In this document: piece by piece, positions 1 to 64,000 of the stretch
Layout: each line of letters opens with the position of its first letter
Numbering within the stretch: position 1 is the stretch's first letter
DNA from: Cyanobium sp. NS01
Lineage (GTDB): Bacteria; Cyanobacteriota; Cyanobacteriia; PCC-6307; Cyanobiaceae
Length of the DNA: 64,000 nucleotides
NCBI RefSeq assembly: GCF_014280235.1
Contig: NZ_CP047940.1
Coordinates: 1,550,001 to 1,614,000, forward strand
Reading direction: 5' to 3'
Translations under genes and position numbers: made by a program
Notes under the pieces: model-generated
What the model saw: the letters and a program-made list of their open reading frames with translations, nothing else
The model's database searches: none
Told to the model about the DNA's origin: nothing

Positions 1-1
1 C

Positions 2-1399
2 CTCTCCACCTACCTGCTGGTGGGGTTCTGGTATGCCCAGCCGCTGGTGGTCACGGCGGCCCGCGATGCCTTCCTCACCAAGCGGGTGGGTGATGTGCTG
101 CTGCTGATGGGCGTGGTGGCCCTCTCGGCCTGGGCCGGCTCGTTGGAGTTCACCGATCTCTACAGCTGGGCCGCAGCCGCCCACGCCGACGGCAGCCTCA
201 CCCCCCTGGCCGGCACCCTGCTGGGCCTGGGGCTGATCGCCGGACCGATGGGCAAGTGTGCCCAGTTCCCGATGCACCTGTGGCTCGATGAGGCCATGGA
301 GGGCCCCAACCCGGCCTCGATCCTGCGCAACTCAGCCGTGGTCACCGCCGGAGCCCTGGTGCTGCTCAAGCTGATGCCGCTGCTGCTGCTCTCTCCGGTG
401 GCCACGGACGTGCTGCTGGCGGTGGGCACGATCAGCGCCCTGGGCGGAGCGCTCGTGGCCCTGGCCCAGGTGGACCTGAAGCGGGCCTGCTCCTACGGCA
501 CCACCTCCTATGTGGGGCTGGTGTTCATTGCCATCGCCCTGCAGCAACCCGGTATCGCCGTGCTGCTGCTGTTCTCCCACGCCCTGGCCAAGGCGCTGCT
601 GTTCATGGGTGTGGGCAGCGTGATCGCCGCCACCAACTGCCAGGACCTCACCGAGCTGGGCGGCATCGGCAGCCGCATGCCCGCCACCGCCACGGCCTTT
701 GTGGTGGGGAGCGCCGGCCTGGTGGGGCTGCTGCCCCTGGGCTGCTTCTGGTGCTTCGGCCTGGGCGTGGAGGCTCTGCTGGCCGGTGCCCCCGCCTTCG
801 CCGCGGTGCTGCTGATCACCAATGCCCTCACGGCCGTGAACCTCTGCCGGGTGTTCCGCAGTGTGTTTCTGGGTGCCGTGAGGCCCAAGACCCGCCGCAC
901 GCCGGAGGTGATCTGGCTGATGGCCCTGCCGATGGTGAGCCTCAGCGTGCTGGTGCTGCTCACCCCCCTGCTGCTGGCCCGGCTGGATCCGGTGCCTGGC
1001 CTGGCCTCCTTCGCCTGGCCCATCGGCCTGGCGGTGGCAGGCAGCGGGCTGCTGGGGGTGGGGATCGGCGTCTGGCTGCCCCTCGATGCAGTGCGCAGCC
1101 GCTCCAGCCCCCAGGCCCTGCGCGGTCTGCAGGACCTGCTGGCCTTCGACTTCTACAGCGAGGCGGCCTACCGCAGCACGCTGGTGGCCCTGGTGGCGGC
1201 CCTGGCCCGCCTCAGCGACGGGCTGGATCGACGCCTGGTGAACGGCGTGGTGAACGGCTTCGGTCGGCTCTCGCTGCAGAGTGCCGAGGGTCTGAAGCTG
1301 GGGGTGAGCGGGCAGCTGCAGTCGTACCTGCTCACCGCCGTGGTGGCGATCGTGACGCTGACCGCCTGCCTGGCCTGGCTCAGCCGAGGCGGCCCATGA
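2..1399 (+). CDS. ndhF4: NDH-1 subunit F, CO2-uptake type (5' truncated by window edge)
   Basis: Proton-pumping membrane subunit of the NDH-1 variant that drives CO2 hydration in cyanobacteria, located in the thylakoid membrane. The reading frame is already open at base 2, so the N-terminus lies outside the window. About 465 residues are visible, almost entirely hydrophobic helices, with the conserved antiporter-like stretches GPMGKCAQFPMHLW and LDEAMEGPNPASILR near residues 80-105 and a Lys-containing helix (DLKRACSYGTTS). The stop overlaps the start of the next gene (ATGA), indicating one operon with ndhD and chpX. Assignment to the F4/D4/ChpX set rather than F3/D3/ChpY is inferred from linkage to acRAF and cbbX; sequence alone does not settle it. 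Confidence 0.88.
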   Translation, partial: LSTYLLVGFWYAQPLVVTAARDAFLTKRVGDVLLLMGVVALSAWAGSLEFTDLYSWAAAAHADGSLTPLAGTLLGLGLIAGPMGKCAQFPMHLWLDEAMEGPNPASILRNSAVVTAGALVLLKLMPLLLLSPVATDVLLAVGTISALGGALVALAQVDLKRACSYGTTSYVGLVFIAIALQQPGIAVLLLFSHALAKALLFMGVGSVIAATNCQDLTELGGIGSRMPATATAFVVGSAGLVGLLPLGCFWCFGLGVEALLAGAPAFAAVLLITNALTAVNLCRVFRSVFLGAVRPKTRRTPEVIWLMALPMVSLSVLVLLTPLLLARLDPVPGLASFAWPIGLAVAGSGLLGVGIGVWLPLDAVRSRSSPQALRGLQDLLAFDFYSEAAYRSTLVALVAALARLSDGLDRRLVNGVVNGFGRLSLQSAEGLKLGVSGQLQSYLLTAVVAIVTLTACLAWLSRGGP

Positions 1400-2937
1400 G
1401 CGAGCTGCCCCTGCTCTCGTTGCTGTTGCTGCTGCCCCTGGCCGGCGGCCTGGGCCTGCTGGCCTGGCCGAGGCCGGCCCCGGCCGCCCGGCTGCGCCAG
1501 GCCTGCATCGCCCTGCTCAGCCTGCAGCTGGGCCTCAGCCTCGCCGTGCTGCTGGCCTTCGACCCCAGCCAGAGCGGCCTGCAGCTGCAGGAGGTGCACG
1601 CCTGGCTGCCGGGGCTGGGCCTCGACTACCGGCTCGGGGTGGATGGCCTGTCGCTGCCGCTGGTGCTGATGAACGCCGGCCTCAGCCTGGTGGCCGTGGT
1701 CTGCAGCCGCGACCTGAGCCGACGACCGCGCCTCTACTTCGCCCTGCTGCTGTTGATCAGCGGGGCCGTGAACGGGGCCTTCCTGGCCGACAACCTGCTG
1801 CTGTTCCTGCTCTTCTACGAGCTCGAACTGATCCCCCTGTGGCTGTTGATCTCCATCTGGGGGGGCGCCGGGCGGGCCTACGCGGCCACCAAGTTTCTGA
1901 TCTTCACGGCCCTCTCAGGAATGCTGATCCTGGCGGCCTTTCTGGGCCTGGCCCTGCTCAGCGGAACGGTGAACTTCAGCCCCACCGCCGTGACGACCGA
2001 GCAGCTGGGACTGGGTAGCCAGATCGTGCTGTTGCTGGCGCTGCTGGTGGGCTTCGGCATCAAGATGCCGCTGGTGCCCTTCCACACCTGGCTGCCGGAT
2101 GCCCACACCCAGGCCTCCACGCCGGTGTCGGTGCTGCTGGCCGGCGTGCTGCTGAAGCTGGGCACCTACGGCCTGCTGCGCTTCGGCATGGGGCTGTTCC
2201 CTGAGGCCTGGACCGTGCTGGCGCCGGGGTTGGCGGTGTGGGCGGCGATCTCGGTGGTGTTCGGATCACTGGCGGCGATCGCCCAGCAGGACATGAAGCG
2301 GATGGTGGCCTACAGCTCCGTGGGGCACATGGGTTACATCCTGCTGGCGGCGGCGGCGGCGTCGCCGGTGAGCCTGCTGGGCACCGAATTCCAGATGGTG
2401 AGCCATGGCCTGATTTCGGCCCTGCTGTTCCTGCTGGTGGGGATCGTGTACCGCAAGACGGGCAGCCGCGATCTCGCGGTGCTGAAGGGTCTGCTCAACC
2501 CCCAGCGGGGTCTGGCGCTCACCGGCTCACTGATGATCCTGGCCGTGATGGCCAGCGCGGGCATGCCCGGCATGGCGGGCTTCATCGCCGAATTCCTGGT
2601 GTTCCGGGGCAGCCTCGGCCCCTACCCGCTGGCCACCCTCTGCTGCATGGTGGGCTCAGGGCTCACAGCGGTGTACTTCCTGCTGCTGGTGAACCGGGCC
2701 TTCTTCGGCCGCCTGGCCATCACGGCCGCCGAGGATCCGCTGCAGTCGAGCCGGCTCGACATCCAGCTGCCCGCCGTGGCGGCGCGCGAGACGGTGCCGG
2801 CCATCGCCCTTGCCATCGGCGTGGTGCTGCTGGGCCTGGCGCCCGGCGGCCTCGGGCACCTGAGTGAAGCCACCACCACCGCCATGGCGCCGTTGGCGGC
2901 GCTGGCGGGGCAGCTGACCTCCGGGGGCAGCGGCTGA
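1396..2937 (+). CDS. ndhD4: NDH-1 subunit D, CO2-uptake type
   Basis: Antiporter-like proton-translocating subunit (513 aa) paired with the upstream NdhF in the specialised NDH-1 complex for CO2 uptake. It shows the NuoM/NdhD signature: LLLFYELELIPLWLLI with the functional Glu of TM5, KFLIFTALSG, and the discontinuous-helix region MPLVPFHTWLPDAHTQA containing the key Lys/His residues, followed by KRMVAYSSVGHMG. The start at 1396 was chosen because it gives the ATGA overlap with ndhF; the frame stays open further upstream but that part is a shadow of ndhF. The stop overlaps the chpX start by one base (TGATG). Confidence 0.93.
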   Translation: MSELPLLSLLLLLPLAGGLGLLAWPRPAPAARLRQACIALLSLQLGLSLAVLLAFDPSQSGLQLQEVHAWLPGLGLDYRLGVDGLSLPLVLMNAGLSLVAVVCSRDLSRRPRLYFALLLLISGAVNGAFLADNLLLFLLFYELELIPLWLLISIWGGAGRAYAATKFLIFTALSGMLILAAFLGLALLSGTVNFSPTAVTTEQLGLGSQIVLLLALLVGFGIKMPLVPFHTWLPDAHTQASTPVSVLLAGVLLKLGTYGLLRFGMGLFPEAWTVLAPGLAVWAAISVVFGSLAAIAQQDMKRMVAYSSVGHMGYILLAAAAASPVSLLGTEFQMVSHGLISALLFLLVGIVYRKTGSRDLAVLKGLLNPQRGLALTGSLMILAVMASAGMPGMAGFIAEFLVFRGSLGPYPLATLCCMVGSGLTAVYFLLLVNRAFFGRLAITAAEDPLQSSRLDIQLPAVAARETVPAIALAIGVVLLGLAPGGLGHLSEATTTAMAPLAALAGQLTSGGSG

Positions 2938-4112
2938 TGCCTGTGATCCCGGCCGATCTCACCGTGCAGGGTGGCAGGCTCACAACGGCTGAGCTGGGCC
3001 AGCGGCTGCTCAGCGGCCAGACCCTGGTGGCCGACTCGGCGGAGCAGCGGCTGCAGGTGGTGGGGGTGCTGGAGAGCTATGGCGCCGTGCTGGATGCCTA
3101 CAGCACCAACCTGATCTTTCAGGCCGAGCGCCAGTTTCTCAATCCCTTTCCCCTGCTCAAGTATCTGGATGGGGATCCGAGCCCGGCGCGGATCTGGCGC
3201 AACCTCCGGCACGACCGCATCAATTACGAGTATGCCGAGTACTGCATGAAGACCATGCTCTGGCACGGCACGGGCGGGCTGGATGGGTATCTCGACTCAA
3301 CCGACTTCGCCGCCGGCTGCGCCGGCATCATCGCCGCCAAGCTCCGGCGTGATCCCCTGCTGGCCCTGCTCCATCCGCTGTTCCCGGGTTTCCTGCCGGA
3401 GCTGATCCGCGCCGCCGCCACCACCCATGCCCTCGGCCAGTTCTGGCGGGTGATGAGCGATCTGTTCCTGGCCCTGGCGGTGGAGGAACGCGAGGGCCGG
3501 ATCGGCACGATGGCCGCTGTGGTGGAGTACATCCGGCAGGGGCTGGTGCAGGCATCTGCCGCTCCGATCACCTACGCCGTGGAGCTGGGCGGCCAGCGGC
3601 ACTGGGTGTTGCCCCCCGAGGCAGGCCTCAGCTTTCTGATGGATGTGGCGGTGCCCTACGTGGAGGCGGTGTTCCTGCGCGGCACGCCGTTCTTCGGCAC
3701 GGTGAGCTTCAACGCCCAGGCCCAGCAGATCGCTCCCGACCAGGCCCGTTTCGCCTACGGCGCCCTCTACGCCGATCCCCTGCCCACCATGGGGGCCGGC
3801 ATCCCGCCCAGCCTGCTGATGCACGACATGGCGCGCCATCTGCCCGAGACCCTGCACCGCTGGTACGACCAGCACGGCCGCGGCGAGGGTGACATCCACG
3901 TGAACATCTGCCGCAGCTTCCAGAAGGCGATGTTCTGCGTCACCGAGGCCGCCATCCAGGGCACCATGCCCCACGGGCTGGCCTGCAGCGAGGCCAGCCA
4001 GCAGGCCGCCAACCAGGCCTATGCCAGCGCCTGGGCCGAGCGCCTCGCCGTGGCTCGCACAGACTGCCTGACGGAGAGTCACTGGGTGCGCCCCAACCCA
4101 GCGCTGGCCTAG
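2937..4112 (+). CDS. chpX: CO2 hydration protein ChpX/CupB family
   Basis: Soluble subunit (391 aa) of the CO2-uptake NDH-1 complex, thought to act as a vectorial carbonic-anhydrase-like module turning CO2 into bicarbonate at the thylakoid surface. It follows ndhF-ndhD with a one-base overlap, the gene order expected for the family. Features: no signal peptide; N-terminal region with LNPFPLLKYLDGD; conserved His/Cys-rich stretches including YEYAEYCMKTMLWHG (about residues 98-112) and GEGDIHVNICRSFQKAMFCVTEAA (about 316-340, quoted in part: HVNICRSFQKAMFC). ChpY/CupA is the alternative name; the constitutive ChpX/CupB form is preferred because alpha-cyanobacteria keep it next to carboxysome genes. 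Confidence 0.88.
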   Translation: MPVIPADLTVQGGRLTTAELGQRLLSGQTLVADSAEQRLQVVGVLESYGAVLDAYSTNLIFQAERQFLNPFPLLKYLDGDPSPARIWRNLRHDRINYEYAEYCMKTMLWHGTGGLDGYLDSTDFAAGCAGIIAAKLRRDPLLALLHPLFPGFLPELIRAAATTHALGQFWRVMSDLFLALAVEEREGRIGTMAAVVEYIRQGLVQASAAPITYAVELGGQRHWVLPPEAGLSFLMDVAVPYVEAVFLRGTPFFGTVSFNAQAQQIAPDQARFAYGALYADPLPTMGAGIPPSLLMHDMARHLPETLHRWYDQHGRGEGDIHVNICRSFQKAMFCVTEAAIQGTMPHGLACSEASQQAANQAYASAWAERLAVARTDCLTESHWVRPNPALA

Positions 4113-4121
4113 GGTCTGACC

Positions 4122-4406
4122 ATGGAGCAGACCTGGACTCCCCGGCCCAAGCCCGACCGCGCCGAGCGCCTGGAGCGGCGCATCGAGTTCGGCGACTACG
4201 GGGCCACCCGCGCCTTCCTCGAGCAGCTCAACGATCTCTCCGAGCAACTGGGGCGCTATCCGGACATCAGCTTCGGGCGAACCTATGTGAACCTCACCCT
4301 GCGGCCTGAGCCTGAGCAGCAGCTGATCGGGCCTGAAGACGAGGCCTTCGCCGCCGCCATCGATGCCCTCTGCCCCGCCCCGCCCCCAGCTGACGGCGGC
4401 CCGTGA
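4122..4406 (+). CDS. acRAF: acRAF, Rubisco assembly factor of pterin-dehydratase fold
   Basis: A 94-residue protein related to pterin-4a-carbinolamine dehydratase (PCD), matching the alpha-carboxysome Rubisco assembly chaperone acRAF. The family pattern is visible: [34 protein letters not shown] (in part: [18 protein letters not shown]) followed by a beta strand TYVNLTL. True PCD enzymes carry His-His-Pro at the position occupied here by GRYP, so the catalytic histidines are missing and enzyme activity is unlikely. It lies 9 bp after chpX and overlaps cbbX by four bases (GTGA), consistent with a shared Rubisco maintenance role. Confidence 0.85.
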
Positions 4407-5317
4407 CGGATCTGGGCCTGGCGGTGGACCTGAGGGCGGCCTACGAGGGGGCCGGCGTGCAGGAGGTGCTCGATGAACTCGACCGCGAGCTGATCGGCCT
4501 GCGGCCGGTGAAGGCGCGCATCCGCGAAATCGCCGCCCTGCTGGTGGTGAACCGGGCTCGCCAGCAGGTGGGCCTGGAAACGGCGCCGCCCTCGCTGCAC
4601 ATGTCCTTCACCGGTCGGCCGGGCACCGGCAAGACCACCGTGGCCGAGCGGATGAGCAAGATCCTGCACGGGCTGGGCTATGTGCGCAAGGGCCATGTGA
4701 TCACCGCCACCCGCGATGATCTGGTGGGGCAGTACATCGGCCACACCGCTCCCAAGACCAGGGAGATGCTCAAGAAAGCCATGGGGGGCGTGCTGTTCAT
4801 CGATGAGGCGTACTACCTCTACCGCCCCGAAAACGAACGCGATTACGGCGCTGAGGCGATCGAGATCCTGCTGCAGGTGATGGAGAACCAGCGCGATGAT
4901 CTGGTGGTGATCTTTGCGGGTTACAAGGATCGGATGGACATCTTCTACCAATCCAACCCCGGCCTTTCATCGCGGGTGGCCAATCACATCGACTTCCCCG
5001 ACTACAGCGCCGAGGAGCTGCTGGCGATCGCCCAGCTGATTCTCGCGGCCGAGAACTACCGCTTCAGCGATGAGGCCCGTGCCGCCTTCGCCGACTACAT
5101 CCAGCGGCGCATGAAGTTGCCCTTCTTCGCCAATGCCCGCTCGATCCGCAACGCCATCGATCGCGCCCGCATGCGCCAGGCCAACCGGCTGTTCAGCCGC
5201 ATGGGCAGCGCCCTCACCAAGCTGGATCTGATGACCCTGGAGGCCGAGGACATCACCGCCTCCAGGGTGTTCCAGGGGGAAGTGGAAGGTCTGGATCCCG
5301 CCCGTCCCCTCACCTGA
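4403..5317 (+). CDS. cbbX: CbbX, AAA+ red-type Rubisco activase
   Basis: AAA+ ATPase (304 aa) that remodels inhibited Form I Rubisco. Walker A is [16 protein letters not shown] (about residues 68-83), Walker B is [12 protein letters not shown] (about 129-140), and the pore loop region lies around GQYIGHT. Arginine-finger/sensor regions follow ([29 protein letters not shown]). A GTG start overlaps the acRAF stop. Length and motifs match CbbX. Position at the end of the CO2-uptake/acRAF series supports a role beside alpha-carboxysomal Rubisco; the carboxysome shell genes themselves are not in the window. Confidence 0.93.
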
Positions 5318-5343
5318 GGGAGAAGACGGAGTGGGGGGCAGGC

Positions 5344-5643
5344 TCAGTTCGGGAAGAGTTCGATACGCGGAGCTGCCGGCCGGCGCCCTTCATCCCCCTC
5401 CAGACGGGTGCCGCAGGTGATCTCCCCATCACTGCCGGTGGTGCAGTTTTCCGGCACCACCTTTGACCCCGCCGCTGGCGGAGCGCCCTGCCGCTGCCAG
5501 ATCTGGGTCTGGGCCAGGGCGGGGCCGGCGACCAGGCTGCCACCGAGAGCAGCGGCCAGGGCGGCCGCCAGGCTGGCGGCTGCTGGGAGGCGGAGCTGGG
5601 GAGTGGTGCGGGTGGACGAGCGACGTTGCTTCATGCCGGACAT
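5344..5643 (-). CDS. small secreted hypothetical protein
   Basis: A 99-residue protein of unknown function. The N-terminus has basic residues (KQRRSSTRTTP), a hydrophobic Ala/Leu-rich core and a likely signal-peptidase site AGPALAQ, so it is probably exported. The mature part contains one pair of cysteines (ENCTTGSDGEITCG) that could form a disulfide. ATG at 5643 or 5634 (MKQRR) are both possible. It is convergent with cbbX (27 bp apart) and divergent from the next secreted protein gene. Confidence 0.6.
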   Translation of the reverse strand: MSGMKQRRSSTRTTPQLRLPAAASLAAALAAALGGSLVAGPALAQTQIWQRQGAPPAAGSKVVPENCTTGSDGEITCGTRLEGDEGRRPAAPRIELFPN

Positions 5644-5772
5644 GGGGCAACAGCAAGGAATCTCTCGACCTTACCCGGCCCCATGAGGATCTCCGGGCGG
5701 AAGGCACAGAGAGCGGCCAGCCTCGCGGTGTCCGCAGACAACAGCCCACCTCCAGATCGCGATCTACGCTCG

Positions 5773-6309
5773 ATGGCGAACCCCTTCAGCCCTGCAGTGC
5801 AGGATTCCTTCGCAGTGATCCAGTCGTCCAGCAAGCAGCGTCTGCAGTCTCTGGTCGGCAGCTCAGCCGCCGCCCTCACCCTCGCGCTGGCCTCCGCCAC
5901 CACGGTGCAGGCCGAAACCTGCAGCTTCCTGCAACCCATCGGTGGCGACGGCCAGACCCCCGTGGTGTCCAAGACCGTGAGCCGCGCCAAGCTGCTGGGC
6001 CGCACAAACTGGAACACTGATTTCATCGTGGATCGTCCCTACCAGAAGTACAAGTTCTTCTTCACGGCCAACTCCTCGGATGCCAACGCCGAATATCCGG
6101 TGGAGGGCTACATGAAGTTCACGGACGGCACCAGCCTGCAGGTGATCAACGCCAGCATGACTCCCCCTGTCGGCACCGGTAAGGAGTTCGGACCGTTTGA
6201 CGCGGTGCCCGGCAAGCAGGCCAGCCAGATGAATTTCAAGGTGGGTGCCAGCAACGACCCCGGGGCCCTCGGCTTCAGCTACCGCATCTCGGTGCAGGGC
6301 TGCAACTGA
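5773..6309 (+). CDS. secreted hypothetical protein
   Basis: A 178-residue protein without a recognised family. The start at 5773 gives an N-terminus with a hydrophobic segment (AAALTLALASATTVQAE) ending in a plausible signal-peptidase I site, so export to periplasm or outside is likely. The mature domain is rich in beta-prone residues and Lys/Phe (RPYQKYKFFFTANSS), starts with CSFLQP and ends with VQGCN, so a single Cys pair bracketing the domain is possible. The frame is open back to 5626, but the upstream part lacks signal features. Confidence 0.65.
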   Translation: MANPFSPAVQDSFAVIQSSSKQRLQSLVGSSAAALTLALASATTVQAETCSFLQPIGGDGQTPVVSKTVSRAKLLGRTNWNTDFIVDRPYQKYKFFFTANSSDANAEYPVEGYMKFTDGTSLQVINASMTPPVGTGKEFGPFDAVPGKQASQMNFKVGASNDPGALGFSYRISVQGCN

Positions 6310-6322
6310 GGCCCCGGGGTCC

Positions 6323-7747
<1,425 letters not shown>

Positions 7748-7852
7748 GGGTGCTGAATATAGGCAGATCACCCGCCCCCGCTCCGTCTTAAATGTGCCCC
7801 AGGCCCACCGGGGCACAACCCCCGTCCCTTCTGCCGTCCCCCTGAGTCGACC

Positions 7853-9001
7853 ATGCCCTGCTTCCGCCCCTGGCCCAGTGCCGGACTGATCGGCACGTTG
7901 CTGCTCACCGGCTGCACCAGTGGCCTGCCACGACTGCCGAACCTGCCCCAGCTGCCGCAGCTGCCCGGCCAGCCGGACGAGGGCAATGTGCGCATCAGCG
8001 ACGCCGCCCCCGTGCCGCCGCTGCAGCCCGGCAACAACGTGATCGTGGACGCCGTAGCGAAGGTGGGACCTTCGGTGGTGCGGATCGACACCACCAAACG
8101 GGTGATCAACCCACTTGGCGGTCTGTTCGGCCGCGGACCCACCATCCAGGAGCAGCAGGGCCAGGGCTCCGGCTTCATCACCCGCTCCGACGGCGTGCTG
8201 CTCACCAATGCCCACGTGGTGGATGGGGCCAGCGAGGTGACCGTGACCCTGCCCGATGGCCGCAGCCTCACCGGCAAGGTGCTCGGCAGCGATCCACTCA
8301 CCGATGTGGCGGTGGTGAAGGTGGTGGCCACAGACCTGCCCGTGGCTCCCCTGGGCGACTCCGCCAAGCTGCGGCCGGGCGAATGGGCGATCGCCATCGG
8401 CAACCCTCTGGGGCTCGACAACACCGTGACGGCCGGCATCATCAGTGCCATTCAGCGCACCAACGCCGTCGGCGAAGGCCAGCGGGTGCCCTACATCCAG
8501 ACCGACGCCGCCGTGAACCCCGGCAACAGCGGCGGGCCGCTGATCAACGACCGGGGCCAGGTGATCGGCATCAACACCGCCATCCGCCAGGCCCCGGGCG
8601 CGGGCCTCAGCTTCGCGGTGCCGATCAATGTGGCCCGCCAGATCGCCGCCCAGATCCTTGAGCGCGGCTTCGCCAGCCACCCCTACATCGGCGTGCGGCT
8701 GCAGGCCCTCACCCCCCAGCTGGCCCGCGAAATCAATGCCACCACCGACCAGTGCCGGCTGCCGGAGGCCAATGGCGTGGTGGTGGTGGATGTGATGCAG
8801 AACAGCCCGGCCGCCAAGGGGGGCCTCAAGCCCTGCGACCTGATCGAGTCGGTGGGCGGGCGCCGGGTGCGCAACCCCTCGGAGGTGCAGCTGGCCGTGG
8901 ATCAGGGCAAGGTGGGCGATGACCTGGCGGTGGTGGTGCGCCGCGGCAGCGCCACCACCAACCTCACCCTGCGACCCGCCGAACTGCCCCGGCAGAACTG
9001 A
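7853..9001 (+). CDS. htrA: HtrA/DegQ-family serine protease, lipoprotein
   Basis: Trypsin-like serine protease with one C-terminal PDZ domain (382 aa), for quality control of envelope proteins. A lipoprotein signal with lipobox LLTGC places the lipidated Cys at residue 21. Catalytic triad: His121 in TNAHVVDG, Asp151 in [10 protein letters not shown], Ser226 in NPGNSGGP. The PDZ domain spans about residues 275-375 ([20 protein letters not shown] in part: [11 protein letters not shown]). Divergently arranged with dnaA. Which of the cyanobacterial HhoA/HhoB/HtrA paralogues it is cannot be decided here. Confidence 0.92.
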
Positions 9002-9010
9002 GCCACAGGC

Positions 9011-9661
9011 GTGAAACAGGCCAGCCAGGGGAGCGCGTCAGGGGCACTGCAGCTGGTGGTGATGGCCCGCTGGCCGGCGCCGGGGCGCTGCAAGAGCAGG
9101 CTGGCCAGGGGGCTGGGGATCGGGCGCGCGGCCGCCATCCAGGGCCGCCTCACCGCCCACACCTTCGCGGTGGCCCGCCGCACCCGCAGCCGGGTGGGCT
9201 GCCGACTGGTGCTGGCGGCCCAGGGCCTGGGGCCGCGCCAGCGGCAGCGCTGGGCCGGCTGCCTGGGCTGTGATGGCTCAACCGACCAGGGGGCGGGCAG
9301 CCTCGGGGTGCGCCTGCAGCGCCAGGTGTTGCGGGCCGTGGCGGAGGGGGCCGAGCGGGTGGTGTTGATCGGCAGTGACCTGCCCAGCCTGGAGGCGGCC
9401 GATCTGGAGGCGGCCTTCGAGCTCCTGGGCCAGGCGAAACCTGAAGCCCCCTCCCTGGTGCTGGGGCCAGCCGCTGATGGCGGCTATTGGCTGATCGGCC
9501 TGACCCACGCCAGGGCCGAGCTGCTGAGCGGCATCCCCTGGGGCAGTGGCGAGGTGCTGGGGCACACCCTGGCGGCGGCGGCGGCCCTGGGCATCGAGCC
9601 GCGCCTGCTGCCCCTGCGCCACGACCTCGACCGCGCCATCGATCTGCGGCCCTGGCGCTGA
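9011..9661 (+). CDS. DUF2064 (TIGR04282) glycosyltransferase-like protein
   Basis: A 216-residue protein with the nucleotide-transferase-like fold of DUF2064. Visible motifs: [19 protein letters not shown] near the N-terminus (nucleotide-sugar-binding-like loop), [19 protein letters not shown] in the middle, and [14 protein letters not shown] with the metal-binding region. It uses a GTG start 9 bp after htrA and is followed 3 bp later by a family-2 glycosyltransferase; the two families (TIGR04282/TIGR04283) are usually adjacent. The substrate is unknown. Confidence 0.8.
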
Positions 9662-9664
9662 GCC

Positions 9665-10468
9665 GTGGCAGCCTCCTCACCCTGGCTGAGCGTGGTGCTG
9701 GCCACCCGCAACGAAGGCCATGCCCTGGCGGGCCTGCTGGCCCAGCTGGGCAGCGCCCCCGGCCTGGTGCGCGAGGTGCTGGTGGTGGATGGCGGCAGCC
9801 AGGACGGCACCCCGGAGCTGGCGCGGCTGGCGGGAGCGCGGCTGCTGCGCAGTGCGCCCGGGCGCGGCCGCCAGCTGGCCCTCGGGGCCCAGGAGGCCCA
9901 TGGGCCATGGCTGCTGCTGCTCCATGCCGACGTGCGCCTGCCGCCGGACTGGGCCACTCGCCTCACCCAGGCCCGGCGGAGGCCGGCGGAGGCCTGGTAT
10001 TTCGATCTGGGGATCGACGGCCGCGGCCTGGCCCTGCGGCTGGTGGAGCTGGGGGTGAGGCTGCGCAGCCGCTGGCGGCAGCTGCCCTACGGCGACCAGG
10101 GGCTGCTGCTTCCCCTGCAGCACTACTGGGCCAGCGGTGGCCTCAGGCCCCTGCCCCTGATGGAGGACCTCGACCTGGTGCAGCGCCTGCGGCGTCGCGG
10201 GCGCCTGCGCAGCCTCGGTGGCGCCGTGCGGGTGGACGGCCGCCGCTGGCGGGCCCGGGGCGTCTGGCGCACCACGATCGACAACGCCCGGCTGCGGTGG
10301 GCCTGGCGTCGGGGCGCCAATGCCGAGGCCCTCGCCCGCTGCTACTACGGCCCTGGGGCGGGTCGCCCTAAGGCGCGTACCAGAAGGCGCAGCGACGCTC
10401 CAGGGGCTCCAGATCCCAGCCCTGGGCCCGGTAGAAGGCCACCACCTGGGGATCGGCAAACAGGGTGA
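9665..10468 (+). CDS. TIGR04283 family-2 glycosyltransferase
   Basis: GT-A fold glycosyltransferase. N-terminal motifs LSVVLATRNEG and LVVDGGSQDGT (residues about 6-45) and a DxD-like HADVRLP near residue 83 support family GT2. GTG start. The family usually has about 220-230 residues; here the frame runs on to 267 and its last about 33 codons lie antisense to the GNAT gene. That tail (Pro/Arg-rich, no family similarity) is probably read-through after a lost or shifted stop, or simply a long convergent overlap. Partner of the preceding DUF2064 protein; the acceptor is unknown. Confidence 0.78.
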   Translation: MAASSPWLSVVLATRNEGHALAGLLAQLGSAPGLVREVLVVDGGSQDGTPELARLAGARLLRSAPGRGRQLALGAQEAHGPWLLLLHADVRLPPDWATRLTQARRRPAEAWYFDLGIDGRGLALRLVELGVRLRSRWRQLPYGDQGLLLPLQHYWASGGLRPLPLMEDLDLVQRLRRRGRLRSLGGAVRVDGRRWRARGVWRTTIDNARLRWAWRRGANAEALARCYYGPGAGRPKARTRRRSDAPGAPDPSPGPGRRPPPGDRQTG

Positions 10469-10904
10469 CGCGATCCACCTGCATGCTGCGCAGCTGATCG
10501 AGCACGTAGACCATCAAGGCCTTGCCCAGCCCCAGGCCCTGGTAGTGGGGATGCACGGCCACGTCCCAGACGGTGGCTTCCACCACGCCATCGCCGGTGC
10601 AGCGGGCAAAGCCCACCAGCTTGGGCAGGCGGGAATCGTGCCGCCAGAGCCCCACCCGCAGCAGGCTGTGCTGGAGCGCCTTGCGCACCCGGCGCAGCGG
10701 CCGTCGGCTCCAGCCCACGGCATCACACAGCTGCTCCAGCTCGATCAGGTCGATCTCCCGTTCGGCGCTCAGCACCAGCGACACCTGGCTCTTGGGCGTG
10801 GGGCAGAGCCGGTGCTGCTCCCCGTAGAGCGTGGTGAGCTGGAGGGCCGGATCCACGGAACAGCGCTGGCGGGATGCCACGATCCTGACTGATGGCAGCC
10901 GCAT
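10368..10904 (-). CDS. GNAT-family N-acetyltransferase
   Basis: A 178-residue acetyltransferase. The acetyl-CoA-binding motif A is clear: VWDVAVHPHYQGLGLGKALM (about residues 112-131), preceded by GFARCTGDGVVEA and followed by TLFADPQVVAFYRAQGW, the classic motif B. It resembles the cyanobacterial/plastid Ycf52-like GNAT group, though I would not assign the substrate. ATG at 10904 gives the compact protein; the longer upstream frame is antisense to the hydrolase gene. Its first 13 bases overlap the divergent hydrolase start. Confidence 0.85.
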   Translation of the reverse strand: MRLPSVRIVASRQRCSVDPALQLTTLYGEQHRLCPTPKSQVSLVLSAEREIDLIELEQLCDAVGWSRRPLRRVRKALQHSLLRVGLWRHDSRLPKLVGFARCTGDGVVEATVWDVAVHPHYQGLGLGKALMVYVLDQLRSMQVDRVTLFADPQVVAFYRAQGWDLEPLERRCAFWYAP

Positions 10905-11686
10905 CCGCTCCAGCACAGATCGCCCCGGAGCGACTCCCGGCCAGGCAACGGCCCCTGATCGTGGCCCTCCACGGCTGGCTGCTGGCGGGCCGGCTCTGGG
11001 ATCGGCTGGCGGCGGAGCTGGGGCCTGACTGGGAGATCTGGGCGCCGGATCTGCCCGGTTTCGGCGGCCGGGAGCGGCCCCGGGGCCTGCAGGCCAGCCT
11101 GGCCAGCTACGGCGCCTGGGTGGCCGAGCAGGCACGGCGGCAGGCCCAAGACGGCCGGCCGGTGGTGTTGATGGGTCACTCGCTCGGTGGCAGCCTGGTG
11201 CTCCATGCCGCCGGGGGCCTCGGCAGCCGGCTGGCAGGGGTGGTGCAGATCGCGGTGGGCGGCGGGGTGTACCAACCGAGGCCCTTTGCCCAGGTGCGGC
11301 GGGGCGGGGCGTTGTTCCTGCAGTTGAGACCCCGCTGGCTTGTTCACGTGCCCGGCAGCGGCCCCCTGCGCAGCCCCCTGCTGGCGGATCGGCGGGCGGC
11401 CCAGGGGCTGCTGGCCTGCAGTATGCGGCGCAGCGCCGTGCAGCAACTGCCTGGGCTCACCGCCGCCCTCAGCGTGCCCAGCCTCTGGATCGCCGGCAGC
11501 AACGACCGGGTGATGGAACCCCGCTACGTGCGCCACCTGGCGGGCTACGCCAGCCAGCACGATCTGAGGGTGCTGGCGGGGGCGGGCCATCTGCCGATGC
11601 TCGGGCGGCCCCGGGAGCTGGCCGACACCATCCGCCCCTGGCTGGATCAGATCGCCCCGCCGCGACCCTCTCCAGTTGAGCCGTAG
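10892..11686 (+). CDS. alpha/beta-fold hydrolase
   Basis: A 264-residue hydrolase of the AB_hydrolase_1 type. Elements in order: HGWLLAGRLWD (oxyanion-hole region, residues about 26-36), nucleophile elbow GHSLGG with Ser near 95, acid in GSNDRVM, and catalytic His in GAGHLPM. The substrate is not predictable. It diverges from the GNAT gene with a 13-bp overlap, so the two share a promoter region. Confidence 0.85.
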   Translation: MAAASAPAQIAPERLPARQRPLIVALHGWLLAGRLWDRLAAELGPDWEIWAPDLPGFGGRERPRGLQASLASYGAWVAEQARRQAQDGRPVVLMGHSLGGSLVLHAAGGLGSRLAGVVQIAVGGGVYQPRPFAQVRRGGALFLQLRPRWLVHVPGSGPLRSPLLADRRAAQGLLACSMRRSAVQQLPGLTAALSVPSLWIAGSNDRVMEPRYVRHLAGYASQHDLRVLAGAGHLPMLGRPRELADTIRPWLDQIAPPRPSPVEP

Positions 11687-11711
11687 TCGGTCAAAGCAGG
11701 AGTCGGTCAGG

Positions 11712-12716
11712 TCAATAGATGGTGGGCACGAAGAACTGTTCGTTCATGGGGGGGCGCTGGTAATCGCTGCCACTCTTGCGGGGGGGCAATTCGATCGCGT
11801 CGGGGGTCATGTCTTCATAGGGAATCTTGCTGAGCAGGTGGCTGATGCAGTTGAGCCGGGCGCGGCGCTTGTCATTGGCCTCCACCGTGAACCAGGGCGC
11901 CTCAGGGATGTTGGTGTGGGCAAACATCTCATCCTTGGCCTTGGAGAATTCCACCCAGCGATCGCGCGACTCCAGGTCCATGGGGCTGAGTTTCCAGCGG
12001 CGGGCGGGGTCTTCGAGCCGTGAGCGGAAGCGGGACTCCTGCTCGTCGTCGCTGACGGAGAACCAGTATTTGATCAGCACGATGCCGCTGCGCACCAGCA
12101 TGCGCTCGAACTCCGGGCAGGAGAGCATGAACTCCTCCACCTGCTCTGGTATGCAGAAGCCCATCACCTTCTCCACCCCGGCGCGGTTGTACCAGCTGCG
12201 GTCGAAAAGCACGATCTCGCCGGCGGAAGGGAAGTGCTCTACATAGCGCTGGAAATACCACTGGGTTTTCTGCTGATCAGAGGGGGTTCCCAGGGCCACC
12301 ACATTGCAGCCGCGTGGGTTCAGGGGCTCGGTGATGCGCTTGATCGTGCCGCCCTTGCCAGCCGCATCCCTGCCCTCGAACAGCAGCACAACCCGATAGC
12401 CCACGTGCTTGATCCAGTACTGCATCTTCACCAGCTCCACCTGCAACCGGGTCAGCTCTTTCTCGTAGAACTTACGATCGAGCTTGGGGAGGTGGCCTTC
12501 CGAATGCTTGGCAAAGTCATCAAAGATCGGAGAAGGTTTGTACTTGTCAGCAGAGAGTCCTTTTTTGTCGTTCTTGCCCTTGCCGCCCTTGGCTTTGGCA
12601 GGGCTCTTGGTCTTGGCCTTTTTCTCGGCTTTCTTCTCCTTCTTGTCTTTTTTGCTCTTTTTCTCACTCCCGTCCATCATCGGTGCAGCGCTCTTGAGCA
12701 GGTCAGCGTCATTCAT
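11712..12716 (-). CDS. ppk2: polyphosphate kinase 2 with Lys-rich N-terminal tail
   Basis: PPK2-family enzyme (334 aa) that transfers phosphate between polyphosphate and nucleotides. Walker A is FEGRDAAGKGGTIKR (about residues 118-132); the lid/Walker B part is IVLFDRSWYNRAGVEKVMG; conserved EFERMLVRSGIVLIKYWFS follows in part. The first about 60 residues are an unusual Lys/Ala tail (repeated KK, KAE and KAK units, no hydrophobic core) resembling histone-H1-like tails, not part of the catalytic domain. The flanking gaps carry no other gene. Confidence 0.93.
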   Translation of the reverse strand: MNDADLLKSAAPMMDGSEKKSKKDKKEKKAEKKAKTKSPAKAKGGKGKNDKKGLSADKYKPSPIFDDFAKHSEGHLPKLDRKFYEKELTRLQVELVKMQYWIKHVGYRVVLLFEGRDAAGKGGTIKRITEPLNPRGCNVVALGTPSDQQKTQWYFQRYVEHFPSAGEIVLFDRSWYNRAGVEKVMGFCIPEQVEEFMLSCPEFERMLVRSGIVLIKYWFSVSDDEQESRFRSRLEDPARRWKLSPMDLESRDRWVEFSKAKDEMFAHTNIPEAPWFTVEANDKRRARLNCISHLLSKIPYEDMTPDAIELPPRKSGSDYQRPPMNEQFFVPTIY

Positions 12717-12813
12717 GAACAGGGAGAGTCACCAGAAGTGAAAACGTCCTAGGCCCTCGGTTGAACCCCGTGTGGCAGCCACCACTACCGATGGCCAGGT
12801 TTTGCCGCAGCCG

Positions 12814-14613
12814 CTAGAGCGCCGCCAGCCCCTTGTCCTGCAGCTCGGCGAGGCGGGCGTAGAGGCCACCGGAATCGCGCAGCTGGCGATGGGTGCCCTC
12901 TTCAATGACGCGGCCCCGCTGCAGCACCAGGATGCGGTCGGCGGCCTCCACGGTGGCCAGCCGGTGGGCGATCACGATCGCCGTGCGCTGCTGGAGCAGG
13001 CGGTCGAGGTCACGCTGCAGGGTGGCCTCAGTGGCCGGATCCAGGAAGGCGGTGGCCTCGTCCATCACCAGCACGGAGGGATCGCGGATCGCCACCCGAG
13101 CCACCGCCAGCAGCTGCCGCTCGCCGGAGGAGAGATTGCCGCCGCGCTCGCGCAGCTCGGTGGCGAGCCCCTCAGGCAGACGGCGCAGCAGCTCCGCCAG
13201 GCCCAGCTCCCGACAGAGCCGCTGCAGGTCATCGCTGGAGATGGGCGCATCGAGGCGCAGGTTGTCGGCCACATTGCCGCTGAACAGGAAGGTGTCCTGC
13301 AGCACCACCCCGAGGCGCTGGCGCAGGGTGGGGATCGGCAGCTCGCGGATGTCCACCCCATCGAGCAGGATCCGGCCGCTCTGGGGCTCGTAGAGGCGGC
13401 AGAGCAGGCGGATCACCGTGGTCTTGCCTGATCCGGTGGGCCCCACCAGGGCGACATGCTCGCCGGGAGCGATGCGGAAGGAGAGATCCGTGAGGATCGG
13501 ATCGTCCTCGCGGTAGGCGAACGACACGTGCTCAAACACCACCTCTCCTGCGCTGCTGCGCTGGCCGCCGGAGCGATGGGCCGCCGCCGAGCGCTGGGCG
13601 GCGGGAAGCTCCTGGATCTCGATCGGCTGCTCCAGCAGTTCGCCGATGCGCTCCACCGCCGTGAGACCTCCCTGGATCTGGGTAAAGCGCTCCGCCAGCT
13701 GGCGCAGGGGATCGAACAGCCGCTGGGAGTAGAGGATGAAGGTGGTGAGGGTGCCCAGCCCGAGCACGCCGCCGGACACCATGCTGCCGCCTGCGGCCAG
13801 CACCACGGCCACGGCCACCAGGGCCACCCACTCAATGAAGGCGGAGATGGAGCTGTCGAACAGGATCGTGCCCGTCACGGCCTGGCGGTAGGCGTCGGTG
13901 GTGCGGGCGAAGCGGGCGCTGTTGACGTCCTCGCGGCGGAACATCTGCACCACCTCCAGCCCCTGCAGGTTCTCCTGCAGGTCGGCATTGAGGGCGCTGA
14001 GTTCCTCGCGCACCCGGTAGTTGGCCCGGCGGTAGCGCTTCTGCAGCCACAGCATCCCCAGCACCACGGGAACCTGGGAGGAGAGCAGCAGCAGCGCCAG
14101 ACGCCACTCGATGCTGAGCATGGTGACGGCGATCACCAACAGGGTGACCAGATCGGCCAGCACCCCCACGGCACCGCTGCCGAAGACCTCGGCCAGGGCA
14201 TCGACGTCACTGGTGAGCCGGGTGAGCAGCTTGCCCACGGGCGTGCGGTCGTGAAAGCGCAGCGACAGCGCCATGGCATGGGCGAAGAGGTCGTCGCGGA
14301 TGCGGGCGGTGAGCCGCTGGCCCACGGCCTGAACGCTGTAGCTCTGCAGGCCCTGCAGGCCCAGCCGCAACAGCACCGCCGCCAGCAGCACGATCACCAG
14401 CAGCCGCAGGGCCTGGTCCACCGGCATGCCGCTGAGGAAGGCGAGGGTGGGCTCACCCCGCAGCACGGCGATCGCCTGACCCACCAGCAGCGGCTGGATG
14501 GCCGCGGCCGTGGCCACCGGGATCAGCAGGGTGAGGGTGAGCAGCAGGCGGCGCTTGTCGCGGCCCAGGTAGGGCAGCAGCCGCAGCAGCCGTTCGCGGT
14601 CGAGGGCCGCCAT
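12814..14613 (-). CDS. ABC exporter, fused membrane and ATPase domains
   Basis: MdlB/MsbA-type half-transporter (599 aa). The N-terminal membrane domain has about six hydrophobic segments (residues 15-310), including the conserved RLTSDVDALAEV loop. The C-terminal ATPase has Walker A VGPTGSGKTTVIRL (about 390-403), Q-loop VLQDTFLFSG, signature SSGERQLLAVARV, Walker B VLVMDEATAFLD and the switch His in VIAHRLATV. The start codon overlaps the hisG stop by one base, so it is probably cotranscribed with hisG. The substrate is unknown (lipid or drug are typical). Confidence 0.93.
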   Translation of the reverse strand: MAALDRERLLRLLPYLGRDKRRLLLTLTLLIPVATAAAIQPLLVGQAIAVLRGEPTLAFLSGMPVDQALRLLVIVLLAAVLLRLGLQGLQSYSVQAVGQRLTARIRDDLFAHAMALSLRFHDRTPVGKLLTRLTSDVDALAEVFGSGAVGVLADLVTLLVIAVTMLSIEWRLALLLLSSQVPVVLGMLWLQKRYRRANYRVREELSALNADLQENLQGLEVVQMFRREDVNSARFARTTDAYRQAVTGTILFDSSISAFIEWVALVAVAVVLAAGGSMVSGGVLGLGTLTTFILYSQRLFDPLRQLAERFTQIQGGLTAVERIGELLEQPIEIQELPAAQRSAAAHRSGGQRSSAGEVVFEHVSFAYREDDPILTDLSFRIAPGEHVALVGPTGSGKTTVIRLLCRLYEPQSGRILLDGVDIRELPIPTLRQRLGVVLQDTFLFSGNVADNLRLDAPISSDDLQRLCRELGLAELLRRLPEGLATELRERGGNLSSGERQLLAVARVAIRDPSVLVMDEATAFLDPATEATLQRDLDRLLQQRTAIVIAHRLATVEAADRILVLQRGRVIEEGTHRQLRDSGGLYARLAELQDKGLAAL

Positions 14614-15272
14614 CAGGCCACGCCCGCCGGGGCGGGAGCCGTGGCAACGGCCGCAACCCGGTCGACGATCGTCTGCAGGGCGCCGCCATCGAGGCGCAGG
14701 GCCAGGGGATGGCCCACCAGGCGGGCCGTGGACTGGAACAGATCCTCAATGGCGATCAGGCCGTTGTCCTTGAGGGTGCGGCCGGTGGCCACCAGATCCA
14801 CGATCGCCTCACTCATGCCGGTGATCGGGCCCAGTTCCACCGATCCGGCCAGGTGGATCAGCTCCACCGGCAGATCGAGGGCTTCGAAATAGGCCTCGGC
14901 GCAGCGGGTGAACTTGCTGGCCACGCGGCAATGGGCCGGCAGATCCACGGCCCGGCGGTAGGGGCTGCTGGCCTTGACGGCCACACTCATGCGGCAGCCA
15001 CCGAAGCCCAGGTCCACCAGCTGGGCCACCGGCAGCTGGTGCTCCTGCAGCACGTCGTAACCCACCACCCCCAGCTGCGCCTGGCCATAGGCCACATACA
15101 CGGGCACATCGGCGTTGCGCACCAGCAGGGCGCGGGCCGTGCCGCAGGCACTGGGCACCATCAGCAGGCGGTTGCCCGGCTCGAGCACGGCGGAAAAATC
15201 AAGGCCGGCGGCGGCGAAGCGACGCACCGAATCCTTCAGCAGGGCACCCTTGGCCAGGGCAACGGTGATCAT
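14613..15272 (-). CDS. hisG: ATP phosphoribosyltransferase, short form HisG
   Basis: First enzyme of histidine biosynthesis (219 aa), joining ATP and PRPP. Short-form HisG (no C-terminal regulatory ACT domain), which normally requires HisZ. Motifs: [19 protein letters not shown] at the N-terminus, [18 protein letters not shown], and the PRPP-binding [19 protein letters not shown] (in part [11 protein letters not shown]) near residue 150. ATG at 15272 was chosen; upstream codons lack family features. Forms an operon with the downstream ABC exporter. Confidence 0.94.
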
Positions 15273-15343
15273 GGAGACACGTCTCTGTTCGGACTGTAAC
15301 GATGGGCCCGAATCCCCGAGAGAGCCCCGCAGGAGCCCGGCCA

Positions 15344-16123
15344 ATGAAAGCGGAGTCGCTACAGGTGGAGCCGCCCGGAGAGGAGACGCTGGCGGTGGAG
15401 CTGATCCCCGTGCTCCACGACAACTACGTGATGCTGCTGAGCAAGGGCCGGCAGGCTGCGGTGGTGGACCCCGCGGTCGAGGCCCCGATCCAGCAGCGCC
15501 TGGAGCAGCGGGGCCTGGAGCTGGTCTGCATCCTGCAGACCCACCACCACAGCGACCACATCGGCGGCAGCCCGGGGCTGCTGCGTCGCTGGCCCGACTG
15601 CGCCGTGGTGGCCGCCCGCGACGACCTGGAGCGCATCCCCTTCCAGACCCAGGGCGTGGCCGATGGCGATCAGCTCACGCTGCTGGGAGAGCCGGTGGAG
15701 GTGCTGGCCGTGCCGGGCCACACGCGGGCCCACCTCGCCTACTGGTTCCCCCGGGCCGGGCACCTGTTCTGCGGCGACACCCTGTTCGCCGGCGGCTGCG
15801 GCCGGCTGTTCGAGGGCAGTGCCGCCCAGATGCAGGCCTCGCTGCAGCGGCTGGCGGCCCTGCCCGGCTCCACCTGGGTGTGGTGCGCCCACGAGTACAC
15901 GGAGGCCAACCTGCGCTGGGCCGTCGCCAGCGTGGCCAGCGACGACCCGGCGGCGGCACCGATCCGGCAGCGGCTGGAAGCGGTGCTGGCCCAGCGGGCC
16001 CTGGGCCAGGCCACGGTGCCCAGCCAGATCGCCCTGGAGCTGGCCACGAACCTCTTCCTGCGGGCCCCTGATGCCGCCAGCCTGGCCCGGCTCAGGGAGC
16101 AGAAAGACCACTGGCGCGGCTGA
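15344..16123 (+). CDS. gloB: glyoxalase II, hydroxyacylglutathione hydrolase
   Basis: Metallo-beta-lactamase-fold thioesterase that hydrolyses S-lactoylglutathione in methylglyoxal detoxification. Metal motif [10 protein letters not shown] (about residues 66-75 from 15344), second-shell [12 protein letters not shown] with a metal His, [17 protein letters not shown] with the bridging Asp, and the C-terminal [14 protein letters not shown]. About 259 aa from ATG 15344; ATG 15302 would add 14 residues with no family support. Divergent from hisG. Confidence 0.92.
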
Positions 16124-16124
16124 C

Positions 16125-17261
16125 TCAGCACACCTCCAGGGGCAGACCCTGGGGAAACAGCGTGGCGCCGTGGCCCCGGCGTAACTGCAGCCGGCAGCGC
16201 TGGCCGTGGCCGTACTCCTCGCCCAGAGGCAGCCGCAGCCGCAGATTGAGGTCGTCCTGGCGCAGCTGGTAGAGCCACTCCCGGCCCAGAAACTCCCGCC
16301 CCAGCACCCGGGCCTCTCCGGCGCGATCGGGCACCAGAGCGATGGACTCGGGGCTCACCATCACCTCCGCGGCCTGTTCTGCATCCAACCGCTGAGATGT
16401 CGGCTCCAGGGGCCTGAGCTGACCCAGGGGGGTGGTGAACAGGCCGCAGCTGGCGCGCACTGGCAACAGATTGCCCTGCAGCACGAAACGGCCCACAAAG
16501 GAGGTGGCGGGCCGTTGCACCAGCTCCCTGGGGGTGGCGCACTGGTGCAGAACACCATCACAGAGCACGGCCACCCGGTCGCAGATCGCCAGGGCCTCCT
16601 CGGGGTCGTGGGTCACGATCAGCCCGCAGGCTCCGCACTGGCTGAGCACCTGGGGCAGTTCGGCCCGCAGGCGCAGGCGCACCTCCACGTCGAGGTTGGA
16701 GAAGGGCTCATCCAGCAGCACCACCGAGGGCCGCGGCGCCAGGGCCCGGGCCAGGGCCAGGCGCTGGCGCTGGCCGCCGGAGAGCTCGTGGGGATAGCGG
16801 CGCTCCAGGCCGTTCAGCCCCAGCAGCTCCAGCAGCCAGGCGGCGCGGGCGGTGTCTTCGCCGCGGCGCAGCCCGAAGCAGAGGTTGCGCCAGGCGGTGA
16901 GGTGCGGGAACAGGGCGTAGTCCTGGAACACCATCCCCACGCCGCGCCGCTCCGGCACCAGCCAGCGCTCCTCGCCAGCCACCTGGCGGCCGGCGATCAT
17001 CACGGCACCGCGCTCGGGCCGCTCGAAACCGGCAATCAGCCGCAGCAGGGTGGTCTTGCCGCAACCGGAGGGCCCCAGCAGCCCCACCAGCTCGCCCGGG
17101 CGCAGCTGCAGATCGATGCCGCGCAGGGTGTAGCCCTCGGTGGCCTCGTAGCGGTGCCACAGCCCGCTGAGCTCCACATGGGACTGGTGCAGCGGGTCGG
17201 CAGGGGAGGGGGCGGTGAGGGTGGCGCTGATGGGTCCTTGGCCCCTGGGGCCAGCGGGCAT
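16125..17261 (-). CDS. ABC transporter ATPase, iron/polyamine type with TOBE domain
   Basis: Cytoplasmic ATPase (378 aa) of a binding-protein-dependent importer. Walker A LLGPSGCGKTTLLRLIAGF (about residues 59-77), Q-loop VFQDYALFPHLTAW, signature LSGGQRQRLALARA, Walker B VVLLDEPFSNLD, His switch IVTHDPEEA. The C-terminal about 130 residues form a TOBE-like extension (GNLLPV...MVSPESIALV), typical of FbpC/FutC and PotA types. No permease or binding-protein gene adjoins it, so the substrate (ferric iron is one possibility) is inference only. Confidence 0.85.
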   Translation of the reverse strand: MPAGPRGQGPISATLTAPSPADPLHQSHVELSGLWHRYEATEGYTLRGIDLQLRPGELVGLLGPSGCGKTTLLRLIAGFERPERGAVMIAGRQVAGEERWLVPERRGVGMVFQDYALFPHLTAWRNLCFGLRRGEDTARAAWLLELLGLNGLERRYPHELSGGQRQRLALARALAPRPSVVLLDEPFSNLDVEVRLRLRAELPQVLSQCGACGLIVTHDPEEALAICDRVAVLCDGVLHQCATPRELVQRPATSFVGRFVLQGNLLPVRASCGLFTTPLGQLRPLEPTSQRLDAEQAAEVMVSPESIALVPDRAGEARVLGREFLGREWLYQLRQDDLNLRLRLPLGEEYGHGQRCRLQLRRGHGATLFPQGLPLEVC

Positions 17262-17306
17262 GCAGGACCATGATGCGTCATCCGCCTGTCAGCCAGTCGC
17301 CCAGCG

Positions 17307-17720
17307 ATGACCACTCCCCAGCCCTCCTGTTCCGCCGCGATCGCCGTGAACACCGCCGCCGCCCCGGCTCCGGTGGGCCCCTACAACCAGGCCGTGCAGG
17401 CCGGAGGCCTGTTGTTCTGCTCCGGCCAGATCGCCCTCGATCCCCTCAGCGGCGCCCTGGTGGGCGACGGGGATGTGGAGGCGGAAACGCGCCAGGTGCT
17501 GAGCAATCTGGAAGCGGTGCTGGCGGCGGCGGGAGCCACGCCGGCCCAGGTGGTGCGCACCACGGTGTACCTGGCGGATCTGGCCGATTTCGCCGCCGTG
17601 AATGCGCTCTACGCCGCCACCTTCAGCGGCGAGGTGGCGCCGGCCCGCGCCTGCGTGGAGGTGGCCGCCCTGCCCAAGGGGGCCCGGGTGGAGATCGACT
17701 GCATCGCCCTGCTGAGCTGA
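17307..17720 (+). CDS. ridA: RidA family enamine/imine deaminase
   Basis: YjgF/YER057c/UK114-family protein (137 aa) that hydrolyses reactive enamine/imine intermediates from PLP enzymes. The family signatures are complete: APVGPYNQAVQAGG near residue 20, FCSGQIALDP, the LEAVLAAAGATPAQVVRTTVYL stretch in part (GATPAQVVRTTVYLADL), and the C-terminal PARACVEVAALPKGARVEIDCIA in part with the substrate-binding Arg and Glu. Divergent from the ABC ATPase gene. Confidence 0.95.
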   Translation: MTTPQPSCSAAIAVNTAAAPAPVGPYNQAVQAGGLLFCSGQIALDPLSGALVGDGDVEAETRQVLSNLEAVLAAAGATPAQVVRTTVYLADLADFAAVNALYAATFSGEVAPARACVEVAALPKGARVEIDCIALLS

Positions 17721-17860
17721 GGCCTGGCGGTCCAGGGGAAAGCAGACGGCCGGAAGGATCCGGTCACACCTGCAGGCCCAGCCGTTCATGACCCAGACAC
17801 ACGGGATCGGTTGAGTGAGGTCATCCCCCCAAGGGGACCCTTCCTCACCCGTTCATCACC

Positions 17861-18298
17861 ATGACCTACCTCACTCGTCCCGGTCGCCTGTTCCTTCTGC
17901 TGGGCGCCGCCGGACTGCTGAGCCTCAGCGCAGCCCCCGCAGCCCTGGCGGGCCCACGCGGCTGGCAGCGCCAAACCACCTATGTGCTGGTGCCAGCCCG
18001 CCAACTGCCTGCCCGACGGGTGCGCACGGTGGAGCGCAGCCCCAGGCGCTACAGCAATTATCCGGTGCAGACCGTGCCCTACCGCCGCGAATCCCGGGTT
18101 GACCAGCTGCGGGCCGAGCTCGAGCGCGACACCCGCCGCTGCAACACCGGTCGGCTGGTGGGGGGCCTGCTGGGCGGCGGCGCCGGCTACGTGGCCTCCC
18201 AGGATGAGGGGCGAGCCTGGGCGGTGCCGCTCGGAGCCCTGCTGGGATCCCAGGTGGGCTGCAATGTGGGCGGCGGACGCAGCCCCCTGCCCTGGTGA
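17861..18298 (+). CDS. secreted glycine-zipper protein
   Basis: A 145-residue protein. N-terminal signal peptide: RPGRLFLLLGAAGLLSL followed by an Ala-rich region and likely cleavage at ALAG. The middle is Arg/Tyr-rich; the C-terminus has a glycine-zipper pattern (GRLVGGLLGGGAGYVAS and GALLGSQVGCNVGGG) like YMGG/Rick_17kDa-type outer-membrane-associated domains. Two Cys residues. Function unknown. Confidence 0.7.
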   Translation: MTYLTRPGRLFLLLGAAGLLSLSAAPAALAGPRGWQRQTTYVLVPARQLPARRVRTVERSPRRYSNYPVQTVPYRRESRVDQLRAELERDTRRCNTGRLVGGLLGGGAGYVASQDEGRAWAVPLGALLGSQVGCNVGGGRSPLPW

Positions 18299-18326
18299 GC
18301 CGCCGGGCCAGGCGATGGGCAGGCCC

Positions 18327-19652
18327 TCACCCTGATGGCGGCAACACCCAGGCGGCCGCCCGTCGCAGACGCTCGCGCTCCCGCTCCAGCCTCAGGGCCA
18401 ACTCGCCATGCTCCAGGGCCAGTTCTGCCTGGCGCATGGCCGCCTGGCGCAGCGCCGGCAGGGGCAGCAGGCTCAGCTGATGCAGGCCCTTCTGCAGGCG
18501 CAGCCCCACCTCCAACGACGCCGCGCCATCGCGGGCCGTGGCGGCAAAGCCATCCTCCAGCAGATCCTCGAGAGCCAGCTCAGGCAGCCAGAGGCGGCCG
18601 AAGCGCGTTGCCGAGGCCGGCGCACGACTCTCCTCCAGACTGGTCTGGGCCCAGTCGGTGAGCAGCCGCACCACGCTGCCGATCACATGGATCGCCGTGC
18701 CGGGGTCGTTCACGGCCGGCGAGAGAGCGCGGCTGGCGATCTCCGAGAGCACCACCAGCCCAAAGCGGGGGTCATCGTCAAAGGTGCGCCGATCGCCGAT
18801 CAGGAAGGTCTGGGCGATCCGCTCCAGTTGCTCGGCTGGCAGGGAGTCCTGGGCTTCCACCTGGGCCAGGGCCCGGGCGGGGGTGATGAAGGCTCCAGGC
18901 AGGCACAGCACCTGAATCTCCGCCTCGGCGGCCTGGGCCAGCAGCTGCAGGGCACCGAGATCAATGCGTTGCAGGTAGCCCACGCCGGAGGCCAGCACCG
19001 GCTGGGCCGCTTCGGCTCCTGGGGCCACGGCCGGCGAGGGGCCCAGCAGCCGGCCCCCCAGGGTGGGCTGGCGGGCGCGCTCCTGCAGGGCCAGGTCGGC
19101 GACCGCCTCCACCCGACCGATGGTGTTGGTGACCCGGCCCAACCGGGCGATCCGGTCGACCCAGGTGACGAAGCTGAGCAGCACCACCGCCAACACCACC
19201 AGGGTGAGCAGGAACAGCGCGAAACGGCCCGTGCGGCCGTAGAGGCCGTTCATCTGGGCGATCAGGGCCACGATGCCGAAGATGAAGGCACCGATGAACG
19301 TGGAGAGGGCGTACTGCGACACGTCATCGGCCACCACCACGGCCAGGGCCCGCGGCGTGGCAGTACTGCCGGCGGAGGCGTAGGCCGACAGCATCGAACC
19401 CGCGGCAAACACCGCAATCACGAGCATGCTCGAGGAGATGATCCGCAGCAACGTTTCCAGGGTGTCGGCGCTGATGTCGGGCAACAGCAGCCCCGGCGCC
19501 AGGCGATCGGCGAGGTAGGCCAGCCACACGCCCAGCAGCGACACCAGGCACAGGAGCAGGGGCTTGGCCCAGAGCTTCTCACCGAGCCGGTTGAGCGCAA
19601 AGGCCAGCCGGCCGCGCAGGCTCAGGGTGATCGGGTGCTGAGGATTGGTCAC
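18327..19652 (-). CDS. DUF2254 membrane protein
   Basis: A 441-residue predicted inner-membrane protein of the DUF2254 family. Four hydrophobic segments lie in the N-terminal 190 residues (KPLLLCLVSLLGVWLAYLA in part; SSMLVIAVFAAGSMLSAYAS in part; LSTFIGAFIFGIVALIAQM; FALFLLTLVVLAVVLLSFV). The C-terminal soluble domain includes DPRFGLVVLSEIASRALSPA and NDPGTAIHVI, the family hallmarks. GTG at 19652 is preferred; the frame is open further upstream but that part is antisense to the TspO-like gene. Role unknown. Confidence 0.8.
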   Translation of the reverse strand: MTNPQHPITLSLRGRLAFALNRLGEKLWAKPLLLCLVSLLGVWLAYLADRLAPGLLLPDISADTLETLLRIISSSMLVIAVFAAGSMLSAYASAGSTATPRALAVVVADDVSQYALSTFIGAFIFGIVALIAQMNGLYGRTGRFALFLLTLVVLAVVLLSFVTWVDRIARLGRVTNTIGRVEAVADLALQERARQPTLGGRLLGPSPAVAPGAEAAQPVLASGVGYLQRIDLGALQLLAQAAEAEIQVLCLPGAFITPARALAQVEAQDSLPAEQLERIAQTFLIGDRRTFDDDPRFGLVVLSEIASRALSPAVNDPGTAIHVIGSVVRLLTDWAQTSLEESRAPASATRFGRLWLPELALEDLLEDGFAATARDGAASLEVGLRLQKGLHQLSLLPLPALRQAAMRQAELALEHGELALRLERERERLRRAAAWVLPPSG

Positions 19653-20214
19653 GGGGGAAGGGCCGAGGCGGGGCGGCTGGCAGCCATGCTCGCCTGCACC
19701 GGATCGGCCCGCCATCGCGCTGGTGCTGCGAAGCTGGCCTGTCGAGCTGACCCCCGCAACGACACCTGTGCTGGCTGCTGCTTTGATCCTGGCAACGATG
19801 CTGGCCGTGGCCGCATTGCTGAATCCATCCCGCCAGGACTTCGCCTGGTTTCTGAAGCAGCGGCGCCCGGCCTGGCTCAGCTTTGAGCGGCTGATTCCCC
19901 TGATCTGGATCACGATCTATGTCTGTTTCTATGGCTCGGCGCTGCTGAGCTGGAGGGCGAGCGGCAGCTTTGCGCTGATGGGCGGTTATCTGGGGCTGCT
20001 GGTGCTGGTGCAGAGCTACACGCTGGTGATCGGCCGCACCCGCAGCCTGCGCAACGGCACCCTGGTGGGCCTGGCGGGCTGGGTCTGGGGCGTGGCACTC
20101 TGCATCGCTGTGGCACCTCTCGGCACGGCTGCCTGGTTGCTGCTCGTGCCCTATCTGCTGTGGAGCCCGGTGGGCAGCCTGGTCACCTGGCAGATGCAGC
20201 GCCTGAACCGCTGA
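19645..20214 (+). CDS. tspO: TspO/MBR-like membrane protein
   Basis: Membrane protein with about five hydrophobic segments, resembling the tryptophan-rich sensory protein/translocator family that binds tetrapyrroles. The region from NPSRQDFAWFLKQRRPAW and LIPLIWITIYVCFYGSALLSW (in part LIWITIYVCFYGSALLSW) to the C-terminal PYLLWSPVGSLVTWQMQRLN (in part LLWSPVGSLVTWQM) fits. The first about 30 codons from 19645 overlap the divergent DUF2254 start and look non-membrane, so the real start may be an internal GTG or ATG up to 19798. Confidence 0.68.
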   Translation: MVTGEGPRRGGWQPCSPAPDRPAIALVLRSWPVELTPATTPVLAAALILATMLAVAALLNPSRQDFAWFLKQRRPAWLSFERLIPLIWITIYVCFYGSALLSWRASGSFALMGGYLGLLVLVQSYTLVIGRTRSLRNGTLVGLAGWVWGVALCIAVAPLGTAAWLLLVPYLLWSPVGSLVTWQMQRLNR

Positions 20215-20246
20215 GGCCATGGCGCCAGACCATCGCTGCGCCCACA

Positions 20247-20279
20247 ACAAAGCCCGACGTGTGCAACGCCGGGCTTTGT
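20247..20279 (+). terminator. hairpin terminator after tspO
   Basis: Perfect 10-bp inverted repeat, ACAAAGCCCG at 20247-20256 and CGGGCTTTGT at 20270-20279, with a 13-base loop and followed by CTGTTTGG. It starts 32 bp after the TspO stop and fits a rho-independent terminator with an imperfect U tract. Confidence 0.7.
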
Positions 20280-20722
20280 CTGTTTGGCTTGGGCTGAAGA
20301 TGAATCACTTCAAGCCCCTAAGGCGCGATCAATGAGATCGTCAGAAACGTTTGATTCTGTTGAATTGTATTCAGTTGTAGGGCGGAGCTGCCTGACAAGG
20401 GCACCTGGGGCCATGGCTCAACAAGGACGTTCCGGTGACTCTGGGGCACCTGATGGCCAGGGATGAACCTTGCCGATAGGCGGTGCAGAAAGAGTGTGCC
20501 TCAACGGTGCCATGGGCACCGGTTGTGCACTGGAACAGTCAGAAATGGTTCGAGATTGTTGGAGCAGGGTCCGAACGTCAGTTCGCTCCTGTCATCTGGT
20601 TGGGCGGAGTGTCGTCCAAAGGAGCCTCCGAGATCTGTTGTGCACAGCTTCGGAGCAAACAGCGATCACGTCCAGGTGAATCGCCGCACTCGACATCGCT
20701 CTTCATCGATGGACAAGGTGCT
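20280..20722. other. intergenic stretch of lower GC with no supported gene
   Basis: About 440 bases between the terminator and the convergent SDR gene. Base composition is visibly less GC-rich than the flanks and short frames run in several phases without family motifs, signal peptide or consistent codon use. It may be a decayed gene or an old insertion remnant; I cannot identify it. Confidence 0.4.
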
Positions 20723-21727
20723 TCACAGTGGTAGCGGCGGCAAGCCCACCAGATCGGCACTGATCGTCCACAGACGCTCCGCCAGGGCGTCATCGCAGGC
20801 TTCAGCGCTGGGCTCCACCAGGGCCTCACGCAGACGCCCCGGACCCAGCACCTGGTTGCAGCAGTAGCGGAAGCCGGGGGCGCCTGCCTCGGCATCGATG
20901 GCCAGGCGTGCCAGCAGGGCGCCGGCCTGGGCCGGGCTGGCGGTGACGCGCAGCAGGTCGCGGGCCACCAGGGCGAACAGCCGCTGACCCAGCTCATTGT
21001 GGCGGCGGCTGGAGCGGAAGAAGCCGCCGCTCGTGCGCGGGATCACCAGCCCGGGGCTCCAGGCCATCACCGGCAGCGGCCTGCCCCGCTGGCGCAGACG
21101 CCGCTCCAGCTCCCGGGCAAAGAGCATGTTGCAGAGCTTGCTGTCCTTGTAGGCCTTGTCGGCCTGAAAGGCCACGCCGCCAGCCACCATCTCGAAGCTG
21201 GGGCCGGAGCGCAGACCCTCCAGATCGCCGAGGCCGGCCGGGGGGCCGACCCGCCCGCCAGGGGTGGTGGGGTCGTGCACCTCCGAAGCGGTGACCACCA
21301 GCCGCGGGGCCTGGCCGGCCTCGACCAGGGGCAGCAGCCGCAGGGCGAGGGCCTGGTGGGCCAGGTGGTTGACGGCGATGGTGAGCTCATAGCCCTGGGC
21401 GGAGCGGCGGGGCTCCTTGGCACCGCTGTCCTGCAGGCCGGCGTTGAGCACCAGGGTGTCGATCGGCTCGCCGTGCTCCAGCAAGGCATCAGCGCAGCGC
21501 TCGACGCTGCTGAGGTCGGCCAGATCCGCCACCGGGGCGCTGAGCGCAGGTGCAGGCCGGCCGGGCCCGTCGCCGCCGAGGGCAGCCCTCAGCCGGGCGA
21601 CGGTGGCCTCGGCGGTGACGGCATCGCGGCAGGGAAGGATCAGCCCATGGCCCTGCTCCAGCAGCAGCCGGGCTGCCGCAAAGCCGATGCCGGAGCTGCC
21701 GCCGGTGAGCAGGATGCGCCGCGGCAC
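20723..21727 (-). CDS. short-chain dehydrogenase, protochlorophyllide-reductase-like
   Basis: NAD(P)-dependent SDR of about 334 aa from the GTG at 21727. Rossmann motif TGGSSGIG near the N-terminus, LVLNAGLQDSG (NAG motif), and the active site KAYKDSKLCNMLF with the Tyr-x-x-x-Lys pair. The AYKDSK-CNM pattern is the one seen in light-dependent protochlorophyllide oxidoreductases and close relatives. Compared with true POR it is more diverged in the flanking regions, so it may be a POR paralogue or another aromatic-alcohol SDR. Follows the MBL gene by 40 bp on the same strand. Confidence 0.8.
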   Translation of the reverse strand: MPRRILLTGGSSGIGFAAARLLLEQGHGLILPCRDAVTAEATVARLRAALGGDGPGRPAPALSAPVADLADLSSVERCADALLEHGEPIDTLVLNAGLQDSGAKEPRRSAQGYELTIAVNHLAHQALALRLLPLVEAGQAPRLVVTASEVHDPTTPGGRVGPPAGLGDLEGLRSGPSFEMVAGGVAFQADKAYKDSKLCNMLFARELERRLRQRGRPLPVMAWSPGLVIPRTSGGFFRSSRRHNELGQRLFALVARDLLRVTASPAQAGALLARLAIDAEAGAPGFRYCCNQVLGPGRLREALVEPSAEACDDALAERLWTISADLVGLPPLPL

Positions 21728-21767
21728 GGTCGTGGGGGGAGGGTGTTGCAGCTGAAAGTATGGGCGT

Positions 21768-22472
21768 TCAGCCAGCCGCCAGCCCGCGGCAGTAGGCCAG
21801 GGTGCAGTCGATCGCCGCTCCCCAGGCTCCGGCGTCAAAGGGGTGGCGGTCGCCATGGCCCGGCAGCAGCCAGCGCACATCGAGATCCCGCAGCAACTCC
21901 ACCGAGGCCACCTGGCTCGGCCAATCCCACCAGCAGTAGGTGCGGGAGGCCACCACCGCCCGCTGCCCCGGACTCCACCAGAGGTGGTCGCCGCTGAACA
22001 GGATCTGCTCGCCCAGCAGGGCGACCATCGAGCCGGCGGTGTGACCGGGGGTGGGGATCAGGCGCAGGCCGGGATCGAACAGCACCGGCGCCTGGCCCTC
22101 CACCAGCTGCTCGGCGCCGGGGGCAGCATCGGCATCGGCGCGGTGAATCCAGCGGGGACAGCCGAAGCGCTCGGCCCAGCGGGCGTGGTCGGCCACGTCA
22201 TCGCGGTGGGTGAGCAGCATGGCCGCCACGCCGCCGAGGGCCTCCAGGCGGCGGGCCAGGTGGCCGTTGAAGCGCGGGCTGTCGATCAGCACGTTGCCCT
22301 CGGGGCGCACCACCAGGTAGCTGCTGGCCCCGAAGCTGCGGCGCGACGTCCAGCCGCAGTAAAAGACCTCGCCGGCCGGGTGGGACAACAGCAAGGCCGG
22401 GAAGCCCTCGGCCGGGGTGTGGCGCAACAGCTCGGGGGTGGCGCCGATCGCAGAGCGCCAGAATCGCAACAT
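21768..22472 (-). CDS. metallo-beta-lactamase fold hydrolase
   Basis: A 234-residue MBL-fold protein. The metal motif is variant, LLTHRDDVADHARW (His-x-x-Asp-x-x-Asp-His, with Arg-Asp where the usual motif has x-His), then TPGHTAGSMVALL, LFSGDHLWW with the bridging Asp, and LLPGHGDRHPF near the C-terminus. The N-terminus contains FYCGWTSRRSFGASSYLV. Substrate unknown. In operon with the downstream SDR; its start region overlaps the divergent ABC gene upstream. Confidence 0.82.
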   Translation of the reverse strand: MLRFWRSAIGATPELLRHTPAEGFPALLLSHPAGEVFYCGWTSRRSFGASSYLVVRPEGNVLIDSPRFNGHLARRLEALGGVAAMLLTHRDDVADHARWAERFGCPRWIHRADADAAPGAEQLVEGQAPVLFDPGLRLIPTPGHTAGSMVALLGEQILFSGDHLWWSPGQRAVVASRTYCWWDWPSQVASVELLRDLDVRWLLPGHGDRHPFDAGAWGAAIDCTLAYCRGLAAG

Positions 22473-22497
22473 CAGCGCCTGCAGGGCTCCAACTCCA

Positions 22498-23307
22498 ATG
22501 GCAGAGCCCTACCTCGAGCTGCGTGCCGTGACCGCCTACCTGGGCCCACGGCCGGTGTTCGAGAACCTCAGCCTGCAGCTGTTCCCCGACGAGCACACGG
22601 TGATCCTGGGCCCGAACGGCTCAGGCAAGAGCTCGCTGATCAAGCTGCTCTGCCGCAGCCTCTACCCGGTGGTGCAGCCGGGCTCCTGGCTGCGGATCTT
22701 CGGCAGCGACACCGTGAACCTCTGGGCCCTGCGCAGCCGCATCGGTGTGGTGTCAGAGCACCTGCAGGCCCACTACAGCGGCGGGGTGCGGGGGCGGGAT
22801 GTGGTGCTCTCAGGCTTCTTCGGCTCCGTTGGCCTGGGCCGCAGCCAGGAGCCCAGCGCCGCCCAGCAGCAGCGGGTGGCGGAGCTGATGGCCGAGCTGC
22901 ACCTGGCGGATCTGGCCGAGCGGCCCTTCCGGGAGCTCTCCGACGGCCAGCGCCGCCGCCTGCTGCTGGCCCGGGCCCTGGTGCACGACCCCGAGGTGCT
23001 CGTGCTGGATGAACCCACCAACGGCCTCGATCTCAAGGCCCGCCACCAGCTGCTCGCCATCCTCAGGCAGCTGGCCCGGCGCGGCACCACCCTGCTGCTG
23101 GTGACCCACCAGATCGAGGCGATCATTCCGGAGATCAGCCGTTGCCTGCTGCTGCGCCAGGGGCAGCTGGTGGCCGATGGCCCGGCGGCCGAGCTGCTCC
23201 AGGCCGGCCCCCTGAGCGCCCTTTTCGACACCCCCCTGCAGGTGATCGAGGCCCATGGCTACCGCCAGGTGCTGCCGGCCGTCGATGGGGCAGGCAGCCC
23301 GGACTGA
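22498..23307 (+). CDS. stand-alone ABC ATPase
   Basis: A 269-residue ATPase. Walker A ILGPNGSGKSSLIKLL (about residues 39-54), signature LSDGQRRRLLLARALVHDP (LSDGQ variant of LSGGQ), Walker B VLVLDEPTNGLD, switch LLVTHQIEAII. The internal signal region is VVLSGFFGSVGLGRS. The pattern resembles YlmA/ModF-like stand-alone ATPases without a membrane partner. ATG 22498 was chosen over the longer frame because family similarity starts there. The gene ends 29 bp before tRNA-Pro. Confidence 0.85.
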   Translation: MAEPYLELRAVTAYLGPRPVFENLSLQLFPDEHTVILGPNGSGKSSLIKLLCRSLYPVVQPGSWLRIFGSDTVNLWALRSRIGVVSEHLQAHYSGGVRGRDVVLSGFFGSVGLGRSQEPSAAQQQRVAELMAELHLADLAERPFRELSDGQRRRLLLARALVHDPEVLVLDEPTNGLDLKARHQLLAILRQLARRGTTLLLVTHQIEAIIPEISRCLLLRQGQLVADGPAAELLQAGPLSALFDTPLQVIEAHGYRQVLPAVDGAGSPD

Positions 23308-23336
23308 GCGGCACCGAGCGGTAAAGTCTGCCCCGG

Positions 23337-23410
23337 CGGGGCGTGGCGCAGCTTGGTAGCGCGGGTGCTTTGGGAGCACTAGGTCGCAGGTTCGAATCCT
23401 GTCGCCCCGA
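23337..23410 (+). tRNA. trnP: tRNA-Pro (TGG anticodon)
   Basis: Complete cloverleaf: acceptor arm CGGGGCG (23337-23343) pairs with CGCCCCG (23403-23409) plus discriminator A; D-loop with GCAGCTTGGTAGCGC; anticodon stem GTGCT/AGCAC around the loop TTTGGGA, giving anticodon TGG; T-arm with GGTTCGAATCC. CCA is not encoded. The phage-like element begins immediately downstream, so the 3' half is a plausible integration site. Confidence 0.97.
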
Positions 23411-23440
23411 CTGACTTTTCACTGATAGGCCAAGGGCCAT

Positions 23441-23635
23441 GTGAGCAAGCAGGTGAGCAAATCGCCTGGTGCTCACGTCTCCTGTGCTCTCCCCCATCAG
23501 GCCCTGACTGGGTATTTGCCTCAGGCGAAACCGCTCCACGGGAGCTTGGCCATGGGATTGATGCTCACTTCGACATCGGCCTGGGGGAGCCATCAGGGGA
23601 GGCTTGGAGCCCAGAGGTGAGCAAATTGTGAGCAG
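23441..23635. repeat. cluster of GTGAGCAA-type repeats next to the tRNA
   Basis: The gene-free stretch 23,411-23,782 holds GTGAGCAA at 23441, 23453 and 23617, GTGAGCAG at 23628, and inverted forms GTGCTCAC at 23469 and ATGCTCAC at 23561. Spacing is irregular (12 bp, 11 bp and longer gaps). Location within 230 bp of a tRNA 3' end and next to an excisionase-like gene suits recombinase or Xis arm sites. Remnants of a decayed integrase 3' end are an alternative. Nothing else is recognisable in the stretch. Confidence 0.5.
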
Positions 23636-23782
23636 GGGCCGGCGCTGGAGCTGGGTGTCAGCGCGTCCGTAGGACCCGGGGCCAAACACCAAACCCGATC
23701 ACGGACTCCGACCCTGCTGATGCGGAACAGAGGACGTGATCGGGTTGAGGCACCGACTCTGATCTCATGGTCCAGGGCACGG

Positions 23783-24019
23783 TTATTGCCTCAGGTGGCG
23801 CCGGCTCCAGCCGGTGATCGTGGCTTCCACGTTCTCCAAATGCCACTGCAGGGGGCCTTTGCCTTGGGTGCAGCCCCAGCGGCGGAACTGTTTGCCGGGT
23901 TGCAGAACACCCCGCAGCCGCAGCTGACGGAGTGTCTCGCGGCTGATACCCAGCCATTCACACACCTCTGCGGTGGTGATCCAGGCCCGTTGGCGGCTGG
24001 CGCCTTGGGAGCTGCTCAT
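23783..24019 (-). CDS. small helix-turn-helix protein, excisionase/AlpA-like
   Basis: A 78-residue protein. The central part ITTAEVCEWLGISRETLRQL is a MerR/excisionase-type HTH, followed by a wing-like RLRGVLQPGKQFRRWG and a C-terminal NVEATITGW. Such proteins act as Xis/recombination-directionality factors or transcription regulators of integrated elements. It is the gene nearest the tRNA, and its start overlaps the antirepressor stop by 4 bp. Confidence 0.7.
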   Translation of the reverse strand: MSSSQGASRQRAWITTAEVCEWLGISRETLRQLRLRGVLQPGKQFRRWGCTQGKGPLQWHLENVEATITGWSRRHLRQ

Positions 24020-24780
24020 CTTTCACTCTCCAGTAACGCCACCACGGCCGGATCCCAGAGGATCTGCTGGCGGCGCTCTCCCTGACTGCAGAGCGGCAGG
24101 GCGACGCCCCAGTCGCGACCGGCTTCTGTGAGCTGCCAGTCGTCGTCCTCGTTGCGCTGCTGCAATCCGGCGGCAGCGAGCCGCAGGTAGGTGTGGCGGA
24201 GCGTGCCATCCAGTCGGTCAGCTAACTGATCAGCCGTCAGCCAGGCCACCCCTGCGCGCTGCGAGACGCGTTGCTTCACGTCAGCGGCGGCGGGACTGCT
24301 GTTGGTCTGGATCTCCTCCAGGACGCTGAGTAGGGCCTCGGCATGGGATACGCCGGTGAGGTGGATGATCTCGTCGGCTCCGCGCAGTACCTCGGCTGCG
24401 GTCTGCCTGCGGATCGCCTCGATGCTGCGTCGCCGCAGCTCCCTGTTGCCCTCTTGCCGGCGCTGCAGGGCGGGCAGCAGCTCGTGGGTGAGCCAGCGCC
24501 GCATCCGCGGTGCGCTGGGGTTGTCGCTGTTCAGCAGCCTGCGTAGCAGCGTGGCTTCGTTGATCAGCGCCAGGGTGAAACCACCGGCGCCGGGACCCTC
24601 CTCTGAATGGAGGCAGTGCTCCTCATCGCGTCGGTTCGCCCTGGCCCAGACCATCGGGCTCTCGTCCAGCGCGGCGCAGGCATCGGCGACGACGATCCAG
24701 GCCTCGCCGTGTTGATCGGTGCTCACCCGGATGCGGTGCCCCTCGAACAGGTAGGGCACCAGAGCTGACGTGTTGCTCAT
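24016..24780 (-). CDS. BRO-N domain phage antirepressor
   Basis: A 254-residue protein with the phage BRO/antirepressor N-terminal domain: FEGHRIRVSTDQHGEAWIVV, then ACAALDESPMVWARAN, LINEATLLRRLLNSDNPSAP and MRRWLTHELLPALQRRQ, the classic BRO-N sequence of elements. The C-terminal half (about residues 100-254) is a different domain with HTH character (WLTADQLADRLDGTLRHTYL). Probably relieves repression by binding the lysogeny repressor; target unknown. Overlaps both neighbours by 4 bp, so it belongs to a compact leftward operon. Confidence 0.85.
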   Translation of the reverse strand: MSNTSALVPYLFEGHRIRVSTDQHGEAWIVVADACAALDESPMVWARANRRDEEHCLHSEEGPGAGGFTLALINEATLLRRLLNSDNPSAPRMRRWLTHELLPALQRRQEGNRELRRRSIEAIRRQTAAEVLRGADEIIHLTGVSHAEALLSVLEEIQTNSSPAAADVKQRVSQRAGVAWLTADQLADRLDGTLRHTYLRLAAAGLQQRNEDDDWQLTEAGRDWGVALPLCSQGERRQQILWDPAVVALLESER

Positions 24781-25061
24781 GGCTGGGAAGATGAGAGGAC
24801 AGGGGCGTCATGCCGCGACGCGAACACTGCAGAGCTGAATTGCCGCGGGGCCGCGGCCAGGGGAGCCGGCACCGGGCCCGCCAGGACCAGTAGCACCGTG
24901 CTCAGCTGCAGGGCCAGCACCAGCCACAGCAGCCACTGCAGTTGCCGCAGGCTGCTCAGCCGCACGGTGGTGGTGATCGGCCGGCGCGTGCGGCAGAAGG
25001 CCGGCAGCTGTGGCTGGCCCATGGGCCGCGGCGTGCGGCCGGGGTGTTGGGGGTGGGCCAT
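24777..25061 (-). CDS. small single-pass membrane protein
   Basis: A 94-residue protein with one clear hydrophobic segment (QWLLWLVLALQLSTVLLVLA, about residues 43-62), a basic N-terminal part and a short C-terminal tail. No recognised family. It is tightly packed in the leftward early operon (4-bp overlap downstream, 1-bp overlap upstream), which supports it being real. Confidence 0.55.
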   Translation of the reverse strand: MAHPQHPGRTPRPMGQPQLPAFCRTRRPITTTVRLSSLRQLQWLLWLVLALQLSTVLLVLAGPVPAPLAAAPRQFSSAVFASRHDAPVLSSSQP

Positions 25062-25741
25062 CAGAACGGCACCTCCTCTCTGGAAAGCGCACCTTGTGGT
25101 GCGACATCGGCGAACTCATCGCCGTAGTCCTCCCCATCCGCCAGCGGGATCGCCTGCTGCTGGCGGGCAGCGGCTTCATCGGAGCGGTAGGCCTGCTCCG
25201 CCGCCTCGATCCAGGCCGGATCGCTCCCCTCGCGGATGCTCAGCGGCCCGTAGAAGCCGATCGTGACGTTGCGCGGCACCGCATCGGCCGCGGCCTGGTC
25301 TTCGATCTTGGGGCCCTTGGGGTTGCCGTCCTGGTCGTACTGCTGCGCCCAGCGGGTCTCCAGAACCAGCACATCACCCACCGTCAGCCGGCCGCGGCGG
25401 TGCTGACGGCGCGCCTCGATCCACTCGCCAAAGCCCTTGGCCTTGAGGATCAGCCGCACCCGATCCCCCGGTGCCGGCACACCGCCTTCGTCACCGATGC
25501 GGGCCTCCATCGTCGTGCCGGGCATGGCGATCGCGTGGACGACCATCTCCTGCTTCACCTTGGGACGGCCCTGGCGGTCGGTGCCGTTGGGGATCGGCTC
25601 CATCGCGCCAGTGGTGAGGTTCTTGCGCAATCGGTCGCGCTGCTCGGGCCTCACGATCGCCAGATAGGCCACCTCACCGAGGCGCTGCTGACGGATCACC
25701 GGCGCCGCGATGCGGCTGCCGTCGTTGAGTTCAATCGCCAT
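25061..25741 (-). CDS. hypothetical early protein with SSB-like C-terminal tip
   Basis: A 226-residue protein of unknown family. The N-terminal 130 residues alternate beta-prone segments (EVAYLAIVRP, KVKQEMVVHAIAMPG, RVRLILKAKGFGEW, LTVGDVLVLETRWAQQY), compatible with an OB fold. The C-terminus is acidic and disordered-looking (ADGEDYGDEFADVAP) and ends in REEVPF, close to the bacterial SSB tip DDIPF. This suggests a phage single-stranded-DNA-binding protein that recruits host repair proteins, by inference. Its position in the early operon agrees. Confidence 0.6.
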   Translation of the reverse strand: MAIELNDGSRIAAPVIRQQRLGEVAYLAIVRPEQRDRLRKNLTTGAMEPIPNGTDRQGRPKVKQEMVVHAIAMPGTTMEARIGDEGGVPAPGDRVRLILKAKGFGEWIEARRQHRRGRLTVGDVLVLETRWAQQYDQDGNPKGPKIEDQAAADAVPRNVTIGFYGPLSIREGSDPAWIEAAEQAYRSDEAAARQQQAIPLADGEDYGDEFADVAPQGALSREEVPF

Positions 25742-25970
25742 GGGACTTGCTTTTCGGGGTGGACGGGGAAGAGGTCAGGGGCAGCAGGGGCTCCAGGCCG
25801 GCGCCCAGCCGCAGCAGGTGATGGGCGGCGCCGGAGAGGCTCAGCTGGTGCTCGGCGGACAGCTGCCGCACCTGCCGGTAGACATCGCTGTGCACGCAGA
25901 CGCAGAGGTAGTGACGGCCGTGCTGCGACCGCGGCTGGGGCCTGGCGTAGGCGCGGCGGCAAACGCTCAT
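25731..25970 (-). CDS. ribbon-helix-helix-like small protein
   Basis: A 79-residue protein starting at ATG 25970. The segment HYLCVCVHSDVYRQVRQLSA followed by EHQLSLSGAAHHLLRLG has the beta-strand/two-helix pattern of CopG/Arc-type DNA-binding proteins. It overlaps the downstream gene by 11 bp and the upstream gene by 4 bp (ATG inside the preceding stop region), so it sits in the leftward operon. Probably a regulator. Confidence 0.6.
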   Translation of the reverse strand: MSVCRRAYARPQPRSQHGRHYLCVCVHSDVYRQVRQLSAEHQLSLSGAAHHLLRLGAGLEPLLPLTSSPSTPKSKSHGD

Positions 25971-26743
25971 GGCGTCCCCCCCACCAGCTCGCGCTCGAAC
26001 ACGTCGATGAAGTCCTTGTGGCGCCGCTGGGTGATGCGGTCCTTGATCGTGCGCACCTCCCTGGGCACCTGGAAGTGGTGGCGGAACTCGATCGTGAAGC
26101 GCTTGCGCGCCGCCTGAGGCATCGCCCCCAGGAACTGGTGCAGGGTGGCGATCTCCTCTGCCGACAACGGCTCCAGGCCGGAGTCGCTGGCTTCGGGGCC
26201 ATCCGGGGTGCCGGTGTCCCACTCGTCGTCTGCGGCTTCAGGGTCGTCCGCAGCGGGGGAGGCGGCTGCACTGCCGGCGCCTGCGGTGTCCGCCACCGAT
26301 GGCTGCGTCTGCGGTCGTGGCTGACCCGGCTCGATAGTCCGAGGAGAGATGCCCACGGGAATGCCCAGCAGGCCCGCCAGCAGGGAGGCGGTGAGCGCAT
26401 GCCAGGCCGCACTGCCCTCCTGGGGTGCCTGGGCTTCGCTGAACTCCTCGGCGCCGCCGCGGTGCCACAGGGTTACCCGCAGCACCTCGTGCTCCTCGTT
26501 GATCAGCTTCTGGGCGCTGAACGAGAAGCCCAGGACAAAGGCCGGCGCCGCCGCCTGAACGACCTCCTGCATGGAGGTTTCGGCGATGGCGGCCATCTGG
26601 GACTGGAACTGGGCCAGGCCCTCGGCCCACTGGGCGCGGGCCTGCTCGCGGCTCTGCAACAGGGCCTGGTTGAGATCAAAGGCGGAGGTGGGACCTGGCG
26701 TCGGCTCCATCCGCCCGCAGGGGGTGGTGGTCATCGAAGGCAC
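25967..26743 (-). CDS. hypothetical early-operon protein
   Basis: A 258-residue protein with no recognised family. Residues about 20-110 form a mixed helical domain (SREQARAQWAEGLAQF, VLGFSFSAQKLINEEHEVLR in part), then an acidic low-complexity linker (Ala/Asp/Glu/Pro), then a charged C-terminal domain (ARKRFTIEFRHHFQVPREVR and RRHKDFIDVFEREL). Start ATG 26743 or 26731 (MTTTP). It is the first gene of the leftward operon downstream of a palindromic operator. Confidence 0.55.
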   Translation of the reverse strand: MPSMTTTPCGRMEPTPGPTSAFDLNQALLQSREQARAQWAEGLAQFQSQMAAIAETSMQEVVQAAAPAFVLGFSFSAQKLINEEHEVLRVTLWHRGGAEEFSEAQAPQEGSAAWHALTASLLAGLLGIPVGISPRTIEPGQPRPQTQPSVADTAGAGSAAASPAADDPEAADDEWDTGTPDGPEASDSGLEPLSAEEIATLHQFLGAMPQAARKRFTIEFRHHFQVPREVRTIKDRITQRRHKDFIDVFERELVGGTP

Positions 26744-26772
26744 TGCGGGACCGGCGCCCGCTTGGCCTAGAT

Positions 26773-26789
26773 ATTAGCGGCTCGCTAAT
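26773..26789. promoter_or_regulatory. operator-like perfect palindrome
   Basis: ATTAGCG-GCT-CGCTAAT: 7-bp arms with a 3-base centre, 30 bp upstream of the leftward early operon start. A related TTAGC-GAAAG-GCTAA lies upstream of the XRE gene, so both are candidate binding sites for that regulator. Confidence 0.6.
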
Positions 26790-26849
26790 CCGAATCTGTA
26801 TCTTGCACAACGCAAGACATGGCGTACTCCGAGCCTGTTCGTGCATGCC

Positions 26850-27533
26850 TCAGCTGGCGCCCGACTTGGTGGACCATTCCTGCAGCCAGCGCTGCGGCAG
26901 CCACGCCTCTCCGTCCCACATGCCCTGCAGCTGCTCGGCGGAGTACGGCTCAAAGCCGGCCAGCATCGCCTGAAAGGCCTGCCGCTGCTTGGCTGGCGCC
27001 GCCTTGGCGGCGGAACTCAGTGCCTCCATCACGCCGATACCGTGCTGCTTGGCGGTCTGCGCCAGCTGGCCACGCCACTGCTCGCTCAGCTTCGCCGCTT
27101 CTGCGGCATCGACCTCTGGCTGGGCCGGCAGCACGGGCGCCTGGTAGGCGCTCGGCACAGGCAACAGGCCCAGGTGGCAACTCCAGAACTCCGCTGGGCC
27201 CCACACCCGCTCCTCGTCATCCACCAGGGGCTTGGCCTGGCTGATCAGGTCCTTGAGGGCGCGGGTGCGCACGCCACTGAAATCCCTGGCGGCCAGGCGG
27301 CGATTCACCTCGGCGAGGGCAAAGAAGCTCTCCGGGCGGGGCTTGGGCGCCTTGCCGTTCTCGAACACGCTCAGGGTGCTGGGAGCCATCACTTCAAAGC
27401 CGGCCTCCTTGGCCCACTTGTAGGCCGTGTACTGGGTCCAGTTGTTCAGCTCCCGCCAGCGCCTCAGCATCCGACCGAACTGCTGACCGGCTTCGAGCTG
27501 CTTGGCCTCGATGTACCGGTACTCAGTGGACAT
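26850..27533 (-). CDS. XRE-type HTH regulator, repressor-like
   Basis: A 227-residue protein. N-terminal HTH: GRMLRRWRELNNWTQYTAYK and APSTLSVFENGKAPKPRPES carry the XRE/Cro pattern (residues about 20-75), though the two helices are separated by a longer insert than usual. The C-terminal part is helical with no recognised domain (no LexA-type Ser-Lys protease motif). Palindromes related to each other lie upstream of this gene and of the next one, which suggests autoregulation and control of the leftward operon. Likely the element's lysogeny repressor or its counterpart. Confidence 0.7.
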   Translation of the reverse strand: MSTEYRYIEAKQLEAGQQFGRMLRRWRELNNWTQYTAYKWAKEAGFEVMAPSTLSVFENGKAPKPRPESFFALAEVNRRLAARDFSGVRTRALKDLISQAKPLVDDEERVWGPAEFWSCHLGLLPVPSAYQAPVLPAQPEVDAAEAAKLSEQWRGQLAQTAKQHGIGVMEALSSAAKAAPAKQRQAFQAMLAGFEPYSAEQLQGMWDGEAWLPQRWLQEWSTKSGAS

Positions 27534-27552
27534 CAGGACTGGGTTCTGGCCA

Positions 27553-27567
27553 TTAGCGAAAGGCTAA
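27553..27567. promoter_or_regulatory. second operator-like palindrome upstream of the XRE gene
   Basis: TTAGC-GAAAG-GCTAA, 5-bp arms, 20 bp upstream of the regulator start. It shares TTAGC/GCTAA arms with the palindrome at 26773; spacing differs (5 versus 3 central bases). Confidence 0.5.
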
Positions 27568-27605
27568 GGCTTCTGCTGCCGATTGGAATTGACAGCACCG
27601 TGATG

Positions 27606-28133
27606 TCAGCGGCCATGGGCCCTGGCCCGCTGCCGCCAGTGCCGGCCCTTGCCGCGCCGAACCTCAGGCTCCACCAGGCCACAGAAAACGGCTTGATCAG
27701 GCGGGAGCAGCGGCGCTGGCCAGCAGATGGCCTCCCGCAGCCGCCGCTCCAGGTGTTGGCGTTGCTCTGGCTCCAGCAGCGCCACCGGCTCCACGATGCG
27801 GCTATCGGGTCCCAGGGTCCAGTCGTCGCGCTGACAGCCGTAGACCCAATCACGGCCGTCGGGCGCCTGCGCCCAATGCAGGGCACCCAGCTGGTCGCGC
27901 TCGATCGCGATCTCCAGCTGCCAGCCGCTGGCCAGATCCAGGCGCATCCGCCCCCACCAGATCTCACTCCAGGGTCGATCCGCCAGGAAGGCCTCCCCTG
28001 CCAGCAGCGCCAGCAAGGCCTGCTGGAGCTCGGCGGCGCAACAGCGGCTCAGGTGGCGCAGAGCGGGTGACGCAAGCCATTGCCACGGCACCAGAGCGCC
28101 CACTCCCCCGGGGCAATCGGGTTGCCGCAGCAC
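27606..28133 (-). CDS. hypothetical early protein
   Basis: A protein of 175 aa from GTG 28133, or about 160 aa from GTG 28088. No family recognised. The sequence is Trp- and Leu-rich with pairs like PWSEIWWGRMRLDLASGWQL and an acidic-then-basic C-terminus ending RHWRQRARAHGR. The 5' part overlaps the upstream DUF2786-like gene by up to 85 bp, so the later start may be correct. Confidence 0.5.
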   Translation of the reverse strand: MLRQPDCPGGVGALVPWQWLASPALRHLSRCCAAELQQALLALLAGEAFLADRPWSEIWWGRMRLDLASGWQLEIAIERDQLGALHWAQAPDGRDWVYGCQRDDWTLGPDSRIVEPVALLEPEQRQHLERRLREAICWPAPLLPPDQAVFCGLVEPEVRRGKGRHWRQRARAHGR

Positions 28134-28390
28134 AGGCAGCGGCCGGGATGGCGCACGCGGATGCGGCGAAAGCCCGCCGGGCCTTGCCCCTGCTCCACGC
28201 CCGTCGCCACAGCTGGCTTGGCGGGTGAAGGGCGATGGGTGGCGATCTGCAGCCCGTGCTCGCGAATCAGGCGACAGGCCAGGAAGGCGCTGGTGCGCGC
28301 CTCCTCCAGGTGGGGCGAGGCGCTCATCGCCACCAGCTTCTCGACCTTGGCCAGCGCTTTCTGCGCCGCTGCTCCAGCGTCCATCGCCAT
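28049..28390 (-). CDS. DUF2786-like protein with zinc-ribbon tail
   Basis: A 113-residue protein. N-terminal helices ALAKVEKLVAMSASPHLEEA and SAFLACRLIREHGLQI match the DUF2786 pattern found in phage and plasmid proteins. The C-terminus has CLCCGNPIAPGEWALWCRGN and HPLC, a set of four Cys that can form a zinc ribbon. Probably nucleic-acid related. First gene of a leftward pair diverging from the replication operon. Confidence 0.6.
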   Translation of the reverse strand: MAMDAGAAAQKALAKVEKLVAMSASPHLEEARTSAFLACRLIREHGLQIATHRPSPAKPAVATGVEQGQGPAGFRRIRVRHPGRCLCCGNPIAPGEWALWCRGNGLRHPLCAT

Positions 28391-28461
28391 TCAGCTCACT
28401 TGCTCAGCCTAGCGAGCCTGAGTCAGTGTCGATAGACTGGTTCGGTCCATCGAAGTCCCCC

Positions 28462-28653
28462 ATGGCTCCGCTGATGACCCCGCTCTCGGTGCAGTTCACC
28501 CCCGAGCAGCAGGCCTGGCTGGACCGGCGCACCCGCGGCGGTCTGCTGTCGCGTTCCTCGGTGATCCGCCTGATCGTGGCCGAGGCGATGGAGCGCGAAC
28601 AGCTGATCAGCGCCCAGGCACTGCAGCGCCAGGGGCTTCATGGCCAGCGCTGA
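28462..28653 (+). CDS. ribbon-helix-helix DNA-binding protein
   Basis: A 63-residue protein starting at ATG 28462. LSVQFTPEQQAWLDRRTRGG followed by LLSRSSVIRLIVAEAMERE is a typical RHH arrangement (strand, helix, GxSRSxxIR helix). It overlaps the primase-helicase gene by 14 bp and is the first gene of the rightward operon, so it probably regulates that operon. Confidence 0.65.
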   Translation: MAPLMTPLSVQFTPEQQAWLDRRTRGGLLSRSSVIRLIVAEAMEREQLISAQALQRQGLHGQR

Positions 28654-31153
28654 TCCAGCCTCCGCCCCCGCACAGGCCTGCATCGACCACGCCGCCGCCC
28701 AGCAGTTCCTCTCCCTGCTGGGCAAGAACCCTGCCAGCGCCCGGCTGCGCGCCTTCCCCCACCGCGCCAACCCCGCCAAGGGTGTGATCGGCGCCCGCAA
28801 AGGCCCCTTTGACCTCGAGCTGGCGGACCAGTGGCAGCGGGAAGGCCGCGGCGTCTACCTGGTGATCAACGACGGCGGTGACCGCAAGAACGAGATCACC
28901 GCTTGCCGTGCCCTGTTCGTGGAGTGGGACGACCGGCCGATCGCCTGGCAGCTGAGCGCCTGGCGAGAGCTGGGACTGCCCGAGCCCTCGCTGATCGTGC
29001 TCAGCGGCGGCAAGTCAGCCCACTGCTACTGGCTGCTGCACCGCCCCATCCCGCCGCAGGAGTGGGCACCGCTGCAGGCGGAGCTGATCGCCTATGCCGG
29101 CGGCGATCCCCACTGCAAGGACGCCTCGCGGGTGATGCGGCTGCCGGGCTGCTGGTACGTGGATGCCGCGGGTGAGTCCACCGCTCTGGTGGAGCTGGTG
29201 CACGTGAGCGGCCAGCGCTACGCGCCGGAGGACATCGCCCTGGCGCTGCTGCCCGATGAGTTCGCCGAACCCGCTGCAGGCACCGCACCGCAACACGAGA
29301 TTCCGCTGGAGCAGCCCAGCGAGAGCCCAGGCACTGGCATTCCGCTGCCTGAGCTGGGCGACGAGGACTTCGGGTCAACCCGGCCGCTAGAGCAGATCCG
29401 CGCTGCCCTGGCGGCCATCCCTCGCCGCGTGGCGGGCAGCAACACCTACGCCGACTACCGCAACCTTCTCTGGGGACTGATCCAGGCCTGCGAGCAGGTC
29501 GGCCACGACCGTGAGCTGGCGATCGCCCTGATGGAGGCCCACAGCCCATCGGCCAGCTGCGGCTGGGACATCCGCCAGGTGGCCAGCTCGGGCGGCGAGG
29601 AGATCAGCGCCGCCACCTTCTGGTTCCATGCCCGTCAGCACGGCTGGTTGCCGCCGCAGCCGGCCCACACCCCAAGGCCTCCTGGGGCGCAGACCACAGG
29701 CAGCCGCCGAAACCAGGGCGACACCGGCGGGCGCCATCCCGGTGGCAAGGGCAGCGAGCACAGCAGCAATGCCAGGGGCGCCAAGGGAGCTGGGTCTGGA
29801 GTTGGTCCGCAACGCTTCTCGCCTCGACCCGACACCCGGGTGCGCTGGGGAAAGGTGCACCTACCGATCAACCGCCGACTCAACGCCTTGGAACACTGCA
29901 TCCGCTCCCTGGTGGGGCGTGAGCGCAACAGCCTGCGTCGCTCCGCCCGCGTGCGCGAGGCCCATTCAGCCCTCCAACTCAAGACCGCCCTGCGGCTGCA
30001 GGAGATCGGCCAGCTGATCCTCGAGGCCCACGACCTGCGCAACGGCAACCGCTTCCGCGGTCTTGATCAGGCCGAGCGCTTGGCGATGCCGCAACCGGTT
30101 GTGGAGTGGGAGATCCCCGGCTGCATCCCGCGCCGCGACCTCTCGATCGTGGGCGGCCGGGCCAAGGTGGGCAAGACGCGGCTGGTGCATGCCCTGGCCC
30201 GCTGCCTGCTCTGCGCCGAGGACTTTCTGGGCTTCGGGGGGCCAGAGGAACCGCGGCCGGTGATCCTGGTGACCGATGACCAGGGGGACGGCGACACCGC
30301 CCAGATGCTGCAGCAGCTGGGGATCTGGGATCACCCGTTGCTGCTCTGGTCGCGCCGCTTTCGCGCCACCGAGGCCAACCTCGATGCCCTGCTGGCCTGC
30401 CTGGCCGCACATCCCGGCGCGGTGGTGATCCTCGACTCGCTGCGCTCGATCACCCGTAGCTGCTGCTTTGGCGAAAACGACCCCGAGATGGGCTCGCTGA
30501 TCTACGACCTCAAGCACCAGATCACCGATGCCGGCGGCACGTTGCTGCTGATCCACCACTGCAACAAGGCCAACGACACCACCGGTACCGAGGCCCTCTC
30601 CGGCCACAACGCCATCGCCGGCGCGGCCAACACGATTCTCACCCTGCACTACCTGGCCAAGGGCAATCGGCTGATCAAGGATTCGCCCCAGCGACGCCTG
30701 GTGCGCGAGGCCCGCTCCGGGCCGCCGGCGGATCTGGTGGTGGCGATTGACGGCAACACCGGAACCTTCGCGCGGCTCGGCACCTACGACGACCTGCAGG
30801 AGCAGCAGGAGCAGGAGAGCGATCTCGATCGCGCCGGCCAGAGGCTGCGCAAGGCCAATGAGAAGCAGCAGGAGGCCCTGCGTTACCTCCAGGCCCTGCA
30901 TGCCAGCGGTCTGGCTGGCATCGGTCTGCTGGAGCTGCTGCAGGCGATCGGCATGGCGCCGGCGGAGGCGCGCTTGAAACGGGATCTGGAGGGAGAGGCG
31001 CTGAGCACCTACAACGCGCTCGGCCGTTTCCTCAGCAAGCTCGACGGCCTGGTGACGACCACCCGGGTTGGCACGAGCGGCCAGAGCTACTACCTCCGCT
31101 ACGGCCTCAGCGATGCCGGCGCGGAGTGGCTGGCGCGTGAGTTCGATCTGTAG
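28640..31153 (+). CDS. phage PrimPol-helicase replication protein
   Basis: An 837-residue two-part replication protein. The N-terminal third resembles archaeo-eukaryotic primase/PrimPol domains: FVEWDDRP (Asp pair near residues 97-98) and VLSGGKSAHCYWLL (His near 128). The C-terminal half is a RepA/AAA_25-type hexameric helicase: Walker A SIVGGRAKVGKTRL (about 501-514) and Walker B AVVILDSLRS (about 594-603), then LLLIHHCNKANDTTG. A Gly/Ser-rich linker (about 330-400) joins them. It should synthesise primers and unwind the element's DNA. Upstream: an RHH regulator; downstream: a repeat cluster that could be the origin. Confidence 0.82.
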   Translation: MASADPASAPAQACIDHAAAQQFLSLLGKNPASARLRAFPHRANPAKGVIGARKGPFDLELADQWQREGRGVYLVINDGGDRKNEITACRALFVEWDDRPIAWQLSAWRELGLPEPSLIVLSGGKSAHCYWLLHRPIPPQEWAPLQAELIAYAGGDPHCKDASRVMRLPGCWYVDAAGESTALVELVHVSGQRYAPEDIALALLPDEFAEPAAGTAPQHEIPLEQPSESPGTGIPLPELGDEDFGSTRPLEQIRAALAAIPRRVAGSNTYADYRNLLWGLIQACEQVGHDRELAIALMEAHSPSASCGWDIRQVASSGGEEISAATFWFHARQHGWLPPQPAHTPRPPGAQTTGSRRNQGDTGGRHPGGKGSEHSSNARGAKGAGSGVGPQRFSPRPDTRVRWGKVHLPINRRLNALEHCIRSLVGRERNSLRRSARVREAHSALQLKTALRLQEIGQLILEAHDLRNGNRFRGLDQAERLAMPQPVVEWEIPGCIPRRDLSIVGGRAKVGKTRLVHALARCLLCAEDFLGFGGPEEPRPVILVTDDQGDGDTAQMLQQLGIWDHPLLLWSRRFRATEANLDALLACLAAHPGAVVILDSLRSITRSCCFGENDPEMGSLIYDLKHQITDAGGTLLLIHHCNKANDTTGTEALSGHNAIAGAANTILTLHYLAKGNRLIKDSPQRRLVREARSGPPADLVVAIDGNTGTFARLGTYDDLQEQQEQESDLDRAGQRLRKANEKQQEALRYLQALHASGLAGIGLLELLQAIGMAPAEARLKRDLEGEALSTYNALGRFLSKLDGLVTTTRVGTSGQSYYLRYGLSDAGAEWLAREFDL

Positions 31154-31161
31154 GGGGGTGC

Positions 31162-31513
31162 TTCTTTGCATTCTTTGCACTCCACTGCAGCGCAACCGAT
31201 CTGGCCGGTTGCACGGCGTGCGATCTGCCCCACACGCTTTCGATTCTTTGCTGCCATCCCGGAGCCTCAGCAACGCAACACCGCTGCTGCCAACGCTCAT
31301 CCCATGGGGGCTGAATTCATCGCTTTCTTTCCCCTGCACTGCGCCGCAAGCGTTCTCAGGGATTTCAAGGGTTCATTTCTTTGGCCACTCTTTGCCTTCT
31401 TTCAGTGGCGGGGTCTGCGGCCTGCTGGGGGCCAAAGAATGTCAAAGAATCGAAAGAATGCACCGCGCCCCAACTGGCTCAGACCCCTTGCGCCAGAAGG
31501 GAATACAAAGAAT
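31162..31513. repeat. TTCTTTG/CAAAGAA repeat cluster, candidate replication origin
   Basis: The 392-bp gap after the PrimPol-helicase gene holds tandem TTCTTTGCA at 31162 and 31171, TTCTTTGCT at 31244, TTCTTTG at 31377, CTCTTTG at 31388 and TTCTTTC at 31397, then the reverse orientation CAAAGAA at 31433, CAAAGAAT at 31443, GAAAGAAT at 31452 and CAAAGAAT at 31506. Repeats are forward in the left part and inverted in the right part. The stretch is less GC-rich than its flanks. Iteron-like arrangement beside a replication gene suggests an origin or an operator array. Confidence 0.55.
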
Positions 31514-31545
31514 CGAACGAATTTGGTGTATCACGTGAGGGTCTG

Positions 31546-32259
31546 GTGATCAGGCGTTCTCCCACCCCAACCAGCAGATCTGCTGCCGCTATTCCCAGCG
31601 ACTGGCTGACACCGATCCCAGGCCTGCGGCGCACCGATCCGGAGCACCGCTACTGGCTGGGAGATCACCTGTTCGCCGTGTCCGTCACCGGTGTGGTCGG
31701 CTCCAGCAAGAGCGACTGGGCGATGGCCCGTATCGAGGCCACCCGCCACGTCTGGGAGCCGCGAGGCCACACCGTGCACCTGGCGCTGGAGGCCCTGTTG
31801 CATAGCCGCTTTCATCCCCTGCACCAGCAACGCCAGCAGGCCAGCGAGCAGCTGCTGCATCTCCGCTCTGGCGACTACCGGGACTGGATCGAGCCCTTGC
31901 TGGCCCACCCCCACTGGCGACAGGTGACGGTGATCGCCTCCGAGCGGCCTACCTGCTGCTTGGTCCGCAACCTGGCCGGCACCTACGACACCGGCTACAT
32001 CCAGCACGCCAGTGGCCTGCGGGTGCTCGCCGACCTCAAGACCCTCTCGCGCCCAGGCTCGGGCAGCTACTGCACCCGCGCGCAGCTGGGGGGCTACATG
32101 GTGCTGGAGGCGAGCTGGGGCGTGGAGTACGACGCCGGGCAGACGATCTGGGCGCGGCCGGGTGAGACCCGCTTCTCGCCGCTGTATTCCCGCGAGGAGT
32201 GCCTGGCGGCGTGGGCAGCGGCATGGGCGGGCTACGTGAGTCGCTGTCGGCCGTGGTGA
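31546..32259 (+). CDS. PD-(D/E)XK nuclease, RecB/Cas4-like
   Basis: A 237-residue protein from GTG 31546. It has the RecB-family active-site pattern: LAGTYDTGYIQHASG (Asp), GLRVLADLKTLSR (Asp-x-Lys), and YCTRAQLGGYMVL, the QxxxY motif. An upstream His in RGHTVHLALE also fits. Likely a phage exonuclease for recombination or DNA processing. It opens the post-origin operon; the frame is open further 5' through the repeat array, but that part is not coding-like. Confidence 0.75.
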   Translation: MIRRSPTPTSRSAAAIPSDWLTPIPGLRRTDPEHRYWLGDHLFAVSVTGVVGSSKSDWAMARIEATRHVWEPRGHTVHLALEALLHSRFHPLHQQRQQASEQLLHLRSGDYRDWIEPLLAHPHWRQVTVIASERPTCCLVRNLAGTYDTGYIQHASGLRVLADLKTLSRPGSGSYCTRAQLGGYMVLEASWGVEYDAGQTIWARPGETRFSPLYSREECLAAWAAAWAGYVSRCRPW

Positions 32260-32267
32260 CCCGCTAT

Positions 32268-32285
32268 CCGAATCGTCTTATTCGG
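32268..32285. promoter_or_regulatory. short hairpin between nuclease and next gene
   Basis: CCGAAT-CGTCTT-ATTCGG, 6-bp arms, starting 9 bp after the nuclease stop and 72 bp before the next start. No U tract follows, so it could be an operator or a processing hairpin rather than a terminator. Confidence 0.4.
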
Positions 32286-32356
32286 ACTATCGAGCCGCTA
32301 TCCTGCATGGCAGGTCCTGCTGCCTGCGCCGCACGACGCTTCCCTTGTTCTCGCCC

Positions 32357-32704
32357 ATGGCTGCCAGCTCCACCACTCCTGCAGCCGCTGGCGACGGTGA
32401 TCTCGACGCGCTGCTGGATCGCATCACCGTCCTCAAAGCTGAGCAGAAGGCGATCGAGGCCGCACTGACACCGCTGCTGGAGCAGCTCAGCGGCGCCCTG
32501 GAGGCCGGTGAGCTGGATGCGAACTTCTCCCACAACGACTGCAACTTCTGCTGGTCGGCTGGGCGGATCAGCTACGTCTACCCCGAGGCACTGCAACAGC
32601 AGGAGCAGGCCCTGAAGCAGGCGCAGCGGTTGGCGGTCGCCAGTGGGACAGCTACGCAGAAGCAGGGCAAGGCGTTCTGGACGATCAAGCCGGGCCGGAG
32701 CTGA
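32357..32704 (+). CDS. hypothetical phage protein
   Basis: A 115-residue protein from ATG 32357. It begins with a low-complexity Ala/Ser/Thr segment, then a helical coiled-coil-like part (LDALLDRITVLKAEQKAIEA) and a C-terminal domain with SHNDCNFCWSAGRISYVYPE. No family recognised. Packed 3 bp before the resolvase-like gene. Confidence 0.55.
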   Translation: MAASSTTPAAAGDGDLDALLDRITVLKAEQKAIEAALTPLLEQLSGALEAGELDANFSHNDCNFCWSAGRISYVYPEALQQQEQALKQAQRLAVASGTATQKQGKAFWTIKPGRS

Positions 32705-32707
32705 GCT

Positions 32708-33112
32708 ATGGCCAATCCCCAGAAGCGCAAGGGGGATGCGGCGGAGCGGGAGGCGGCGCTCCTGCTGAGCGAGCTGCTGGGGATGACGGTGCGCCGCCGC
32801 CTGGGAGCAGGACGGACCACCAGTGCTGGCGGCGACACCGGTGATCTCGATGGCGTGCCGGGACATGTGATCCAGGTAGCCAGCTGGGCCAACACCGCCG
32901 CCGCGGCCCGCACCAAGCCCGAGGAGGCCGCGCTGCAGTCCGTCCATGCCGGTGCTCCGTTCGCTGCGACCTTGGTGCGCTTCCGTGGAGGCACCTGGCG
33001 GGTGGTGCTCACTCCCCAGCAATGGGCTGCCTACGTGAGCTGGATCCTGCGGCAGTCGCCCCAGGGGACGGCGCTCCCTGATCTGCCGCCCAGTAGTGGA
33101 GGTGGAGCTTGA
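32708..33112 (+). CDS. Holliday-junction-resolvase/VRR-like nuclease, active site incomplete
   Basis: A 134-residue protein. KRKGDAAEREAALLLSELLG and RRLGAGRTTSAGGDTGDLDG match the N-terminal part of archaeal-type Hjc resolvases (Glu, then an Asp in a GD-D loop). The expected Glu-x-Lys on the next strand reads GHVIQVASW here, so the catalytic Lys is absent or displaced. It may be a structure-specific DNA-binding protein or an inactive nuclease. Stop overlaps the small-terminase start. Confidence 0.6.
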   Translation: MANPQKRKGDAAEREAALLLSELLGMTVRRRLGAGRTTSAGGDTGDLDGVPGHVIQVASWANTAAAARTKPEEAALQSVHAGAPFAATLVRFRGGTWRVVLTPQQWAAYVSWILRQSPQGTALPDLPPSSGGGA

Positions 33113-33642
33113 GCCTCGAGCAGCCACCGACAGCGGGCGCTTGCTCAGACGCGGGCGCTGAGTCGCTGGAGGAGCTGCGTGCTGCTCCGCCCCAGCAGGA
33201 CGACGAAGGCAACCCGATCTGGCCTGCCGCCGACCCCAGCAGGCCGGTGGGCAAGGGCAACCCGCCGCGGGGCCGCCGCAGCAAAACCCACAAGCCCCGC
33301 GCCACCCATATGGAGGTGGAGACCCGCATCGCGGAGGCGCAGCTGTGGGTCGCGCAGCGGCTACCGCTGGCTGTAATCAGGGAAAAAGCCGCCCAGAACT
33401 GGGGAATCACCAACATCAAAACGGTGAGCCGTTATCTGGCACTGGCGCGGCAGCGGATGGTGGAGGAGCTGATCTCCGACCGCCGCCGCCACCAGGCCGA
33501 GCAGATCTTTGCCCTCAATGAATGCGCCAGGCGGGCGATGGACGCCGAGCAGTTCAACGCAGCGGTCGGCGCCTTCCGGGTGATTGCCGAGATCGGTGGC
33601 CTGCTGCGGGCACCGATCAAGCCGCCGGAGCCACGGGTATGA
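33109..33642 (+). CDS. terS: small terminase-like protein
   Basis: A 177-residue protein immediately before the large terminase and overlapping it by 4 bp. The N-terminus is low-complexity; the central part (LAVIREKAAQNWGITNIKTV followed by SRYLALARQRM) is a HTH-like DNA-binding region and the C-terminus is helical (oligomerisation). These features and position suggest TerS. A TTG start at 33109 overlaps the preceding stop; ATG 33310 is the next candidate but would remove the tail only. Confidence 0.65.
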   Translation: MSLEQPPTAGACSDAGAESLEELRAAPPQQDDEGNPIWPAADPSRPVGKGNPPRGRRSKTHKPRATHMEVETRIAEAQLWVAQRLPLAVIREKAAQNWGITNIKTVSRYLALARQRMVEELISDRRRHQAEQIFALNECARRAMDAEQFNAAVGAFRVIAEIGGLLRAPIKPPEPRV

Positions 33643-35282
33643 CGGCGAGTACCACCGCCACCGCGATGCCAGCACCGGTGCTCACGCCACAGGTCCCTGC
33701 AGAAGGCGGATTGCTGCTGAGCGAGCTCGACCCCTGGGGCGACGGCGGCCTGCTGCACCTCCCCACGGCCACTGCTGCCGAGCCAACGGAACCTCAGAGC
33801 CTGCGCAGCTTCATCGCCGAGGCCTACCCCCGCTACGGCTTCCACCGCTGGGCCGAGGTGCTGATCGAGCTGCTCCAGCAGGTGGCCGATGGCCAGCTGA
33901 GCCGGTTGATCGTGACCTGTCCGCCGCGGCTTGGGAAATCTCTGCTGGTATCCAAGCTGTTCCCGGCCTACTTCCTGCAGCGTTACCCGCACCTGTTCGC
34001 GGCGATCGCCTCCTACTCGGCGGAGCTGGCCTATGCCCACTCCAGAGAGGCGCGCCACTTCTACCGGGTGACCGGGCATCTGCTGGCCCGTGATTCGGCG
34101 GCGGTGGGCAACTGGCTCACCCGCCAGCGGGGCGGCTGCATCGCTGCTGGCGTGGATGGCCCATTCACCGGCAAGGGCTACAGCCTGGGAATCATCGACG
34201 ACCCCTACAAGGGCCCTGGCGATGCCGCCTCTCCGGCGCTGCGGCAGAAGCTGATCGACTGGCTGCGCTCGGTGTGGCTCACCCGCGCCGAACCGGCCTC
34301 GGTGCTGGGTCCGGATGGCAGGGAACAGCCGAACCTCTCGGCCCAGGTGGTGGTGCTCACCCGCTGGGACCACCAGGACGTGATCGGCTGGTTGCTGGAG
34401 CAGGAGCTGGGCGAGGCCCCCCAGCACTGGACCGTGCTCGATCTGCCGGCCATCGCCGAGGACCCGGCCGATCGCCCCAAGCTGCCGCCCACTTGCACCC
34501 TGATCCCCGATTGGCGCCAGCAGGGAGAAGCCCTTTGCCCTGAGCGGTTCCCCTTGCCGGAACTGATCAAAATTCGCGCCCGCCTCGGCGCCTACTGGTG
34601 GGCAGCGCTCTATCAGCAGCGGCCCAGCCCGGCGACGGGATCGATCTTCCTGAGGCAGTGGATCAGGCCCCCGTTCCCTCGGCCGGACGGCCGCCAGCGT
34701 CAGTACGCCCTGCTGGTCCTCTCGTGTGACCTGAGCTTCAAGGGGGAAGCGGAGAGCAACTACTGCGGCTTCTGCCTGGCCGGCCTGCTGGCACCACCAG
34801 CCCGCTTTGCCATCCCCCGATCAGGTGAACCTCAGGGCCCAACGGCGCCAAAGGAGCTGGAGATCGAGGTGCTCTGGGCGGCCCGGCACCGTTTTGGTCT
34901 ACCCGAGGTGATCCGCTTCCTGCTGGGCTGCCTGGAGGCCCTGGAGCAACAGGGCCTACGGCCGAATGCCGTGCTCATCGAGGACGCCGCCAACGGCCCG
35001 GCAGTGCTGCAGACGCTCAGGCGCCGCGTGCCGGGGATGCTGCCAATCACCGCCCGCGGCAGCAAGGAAACCCGCGCCCATGCCGTTGCCCCCCTGGTGG
35101 AGGCCGGGCAGATTCGCTTTCACCACCGCGCCCAGCCGCTGGTGGAGGAAGCGATCCGCTTCCCCAAGGGCAGCAAGGACTTGGTGGATGCTTTCTGCCA
35201 CGGCGCCCTGTGGCTTGAAGGCCGCTACTGGAAGGCCCAGGGCATCCAGCCGTTGGTGACACCGCTGCTGGTGAGCCGGTGA
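33639..35282 (+). CDS. terL: terminase large subunit
   Basis: DNA-packaging motor (547 aa). Walker A VTCPPRLGKSLL (about residues 92-103), Walker B YSLGIIDDPYKG (about 181-192), coupling motif region VVVLTRWDHQD. The C-terminal nuclease domain starts around LLVLSCDLSFKGE, with acidic residues at AVLIEDAANG and SKDLVDAFCHG. ATG 33639 was chosen for the 4-bp overlap with TerS. It is typical of Terminase_6/TerL from tailed phages. Confidence 0.9.
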   Translation: MTASTTATAMPAPVLTPQVPAEGGLLLSELDPWGDGGLLHLPTATAAEPTEPQSLRSFIAEAYPRYGFHRWAEVLIELLQQVADGQLSRLIVTCPPRLGKSLLVSKLFPAYFLQRYPHLFAAIASYSAELAYAHSREARHFYRVTGHLLARDSAAVGNWLTRQRGGCIAAGVDGPFTGKGYSLGIIDDPYKGPGDAASPALRQKLIDWLRSVWLTRAEPASVLGPDGREQPNLSAQVVVLTRWDHQDVIGWLLEQELGEAPQHWTVLDLPAIAEDPADRPKLPPTCTLIPDWRQQGEALCPERFPLPELIKIRARLGAYWWAALYQQRPSPATGSIFLRQWIRPPFPRPDGRQRQYALLVLSCDLSFKGEAESNYCGFCLAGLLAPPARFAIPRSGEPQGPTAPKELEIEVLWAARHRFGLPEVIRFLLGCLEALEQQGLRPNAVLIEDAANGPAVLQTLRRRVPGMLPITARGSKETRAHAVAPLVEAGQIRFHHRAQPLVEEAIRFPKGSKDLVDAFCHGALWLEGRYWKAQGIQPLVTPLLVSR

Positions 35283-35989
35283 GCGTGCCGATGGTGTCCG
35301 CAGTGCGGGAAAATCCCAAGCCTTCCGCAGTGGAGAGCCCACGCCCTGCTGTGCTGACTCCTGCTGCAGTGCAGCTGGCGCTGCCGCTCACGGTGGTGCT
35401 GGTGGGCAATGCCGCTGGGGCGGAGCGAATGCTGCAGCAAAGGCGCTACCGCCGGCCGGCGTGCCATGCCCGTGCGCAGCAGCTGGAGATCAACTGGCAG
35501 CAGCCCGTTCGACACCGGTCCCGGCCCCAGGCTGGCCAGGTTGCTCAGGCTTCCCACTGCCGGCCACGCCGTCAGCGCCCTGTGCGGCCTCATGCCGCTG
35601 CCGATGCCCTGGCGCTGCAGCACAGGGACTTGGCGGAGAAGATCGCCGGCAACTTCGCTCGGCGCACGATCCACCCCAAGGAGGATCTGCTGCAGCTGGC
35701 GATGATCGGGCTGATCAAAGCGGCGCGGCGCTATGACCCATCACGGGGTCCGTTCCGGCCCTATGGCCGCACCTACGCCAATGGGGAGATCACCCACTTC
35801 CTGCGGGACAACGGCTTCCTGCTGAAGGTTCCGCCGACCTGGCGGGAGCTGCATGCGCGGGGGCAGCGGTTGCTGACCTCAGGAGTAGATGTGGAGGAGA
35901 TGCTTGAGCGAATAGGGATCAGCCGCCTGCAGTGGATTCAGATCGTTGATGCTTGCTCAGTACGGGTGGTTGCTTTTCCTGTTGAATGA
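35279..35989 (+). CDS. phage-encoded sigma-70-like factor (region 2)
   Basis: A 236-residue protein from GTG 35279, overlapping the terL stop by 4 bp. Residues about 1-105 are Pro/Arg-rich and probably unstructured. From about 112 it shows sigma region 2: HRDLAEKIAGNFARRTIHPK, EDLLQLAMIGLIKAARRYDP and GPFRPYGRTYANGEITHFLR, then a region-3-like LKVPPTWRELHARGQ. No region 4 is visible; it ends shortly after a helix with WIQIVDACSVRVV. Likely diverts RNA polymerase to element promoters. Location between terL and portal is unusual. Confidence 0.75.
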   Translation: MSVPMVSAVRENPKPSAVESPRPAVLTPAAVQLALPLTVVLVGNAAGAERMLQQRRYRRPACHARAQQLEINWQQPVRHRSRPQAGQVAQASHCRPRRQRPVRPHAAADALALQHRDLAEKIAGNFARRTIHPKEDLLQLAMIGLIKAARRYDPSRGPFRPYGRTYANGEITHFLRDNGFLLKVPPTWRELHARGQRLLTSGVDVEEMLERIGISRLQWIQIVDACSVRVVAFPVE

Positions 35990-36038
35990 ATCTCCTTCAA
36001 CAGGTGTGTCGAGAAGCGACGGCACATGATTGCTGTTG

Positions 36039-38159
36039 TTAGGCAGTCAACGAGTGTGTCTCTGGGTTTGGTTTGAAGCGCTCAAATAAGTTCTGCCAAA
36101 CTTGTAACGTCGCTTCGGGAACTGGCTCGCAGTCAAGCAGGGCACGCTTCACTCGCTTCGCAAGCTCTACTTTCCAGCCCTTCACCAGCGCCACACCACC
36201 TTCATTCGCCCATGCCTCGATCTGTGGAACGATGGGTTTATTTGCATCATGACGTCTTTCGAAGGGAGTCTCAGGCTCACGGATCATCCTATCGACAATC
36301 TTGGCGATAATGCCAGCTGGGATTAAATCTTCGACCTCGGCTCCGTTGATGTCGACAAACGAGCTGACCTGCAGCACCCGATCGGCATCCGCCGCATACA
36401 GGCCCGTCCGGAGTGCCTGCACGGAGCGGGTGCCTTGTTCGTCGCCGTCGAGGAGCGCCATGGGGAGTCTCTCGTCGCGTCCCCCCAAGATGCTCGCTAT
36501 AGCTTTGATCCCCTTCGCGCCTCCAGCGGGGGGAAATACGATCTCGCGTACAGGACTGAGTAACCCATTCCGAATGAGAATCGTCTTGATTGCGGCGAGG
36601 TAGTGCTGATCGGAGGGGCCCTCTACGATCACTGGATCACATCCAATCAAGAGACCCTCGGCGACACTCAACCCCAACGCTGCATGGACAGCGTAGCCAG
36701 CGCCCCGTTTGGTCGGGTCGCCACCATCAGCGCCAAGATCAGATGTAGCTTTACTCGTCCCGTCAGGCGCAACAAAGACTTTTCTGACACGATCTAGGCG
36801 ATCGGCGTCCACCAGGAAGGGTGAGTGTGTAGTATACATCAACTGATTTCGCTCAGCCAGCCCATCGAAAAAGTCGGAAAGATCGCGCTGAGCCAGAGGG
36901 TGCAGCGAAAGACCTGGCTCGTCAAGAAGCAGGATGCAGCCCGAATGTGTGTCCTGACTCTCCACCAAGAAGACAAGGTAAAAACTGAGAAACCACTGAA
37001 GGCCGGTACTGCGGCCTTCCAGTTCAACCTCCTCGGGACGACGGTCATCTGCAACCCAGATTCGGAAATGGTCACCGTCTGCCTCAAATCGGAAGCGATA
37101 GTCGCCTTGCTTCCACCAGCGCCGGAATTCCTCGGTGAGCCGCGTAGAGGCAGACTGAAGCAAGATACTCCGCTCCTTTTTCTTCTGAGCGGACTGCTCT
37201 ACCTGTTCCTCGGAAGGCTGCTGGCCCGGTGGGTGAATATCCTTACCTAAACTAAGAATTTCAGTGGGCTGGAGTTCGACGAATTCAAAAAGGACCTTGA
37301 GGGTCCTTGCCTTCGCACGCTCTTTCTGGCCTAGACCCTCCAATCGATTCAGGTTCTGGATGACGTGTGGAAGATATATCTCGGAATCGAGATTCCCATA
37401 GTTCGAGTAATAGACGAACTTTGGAAGGCTGCCAAGGATTAACTTCTTGACCTCCTCAGAGTCGCTGGGGTGATCCCTCGATACTGATGAATAGTGCTCT
37501 TCGATCTGCTGTTGGAGTCGCTTAAAGCGCGGGATTACGGCACTGGTCTTTGGGGCACCCTGAAGGCTCACGCTCGATAAAATCTCGCGCAGTTCTGAAA
37601 CATTATCAAGGCCGCACTCGCTCTCTTCTGGTAGAGCATCTTGAGCAGTAGTGATGGAATCGAGAATGCTCGAGCAAACACCTTGTTCTGTTTTCATCTG
37701 CTTTGCCGAAGCGATATCTTTGGCTGCCGACTCTAAGAGAGCGGCAAGATCCTCGACGAGAACGGTCTGCTCCTGTGGGGCGAGGGGGAAGTCGATCTCG
37801 TGCCTGCCATCGAGGCGGCGCCGAATAGTCACCTTCTCGACTAAGTCCTCGCTGAGTCCGGCTTTGCGGGCGAGATGTGTACGTAAAGCCCCGTGGACTG
37901 CGAACTCGGCCTCGATGAAGACAGGTTTAGGATTAGCGTTGCGGAAGGCCGTAAAGTGCTTTCGAGGAAAGTCGGACGTCGGGTGGATCTCTCCCTCCTT
38001 GGCAGGATTCAGCTTCCAGAGAGGGAGTAAGAGGTTGCTTTTTCCTGATTCGTTAGTTCCGATTAGTGCGGTCACGTCGTCCACGTCGATCCACCCGCTG
38101 TCCTCCACGGAGCGAAAGGCTGTAACGCGGAATCTGGTGAGCTTCATCTCGATCGGCAT
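36039..38159 (-). CDS. OLD-family ATPase/TOPRIM nuclease
   Basis: A 706-residue overcoming-lysogenisation-defect type nuclease. N-terminal ABC ATPase: Walker A ALIGTNESGKSNLL (about residues 31-44), Walker B CILLLDEPGLSLHP and THSPFLVD switch (about 410-450). C-terminal TOPRIM: PVIVEGPSDQHYLAA (catalytic Glu, about 528-542) and MALLDGDEQGT (Asp-x-Asp). It is a standalone gene; no UvrD-like GajB partner adjoins it, so class 1 OLD rather than Gabija. GC is lower than in the neighbours and it is opposite in strand, interrupting the packaging genes between sigma factor and portal: a defence insertion. Confidence 0.88.
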   Translation of the reverse strand: MPIEMKLTRFRVTAFRSVEDSGWIDVDDVTALIGTNESGKSNLLLPLWKLNPAKEGEIHPTSDFPRKHFTAFRNANPKPVFIEAEFAVHGALRTHLARKAGLSEDLVEKVTIRRRLDGRHEIDFPLAPQEQTVLVEDLAALLESAAKDIASAKQMKTEQGVCSSILDSITTAQDALPEESECGLDNVSELREILSSVSLQGAPKTSAVIPRFKRLQQQIEEHYSSVSRDHPSDSEEVKKLILGSLPKFVYYSNYGNLDSEIYLPHVIQNLNRLEGLGQKERAKARTLKVLFEFVELQPTEILSLGKDIHPPGQQPSEEQVEQSAQKKKERSILLQSASTRLTEEFRRWWKQGDYRFRFEADGDHFRIWVADDRRPEEVELEGRSTGLQWFLSFYLVFLVESQDTHSGCILLLDEPGLSLHPLAQRDLSDFFDGLAERNQLMYTTHSPFLVDADRLDRVRKVFVAPDGTSKATSDLGADGGDPTKRGAGYAVHAALGLSVAEGLLIGCDPVIVEGPSDQHYLAAIKTILIRNGLLSPVREIVFPPAGGAKGIKAIASILGGRDERLPMALLDGDEQGTRSVQALRTGLYAADADRVLQVSSFVDINGAEVEDLIPAGIIAKIVDRMIREPETPFERRHDANKPIVPQIEAWANEGGVALVKGWKVELAKRVKRALLDCEPVPEATLQVWQNLFERFKPNPETHSLTA

Positions 38160-38438
38160 CGGTTTAACTCAGCGACCCCAGTTGATTGTGTGAAGACTGC
38201 ACATCCATGCGCCTTGGCCGGCCGAGCTCTTATTTCTTTGGCCTCGCAGTGAGTCCTGAGTGCCTTGATGTGGCCGCATAAGAACCATGCTTCGTATCTC
38301 AGCCCAGGGTAGGCACCGTGTCCGTCAATGGGTCTGGTACAGCGGCTCTGTTGAAGGGTCTTCGCCGGCTACGGGTATTCCCCCCCCTGGTGCTGTTCCT
38401 TCTGCCCCTGGCAAGAGCCTGCACCGTCTCCTTGCACC

Positions 38439-40016
38439 GTGCAAACGCGTCGCCGCAGTCGCACCCGGACCTCAGCCACGGTCGCTCCTGAGCCCCCTGC
38501 CAGTGAGCAGCCTCCCTGGCTTGAACACCCCACCCTCTCTGGACTTCGCGACCGCCTCCAGCTGGTCTACGACTGCTGGACTCTGCTCGAACTCCCAGAC
38601 GGCACCAGCCGCCGGCCGGTGTACCTCCCCCGCGGCATCGAGGAGCCCGAGACCTGCTACCTCAAGCGTCTGGAGGCGGCTCGGCCCACCGGTTTCTACC
38701 GCGATGCTCTGCGCACCTACGCCGGGATGCTGTCGCGGCTGAACTGGCAGGAGCTTCCCGATTCCCTCAGCCGCGTGGCCACCGATGTGGATGGCCAGGG
38801 CACCGACCTGGGGGTGTTCCTGTTTCTGGCTGACCTGCTCACCCTGCGAGATGGCGGCTGCCTGATCCTGCAGCTGCCGCCTCAGCACCGCTGGCCCTCG
38901 GAAGGCGACTGGCTGGAGGCCCTCGCCAAGGGCGATCGGCTTTCGTTGCCGCGGCTGCAGCTAGTGCCCCGGGGAGACCTGCTCAACTGGCGCCTGCCTA
39001 CCGATGGCGCCACAGGCGCCCCAGCGTCGGGACCGGTAGAGATCGTTTGGCGTGAGCCGCGCCGCCAGGCCCTGCCGCCCCGCTACTCCAGCGACCATGC
39101 CGCCGTGCCCACGGTGCTGATCGACGCCCACGGCGGTCTGGTGCCCGATCCACAGGCCTGGCTGTACCGGACCCTCTCGGTCACCGATGACGGCCTGATG
39201 CTGTACAGCTGGCAGGCCAACCCCAACCCCGGCGCCGTGGATGGCTACGACGTGATGCCGGTGGGCGAGCCTTCGCTGCTGCCCCAGCGCTTTGACCTGC
39301 CGGCCCTCTGGTACTCGGTGGATGGGACCGCCTTCGGTGAGGGCGACCTGCCCCACCTGGGCCTGGCCCACCAGTACCTCAACCACTACCGCTGCCGCAG
39401 CGATTACGAGGATCTGTTGTCACGCACCGCCCTGCCAGTGGGCGTACGTACGGGCCTGGTGGATGTCTACGGCTTCCGCCGCAGTGATGGCGCTTTGGGC
39501 TCGAATTCATCTACCGGTGGCACAGATGCCCAACGCCCCCAGCGCCTGGTGCTCTCCACCTCCTCCTTCATGGACCTGCCGGAGGGCGCCAAGTTCCAGT
39601 GGGTCGAAATAAAAGCGCGCTCGCTGGCCGAGCACCGGGCCTACCTGCAGCAGCTGGAAGAAGCCATGCGTCGCGATGCCCTGATCCCTGCCGGTGGCCA
39701 CGGCCCCGCCCGCACGGAGCTGGAGATTTCTCTCACCGCCGGCCAGAGCTTTGCGGTGCTGCAGTCGCTGGCAGGCCAGAAGAGCTCGATGCTCAGCACC
39801 CTGCTGCGCCAGTGGACCCGCCTCACCGGCGAAAAGCTTTCAGAGACGCCGGCCTGCAGCGTGGAGATCAGCCCGCTGGTGCCACCCCAGCCACCACGCA
39901 AACCCCAGCCCTCGGTGCAGGAGTGGCTGGTGCTGCATGAGCGGGGGGTGATCGACGGCGCCGAGCTGCGCCAGCAGCTGGGGCTGGGCGAGCCCAACGG
40001 GGGCAGTGGCGGCTGA
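38439..40016 (+). CDS. phage portal protein, DUF4055 family
   Basis: A 525-residue protein from GTG 38439. The early part has PVYLPRGIEEPETCYLKRLE and FYRDALRTYAGMLSRLNW, the DUF4055 portal signature, then LTLRDGGCLILQLPP and PALWYSVDGTAFGEGDLPHLG with LAHQYLNHYRCRSDYEDLL. The C-terminal helix is typical of the portal clip/stem. The 279 bp before it hold no gene; this is the right seam of the OLD insertion. Forms the head's DNA gate. Confidence 0.82.
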   Translation: MQTRRRSRTRTSATVAPEPPASEQPPWLEHPTLSGLRDRLQLVYDCWTLLELPDGTSRRPVYLPRGIEEPETCYLKRLEAARPTGFYRDALRTYAGMLSRLNWQELPDSLSRVATDVDGQGTDLGVFLFLADLLTLRDGGCLILQLPPQHRWPSEGDWLEALAKGDRLSLPRLQLVPRGDLLNWRLPTDGATGAPASGPVEIVWREPRRQALPPRYSSDHAAVPTVLIDAHGGLVPDPQAWLYRTLSVTDDGLMLYSWQANPNPGAVDGYDVMPVGEPSLLPQRFDLPALWYSVDGTAFGEGDLPHLGLAHQYLNHYRCRSDYEDLLSRTALPVGVRTGLVDVYGFRRSDGALGSNSSTGGTDAQRPQRLVLSTSSFMDLPEGAKFQWVEIKARSLAEHRAYLQQLEEAMRRDALIPAGGHGPARTELEISLTAGQSFAVLQSLAGQKSSMLSTLLRQWTRLTGEKLSETPACSVEISPLVPPQPPRKPQPSVQEWLVLHERGVIDGAELRQQLGLGEPNGGSGG

Positions 40017-40032
40017 GCTGGCAAGGGAGGGC

Positions 40033-40530
40033 ATGACCCAGTCCTCCACTCTCACCTGCACCTGGCGCCACGGTGATGCCGAGGCCCTGCGCATCGCTCT
40101 CTCGATTCCGGTCACCAGTTCTGCCCTGGCGGCGTTGAACCGGGAGATGGCGCAGCTGCAGACCCACTACCCCACGGGGGTGTGCACGGCCCAGGGCCAC
40201 CTCGATGCCATCGCCGCTCTGGACCAGCAGCTGGCGGCGCTGACCCCGGCGGAGGTGAATGGACCGGTACGCACCAAGCGCAAGGGCGTGGCCGGTGGCG
40301 TGGTGCCCAACCCGCTGCCGCTGAGCAAGCTGGCGGTGGTGGAGTACGCCACCGAGCTGCTGCTGGAGGACACCGAGAGCGAGTGGAACCCTGCGGGCCC
40401 CTCGCCGGCGGTGGTGCTGGGGAAACATCGCAGCCAGCACATCGGCCAGCTGGCGCTGCTGCTGCCGCGGCTGTCCAACTGGCGAGTGATCGATGCGGAT
40501 CCCTTCCAGGGAACCCTGGTGCGGAGCTGA
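40033..40530 (+). CDS. hypothetical head-region protein
   Basis: A 165-residue protein from ATG 40033 (GTG 40006 would overlap the portal). N-terminal strand-rich TLTCTWRHGDAEALRIALSI, then helices (ALAALNREMAQLQTHYP). C-terminus ends VIDADPFQGTLVRS. It has no recognised family; position after the portal suggests a head or connector role. Confidence 0.5.
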   Translation: MTQSSTLTCTWRHGDAEALRIALSIPVTSSALAALNREMAQLQTHYPTGVCTAQGHLDAIAALDQQLAALTPAEVNGPVRTKRKGVAGGVVPNPLPLSKLAVVEYATELLLEDTESEWNPAGPSPAVVLGKHRSQHIGQLALLLPRLSNWRVIDADPFQGTLVRS

Positions 40531-40533
40531 GTG

Positions 40534-41718
40534 ATGGAGCAGCCCCTCTCACCGCTGAACCAGGGCCTCAACCCCCTGCGGGGTGCGCCGCTGTGGGGTC
40601 AGCTGGTCTCTCTGCCTGCTGCTGCCCCAACGATCGACAGCGGGCTGGCCCAGCCCGCGGCTGCTCCCCCCGGGGCTCTGCCCCTGTGGCTGGCGCTGCA
40701 GCCCTATGCCAATGCCCGTCTCTGCCTGTTTGAGGTGGACCGGCCCGAGAGCCGCAATCCGCTTCCCATCCGCCGCCACGTGATCGACTGCTTCCTGGAG
40801 CAGAGCGGCATCGTCAGCGGCTACAACGACACCGCCCTCACCGACCCCGGGGACGTGCTGCTGCGCGGCTACCTCTGCCGGGCGGCGATCCTGCCAGTGA
40901 GCACCAACAACACCTTCGATTGGCTGGCGGCCGAGCTCGATTGGGCCACCCCAGGCTTCCGCGACGAGGCTCCGCTGCCCTGGGACCCAACGCTGCTGGG
41001 CACGGTGCAGGCCCCCTGCCAGGGGGTGATGTGGCTGGGAGATCTGGCCCAGCTCTCGCCCCAGGGCGGACTGCCCATTGGCGGCCGGGCCCAGTTCGCT
41101 GGCTGCCAGGTGATGCACTTCGGGGCGGACTACGGCCCCGGTGGCATCGGCCTGCTGGTGCAGCCGCTGCTGGGGGAAGCGATCCAGCTGGTGCTCAGGC
41201 CCCACAGCGTGCTGGTGCTCAGAGGCGGCGACACCTTGAACCTGATCGCCGAGCGCTACGGCACCACCGTGGCCACCTTGCGGCGGATCAACCCGCAACT
41301 CGAGAGCACCCAGACAATCACGACGGCTGAAGGCGATTCGTTGGCGGTGCTGGCGGGTCGGCACGGCACAACCGAAGCCAAGCTGCGCAGCCTCAACCCG
41401 GTGCTGCAGCAGAGCGAGTCCTACGTCACCGCCGAGGGCGAAACCCTGAGCAGCGTGGCCGCGGCCCAGCAGCTCAGCCTGACCCTGCTGCGCCAGTTCA
41501 ACCCGGAGCTCAGCAGCTGGCCCAGCGAGGAACCGCTGCCGGCTGGCACCACCCTGCTGCTGCCCGTGTACCGGTCCACCACCCCGATTCCTGCGGGGTT
41601 GGAGCTGCTGGTGCCCGGTTATCTGCCCTCCACGCCCCTGCCGGCCGGGGAGTGGATCTATCTGCCGGCGAGGCGGTCTGCTCCTGTGCTGGATGAGCTG
41701 CCCGAGCTGGCGGGCTGA
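40534..41718 (+). CDS. virion-region protein with three LysM-like repeats
   Basis: A 395-residue protein from ATG 40534. The N-terminal about 220 residues form an unknown domain. Then come three tandem repeats of about 42-48 residues: SVLVLRGGDTLNLIAERYGT, TITTAEGDSLAVLAGRHGTT, SYVTAEGETLSSVAAAQQLS, each followed by a helix ending in xxNP (LRRINPQLES, LRSLNPVLQQ, LRQFNPELSS). This is the LysM pattern (GDT/EGDS, xxLxxxN). The C-terminus is Pro-rich (TPIPAG, STPLPAGEW). LysM domains bind peptidoglycan/chitin and occur in phage tail hubs; this one could contact the cell wall. Confidence 0.7.
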   Translation: MEQPLSPLNQGLNPLRGAPLWGQLVSLPAAAPTIDSGLAQPAAAPPGALPLWLALQPYANARLCLFEVDRPESRNPLPIRRHVIDCFLEQSGIVSGYNDTALTDPGDVLLRGYLCRAAILPVSTNNTFDWLAAELDWATPGFRDEAPLPWDPTLLGTVQAPCQGVMWLGDLAQLSPQGGLPIGGRAQFAGCQVMHFGADYGPGGIGLLVQPLLGEAIQLVLRPHSVLVLRGGDTLNLIAERYGTTVATLRRINPQLESTQTITTAEGDSLAVLAGRHGTTEAKLRSLNPVLQQSESYVTAEGETLSSVAAAQQLSLTLLRQFNPELSSWPSEEPLPAGTTLLLPVYRSTTPIPAGLELLVPGYLPSTPLPAGEWIYLPARRSAPVLDELPELAG

Positions 41719-41734
41719 TGGAGAGCCCAGCGGC

Positions 41735-42124
41735 TCATGCCGCCTCGAGCCCCAGGTGCTCGACATAGGGCTGAAAGTCGCGGTCGCTGAACAGCAGCGG
41801 CAGGTTGGCCTCGATGCAGGCGGTGGCGATGATCCCGTCGATCGTCTTGCGCACCGTGATTCCCTGGCGGCGCAGCGTTCTGTAATTCTCTGCTGCCTTC
41901 CAGGCATTGCTGCCACCAAGCATCGGCAGCAGAGCCAAGGAGCGGAACAGTTGCCGGGCGGTGGCCACGTCGCGCTCGGTGCGGAAGCCCTGCATCACCT
42001 CCACCAGGATCAGATCGCCGATCGCCAGCGGTGTCACCCCGAGCCATCCATCCAGCCGCTCCACCTCGGGGGTGCTCACCCCATTGAAGAAGTCGATCCA
42101 GACCGAGGAATCGACAACGATCAC
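41735..42124 (-). CDS. vapC: VapC-family PIN toxin
   Basis: PIN-domain RNase (129 aa). Acidic active-site residues: Asp5 in VVDSSVWIDFF, Glu42 in LVEVMQGF, and Asp residues in RKTIDGIIATACIEANLPLL (in part TIDGIIATACI) and FSDRDFQPY. Overlaps the upstream vapB by 4 bp. It lies antisense and between structural genes of the element, 17 bp from the LysM gene end. Confidence 0.88.
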   Translation of the reverse strand: MIVVDSSVWIDFFNGVSTPEVERLDGWLGVTPLAIGDLILVEVMQGFRTERDVATARQLFRSLALLPMLGGSNAWKAAENYRTLRRQGITVRKTIDGIIATACIEANLPLLFSDRDFQPYVEHLGLEAA

Positions 42125-42342
42125 GGCTGCTGCTCAGTCGCCTCGGTCTGCGCGTCCAGGCGCTGGGCGTCCAGATCACCGTCCCAGCGGAGCTGGCCGC
42201 GGAAGGAGCGGATCTTGCCCTGCTGCTGCAGCTTGACCAGGGTGCGCAGCCCCAGCTCGACCGCCTCCCGTTTGCTGCGGGCCCCGCTGGCCTGCATCGC
42301 CTGCTTCATCAGGGCGTCGTCGATGACGATGTTGGTACGCAT
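42121..42342 (-). CDS. vapB: VapB-family antitoxin
   Basis: A 73-residue antitoxin from ATG 42342. MRTNIVIDDALMKQAMQASG then RSKREAVELGLRTLVKL is the RHH DNA-binding part of VapB; the C-terminal tail (FRGQLRWDGDLDAQR) neutralises the PIN toxin. Typical autoregulated pair with vapC; the divergent gap to the scaffold gene probably holds the operator. Confidence 0.85.
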   Translation of the reverse strand: MRTNIVIDDALMKQAMQASGARSKREAVELGLRTLVKLQQQGKIRSFRGQLRWDGDLDAQRLDAQTEATEQQP

Positions 42343-42466
42343 GGGCCCCATGGGCGATGTGTAAAGCGTAGGGCGGCTATACACATCCGGGATCGGGCCG
42401 GCTGGCAACAGGAACTGCGAGCGCAGCCCGGATGGGGCGCCCGCAGCACCACAGCCGCGATGGGTG

Positions 42467-43411
42467 ATGCCCTCCTCTCTCTTCTCTCAATCCAGCCGCC
42501 CCAGCAGCGGTGCAGTTCCAACCCCCCTGGCCCCTGCTGCCCCCTGGCAGCACTACAGCCAGCCGCAGCAACAGCCCAACCAGGGCTCTGCGGGCTCTGT
42601 CCAACCTGTCGCCGACTCCGACCTGCTCGACAGCGACGGCGCTGCTGACGCCGGTCTGGATGCTGCCGATGGCGACGACACCCTCGACCTCTCCCTGCCA
42701 CAGGACTCCAGCCCCAGCGACAACGACGACCCCCCTGCCGCTGCTCCCAGCAGTGCTGATCCCCTGCGTGCCGAGCGCCGCCGCAGCAACCAGCTGGAGA
42801 AAGAACTGCGCAAGGCCCGTGCCCAGCTGTCGCGGTTCTCGGAGATCAACCCCGACGAGTACGCCCGCCTGCAGGACGCCGAGCGAAAGCGCGAGGAGTT
42901 CGAACGCCAGGTGGGCGAGCGCGAACGCCAGCTCAACGAGGCCAACCTGCGCCGCGTGCGCAGCGTCGAAAAGGAACGGGACGAGGCTCGCTCCCAGGTG
43001 CAGAACCTGCGCAAGGAGCGCTTGATGGAGCGCCTCTTCTCAGAAGCGGAGGGCCGCGTGGGTGGCGACGAGCGGGGCACCTTCTTTGACACCTTCGTGA
43101 CGCTCTGCGGCGGCCACTTCCAGCTGGGGGAGGTGGACGGCCGCGAGCGGCTGCTGCCGGTGGACGGCAAGGGCCAGCCCCTCACGGCCGATGGCGTGGC
43201 CCTCAGCGACGGCGACTACATGGAGGAGCTGCGCTGCCACCCGGTGTACAGCTTCCTGTTCCAGCAGCGCAGCGGCCTCTATTCCGCTGCTGTGCCTGAA
43301 ACGGGCCATGAGCACGGGGGAGCGGTGAATCTGCAGACCCTGAGTACGGCCGAGCTCTACCTGGAGGCCGTCAAGGGCACCACGCCCAGGGCGGCTGCGC
43401 CGCGGCGCTGA
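42467..43411 (+). CDS. scaffold-like protein
   Basis: A protein of about 314 aa from ATG 42467. The first about 100 residues are low-complexity (Ser/Pro/Gln then Asp-rich). Residues about 105-195 form a long charged coiled coil (RRRSNQLEKELRKARAQLSR, AERKREEFERQVGERERQLN). The C-terminal part has FFDTFVTLCGGHFQLGE and SDGDYMEELRCHPVYSFLF. Coiled-coil scaffold proteins of tailed phages have this layout and lie between portal and capsid. Here the capsid gene is 4 kb away, separated by lysis-like and Fic genes. Confidence 0.65.
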   Translation: MPSSLFSQSSRPSSGAVPTPLAPAAPWQHYSQPQQQPNQGSAGSVQPVADSDLLDSDGAADAGLDAADGDDTLDLSLPQDSSPSDNDDPPAAAPSSADPLRAERRRSNQLEKELRKARAQLSRFSEINPDEYARLQDAERKREEFERQVGERERQLNEANLRRVRSVEKERDEARSQVQNLRKERLMERLFSEAEGRVGGDERGTFFDTFVTLCGGHFQLGEVDGRERLLPVDGKGQPLTADGVALSDGDYMEELRCHPVYSFLFQQRSGLYSAAVPETGHEHGGAVNLQTLSTAELYLEAVKGTTPRAAAPRR

Positions 43412-43430
43412 TGATCCCGCTGGTAGAGCG

Positions 43431-43706
43431 ATGGCCTGGTATCTGGTGTTCTGGCGCAACCGATCCACCGCCACGGTGGTGCCGGCCGCCAGCTCCAGCC
43501 AGGCCCGCTCCCGTGCTCAACGCCGACACAAGAAGGGCTATGGGGTGATCGTGGCCGCCCGCCGCGCCAATCCCCAGGACAGCCGGCTCATTCGCCGTGG
43601 CGTCTGGGTGCGCCGTCGCCGTGACGGCAGCAGTCCTCAGTCCGGCAGTGCTCGCTCCAAAGCCAGGGCCCGGCAGCAGCGGAGCCGATATCGCCGGTGG
43701 CTGTAA
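43431..43706 (+). CDS. small Arg-rich basic protein
   Basis: A 91-residue protein of strongly basic composition (RAQRRHKKGYGVIVAARRAN; RLIRRGVWVRRRRDG) with only two acidic residues visible. No family recognised. Position after the scaffold gene and the charge suggest nucleic-acid binding, by inference only. Confidence 0.5.
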   Translation: MAWYLVFWRNRSTATVVPAASSSQARSRAQRRHKKGYGVIVAARRANPQDSRLIRRGVWVRRRRDGSSPQSGSARSKARARQQRSRYRRWL

Positions 43707-43747
43707 GACCCGGCCACCAACCGGCAGCCGGGCCTGAGCCCCCTGGC

Positions 43748-43966
43748 TCAGCAGACCGAGACGGTGCAGCCGGGGGTGCCCTGCAGCTTGCGGGCAAAGG
43801 CGAATGCCTTCTCGGCAGGGATCAGCCGCATCTTCTTGACGGGCTTGCCGCGGCGGCCAAAGAACTCGACCTCACAGGGAGTGGTGCCGAGCTTCTGGAC
43901 TCCCGGCTGATAGCGGTGAACCACAAGCAGGCGGACTTCGCAGACGGGGCCTTGGGGAGTGGCCAT
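43748..43966 (-). CDS. small protein, paralogue of the one at 61794
   Basis: A 72-residue protein from ATG 43966: MATPQGPVCEVRLLVVHRYQ, then FFGRRGKPVKKMRLIPAEKA and a C-terminus TPGCTVSVC. The N-terminus (Met-Ala-Thr-Pro-x3-Cys-x-Val/Ile-Arg-x-x-x-Val-His) and overall layout resemble the small protein at 61794-62006. A palindromic element lies 51 bp upstream of its start. Function unknown. Confidence 0.55.
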   Translation of the reverse strand: MATPQGPVCEVRLLVVHRYQPGVQKLGTTPCEVEFFGRRGKPVKKMRLIPAEKAFAFARKLQGTPGCTVSVC

Positions 43967-44017
43967 GGCTGGGGTGGAGCGGAGAACACCGACCAGACGC
44001 CCCGCAGGCGCAGTGCT

Positions 44018-44058
44018 GGCCAGGGGCGAGCCCAGCGAGCCTCGCGTCAGCCCTGGCC
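44018..44058 (-). repeat. palindromic element, copy C
   Basis: Minus-strand arms GGCCAGGG and CCCTGGCC enclose the core CTGACGCGAG. A second inner pairing (GCGAG with CTCGC) is possible, leaving CTGAC as a bulge. It lies upstream of the small gene starting at 43966. The rest of the gap 43,967-44,240 holds no gene. Confidence 0.6.
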
Positions 44059-44240
44059 AGCGCAAGCCGCAGGGGCATGCTGCGGAGGGGTTTCGCTCCG
44101 CCCCGCCAGCCACGCCCAACTGGCCCTGCTGCATATCCGTGCTGAGCATCCACCGCGCCCGAGCAGTGGAGCTGCTCCGCCAACCCTGGGATCGAGGCAC
44201 AGGCAAGGGGGCCGAAGCTGCAGCCCCCAACCCATGGCGC

Positions 44241-44564
44241 TCAGGCCATCTGCAGCTTCTGCTCTGACAGTGGCTGGCGCTGGAGCTCGAGCTCACAGCG
44301 CTGCAGCAGCTCCTGCTGGGCCAACAGCCGCTCATCCAGCTCATCCACCCGCGCCAGACACTGCTGGATCGCCGGAATCACCTCCTCCTCCAGCAGGGTG
44401 ATCTCCTCTTCTCCATAGGGCTGCTCGATCCAGGTGCGGCGCAGCGGCAGCCCACGACGACGTAGCAGGATCTCCTCCACCGAGCGCAGCGTGGATTCGA
44501 GCAGCAGGAACGGATCCTCTTCTGGCCTGCAGAACGGGGAGGCAGGAATAGAGAGCGTGGCCAT
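44241..44564 (-). CDS. hypothetical coiled-coil protein
   Basis: A 107-residue protein from ATG 44564. Strongly helical and acidic; the C-terminal two-thirds (EEEITLLEEEVIPAIQQCLA, VDELDERLLAQQELLQRCEL) looks like a coiled coil. No family recognised. It sits in the leftward lysis-like block. Confidence 0.5.
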   Translation of the reverse strand: MATLSIPASPFCRPEEDPFLLLESTLRSVEEILLRRRGLPLRRTWIEQPYGEEEITLLEEEVIPAIQQCLARVDELDERLLAQQELLQRCELELQRQPLSEQKLQMA

Positions 44565-44679
44565 GACGATCGGCGCCAGGTGTGGCGCAGCGACGGGACC
44601 GATCCCAGCGGAGGCGCGGCCGCAGGACGGGCCTCAGACTGGAGAGGCCCGGAGCAAGCCCTCCTCCCGCTCCCAGGCG

Positions 44680-44946
44680 TTACCGGTCCATGCGCGTGAG
44701 AGCTGCTCCGCCCAGCAGCGCCAGCAGCAATTTGAGGGTGGAATCAAAGCCGCCCTGCAGCTGCTCCAGCGTGCCGGGGCAGATCTGGCCGACAGGCCGA
44801 TTCTCGAGCGCTCGCTGGCCGCAGACCCCAGCGGCAAGGGAATAGATCAGCAGCTGGGTGCCGATCACCACCGCCAGGATCTTGAACACAAACCGCTCAC
44901 GGTCGAACGGCGGCTTGGGCGGTCGGGGTTCTGGGTTCGCTTGCAT
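44680..44946 (-). CDS. small membrane protein, holin candidate
   Basis: An 88-residue protein with a basic, Pro-rich N-terminus, one clear hydrophobic segment (FKILAVVIGTQLLIYSLAAG, about residues 20-40) and a second weaker one (STLKLLLALLGGAAL, near the C-terminus), ending in a charged tail. It lies 54 bp downstream of the YkuD-like gene on the same strand. Size, topology and neighbour fit a phage holin, but sequence does not prove it. Confidence 0.5.
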   Translation of the reverse strand: MQANPEPRPPKPPFDRERFVFKILAVVIGTQLLIYSLAAGVCGQRALENRPVGQICPGTLEQLQGGFDSTLKLLLALLGGAALTRMDR

Positions 44947-45000
44947 CGGCGCTCCTCCCTGGCGATCAGGCCCCAGCCGGTGGCAGCACCAGCCCCGTCG

Positions 45001-45744
45001 TCACTTTTTTTCCTGGAAGACCCCCACATAGACGGTGCCCTGCCGGTAGAGGGGCAGCACCTTGTCGCGCAGATCGGCGTTGTGCAGGCGAACGCAACCG
45101 AGGGTGGGGTGCAGGGGCTGCATCGGTGCCCAGGCCCTGGGCCAGCCGCAGGCAGATCCACCGCCGTGGAGCATGATCCCGGCCCGGCTAACGGCCACCT
45201 CCTGGCCCTCCAGCTCCTCCATGTCGAAGGAGTACCAGCCGTAGGCCATGGCCGTGTCGCTGCAGGGGGGATTGGGGTTCTGCTCGTAGTCCGCGTAGAG
45301 CTGGCCCAGTCGGTAGAGCCCCGGCGGGGTGTCGGTGCTGTTCTGGGTCCAGTCGGTGTCGGCGCCTTGGCCGCGGGCCAGGCAGGGAACCTTCCAGAGG
45401 AGCCGGCCGGCGTGGTCGTAGGCCTCCATGTCCTCGTCCCGGTCATTAACCAGCAGGTATGAATCCCCGGGCTGGACGGGTGCTGCCATCCCCGGGCCAG
45501 CCATGCCGGCTTCCTCTGAACCGCGGGGATCGAGGCCGCCGCCAGGAGCAGCTGGTGCCGGGGGCGCAGCGGGTTTCTGGCTAAAGGTGAGCGCCCAGGG
45601 GGCCTGCTCATCGAGGACGGCCTCGCTGCCGGGCAGGGCAGCGATCGCGGCATGGAGGGTCCAGACGCCGGAGACCTGCTGAGGTTCACCGCGGAAGGCT
45701 TCAAAGCGATCCTGAAACCGCTCGGGGGTCATGGGGCTGGCCAT
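45001..45744 (-). CDS. YkuD-type L,D-transpeptidase-like protein, endolysin candidate
   Basis: A 247-residue protein. The C-terminal about 150 residues carry the L,D-transpeptidase (YkuD) pattern: TPPGLYRLGQLYADYE, AGIMLHGGGSACGWP (His of the HG motif) and HPTLGCVRLHNADLRDKVLP with the catalytic Cys and Arg of the [ST]-x-GC-[IV]-R box. The N-terminal part has an Ala/Pro-rich linker and no signal peptide. In a phage element beside a possible holin this suggests a cell-wall-active lysis enzyme, or a wall-modifying protein. Start at 45744 or 45732 (MTPERF). Confidence 0.72.
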   Translation of the reverse strand: MASPMTPERFQDRFEAFRGEPQQVSGVWTLHAAIAALPGSEAVLDEQAPWALTFSQKPAAPPAPAAPGGGLDPRGSEEAGMAGPGMAAPVQPGDSYLLVNDRDEDMEAYDHAGRLLWKVPCLARGQGADTDWTQNSTDTPPGLYRLGQLYADYEQNPNPPCSDTAMAYGWYSFDMEELEGQEVAVSRAGIMLHGGGSACGWPRAWAPMQPLHPTLGCVRLHNADLRDKVLPLYRQGTVYVGVFQEKK

Positions 45745-45795
45745 GGGCGTGGTGCTGCTGAGCCCTGTTGCCAGTGCTGGCTTGGGGCCGCCCCC

Positions 45796-45996
45796 TCAGA
45801 AGGGCAGCTCGCTCTCGGGGCACCACACGGGCACCGAAGCTGGCGTGGCCACCTGGCGCTCAAAGAGCAGATCAGCGCAGAGCTGCTCCAGCCGCTCCAG
45901 AGGAGCAGGGCGGTGGGCCGAGGCCTCCTCGCATATGCACTCCAGGGTGCGGGAGCTCAGGAGCTGGAAGGCGCGGATCCGGGATGCGGAAGCCAT
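45796..45996 (-). CDS. small hypothetical protein
   Basis: A 66-residue protein from ATG 45996. Helical (CICEEASAHRPAPLERLEQL), Cys-containing, with no recognised domain. It ends SELPF, an acidic-hydrophobic tip reminiscent of SSB-type tails, but too short to weigh. Palindromic copy B lies 30 bp upstream. Confidence 0.4.
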   Translation of the reverse strand: MASASRIRAFQLLSSRTLECICEEASAHRPAPLERLEQLCADLLFERQVATPASVPVWCPESELPF

Positions 45997-46025
45997 GGCA
46001 GGCGTAGCGAAGACCCCGAAGCAGG

Positions 46026-46123
46026 CCGGGCGGGGTCAAGGGGCAGCCCCCTCTGCAATGCGGAGCGCAGCGCAGCCAACGCACCAGTCCGGCTGACTCG
46101 CGTCAGCCCTTGAGGCCGCCCGG
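46026..46123 (-). repeat. palindromic element, copy B
   Basis: Outer arms CCGGGCGG (46026-46033) and CCGCCCGG (46116-46123), a 2x2 internal mismatch, then TCAAGGG (46036-46042) and CCCTTGA (46107-46113). It includes the 18-mer GACTCGCGTCAGCCCTTG (46095-46112), identical in copy A. A local hairpin GCTGAC-GCGA-GTCAGC is also present. Confidence 0.62.
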
Positions 46124-46230
46124 ACCATGAGGAGGGCTGCGCGTAGCCGATCCACTGAGCGCCGGTGGGGAAGAGCCGCAACCTACCTGGCAATTTGAGC
46201 GCATACCCCCAGCTACCGCGGCGGCGGCCA

Positions 46231-46276
46231 TGAAGCGATTACCTGTCACCAACCGCTTCATCGGGTGAAGCGATTA
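46231..46276. promoter_or_regulatory. triple TGAAGCG operator upstream of the Fic gene
   Basis: TGAAGCGATTA at 46231-46241, the inverted form ACCGCTTCA at 46252-46260, and TGAAGCGATTA again at 46266-46276, ending 10 bp before the ATG. This is a promoter-proximal operator arrangement for autoregulation, most simply by the wHTH in Fic. Confidence 0.6.
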
Positions 46277-46286
46277 GGCTGTGGTG

Positions 46287-47450
46287 ATGGTTTCATCCTG
46301 GATCTGGCAGCAGCCGGACTGGCCCCAGTTCCGCTGGAAGGGCTCCGCTCTGGAACCGCTGCTGGAGCAGGCCCGCGCTGCACGCCAGGAGTTGCTGAGC
46401 CGGTTGGAGACGCTGGAGCCCCCGCTCGATCGCGAGGCGATCTCCGCCTTGCTGGGCCGGGAGAGCCTGGGCACGGCCGCCATCGAAGGCGAGCTGCTGG
46501 ATCCCGGCCAGGTGCGCTCCTCAATCGCGCGCCGACTGCGCCTTCCCCTGGCCGAGGGGCAGCCGGCCACCAGCGCCCAGGTGGAGGGCCTGCTGGATGT
46601 GTTGCTGGAGGCCACCAGCAGCCTGGAGGCTCCCCTCACCCTGGCCACGCTGAACCACTGGCATCGGCGCCTGTTTGCCGCTGGCCCCGATGACCTGCGC
46701 GCCATTCGGATCGGTGAACTGCGCGATGAAGCCCCGATGCAGGTGCTCTCCGGTGCCATCGGCCGTGAGCGCCTGCACTTTGAAGCGCCGCCCCGAGACC
46801 AGCTCGAAGAGCAGCTGAAGGTCTTCCTGGATTGGGTCGCCTCCCCGCCTGCGCAGCTGGACGGACTGTTGCGCGCGGGCCTGGCCCACCTCTGGTTTCT
46901 CACCCTCCACCCCTATGAAGACGGCAACGGCCGCTTGGCCCGTGCCATCACCGATCGGCTGCTCGCCCAGGACTGCAGGGCCCAGGTCCAACGGGAGTTG
47001 TCTGGCCGCGCCCTGGGCATCTCCGCCCAGATCCTGCGGGAGCGGGAGGGCTACTACACGGCACTGGAGCGCTGCCAGCGGGGAAATCTGGATGTCACCG
47101 GATGGCTGAGCTGGTTCCTGGAGCAGCTCACGGCAGCGGCGGCCACCAATGGCGCCGTGATCGATGCGGTGCGGCGCAAGGCGGCCTTCTGGTGGAGCCA
47201 CCGTCACAGCGGCTTCAACAGCCGCCAGCAGAAACTGCTCAATCGGTTGCTGGATGCCGAACCGGAGGGTTTCACAGGCGGCATGACCCTGCGCAAGGCC
47301 ATCAGCCTCACCAAGGTGAGCCGCGCCACGGCCTGGCGCGATCTGGCCGAGCTGGTGGAGCAGCAGGCGCTCGAGCCGATCGGCGAGGGCCGCAGCCGCG
47401 CCTATCGCCTCCATTGGCCAGGCGGGCCGCTACCCGGGGATGGCGCGTAA
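46287..47450 (+). CDS. Fic-family AMP-transferase with N-terminal inhibitory motif
   Basis: A 387-residue Fic protein. N-terminus WIWQQPDWPQFRW matches DUF4172-type Fic enzymes. Inhibitory motif TAAIEG near residues 66-71 fits the [S/T]xxxE[G/N] consensus of class II Fic proteins, so the active site is probably autoinhibited. Fic active site: HPYEDGNGRLAR (about 207-218) with catalytic His. The C-terminal part LRKAISLTKVSRATAWRDLA is a winged helix. ATG 46287 preferred over GTG 46281/46284. It is flanked by the lysis-like block and the capsid gene and looks like a cargo gene with its own operator. Confidence 0.85.
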   Translation: MVSSWIWQQPDWPQFRWKGSALEPLLEQARAARQELLSRLETLEPPLDREAISALLGRESLGTAAIEGELLDPGQVRSSIARRLRLPLAEGQPATSAQVEGLLDVLLEATSSLEAPLTLATLNHWHRRLFAAGPDDLRAIRIGELRDEAPMQVLSGAIGRERLHFEAPPRDQLEEQLKVFLDWVASPPAQLDGLLRAGLAHLWFLTLHPYEDGNGRLARAITDRLLAQDCRAQVQRELSGRALGISAQILREREGYYTALERCQRGNLDVTGWLSWFLEQLTAAAATNGAVIDAVRRKAAFWWSHRHSGFNSRQQKLLNRLLDAEPEGFTGGMTLRKAISLTKVSRATAWRDLAELVEQQALEPIGEGRSRAYRLHWPGGPLPGDGA

Positions 47451-47548
47451 GCGGGGATCGGTGAGCTGGGGATTGGTCATCGGCCCAGGCTCAGCAGCCT
47501 CAACCTCAACAATCACCATGCCCACAAGGGACCTGGCAACAGGAGCTG

Positions 47549-48490
47549 TTGTCACTGGGGCCAGGCCCCTGGAGCGTGCCCTTGGGCCTGACCTTGATCG
47601 AGGCGCAGAAATACGCCCGCCGTGCTGAGCAGCTGGCGGTGCTCAAGACCTTTGCGGAGGGGGAGCTGCTGCGCCGCTTGCCGTTCCGCAACCTCGTCGG
47701 TGGCTCGCTGAGCTTTCCGGCTGAGACCAAACTGCCCCGTGTCGGCTTCCGTGCCGTCAACGAGGGCTACCGCCAGAGCTATGGGGTGATCAACTCCGAT
47801 TCGGAGTTCGTGCACCTGTTCGGCGGCGATCTGGATGTGGACCGCTCGATCGTGGATCTGCAGGGCCCCGAGGCGCGCGCCGCCCAGACCGAAATGAAGG
47901 TGCGCTCGATGCGCCTCACCCTGGAGGCAGCAATCATCAATGGTGACGACACCTTTGATCCCCGCGCCTTCAACGGGCTGAGCAAGCGCCTGGGGCCTGG
48001 AGACGACCAGACCATCGACAACGGCGGCAGCACGCTCAACCTGCTGGCGCTGGAGGCATTGACCGACAGCGTGATCGGTTACGGCGGCGACAAGGTGCTG
48101 ATCGCCAGCAAGGCGGCCCGCCGCCAGATCAGCACCGCCTCCCGCCAGGCCGGCGGCGACCTCTACGAGGTGATCGATGGGCGCCACTACTTCGAGGGGG
48201 TGGAGATCCTGATGGTGGAAGAGGACGCCGAGGGCAACGCCGTGCTCGGCTACGACGAACCGGGAGACACCACCTCCATCTACTGCTGCGTGCTCGGCGA
48301 TGCGGCGGTCTGCGGCCTGCAGGGCCCGTTCGAGGGGCGCTACGGGATCTCGGTTCGGGACTTCGGGGAGGTGCACGACGCGCCGGTGTTCCGCACGCGG
48401 GTGGATTGGTACGTGGGCTTTGCCGTCTGCAACCGCAAGGCGGCAGCGCGCCTGTTCAACGTGGCGCCCATGCCGTTGGTGCTGCCCTGA
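47549..48490 (+). CDS. major capsid protein
   Basis: A protein of 313 aa from TTG 47549, or 304 aa from GTG 47576 (VPLGLTLIEAQKYA), the more family-like start. The helical N-terminus (EAQKYARRAEQLAVLKTFAE) is followed by LVGGSLSFPAETKLPRVGFR, MRLTLEAAIINGDDTFDPRA and NLLALEALTDSVIGYGG, then IAS...RRQISTASRQAGGDLY and a C-terminal RVDWYVGFAVCNRKAAARL. The last phrase is typical of HK97-fold capsids. AGGAG at 47541-47545 could serve either start. Confidence 0.78.
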   Translation: MSLGPGPWSVPLGLTLIEAQKYARRAEQLAVLKTFAEGELLRRLPFRNLVGGSLSFPAETKLPRVGFRAVNEGYRQSYGVINSDSEFVHLFGGDLDVDRSIVDLQGPEARAAQTEMKVRSMRLTLEAAIINGDDTFDPRAFNGLSKRLGPGDDQTIDNGGSTLNLLALEALTDSVIGYGGDKVLIASKAARRQISTASRQAGGDLYEVIDGRHYFEGVEILMVEEDAEGNAVLGYDEPGDTTSIYCCVLGDAAVCGLQGPFEGRYGISVRDFGEVHDAPVFRTRVDWYVGFAVCNRKAAARLFNVAPMPLVLP

Positions 48491-48555
48491 ACGCCAGCCC
48501 CAACCCAGGAGAACTGTCCAGAGCCACTCATCTATTTCCCCCAGGAGCTCCATCC

Positions 48556-48990
48556 ATGACCTCTCAAGCCACCCGGCTGCTCGATGCCCAGACGGTGCTC
48601 GTCGGCTGGATCAACCACTCCGCCACCGACTGCTACGAACACACCCGCAGCAGCGGTGATGTGGTGAACCTCGGCACCGATCTCGATGCCACCAGTTCCT
48701 TTGTGCTCGTCGCCTCCCACCCCGGCCACAGCGAGGCGGTGACGGTGACCCTGGAGCTGGCGCCGCTGCTGGCCGATGGCAGCGCTGGCAGCTGGATCAC
48801 CGCCGCGGCCGTCGCCATCCCCGCCGCCGGCGGCAAGGTGGAGGCGATCATCAGCGGCTCCGCCCTGCTGATCAACCCCGCCGACAGCGCGCTGATCACC
48901 CCGCCCTGCCTGCGGCTGGCGCGGGCGACGGTCTCTCCCGCCACGCCAGTGGGGATGACCGTGGCGCTCACCGCCAACCAAGGGCTGTGA
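48556..48990 (+). CDS. hypothetical head/decoration-like protein
   Basis: A 144-residue protein from ATG 48556. Beta-rich: SSFVLVASHPGHSEAVTVTL, AIPAAGGKVEAIISGSALLI. It follows the capsid gene by 65 bp, where decoration or cement proteins often lie. No family recognised. Confidence 0.55.
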   Translation: MTSQATRLLDAQTVLVGWINHSATDCYEHTRSSGDVVNLGTDLDATSSFVLVASHPGHSEAVTVTLELAPLLADGSAGSWITAAAVAIPAAGGKVEAIISGSALLINPADSALITPPCLRLARATVSPATPVGMTVALTANQGL

Positions 48991-48991
48991 G

Positions 48992-49705
48992 GTGAGCGCC
49001 ATGGGCAACCCAATCGACACCCTCTACGTGGCGGCCGGGGCTGAGGCTCTGCCGCTGGAGCTGCTGCAACCCTTTGACAGCAGCAACCCCGCCTCAACGC
49101 CCGTGCGTCTCTCCGACCCGGAGCAGCGGCTCACCGTCAGCCCGGATCCCGGTGTGGGCGATGCATCGCTGCTGCCGCCCAGCCAGGTGCTGATCGGCAA
49201 GGACGGGGCGACCCGCTCGATCTGGCCGGTGCACCTGGCCGGCTGGCAGGCCCTGGGCTGGCAGTTGCTCAGCAGCACCAGTGGCGGCGATGAGCCGGCC
49301 CCGGTGGACACCGGGGGCAACGCGCCGGAGCCAAAGCTGGTGGATGCGCTCGACCTTGAGCCGGAGCAACCGGCAGCGACGGAGACCGCCCCGACACCCG
49401 ATGAGCCCACTCCTACCGACGACCCGCTGGAGACCACCACCGATGGCGGCGAGGCCCTGCTGGCCTCACAGCCCACCGACTTCCAGGCCATGACCAAGGC
49501 CCAGATCGTCGAGTTCTGCTCCTCCGTCTACGGCGTGGAGCTCGATGGCAGCCAGACCAAGGCCGAACTCGTGGAGCAGGCGATGGCGCTGGAGGCCCAG
49601 GCCAGTGCATCGGGCACTGCCAGCGGCAGCAGCGATGCCACGAACAAGGGCATCAACGATGCCGCCGATCTCGCGGCCCTGGAGCTGGGGGATGCCCTGC
49701 TCTGA
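48992..49705 (+). CDS. head-region protein with C-terminal HeH/SAP-like motif
   Basis: A 237-residue protein from GTG 48992 (ATG 49001 also possible). N-terminal beta-rich domain with LIGKDGATRSIWPVHLAGWQ, a long acidic Thr/Pro/Asp linker, then FQAMTKAQIVEFCSSVYGVE and LDGSQTKAELVEQAMALEAQ, the helix-extension-helix pattern of phage HeH/SAP-like proteins. Possibly a head-completion or DNA-contact protein. Confidence 0.55.
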   Translation: MSAMGNPIDTLYVAAGAEALPLELLQPFDSSNPASTPVRLSDPEQRLTVSPDPGVGDASLLPPSQVLIGKDGATRSIWPVHLAGWQALGWQLLSSTSGGDEPAPVDTGGNAPEPKLVDALDLEPEQPAATETAPTPDEPTPTDDPLETTTDGGEALLASQPTDFQAMTKAQIVEFCSSVYGVELDGSQTKAELVEQAMALEAQASASGTASGSSDATNKGINDAADLAALELGDALL

Positions 49706-49785
49706 TCCCTGCAGCCTGCGCTGCCCCGGCCAGCGCATTCCTGGCTGGGGGCTGGCAACAGCTCAGCAGCACTGCCCTGGCGCCG

Positions 49786-50028
49786 ATGGCCACTCCCGAT
49801 CCGGCTGTGCTGGCCGAGCTGACCGCCCAGTGCCGCAGCAGCAGCCGGCCGCAGGGGGTGATCTTCCTGGGCCAGGCCCAGCTGCAGGACGGCGGCACCC
49901 CTGAACCGCCGCCCACCGGCGGCATCACGGCACTGCAGGCCCTGGCGCCGCTGCTCAGTGCTGCCGCCGGCGATGGGGTGGTGGTGATCGCGCTGGACCT
50001 GCGCCTGCTCAGCCCCCTGCCGCCCTGA
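49786..50028 (+). CDS. small hypothetical protein
   Basis: An 80-residue protein from ATG 49786. The open frame extends upstream with coding-like hydrophobic residues back to about 49,702 but lacks a standard start there, so the 5' end is uncertain. Sequence: helical N-terminus, then GVIFLGQAQLQD and a hydrophobic end (GVVVIALDLRLLSPL). No family recognised. Confidence 0.45.
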   Translation: MATPDPAVLAELTAQCRSSSRPQGVIFLGQAQLQDGGTPEPPPTGGITALQALAPLLSAAAGDGVVVIALDLRLLSPLPP

Positions 50029-50065
50029 TCTCTCGTCCTACTTCCCCCCTACTCTCCTGATCGCC

Positions 50066-50743
50066 ATGGCCACCACCACCGAGAGCCGCACCACCGGCCG
50101 CTCCCTGCCCCAGCCCACCGACCTACTGCCGGTGCAGCGCGGCAGCACGCCCTACCGGGCCACTGCTGATGAGGTCAAGGCGTTCATGCTCAGCCCGGCC
50201 ACCGCGGTGGCGATCGGGGCGATCAAGCCTGGCACCAACCTCTCGGTGGATGCCGATGGCACGCTCCACGCCGCAATCCCCGGTGCCCTCACCTACCGGG
50301 GTGCGATCGACCCCACCTCCACCGAGGCACCGGCTGGGGCTGCGGTGGGGGATGTCTACCTGGCCAGTGCCGGCGGTCCTGCTCTGGCCAGCTGGCAGGG
50401 CCTTGCTGGTGAGCAGATCGCCCAGGGTGACCTGCTGCTGTTTGACGGCAGCGACTGGAGCGCCAACGCCGCCCTGGGCCCCGATGGCGCCGGCGTGATC
50501 CGCATCCAGGTGGCCGCACCGCTGAGCGTCGAGGAGAGCGATCCCGCCCAACCGCTGCTCAGCGTTGAGCCCGGCACCACCACGGCTGCCGGCGTGGTGC
50601 AGCTGGCTGATCCGCTGGCCCTGGCGGACGGCACCCCCGGTCGGGTGGTGGACGCGGCCCAGCTACAGGCGGCGATGGCCACTGCCCAGCCGGCCGGCGA
50701 CTACATGCCGCTGGACCTGAGCACCCTGCCGGCTCTGCCCTGA
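50066..50743 (+). CDS. fibre-like structural protein
   Basis: A 225-residue protein. Residues about 70-135 form a beta-rich domain (GALTYRGAIDPTSTEAPAGA, GDVYLASAGGPALASWQGLA), and AAGVVQLADPLALADGTPGR with VVDAAQL near residue 180 is the repeat seen in phage tail-fibre and collar proteins. N-terminus TDLLPVQRGSTPYRATADEV. Likely presents the following beta-propeller protein at the virion surface. Confidence 0.6.
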   Translation: MATTTESRTTGRSLPQPTDLLPVQRGSTPYRATADEVKAFMLSPATAVAIGAIKPGTNLSVDADGTLHAAIPGALTYRGAIDPTSTEAPAGAAVGDVYLASAGGPALASWQGLAGEQIAQGDLLLFDGSDWSANAALGPDGAGVIRIQVAAPLSVEESDPAQPLLSVEPGTTTAAGVVQLADPLALADGTPGRVVDAAQLQAAMATAQPAGDYMPLDLSTLPALP

Positions 50744-50755
50744 GCGCCGCAGCAG

Positions 50756-51805
50756 ATGACCCTCCAACCAGGCGACCTGCTGGCGATCACCCGCCCCGCT
50801 GGCCCCGAGGCCGGCACTTATCAGCTGCCGGCAGCAGCGCTGGCAGAGCTGGCTGGCCCGCCGCCGATGCTGGGGATCAGCGGGGTGCTTTGGACGACCG
50901 TGCGCTCGGCGGCGGACAACAGCTGGCAGGCGATCTGCTGGTCGCCGGAACTGCGCCTGTTCGCCTGCGTGGCCAACAGCGGCAGTGGCAACCGGGTGAT
51001 GACCTCCAGCGATGGCATCCGTTGGAGCGCCCAACCATCAGCGGCGGAACAGAACTGGGTGGCGCTCTGCTGGGCCAGTGAGCTGGGGCTGTTTGTCGCC
51101 GTCAGCGACAGCGGCACGGGCCAGCGGGTGATGACCTCACCGGATGGCCGCAGCTGGAGCCTGCGGCAGGCGCCGGCCGACAACAACTGGACCGCGATCT
51201 GCTGGGCACCCGAGCTGGGCTTGTTGGTGGCCGTGGCCAGCTCGGGCACGGGCAACCGCGTGATGACCAGCAGCGATGGCCTCACCTGGACGGCCGGCCC
51301 TGCTGCCGCGGATCAGGACTGGCGCTCGCTGTGCTGGGCGCCGCAGCTAGGGCTGTTCGTGGCGGTGAGCAGCACTGGCGGGACCCAACGGGTGATGACC
51401 TCTCCCGATGGCCGCAACTGGACGCTGCGGACGGCTGCCGCCAACACCAATTGGACGGCGATCTGCTGGGCGGCGGAGCTGGGTCTGCTGGTGGCGGTGA
51501 GCACCAGCGGCCGGGGCAACCGGGTGATGACCTCCCCGGATGGCATCAGCTGGACCAGCCGTAGCTCGGCCGCCGACAACGCCTGGACCTCCCTCAGCTG
51601 GGCGCCGCACCGTGAGCTCCTAGTGGCGGTGAGCAGCAGCGGTACCGGCAACCGGATCATGACCAGCACCGATGGCCTCAACTGGACGGTGCGCAGCTCC
51701 CCGGCTGATCTGGGCTGGCGCTCGCTCTGCTGGTCGCCTCAGCACAGGCAGTTCGCGGCGGTGAGCAACAGCGGCTCTGGCAACCGGGTGATGGTGAGCC
51801 CGTGA
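50756..51805 (+). CDS. seven-repeat beta-propeller protein, receptor-binding candidate
   Basis: A 349-residue protein. After a short N-terminal part (about residues 1-55) it is seven tandem 44-residue repeats, each with the pattern WxxxCWxxELxLxVAVxxSG, then GNRVMTSxDGxxW. Repeat starts fall at nucleotides 50924, 51056, 51188, 51320, 51452, 51584 and 51716, exactly 132 bp apart with no indels. Seven blades match a closed beta-propeller. It is the last large gene of the virion-like operon, where adhesins lie. Confidence 0.72.
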   Translation: MTLQPGDLLAITRPAGPEAGTYQLPAAALAELAGPPPMLGISGVLWTTVRSAADNSWQAICWSPELRLFACVANSGSGNRVMTSSDGIRWSAQPSAAEQNWVALCWASELGLFVAVSDSGTGQRVMTSPDGRSWSLRQAPADNNWTAICWAPELGLLVAVASSGTGNRVMTSSDGLTWTAGPAAADQDWRSLCWAPQLGLFVAVSSTGGTQRVMTSPDGRNWTLRTAAANTNWTAICWAAELGLLVAVSTSGRGNRVMTSPDGISWTSRSSAADNAWTSLSWAPHRELLVAVSSSGTGNRIMTSTDGLNWTVRSSPADLGWRSLCWSPQHRQFAAVSNSGSGNRVMVSP

Positions 51806-51808
51806 CCC

Positions 51809-52003
51809 ATGCCTGACACCACGACACCCCTGCCGGCGATTGGCTCGCGCTGGTGGCGGGATCTGATCAGCCCCGAGACCGGTGCCACGGTGCTCAGCGT
51901 TGCGGCCGGGACTCCCGAGGACGATCCGATGGTGGAGCTGGCCTACGACGAGGGCGGCAGCGGCTGGTGGCCGCTCTCCACGTTGGTTTTCGAGCAGAGC
52001 TGA
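51809..52003 (+). CDS. small hypothetical protein
   Basis: A 64-residue acidic protein: SRWWRDLISPETGATVLSVA, then VELAYDEGGSGWWPLSTLVF. The Trp-rich, short beta layout suggests a small SH3-like fold. It ends the rightward operon and is convergent with the second sigma-like gene. Confidence 0.5.
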   Translation: MPDTTTPLPAIGSRWWRDLISPETGATVLSVAAGTPEDDPMVELAYDEGGSGWWPLSTLVFEQS

Positions 52004-52021
52004 GAACTGAGTGAAGGGGCC

Positions 52022-52624
52022 TCAGCCCCCTCCGGCGAGCCGCTGGCGCAGGGCAGCGATGGCCTTCTTCTGGGCCCGCTGCACCGACATGGCGCTGATC
52101 ACGAGCCGCTCGGCGGCCTGCCGGAGCGACAGGCCTTCCAGGGCTGTGAGCCGCAGGGCGGTGGCCTGAGAGGCAGGCAGCTGATCCACCAGCTGCTCCA
52201 GCGCCAGGCCATTCACGGCCTCGCTCATGGTCGGCTCGGCTTCTGGAGCAGCCAGCTGATCGAGCATGCAGGGCTCGCCATCGGCTGTGGCATCGAGGCT
52301 GAGGTGCCCAAGCGGGCACTGGCCCTGCTCATGCAGCCGGCGCGGCACGCGCACCAGCCGCACCCGATCACGCAGGTGATGCTGCAGCGCCCCTGTGATG
52401 CAACGCCGCAGATAGGGCGCCGCCGGTTCGCCGGCTCTGCAGCAGGGAGCGGAGCGCACCAGGGCCTCGCGGGCCACCTGGATCAGATCCTCCCGCTCCA
52501 CCAGCGGGAACAGGCGCCGGGCCATGACGGCAGCTATGGCATCAGCCAGCGATAGGTGCTCCAGCACCAGGGCATCACGGGCCTTGAGGGCAGAGCGGCT
52601 TAGGGAGGAAGCGGGGGAAGCCAT
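52022..52624 (-). CDS. second phage sigma-70-like factor (regions 2 and 4)
   Basis: A 200-residue protein from ATG 52624. Region 2 elements: LSLADAIAAVMARRLFPLVE, EREDLIQVAREALVRSAP, and YLRRCITGALQHHLRDRVRL with a following VRVPRRL. Region 4 at the C-terminus: LPASQATALRLTALEGLSLR and QAAERLVISAMSVQRAQKKA (HTH). It resembles small alternative sigma factors and is convergent with the structural operon. Probably recognises element promoters; no anti-sigma factor is visible. Confidence 0.72.
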   Translation of the reverse strand: MASPASSLSRSALKARDALVLEHLSLADAIAAVMARRLFPLVEREDLIQVAREALVRSAPCCRAGEPAAPYLRRCITGALQHHLRDRVRLVRVPRRLHEQGQCPLGHLSLDATADGEPCMLDQLAAPEAEPTMSEAVNGLALEQLVDQLPASQATALRLTALEGLSLRQAAERLVISAMSVQRAQKKAIAALRQRLAGGG

Positions 52625-52881
52625 CGGCAGGACGGCGGAGAACCCCACCCCCACCGGCCGGCCGCAGCGCCGTGACAAGGACGCCCGACCCAGGAGGGCG
52701 CCTGGCCTGATCCTTGACGAGGCGCGAGGACTGGCCGAGGGATCCGGTGGGTGTGCGGCGGTCCGGTGATGAGCCCCTCCCCCTTCCCGTTGCCATGCAG
52801 TGCCCTGGCATGCCGGTTCCCGCGCCGGCCTTGCCGCTGCAGCAGGATGGCGGCCCCATCAAGGGCTGATCCCTGATTGCG

Positions 52882-53070
52882 GTGAGCAACACAGCGCTGG
52901 TGCGGGATCTGTGCGCGGCGGTGGCCTACCTCGGGACACCGCCCAGCGCGGCGGAGCGCTGTTGGACCGCGCAGCGGTTGACCTTGGAGTGTGAGAAGGT
53001 CCCGAAAGAGTTCATGGAGCTGGCGAGGAAACTGATGGCCGACGCGCCTGGCAATTTCGAAACCAGCTAG
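52882..53070 (+). CDS. small hypothetical protein
   Basis: A 62-residue protein from GTG 52882: VRDLCAAVAYLGTPPSAAER, then CEKVPKEFMELARKLMADAP. Helical, no recognised family. It lies between the sigma-like gene and the restriction system, in a 600-bp stretch otherwise without genes. Confidence 0.35.
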   Translation: MSNTALVRDLCAAVAYLGTPPSAAERCWTAQRLTLECEKVPKEFMELARKLMADAPGNFETS

Positions 53071-53226
53071 CAGACATTCCAGCCCCCAAAAGTGCACAGT
53101 GGTGCGGAAGCTGTTTCACCGCAGTCAGGTTGAGTTCCTTTCATTCTGATTGACATGGAGCAGGAAGCGGCGAGGGGCAGTGATGAGGTCAAGCGGGCAT
53201 GCACTTCTGACAACCCTCCGCCGAGG

Positions 53227-53943
53227 CTAAAATAACCACTGTGGGACAGTCTTCCAGGCTGTCCTTAATTCTTTATCCAATGTCTTATAATTTGGTTCAT
53301 GCGAAGCCACCAAGCGCCAGAAGTCGCTGCCATGGTTCATATGGACGGTGTGGCAAAGCTCGTGAATCACGACGTATCGAACAAGTTCGGGTGAGAGGAA
53401 TAGGAGCTTGGTGTTGAGCGAAAGATTGCGTTGAGCGGAACAACTGGCCCAGCGGGTGCGCTGGCTTTTCACGAGTAAGCCGCCGAGATTCAGGCGGTGC
53501 TTTTTGGCGAGCTTTTCGGCAAGTGGAAATAAGCCTTCGCGGACCTTCATGCGCAGCCAGTCCTTCAGCTTTCGAATTACTGCTTCACGCTTCAGATCGG
53601 GGCCACTGATGATGAGCCTCTCGCCCTCAGTCCGTAGTCGAAAGCCGGAATGGCGGGTATCATCTCGATATGTGACCGCCCATGCTTCCCCCAGTGCCAC
53701 CAGCCGCACAACTTCGGGGAGATGCGTCACCGGCGTGGGCTCAAGGAAGCGCCTAGTCTCACCGATTCGCCTCATGGAATCGGCAATCCAAACCTTCTTC
53801 TGCTTTAGCAGTGCTGGAATCTTCTCTTCGTCATAGCCCGGAGGCACCACGACGATCAGGCCGTTCTCCCGCGTCACCTTGAGACGAATGTTCCTGGCCT
53901 TTGGGCTGTGCCGGACGTTGTAATCAGGAAGAGCTGCCATCAT
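53227..53943 (-). CDS. DUF45/YgjP-type metallopeptidase
   Basis: A 238-residue zinc metallopeptidase. The zinc motif VVIHELCHTVHMNHGSDFW (about residues 192-210) has HExxH plus a distal His, and TRWASCSAQRNLSLNTKLLF upstream is typical of the YgjP/M48 (DUF45) family. It overlaps the hsdR start region by 20 bp at the end of the type I restriction operon. Such peptidases recur beside hsdR; possible role is proteolytic control of the restriction subunit, not shown here. Confidence 0.82.
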   Translation of the reverse strand: MMAALPDYNVRHSPKARNIRLKVTRENGLIVVVPPGYDEEKIPALLKQKKVWIADSMRRIGETRRFLEPTPVTHLPEVVRLVALGEAWAVTYRDDTRHSGFRLRTEGERLIISGPDLKREAVIRKLKDWLRMKVREGLFPLAEKLAKKHRLNLGGLLVKSQRTRWASCSAQRNLSLNTKLLFLSPELVRYVVIHELCHTVHMNHGSDFWRLVASHEPNYKTLDKELRTAWKTVPQWLF

Positions 53944-56900
53944 CTGCCATTCCGACGTAGCGAGTTTTCTCTAACAAGCGCATAGCGCGTTCGGCGAATC
54001 CGGTTGCGGGCATGTGGAGATTGGCGTCTTTGGACTGCTGCACGAGCACAGTTGTGATGCCGAGGAAGAGAGCCTGTTTCACGTCGCTCTTGAGATGCCA
54101 GTTTGGGAAGCAGTGCATTTCGGCCTCTGCAATGATGGCTGTGGCGATGTCGGTTGCCAGCTCCCCAGTGATGCTGGGGTTGATCTCGCGGGCAACATGG
54201 GCGATGGATTCGCCAACGGGCTTCTTGCCTTCGTTGATGAGGTCCACAACTTCGCCGGCCAACTCTTCGAGCGCTGAAATGAGCGCAACGCCTGCCAAGG
54301 CGGCGTTGCGCTTGGCGTCGATGATCCTCTTCAGCTTCTCACTCAGCGCCTCGGCCTGCGGGTCCTCGTCCACGCGAATCTTCAGTTCCGCTGCGAGCAT
54401 CGCCTCGATGTCGAGCGCTTTGGAGTCGGGATCAATGTCGTCGAGTTTCGTTAGGTAATTCTCATCAAGCACATAAGTCGGGAACTCCTGCTTAATTTGG
54501 TCAACGTCGATGTGCTCACGGATCAACTCGCGGGTCTTTGCCCCATCCTCAGGCGAGGTCTCGAACTTATCAAGTGGATAGAACTTCTTCCGATACACCA
54601 TGTAGAGCTTACTCAGCCATACGTAATCGGCGCGGTGTGGTATTAGAAAGTCATCTGGCTCCAGCAGTTCATAGAGCTGACGAATCTTTGCGTAGCCGTT
54701 CTCGAACTTGTCACGGACAGGCTCGTTCTTGTTGAAGAACGCAAGTATTCTCATGAGTTGGGAGTGCGAGCCACCGCGTTCGTAGTCTTCGAGCATGTCG
54801 AGCACGGTTTCCATGTGAAGCTTGAACTCCTCACGTACGACGCGCAGGGGGAAAGCCACTTCGCCCAACTCGGATTTGTCGTAGCGCAGAGCTTCGTTCA
54901 AGTGGCTGAAGACGCCCCAAAAGTCACGGATGACGCCTTCCTTCTTTAGTTCGTTGTAGGGGCGGTTTACCCGGGCAATGGCTTGGAGCAGCGTGTGGTT
55001 TTTCAGGCCCTTATCTAGATACATCGTCTGTACAATGGGCGCATCGAAGCCGGTGAGCAACATATCGCAGACGATGATGATCTCGGCTCGGCGCCAACGC
55101 TCTTCCTCGCGGTCTTGATCCTCGGTCTTGTTGGAGGGTAGTTTTTTAAACTCCCGAATCATCTTCGCTCGGGTTTCCTTTCCGATGTTTAAGTCCTTGA
55201 CCATCTGCGGCACGTTTTCGTCCCGCATGTTCACGTCGGAGAAAATCGCAATGCTGGCCTCCGAACCGAGCAACTCATCAAGCGCGGTTTTGTAGAGCGC
55301 CACGGTTTCCTTGTTGTAGCAGACCAGCATCGCCTTGAAGCGGTTCGGACGGACGTGCTTCACGAAATGGTCGGCCACTTCCGTGGCAATGTCAGTGATG
55401 CGCTGCGGGAGCTTCACCATCACATCAATGACTGCGCTCTCCTTCTTGAGTTGCTCCCGCTCGCCCTCGGGCAAGTGGGCAAAGGCTGCTTCGAACTTGG
55501 CATCCAGTTCATCACCCCAGAGCTTCCAATCGCGCGGACTGGGTTCCCACATCAGGCGCAGCGTTGCACCGTCGCGGATCGAGTCGGTAATGGAGTAGCG
55601 CGGTTCCAGATACCGCTCGAACGTCGTGACGCCGGTGTCGTCGGTGGAGAGTTCGCGGCCAAAGGCACGCGGTGTGTTGCGGTCGTCTAGCTCGATGGGC
55701 GTGCCAGTGAAACCGAAGAGCGAGGCTTCCTTGAGCACGTAACGCATGGCGTTGCCGAGGTCGCCTTCCTGTGTTCGGTGGGCTTCGTCTACGAGCACGA
55801 TCACGTTGCGCCGGTCCACCTGGAAGTCACCAGGTTGGAACTTCTGCATGATGGTCACGATGATGCCTCGATAGCCTTCGCGCAGCTTCGCCAGCAAATC
55901 CTCGCGGCTGGTCGTGACGCAGCAGTTCTCGGTGTTCGTGCGGAAGAATTGGCCGCTGATTTGGTCCTCAAGCTGGTCGCGGTCCACAACGATGATGATC
56001 GTTGGCTGGCCCAGGGCTGAGTGAAACCACATCTTCAGCGCGGCGAAGAGCATTGTCAGGCTCTTTCCCGATCCCTGCGTATGCCAGACGAGACCCCGCC
56101 GCCAGCCACGCGGCTTGTCAAGGTCCACTGCCCGCTTCACCAGTTCATTTGCTCCCCAGAACTGCTGCCAACGGGCCACCTTCTTGATGCGTTGGCCTTG
56201 CTCCTGATCGAACACCACGAAATGCCCTAGGAGGTCGAGCAGATTGCCTCTATCGCACAGACCGTAGATGCCTGCCATCAACTCATTGTCGAACTCGATG
56301 TGGCTGTGCGGATTCGGGCTCCGCCACGTCTGCCAGTGGTGGAACTTCACGCCGGGTACGCCGTAGCGCAGAGTGATCTCGTTCACGGCGACGCAGAAGA
56401 CATTCGAGTGATAAAGCTGCCCCGCCTGGCGTAGGTAGCGACCGCATTGTTTTGCACCTTCCGTCCAGTCATTGTGCCAATCGCGGGCGGTCGTCTTGGC
56501 CTCGATGTTCATCAACGGGATGCCGTTGACGAAAAGGAGCACATCCGTGCGGATGCGGTGGTCGCCGCCATCGACCCAGAACTGATTGGTGGTGAGGAAA
56601 TCGTTGTTTCCGAGATCGTCATAATCCATCAACCGAATCGGCTGTGCGTTCTCGTCGGAGCTGAACTTGTAGGTTTCCTCGTTACGCATCCACTTGATCC
56701 ATTCCGCGTTGTCGCGGATGCCGCGCAGCTTGGTCACGATGACCTCTGCCCGCGCGTCGTCGGTGATGACGCCTGGATTTAGGTCTTTGAGCGTCTGCCT
56801 CAGGATGGGCAGTAGCAGCACCTCCACCTCATCGGTGCGGTAGTGCTCATTCACTTCCGCCTGATTCTCGAAACGCCATCCCAGCTCGGGAGTCACCAAC

Positions 56901-56962
56901 CATTCAATGATTGGATGCTCAACGGTGTTCTCTTCGTTCCAGCGTTTGGCAGTTACAGTCAT
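53924..56962 (-). CDS. hsdR: type I restriction enzyme R subunit HsdR
   Basis: A 1012-residue motor/nuclease of a type I restriction system. Nuclease site: Asp140 in RIRTDVLLFVNG and Glu154-x-Lys156 in MNIEAKTTARDW. SF2 helicase: Walker A LVWHTQGSGKSLTML (about residues 291-305), DEAD-like VIVLVDEAHRTQEG (about 388-401), and C-terminal motifs with ARVNRPYNE. Overall length fits. Four-base spacing to hsdS shows a single operon with hsdM. Lower GC than the phage genes around it. Confidence 0.95.
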   Translation of the reverse strand: MTVTAKRWNEENTVEHPIIEWLVTPELGWRFENQAEVNEHYRTDEVEVLLLPILRQTLKDLNPGVITDDARAEVIVTKLRGIRDNAEWIKWMRNEETYKFSSDENAQPIRLMDYDDLGNNDFLTTNQFWVDGGDHRIRTDVLLFVNGIPLMNIEAKTTARDWHNDWTEGAKQCGRYLRQAGQLYHSNVFCVAVNEITLRYGVPGVKFHHWQTWRSPNPHSHIEFDNELMAGIYGLCDRGNLLDLLGHFVVFDQEQGQRIKKVARWQQFWGANELVKRAVDLDKPRGWRRGLVWHTQGSGKSLTMLFAALKMWFHSALGQPTIIIVVDRDQLEDQISGQFFRTNTENCCVTTSREDLLAKLREGYRGIIVTIMQKFQPGDFQVDRRNVIVLVDEAHRTQEGDLGNAMRYVLKEASLFGFTGTPIELDDRNTPRAFGRELSTDDTGVTTFERYLEPRYSITDSIRDGATLRLMWEPSPRDWKLWGDELDAKFEAAFAHLPEGEREQLKKESAVIDVMVKLPQRITDIATEVADHFVKHVRPNRFKAMLVCYNKETVALYKTALDELLGSEASIAIFSDVNMRDENVPQMVKDLNIGKETRAKMIREFKKLPSNKTEDQDREEERWRRAEIIIVCDMLLTGFDAPIVQTMYLDKGLKNHTLLQAIARVNRPYNELKKEGVIRDFWGVFSHLNEALRYDKSELGEVAFPLRVVREEFKLHMETVLDMLEDYERGGSHSQLMRILAFFNKNEPVRDKFENGYAKIRQLYELLEPDDFLIPHRADYVWLSKLYMVYRKKFYPLDKFETSPEDGAKTRELIREHIDVDQIKQEFPTYVLDENYLTKLDDIDPDSKALDIEAMLAAELKIRVDEDPQAEALSEKLKRIIDAKRNAALAGVALISALEELAGEVVDLINEGKKPVGESIAHVAREINPSITGELATDIATAIIAEAEMHCFPNWHLKSDVKQALFLGITTVLVQQSKDANLHMPATGFAERAMRLLEKTRYVGMADDGSSS

Positions 56963-56966
56963 TGCG

Positions 56967-58217
56967 TTAGCCTTTTAGGCGAATCCTGCCGGTGAGGAGG
57001 TTTTGCAGGAGCGACTGCTTCACGCGGAGGGCGGCGGTCAGCTGGGACTCAATTGCAGCAATCACCTCATCAGCAGCACGCAGACGATCAACCCACGGCT
57101 CCTGTTCCTTCGTCGTAAGCGTTGGCAACTCAAACTGCCGCATCTCTCGAGAGTTAATCGTGCATAGATTGTTCGACTGCTTTGCGCGGCCGAAAAAGTA
57201 GCGCTTTGCCGAATAAGTCTGCAAAAGGTAGTGCATAAACCAAGGGAGAACTTTATCAATACTCAGACGTACTCGGAAGATATGATTCTGGCACACGACG
57301 CGGGGTACTTGCCCAAGCCAGATACTTCCACGGCCTACCTTGTCGCGATCGCCGCCCTCAGTCATCAGGATGTCGCCCTCGCGCAGACCATAACGCTCAA
57401 TCTCGTTTAGCTTCACTTCTGCGGTTGAAAGATTGGAAAAGTCAACTCGCCCCTCCAGGACATTTACAACCGTGAGATACCCGACTTCGATTGTGTCATG
57501 GCCTGCAAGATCCCTGCCCATTGTGAATCCCGACGAAATGTCAGCAACCCTGCTTAGCTGAATGCCCATTCCATGCTTGGGCGACGGCGGGAAGGCTTGT
57601 AGCAGCGACTTCTTTACACGTTCCGCTGTGCGAATCTGCAATTCCAGGGCGCGGATGTGGTCGTCTGCCGCCTTCAGCGTTTCGGCGATGCGGGTTTGTT
57701 CTTCATTGTGCTTTGGGAATCGGACTGGCAGCTTGCGACACGCGCTCCATGAGATATTGGCAAGCCCAGTGGTCATCTGCGACGTTTCACTCACGAACTC
57801 GTGAATGCGGTGGCCATGGAGCCAGCAGGCGACGAACTCATCAGAAATCTTGGTCTCGCCCAGCTTTGGGCGAAGCGCAAAAAGGAAGGAAGCGAAGATC
57901 ATCTCACGGTCTTCCTCCATCAAAACCGAATCGCCAATCCTCTTGGGATTCCCGTTTGAGCCAACCATGAGGGTCCATCCCTTCGTAACGGCTGATGAGG
58001 TTCGTTGATCAGCAGAAAGGCCGTAGATGTGGAGCAGGTCTTTGAGATCAAGCGACGACTTGATGTTTGGTATGCGAATGACGGGGATCGTTCCTTCAGC
58101 TGGCCGGTCGCGTTCTTGTTCCTTGGTCCAAGTGCAGCCTCGCTTGGTCTCGACCAGCGTCCCGAGAGGCTCTTCGAGCCACCCCGAAGGTAATGGGTTG
58201 TCGTAAATGGTATGCAT
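56967..58217 (-). CDS. hsdS: type I restriction specificity subunit HsdS
   Basis: A 416-residue specificity protein with two target-recognition domains. Each ends in the conserved coil: first about residues 165-205 (HNEEQTRIAETLKAADDHIR, ALELQIRTAERVKKSLLQAF), second about 365-410 (EPWVDRLRAADEVIAAIESQ, LTAALRVKQSLLQNLLTGRI). The N-terminal LPSGWLEEPLGTLVETKRGC and central LSRVADISSGFTMGRDLAGH begin the two TRDs. Two non-identical TRDs predict a bipartite site; the sequence recognised cannot be read from this. Confidence 0.93.
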   Translation of the reverse strand: MHTIYDNPLPSGWLEEPLGTLVETKRGCTWTKEQERDRPAEGTIPVIRIPNIKSSLDLKDLLHIYGLSADQRTSSAVTKGWTLMVGSNGNPKRIGDSVLMEEDREMIFASFLFALRPKLGETKISDEFVACWLHGHRIHEFVSETSQMTTGLANISWSACRKLPVRFPKHNEEQTRIAETLKAADDHIRALELQIRTAERVKKSLLQAFPPSPKHGMGIQLSRVADISSGFTMGRDLAGHDTIEVGYLTVVNVLEGRVDFSNLSTAEVKLNEIERYGLREGDILMTEGGDRDKVGRGSIWLGQVPRVVCQNHIFRVRLSIDKVLPWFMHYLLQTYSAKRYFFGRAKQSNNLCTINSREMRQFELPTLTTKEQEPWVDRLRAADEVIAAIESQLTAALRVKQSLLQNLLTGRIRLKG

Positions 58218-58222
58218 CGCTC

Positions 58223-60517
58223 TCAGAATTCCCTCCCAAGGAGTTGCGCCAAAGTTCTGCGTGCTTGTTCGGCGGCAGTCTTCGCCGCGTCAAAGTCATG
58301 AAGCGCCGTATCCAGCGGGATCTCCTCTTCCGGCTCAAAGGTATCTACGTAGCGAGGAAGATTGAGGTTAAACTCGTTCTCTTCGATCTCACCTTTCTCG
58401 GCGATTACGAAGTAGCGGCGGGCTTTGTCGGGGTGGGCACAGATGCGTTGGAGATCAGCGATGGCCTCTTGCACCTCTGCCGTCTCGCGGTCGGCACGGC
58501 TGTTGATCTCGGCGATGCGTTCATCGCGCTCTTTCTCCAGCTTCTCCAGCGTCTTGATCTGGGCCTTGGCTATCTTCAGTCGGGCCTTGGCGTCGTCCTT
58601 GGCAGCCTTGGTCAGAAGCTTGAGCGCGGCCTTGTCGAGCTCCGGGTTGGCCAGCTCGCCCCAGACAGGATGTGCGGCATCCGTATTCGCCTTCCATGCT
58701 TTGAAGCCACCCGGCGAGAGGCTATCCGCTTCCTCCCGCAATATGGGCAGCGAGGCGACGACCTCGTCGTAGGCATCGCCGATCTCCTGCAGCGCCTGTG
58801 CGCGGTCGTCGGCGATTTCATCGAGGATGGTCTGACCTTCGGCAGGAAGGATTTCCAGCGCCTTGGCTGTATCGCCAAACGCCCGCCACGGCAGGAGAAT
58901 GCGCAGGCAGTCAGCGCGGCGAAGTAGGCATTGCGGATTGGCGTGCTGATAGTGGCGGCTTGCCCAGATCATGAGCACTTGGTCCTTGCGGGCGGCAGGC
59001 TTGCGCTTGTTGAGGATGGCGAGGCATGCTGGGACGTTGTTGCCGTAGAAGATGCCGGAGGGCAGCACGATGACGGCCTCAATAAGGCCGTCCCGCAGAA
59101 ACCCAGAACGGATAAGGTATTCGTCGTCGGCCTTTTTATTTCGCCCGTCTTCCGATTCTGTCAGCTTCGGCTGGCCGCGAAACAGGATGCCCTGCGACAT
59201 GACAACGACGGCCTTCCCAGCGGGCTTGAGCGACTTTGCGATGTGTTGCATCCAGGCGTAGTCGCCATTGTCCTGCGGCGGCCAGCCGTAGCCGAAGCGG
59301 TCGAAGGGGTCTCCATCGGTGAAGGTGTCCGAGCCCCAGTCTTTGAGGGAGAATGGGGGATTCATGACCACGCGGTCGAACTGCTGGAGTTTGCCGTCGC
59401 TGGTCTTGTGCTGCGGATCGCGCAGGCTGTCGCCATGTTTTGGCTGCCACGAATTGATCCCGTGGAGAATCATGTTGATTCGGGAGATGTTGTAGGTGGC
59501 GAGGTTGCTCTCCTGGGCAAATAGAAAAAGGCGGTTTGGATCTTTCTTGTGACGGCGCAGGTATTCCCGGCATTGGAGCAGGAGGGATGCGGAGCCACTA
59601 GACCAGTCACAGACCTCGTGCTGTTCCTGTGGCTCGATGATTTCCGACATGAGGTAGGAAACCTCCTTCGGCGTGTAGAACTCGCCAGAGCTTTTACCCG
59701 CCTTGCTGGCGAAGGTGCGGATGAGATACTCGTAGGCATCGCCAAACAGGTCGTCCGGCACATGGGCGCGGTCAAAAGTGCGGCTGGCGAAGTGACCGAC
59801 CAACTTGACGAGCTTGTCGCGCGGTAGCTCGTCTGTCTTGTTGAAATCAATCTTGCTTGTGAGGATGCCGTCGAACTTCGGCGCGTTGGCCCGTTCGATG
59901 GCGAGCATGGCGTCATTGAGCGACTGGCCGAGCTTGAGGGAGGTAACTTTGTTTTCCCCTGAACCGAGCGTGACCTCTTCCCACAAAGAATCCGCAGGCA
60001 CCACGAAAGGGAGTGATTTCTTCTGCATCGCCGGATCATTCGCCAGCTCATCACCCAGCGTCTTTGCGAGATTGCGGACGGATTCCTCGAAGATGTCGCT
60101 GATGCGTTTGAAGAACAGCAGCGCGAAGACGTAGCCACGAAACTCCGAGTGATCGACATTGCCGCGCAAGATGTCTGCGGCATTTTCCAGGAACGCATCC
60201 AGCTCAGCCTGCGTCATGCGGCGGAGTGGGATGGAGGCCGCGCTTGCGGGGCCGGAGCCCTTTGTAGAGGACATGGTCTTGGCTCGGGGTTTGGAGGCGG
60301 TGGCGGCCTTAGGCGGGGCTTCAGCGCCAACCATCGCCACGGAATCGCTGCGGCCCTTGCCGCGTACCACAATCCGCCGGGCCACGAGTTGTGCCTTCAC
60401 TGCTTCGTAGTCCTCATCTGGCCAACCCAGGGCCGTCTGGAGCTCTGGGTTCTTCGTGTAGCCGCCAAGCCCCTCTAAGGCCTCGATGAAGTCGTCAAGC
60501 TGCTCCTGATCGGCCAT
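58223..60517 (-). CDS. hsdM: type I restriction DNA methyltransferase HsdM, extended
   Basis: N6-adenine methyltransferase subunit (764 aa), longer than usual (about 500). N-terminal winged-helix-like extension (residues 1-65), a linker, HsdM_N (about 100-290) with FALLFFKRISDIFEE, then the MTase domain: motif I EVCDWSSGSASLLL (about 301-314), VFA-like FLFAQESNLATYNIS, and motif IV VVMNPPFSLKDWG (about 383-395). Motif I reads DWSSGSAS where most HsdM have DPxCGSGG, a marked divergence. The C-terminus (about 640-760) is a charged coiled coil (KARLKIAKAQIKTLEKLEKE). Leads the operon hsdM-hsdS-hsdR-DUF45 peptidase. Confidence 0.93.
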   Translation of the reverse strand: MADQEQLDDFIEALEGLGGYTKNPELQTALGWPDEDYEAVKAQLVARRIVVRGKGRSDSVAMVGAEAPPKAATASKPRAKTMSSTKGSGPASAASIPLRRMTQAELDAFLENAADILRGNVDHSEFRGYVFALLFFKRISDIFEESVRNLAKTLGDELANDPAMQKKSLPFVVPADSLWEEVTLGSGENKVTSLKLGQSLNDAMLAIERANAPKFDGILTSKIDFNKTDELPRDKLVKLVGHFASRTFDRAHVPDDLFGDAYEYLIRTFASKAGKSSGEFYTPKEVSYLMSEIIEPQEQHEVCDWSSGSASLLLQCREYLRRHKKDPNRLFLFAQESNLATYNISRINMILHGINSWQPKHGDSLRDPQHKTSDGKLQQFDRVVMNPPFSLKDWGSDTFTDGDPFDRFGYGWPPQDNGDYAWMQHIAKSLKPAGKAVVVMSQGILFRGQPKLTESEDGRNKKADDEYLIRSGFLRDGLIEAVIVLPSGIFYGNNVPACLAILNKRKPAARKDQVLMIWASRHYQHANPQCLLRRADCLRILLPWRAFGDTAKALEILPAEGQTILDEIADDRAQALQEIGDAYDEVVASLPILREEADSLSPGGFKAWKANTDAAHPVWGELANPELDKAALKLLTKAAKDDAKARLKIAKAQIKTLEKLEKERDERIAEINSRADRETAEVQEAIADLQRICAHPDKARRYFVIAEKGEIEENEFNLNLPRYVDTFEPEEEIPLDTALHDFDAAKTAAEQARRTLAQLLGREF

Positions 60518-60550
60518 CGACTGGATCAGAACAGCGCCACTCGGGGCAGT

Positions 60551-60751
60551 ATGACCACCATCACAAGAATGTGGGGCATCAAGCCTCCTCGGCCGCTAGG
60601 GCTCGTCCCCATCGGGCCCGGGCAGATCATCTTGAGTGGTGATGTGGAATCCGGGCACGGCGGCCCTCCTCCCCTGGCAGTGCTCTCAGCATCCGTGCTC
60701 CAGCCAGGATGGTGGGGGCCTCCCACCGGCACTGCTGATCTGCGCCGATGA
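60551..60751 (+). CDS. short ORF coupled to the AcrVA2-like gene
   Basis: A possible 66-residue product from ATG 60551 (Pro/Gly-rich: KPPRPLGLVPIGPGQIILSG). Its stop overlaps the next start as ATGA, which supports translation coupling, but no domain is visible and the sequence is low in complexity. Confidence 0.35.
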   Translation: MTTITRMWGIKPPRPLGLVPIGPGQIILSGDVESGHGGPPPLAVLSASVLQPGWWGPPTGTADLRR

Positions 60752-61722
60752 GCCGGCTGACGCCTGAATCGATCCGCGCCTCCCAGGCCGAACTGCCGCC
60801 GATCGGCACGGTGATCACCGAGCTGCGCCGTCAGGACCCCTACATCCAGCAGGAGCAGCACTGCTACCGCTCTCCGCGGGGCTTCCAGAGCTGGCCCAAC
60901 CACCTGGCCTATGCCGCCCTGATCGAGGCGGGCCTGCAGGTGATGGACGAGCTGGATGATCCGATCGGTTTCTGGGCCGCCACCACCTGCCGCTGGGCCC
61001 GGATCGTGGAGGCCCCGCCTCGCTTCCTGGCGCCGGAGCTGGCCGAGGCCTTCCGCCGCACGCCCTCTCCCCGTCTGGATGAGGACTTCCCGCAGGTGCT
61101 GCCTTGCTTCCGGCTGATGCTCCCGGATGGCGCCCTGTTCACCGAGGACAGGGTGCCGATCCCGGTGGTGATCGTGGCCGACCTGCGGGTGATGGCCGAC
61201 TGGCTCCCGCCCCAGGCGCAGCGGATCGGTGGCATCAGCTGCGTTGTTTTGGCCCTCGACGGCACCAGCTACCTCACCCGCCATTCCTTCGAGCAGATCG
61301 GCGAGCGGAACCCCACGGTGGGGGACCTCAGCCATCCGGCCTGGCAGTGGGACGAGCAGGCGGTGCAGAACACCAACCAGCGGATGGAAGGCTTGGCGAT
61401 CAATGCCCTGCTGGTGCAGCTCTACCAGCCGGAACTGCTCTCCACCGGCCCCGCCGCCAAGGTGCGCAGCGGCAAGGGTTTTGCGGCGGCTGGCGATCCG
61501 GCCGGCACGGTGAGCCCCCAGGGCCCGGTGTGGATCGGCAAGGACTTCCGGCTGGATCGCACCTCCAGTGCTGGCGCCAGCAACAGCACGTCAGGGGGTG
61601 GCAGCGGTACCGCCCGGCGGCCTCACTGGCGCCGCGGCCATTGGCACAACGTGCTGCATGGCGAGAAGCGCCAGAGCCGCCGGATGCAGTGGTTCCAGCC
61701 GGTGTACGTGGGGCTCAGCTGA
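60748..61722 (+). CDS. AcrVA2-like anti-CRISPR family protein (candidate)
   Basis: A 324-residue protein. The extreme C-terminus reads RRPHWRRGHWHNVLHGEKRQ and MQWFQPVYVG. From memory, the Cas12a inhibitor AcrVA2 ends with a closely similar RPHxRRGHWHxxxxG...RxRWxPxxV block and has about the same length (about 320 aa), with a mixed N-terminal domain and a central strand segment comparable to FRLMLPDGALFTEDRVPIPV followed by VIVADLRVMADW. The C-terminal motif is shared by a larger family found in plasmids and phages, so inhibition of a CRISPR effector is inference. It lies rightward, just after the restriction operon. Confidence 0.6.
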   Translation: MSRLTPESIRASQAELPPIGTVITELRRQDPYIQQEQHCYRSPRGFQSWPNHLAYAALIEAGLQVMDELDDPIGFWAATTCRWARIVEAPPRFLAPELAEAFRRTPSPRLDEDFPQVLPCFRLMLPDGALFTEDRVPIPVVIVADLRVMADWLPPQAQRIGGISCVVLALDGTSYLTRHSFEQIGERNPTVGDLSHPAWQWDEQAVQNTNQRMEGLAINALLVQLYQPELLSTGPAAKVRSGKGFAAAGDPAGTVSPQGPVWIGKDFRLDRTSSAGASNSTSGGGSGTARRPHWRRGHWHNVLHGEKRQSRRMQWFQPVYVGLS

Positions 61723-61793
61723 GCAGATCGACTCGGACGCGATCCACACCCCAGATGGAGAAAGCCCGGCGGGGTGGCCGCCGGGCCAGCACC

Positions 61794-62006
61794 TCAGAGC
61801 ACCTGCACCCGGGCCTGAGACCCGAGCACCTTCTGCTGATTGGAGGCCAGGATCAGGGCCTCGGCCCGGGGCACGTAGTGCGGCTGGGCGCTGATGTGCC
61901 CCTCTCGATCGAGGAACAGCACCTGCAGCAGCTGGCCGGCGGCATCAAGGAGGTGCACCGAGATGATGCGGATCGGGCAGGCGCGGACCAGGGGAGTGGC
62001 GGCCAT
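61794..62006 (-). CDS. small protein, paralogue of the one at 43748
   Basis: A 70-residue protein from ATG 62006: MAATPLVRACPIRIISVHLL, then FLDREGHISAQPHYVPRAEA and ASNQQKVLGSQARVQVL. The Met-Ala-(Ala)-Thr-Pro-x3-Cys-x-Ile-Arg-x-x-x-Val-His start parallels the 43748-43966 protein, which lies 18 kb away. Palindromic copy A lies 45 bp upstream. Function unknown. Confidence 0.55.
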   Translation of the reverse strand: MAATPLVRACPIRIISVHLLDAAGQLLQVLFLDREGHISAQPHYVPRAEALILASNQQKVLGSQARVQVL

Positions 62007-62050
62007 GGCTGGCTGGTGAACGACACCGCCGTTCAGCCCCGGCGCCGCCA

Positions 62051-62109
62051 GCGCCGCGCAAGGGGCGCGAAGCGCAGCGCAGCGACTCGCGTCAGCCCTT
62101 GTGCGGCGC
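62051..62109 (-). repeat. palindromic element, copy A
   Basis: Arms GCGCCGC (62051-62057) and GCGGCGC (62103-62109), one mismatch, then CAAGGG (62059-62064) and CCCTTG (62096-62101): a 13-bp stem with one mismatch. The core GACTCGCGTCAGCCCTTG at 62084-62101 is identical to copy B; copy C shares its inner 14 bp. Confidence 0.65.
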
Positions 62110-62137
62110 GCAAGCCGGGGCAGGCCGGGTGGCGTGA

Positions 62138-62314
62138 TCGCCAGACCTCAGGGACGCCTTCCCGTTTCGCTGCCCGGAGGTTCAGCTCTACAGGAGGAAC
62201 TGGCTGGTGGAGGATGCGCCTATCGGCAGCGGCCGCCAGGTGCACTGGGCCACGACCGGGCTGGACCAAGGCGGATTCGGTATGGGCTGGCGTTGTTGCT
62301 GTGAGGGTCTGTGA
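62138..62314 (+). pseudogene. gene remnant without a start codon
   Basis: An open frame of 58 codons bounded by TGA on both sides, with no start near its 5' end, yet the translation is well structured: VQLYRRNWLVEDAPIGSGRQ then VHWATTGLDQGGFGMGWRCC. It resembles the C-terminal part of a real protein rather than random GC-rich frame. Probably the tail of a decayed gene at the element's right side. The remainder of the 62,007-62,460 gap holds only palindrome A. Confidence 0.35.
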
Positions 62315-62460
62315 ACCTCCGCTGGCCGTCGCAGCTCCCGGCGGCAGCGCCAAAACCCCAGTGCTGCAGGGCATCGCCGCAGGCGTATGCAACTTCTGGA
62401 TTGTTTTCTGACTCGATGTGGCCTGGGGCAGGGTGCGGCACGAGGCAGAATTGACTCTGA

Positions 62461-63075
62461 ATGGCCAGCCGCATGGTTTTTCTACCCCCCACCTCGGATT
62501 TTCCGCCTGACCCCGAGCCCTTGAGTCGGGAGGATCTGAACAGCACCTATCTCGAGCTACGCAACTGCTACAAGAGCTCGATTCGCAGCCGCGGCCAGCA
62601 CCGCAGCCTGGCCAACAAGGCACGAGATGAAACGGCACAGCTCAAGCAGCGCCTGCTGGATCTTGCCGCGCGGGAAGCATCGGTCCGGAAGGACGTGTAC
62701 GAAATGCTGGAGATCGTCACCTCCCTGGCCGGTGACATTGAAGACGCTGGCGACGATCTGGTGAATGAATTCGGCCGCTACAAGCTCGGCCGCAAGACCT
62801 ATCAAGGCGGTTCTTTCCTTGGTGGCCTCGTGCAGGCCGTGATCCGCTTCATCAACCGCTGGACCCACACCAAGGAGCGGGTGGTACAGCTGGATCAGAA
62901 GCGTCAGGAGTTCATCGAGAAGACCAAGAATCTGCCGCCGCTCCCCCTGGGTGGGAACGGCCACGGCGGCCCCGTGAACCAGACGGAACCGTCTTCTCCC
63001 GCCAAGGTGGAGCTCGTGGACAGCCCAGCAGCCCAGCAGGCCCAGGAGGTCAAGGCCGATGGGACAACTCACTGA
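62461..63075 (+). CDS. hypothetical coiled-coil protein
   Basis: A 204-residue protein. Residues about 35-85 form a charged helix (NKARDETAQLKQRLLDLAAR), followed by EMLEIVTSLAGDIEDAGDDL and FIEKTKNLPPLPLGGNGHGG. No family recognised. The next gene overlaps it by 17 bp. It is unclear whether it belongs to the element or the chromosome. Confidence 0.55.
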   Translation: MASRMVFLPPTSDFPPDPEPLSREDLNSTYLELRNCYKSSIRSRGQHRSLANKARDETAQLKQRLLDLAAREASVRKDVYEMLEIVTSLAGDIEDAGDDLVNEFGRYKLGRKTYQGGSFLGGLVQAVIRFINRWTHTKERVVQLDQKRQEFIEKTKNLPPLPLGGNGHGGPVNQTEPSSPAKVELVDSPAAQQAQEVKADGTTH

Positions 63076-63559
63076 CACCCTGCGGGCCACGTTGCGGGAC
63101 CTGGCCCAATCCGACGCCAGGCTCTACCGCGGGTTGCACGAGGAGCTGGGCGACACCAAACCAGCCAGCAACTCGCCCGCAGCGCTGCTGGACGGGGACG
63201 CCCCTGCCAGTCGAGAAGAACTGGAGGGCCTGTCGATCGCTGCACTCTGGACACTCTGCAAGGCGCGCGGCATCAAGGGCCTCAGCAAGGGCCCGGTGCC
63301 GAAACAGGTGGATGCCCTGCTCAGCCACCCGGATGGGCCGCCCCTGCGGAGCGCCCTACCCGTCAAGGCCACCAAGGGCAGCAAGGGTGGGGCATCTGGC
63401 GGCAAGGCCATGGCCAAGGCTGGCGCCGCCGAGCTGCAGGTCCTGGAGCAACGTCTCGATCGGGTGGAGCAGCTGGTGGTGCTGATCGCCCAGCAGGTGG
63501 GGGTCCCCCCTGCAGCGATCGCCCAAGTGACGACACCTGCAGCCCTTCCGCCAACCTGA
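63059..63559 (+). CDS. hypothetical protein with SAP-like motif
   Basis: A 166-residue protein. The middle part REELEGLSIAALWTLCKARG and IKGLSKGPVPKQVDALLSHP resembles a SAP/HeH-type helix-extension-helix DNA-binding element. The C-terminus is Ala/Lys/Gly-rich and then helical (VLEQRLDRVEQLVVLIAQQV, coiled coil). Partner of the overlapping upstream coiled-coil gene. Function unknown. Confidence 0.5.
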   Translation: MGQLTDTLRATLRDLAQSDARLYRGLHEELGDTKPASNSPAALLDGDAPASREELEGLSIAALWTLCKARGIKGLSKGPVPKQVDALLSHPDGPPLRSALPVKATKGSKGGASGGKAMAKAGAAELQVLEQRLDRVEQLVVLIAQQVGVPPAAIAQVTTPAALPPT

Positions 63560-63584
63560 ATTACTTCTGTGCTGGCGCCAGCCC

Positions 63585-63782
63585 ATGGCGGTGAACCGGG
63601 AGACGCTGGAGAAGCTGGGTCGCTTCCTGCTGCGCGGCCTGCGCATCGGCGCCAGCACGGTGTCGATTGTGGAGCTGCTGCGCAACGACTGGACCGGCGG
63701 CATCAGCGCCGGTGTGGCCTGGTTGGTGTTTCTGCAGGTGGAGCGACGGCTGCCGCCCCTCAGCTCGGAGCCCGAGGACTGA
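63585..63782 (+). CDS. small membrane-associated hypothetical protein
   Basis: A 65-residue protein: LEKLGRFLLRGLRIGASTVS then GGISAGVAWLVFLQVERRLP, with one probable hydrophobic segment. Its 3' end overlaps the convergent DUF296 gene by 23 bp. Confidence 0.45.
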   Translation: MAVNRETLEKLGRFLLRGLRIGASTVSIVELLRNDWTGGISAGVAWLVFLQVERRLPPLSSEPED

Positions 63783-64000
63783 TCCGCAGCTCGGAGTAGC
63801 CGGTGGCCGGGTCGAGCTCCCGGCTGAACTGCCAGTCCGGCAGCAGGCCCAGCAGCAGCTCGGCGGTGGTGCGCACCAGCGAGCCGGCGCAGAGGTGCCC
63901 ACCGATCACGGCGCCGTTGCTGTCGGCAACAGCGATGTGCAGATGGGCGCCATCGGGCGAGAGGGTGCCGGAGAGGCTGAGGATCTCCAGCTCGCCCTGG
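63760..64000 (-). CDS. DUF296 (PPC/PCC domain) protein, partial at window edge
   Basis: The last 80 codons of a leftward gene (stop TGA at 63762-63760), truncated by the window end. The translation has LSLSGTLSPDGAHLHIAVAD, GAVIGGHLCAGSLVRTTAEL and LDPATGYSELRI, which is the DUF296/PPC domain (AraC-binding-like, in plants AT-hook associated), with HLHIAVAD and GGHL holding the conserved His residues. Probably chromosomal and a marker that the element has ended. Confidence 0.75.
   Translation of the reverse strand, partial: QGELEILSLSGTLSPDGAHLHIAVADSNGAVIGGHLCAGSLVRTTAELLLGLLPDWQFSRELDPATGYSELRISPRAPS

Follow-up and report, generated by a model that had tools for sequence, protein, structure and literature searches.

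Gene order around the sigma factor gene

The window, a 64,000-nucleotide stretch of the Cyanobium sp. NS01 genome, contains a phage-like element in which a sigma factor gene directly follows the gene for the large terminase subunit (Table 1). The GTG start of the sigma open reading frame (ORF) and the TGA stop of terL share the four letters GTGA (35279-35282); an earlier note on this DNA had described the sigma gene as translationally coupled to terL. That note placed the sigma gene between terminase and portal; terL and portal do flank it, but an antisense OLD-like gene intervenes before the portal. The ORF upstream of terL matched PHROG 34910 (unknown function; E 1.1e-4) and no Pfam family, and its position is kept in relatives.

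Table 1. Genes and candidate sites of the element, from the terminase genes to the major head protein gene
Feature	Position	Strand	Basis and remarks
Small terminase gene, probable	33109..33642	+	Named from its position before terL; HTH-like N-terminus by eye
terL, large terminase subunit gene	33657..35282	+	PHROG 38, E 2.4e-75; Pfam Terminase_6C
Sigma factor gene	35279..35989	+	236 aa; region 2, predicted region 3, no region 4
Candidate attC site of the OLD cassette	35990..36044	-	Directly adjoins the sigma stop codon; includes a GTTAGGC box (36038-36044)
OLD/AriA-like ATPase gene, proposed cassette cargo	36039..38159	-	Runs opposite to the phage genes
Diverged attI-like region upstream of portal	38160..38408	-	Some attI blocks of relatives kept, plus CCGCATAAGAACC (38274)
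TGGCAAKRGC-type box, possible single-box promoter	38409..38418	+	30 nt before the portal start
Portal gene, first right of the slot	38439..40016	+	Pfam DUF4055; PHROG 145 (portal), E 2e-18
Major head protein gene, same element	47549..48490	+	PHROG 212, E 2.7e-54

Sigma factors in virion operons had been considered uncommon, which did not hold for this lineage. When 31 related sigma loci were compared with the window proteins, terL lay just upstream of sigma in 30 (all but L067) and the portal gene lay downstream in 24; in a second set of 29 named loci, terL was upstream in 28 (the exception, L136, and L067 being one contig) and the portal gene was downstream in 22. The records are labelled predominantly Synechococcus, Cyanobium, and Vulcanococcus, with single records labelled Microcystis elabens and Sphingomonadales (a metagenome-assembled genome [MAG]) and two unclassified Cyanobacteria (MAGs).

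In the annotated phages P-SS2, S-CRES1, and S-CBS2, the small terminase, terL, and sigma genes likewise follow one another in this order. The window TerL aligned with the TerL proteins of S-CBS2, S-CRES1-3, and P-SS2 over 86 to 88% of its length at 34 to 37% identity, and the portal protein matched 8 of 50,697 phage records, all of them from P-SS2, S-CBS2, or S-CRES phages, so that these phages resemble the element in having homologous TerL and portal proteins. In the window, the relatives, and P-SS2, S-CRES1, and S-CBS2, sigma is found at the packaging module and not among early genes. The three phages differ from the window in that their sigma gene is followed by annotated phage genes rather than by an antisense cassette.

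A predicted sigma factor with regions 2 and 3 and no region 4

The earlier note reported a sigma-like ORF with a clear region 2 and no visible region 4 and proposed a profile search and a structural comparison as checks. Both bore the assignment out. The ORF matched Pfam Sigma70_r2 at residues 113 to 179 (E 2.3e-12; 46.9 bits, cut-off 24) and the sigma factor family PHROG 351 (E 9.1e-19), and its region 2 was superimposed by VIA-align on 8b3z_D over 77 residues (Z 13.5, rmsd 1.5). No Pfam region 4 family was found at an E value of up to 1. Beyond sigma factors, the structure search gave no useful match among the matches listed.

Region 3 had been overlooked. Pfam gave no separate match to it; the NCBIfam profiles SigBFG and SigF, however, extended through residues 107 to 194 and 115 to 199, and a profile of 38 family members aligned with sigma-B (8x6g_H) over profile positions 94 to 213. 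An AlphaFold model (mean pLDDT 65.4, pTM 0.39) had confident helices at about residues 106 to 177 and 191 to 220, with helices past region 2 placed at 188 to 200, 205 to 212, and 216 to 226. As judged from these profiles and the model, the protein is predicted to contain region 3 besides region 2.

The first 105 residues, which had been singled out as Pro/Arg-rich and unlike a normal sigma N-terminus, are indeed 15.2% Arg and 12.4% Pro, and residues 1 to 43, 47 to 49, and 55 to 95 are predicted to be disordered (pLDDT below 50). In 15 comparisons within the close clade, dN/dS was 0.28 to 0.48 for residues 1 to 105 and 0.07 to 0.21 for the remainder. Both halves of the protein are under purifying selection; thus, the N-terminus, although predicted to be disordered, is conserved in the close clade. 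Across the 38 sequences, D136, L137, Q139, G144, L145, K147, and A148 were invariant, residues that we take to belong to the sigma core-binding helix, and the most conserved stretch of the protein is the core-binding and −10 region of region 2.

The sigma copies that were read end within about a dozen residues of a common point after region 3, the exceptions being L058 (an interrupted copy) and L059 (slightly longer), and in the three copies run against Pfam (window, L065, and L057), region 2 was the sole domain recognized. Two loci, L067 (2716-2937 and 10111-10515) and L068 (1179-1607 and 2776-3198), have an additional sigma copy, in part truncated, that follows the first at a distance of kilobases. 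The P-SS2 sigma scored 38.7 bits for Pfam region 2, while those of S-CRES1 and S-CBS2 fell below the cut-off; Pfam found no region 4 family in any of the three. These phage proteins share with the window protein the place directly after terL and a region 2 without a region 4 family, and they differ in having longer C-terminal tails and in lacking the Pro/Arg-rich N-terminal part. A passage of the P-SS2 paper calls its own terL-linked copy a group 3 sigma factor, likely for a particular regulon. Taken together, the ORF most likely encodes a functional, truncated sigma factor (region 2 plus a predicted region 3) of a P-SS2-like cyanosiphophage lineage.

The sigma-portal slot carries mostly antisense, exchangeable cargo

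Sigma and portal were 1.07 to 8.2 kb apart across the 25 loci that have the two genes, the distance in the window being 2.45 kb, and locus L125 represents the empty arrangement, with 70 bp from the sigma stop to the portal. Across the 25 loci, 45 of 61 cargo ORFs of at least 90 aa, or 14,626 of 18,520 aa, were antisense to the phage genes; seven of the 16 sense ORFs are in L055. These counts omit the seven loci without a portal in the available DNA (L010, L029, L058, L063, L064, L067, and L068).

Cargo differed between loci with similar flanks: among 369 locus pairs with flanks at least 80% identical in DNA, only 2 had at least 100 nt of cargo in common and 367 did not. (L114, L121, L122, L129, and L136, whose contigs were already included, and L119, a copy of L118, were left out of this comparison; the first five were also omitted from the 24-locus attC set and the attI-pair count below.) In L001 and L117, a near-identical cargo block crosses the attI-like region and reaches about 100 nt into the portal gene. 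Since the shared block runs through that region into portal, it points to an exchange by ordinary recombination and not at attI. In L117, an insert of about 1.2 kb (9742-10960), perhaps an insertion sequence, lies inside the sigma-proximal attC-like hairpin.

Pfam families found in the 20 of 76 cargo ORFs that were scanned included an ABC-three-component C-terminal domain, GmrSD, a subtilase with an AAA ATPase, YaaC, a DUF676 esterase fold, and HNH; HEPN and PD-(D/E)XK matches were below their cut-offs, and 8 of the 20 proteins had no family at an E value of up to 0.001. PADLOC, applied to 50 of the 76 cargo proteins and the window OLD protein, returned LmuB, IetS, AriA, and Old, with two of the 51 proteins matching each, although its models with AAA ATPase domains cross-match widely. 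By orientation, comparison, and domain content, the cargo is mostly antisense, exchangeable, and, from its predicted domains, partly defence-like.

Homologues of the YaaC-like cargo of L052 and of a 333-aa cargo protein of L003 were found in 0 of 129 genomes each, and the window OLD protein was found solely in its own genome among 99. A cassette-sized stretch of the L064 slot matched two host arrays at the DNA level: that of the window's genome (68% identity, 946 nt) and one from elsewhere (70% identity, 698 nt).

attC sites in relatives lie in one orientation

Textbook attC sites were present beside the integron integrase (IntI) genes of related genomes, in 9 of the 11 host loci that were read. 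A strict RYYYAAC...GTTRRRY scan was dropped because it missed most sites, and a looser one because it also matched control DNA (6 matches in the 56 kb of window outside the slot, compared with 31 in 88.5 kb of slots); a covariance model (R1) was used instead. R1 was built solely from 20 attC sites in nine host arrays beside IntI. It has double changes at 13 of 20 pairs and includes the unpaired extra base.

In the window and the 31 sigma loci (494 kb), R1 gave 25 matches at an E value of up to 0.5, all 25 antisense to sigma. Twenty-two fell inside the slot (87 kb in total), 5 of them in loci without a portal in the available DNA, where the slot was set at 4 kb. The other three were in L066, L058, and L067; in L067, a match lies behind the second sigma fragment. 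Eight matches end 3 to 5 nt before the end of the sigma stop codon, which places the stop codon within the recombination box.

The 24 further loci (363 kb) gave 19 matches, bounded by portal or contig end, all antisense and downstream of sigma, with 7 on the sigma stop and 6 in loci without a portal. Two loci of this set, both without matches, are redundant, L126 being the same contig as L063 and L119 a duplicate of L118; L117 shares the L001 cargo. Combined, 44 of 44 matches were antisense, 41 of 44 were in the slot, and the sigma stop lay in the recombination box in 15 loci. The relatives thus have attC sites in the single orientation that defines an integron platform.

attI-like sites and IntI

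Downstream of intI in two hosts, a box pair GGRYCCG...GGRYCCG occurs at a spacing of 131 nt (L099) or 133 nt (L104) and is followed by a GCGTT core; the remaining hosts among the 11 had one strict box or none. The same pair, at 132 nt, precedes the phage portal genes of L003, L053, and L055. A count on both strands of 55 loci (793 kb, not including the window) gave eight pairs, five of which are antisense and within 400 nt left of a portal (L003, L053, L055, L115, and L131). In these five relatives, the slot therefore has the attI-like site of an integron platform; the strict pair was not found in the other portal-bearing loci. The host attI sites varied too much among themselves for a statistical model. 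The window genome's own attI (G000:C1 downstream of intI, L095) was seen by eye to lack the second box, with transposase-like sequence after the first.

No intact integron integrase gene was found inside the platform. Between sigma and portal, five divergent loci (L065, L066, L124, L127, and L135) retain antisense C-terminal remnants of IntI; those of L065, L124, and L135 are separated from portal by no more than about 100 nt. In the window's genome, an integron integrase gene lies at 995579-996517 (456.9 bits, cut-off 265), about 0.55 Mb from the prophage. Among genomes of the family, IntI exceeded the cut-off in 15 of 22 that have a sigma locus, where it lies intact outside the platform, versus 9 of 99 without one (Fisher p 2.3e-8, a value that ignores relatedness, genome size, and completeness), and a full IntI was absent from 7 of the 22. 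Among 11 viral contigs, none had IntI over the cut-off and 2 had sub-threshold matches.

The window's own copy of the slot

In the window, R1 found no match in the slot and none below an E value of 0.25 anywhere. The hairpin of the candidate attC is marginal (10 of 200 shuffles were equally good), and the attI-like region does not keep the GGRYCCG pair. The copy agrees with the platform of relatives in its GTTAGGC box, in position, and in carrying an antisense gene. This gene, whose stop codon lies within the GTTAGGC box, matched Pfam AAA_15 (E 1e-20) and the PADLOC models AriA (E 1.9e-22) and Old (E 3.8e-19). We read the single OLD-type gene as a probable cassette in a worn copy of the slot.

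The TGGCA of the box before portal (Table 1) falls in a single column of the alignment in all 25 loci, divergent ones included; in the empty site L125, it lies 10 nt past the sigma stop. TGGCAAKRGC was rejected as a repeated late promoter, the element in the window having no second exact copy; the other exact match is at 12351 on the minus strand, left of the element. No such box precedes portal in P-SS2 or S-CBS2, and S-CRES1 has a TGGCA 80 nt upstream. Occurring in a single place, the box could be a single-box promoter of the kind that would suit a sigma factor without region 4.

Proposed explanation and alternatives

The observations are best explained as a whole by a truncated sigma factor of a P-SS2-like lineage together with a slot that is an integron platform, worn in the window; we give this reading a probability of about 70%. 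For the relatives, alignments and site models show the anatomy of such a platform: conservation, orientation, predicted sites, and a sigma stop inside the terminal recombination box. The earlier interpretation of the sigma gene was partly supported, and the integron-type slot that it overlooked is the more unusual feature.

The sigma factor would be produced along with the terminase; on the likeliest reading, it would dock on host RNA polymerase and, like T4 gp55, guide it to virion-gene sites of the −10 type. Passages of PMC2988020 describe gp55 as a late sigma with region 2 and no region 4, and gp33 as its split-sigma partner. Only the absence of region 4 from a phage region 2 protein is shared; the window sigma differs in its predicted region 3 and its long N-terminus. 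By this analogy, the switch of late transcription that the earlier note suggested is plausible. In the prophage family, as the sequences of relatives show, the slot comprises an attI-like site before portal, followed by attC cassettes antisense to the virion genes. Because 3' remnants of IntI survive in the divergent clade, the platform probably descends from a complete integron that has since lost intI. Host chromosomal IntI probably serves it in trans, and the cassettes would defend the lysogen.

Several results count against the platform reading: in the window, the attC is unmatched, its hairpin marginal, and the attI diverged, and elsewhere there are the 16 of 61 sense cargo ORFs, the 7 of 22 genomes without a full IntI, the 3 matches off the slot, the L001/L117 exchange that was not at attI, and the two cargo proteins lacking a homologue in 129 genomes each.

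The sigma factor might divert polymerase from host genes in a host take-over instead of directing it to late promoters, as phage sigma factors annotated in other cyanophages and in Bacillus phages would allow. We consider this unlikely, given that the gene lies in the packaging module and not with early genes. Less likely still is an ordinary moron or defence hotspot, with homologous recombination between conserved flanks and attC-like hairpins that are terminators or chance. The flanks are conserved, the single near-identical cargo block examined (L001/L117) passes the attI region into portal, and the window copy has no model-supported sites; but the uniform orientation and placement of the attC matches, the host-type attI box pairs and IntI remnants in the slot, and the cassette-sized stretch common to the L064 slot and host arrays argue against it. 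To the same degree, we doubt that the protein has ceased to be a transcription factor and is a DNA-binding packaging accessory made with TerL. The terL overlap, the fixed position within the packaging module, and the long, basic, disordered N-terminus would fit such a role, whereas the strongest conservation is in the core-binding and −10 region, and a table of P-SS2 particle proteomics lists 0 peptides for its sigma. Loss of region 4 through insertion of an integron into a full-length sigma gene is very improbable: the stop codon does lie inside a recombination box in 15 loci, but the P-SS2, S-CRES1, and S-CBS2 sigmas have no region 4 family despite their longer tails, and the sigma of the empty site L125 aligns to the same end, so that at most a tail was lost.

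The platform reading is related to two known systems. Phage integrons are already known: according to passages of Qi et al. 2023 (PMC9892861), integrons or parts of them (CALINs) occur in 21 phages, usually without IntI; the main text of that paper does not refer to Synechococcus, Cyanobium, cyanobacteria, or portal. Those cases, as described there, likewise have attC sites and cassettes in phages and are scattered, whereas here there is one fixed slot in the virion operon with an attI-like site across a whole prophage lineage. Neither such a fixed slot nor an integron platform of cyanobacterial prophages was reported among the literature matches listed, which cover open-licence papers only, so that their silence is weak evidence. 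The chromosomal integrons of Synechococcus, Cyanobium, and Vulcanococcus relatives share the attC type, the attI box pair, and one cassette; the phage copy differs in lacking intI, in lying between sigma and portal, and in being read against the virion genes.

In its fullest form, to which we assign even odds, the proposal is that a temperate cyanosiphophage lineage has an integron docking site in its virion operon, on the sigma stop, and borrows host IntI to swap cassettes, many of them anti-phage, while the sigma without region 4 and the TGGCAAKRGC box would keep the operon expressed across the insert. If true, the lineage would be a regular phage vehicle for chromosomal integron cassettes and would have a standard slot for changing defence cargo with the virion genes untouched. 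The platform makes action of host IntI in trans on prophage sites directly testable, and the absence of region 4 does the same for the working of the sigma with cyanobacterial RNA polymerase.

Element edges and other features of the window

The element appears to occupy about 23.4 to 51.8 kb of the window, and its left start seems to lie beside a tRNA-Pro gene (23337-23411). No prophage att repeat of at least 16 nt matching the tRNA-Pro region was found; the longest match, of 14 nt, is at 4687 and thus not on the side where a repeat would be expected, so that the right edge is putative. No phage integrase or tail gene was recognized among the element ORFs scanned. The element may be defective or a satellite.

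Inside the virion region, a VapBC-looking pair was recognized by eye at 41735-42408 (minus strand); related ORFs occupy that region in L052 and L056, and L004 has a VapC match. An antisense ORF at 43748-44344 (minus strand) has a C-terminal half conserved in relatives at up to 98.9% identity. Between the scaffold and major head protein genes, an ORF of PHROG 5978 (unknown function) at 46281-47450 (plus strand) contains the sequence HPYEDGNGR, presumably a Fic-like motif. Just right of the element, a second sigma-like ORF at 52022-52678 (minus strand) has both region 2 and region 4, and it is followed at 53.2 to 61.3 kb (minus strand) by likely type I restriction-modification genes, recognized by eye from translation.
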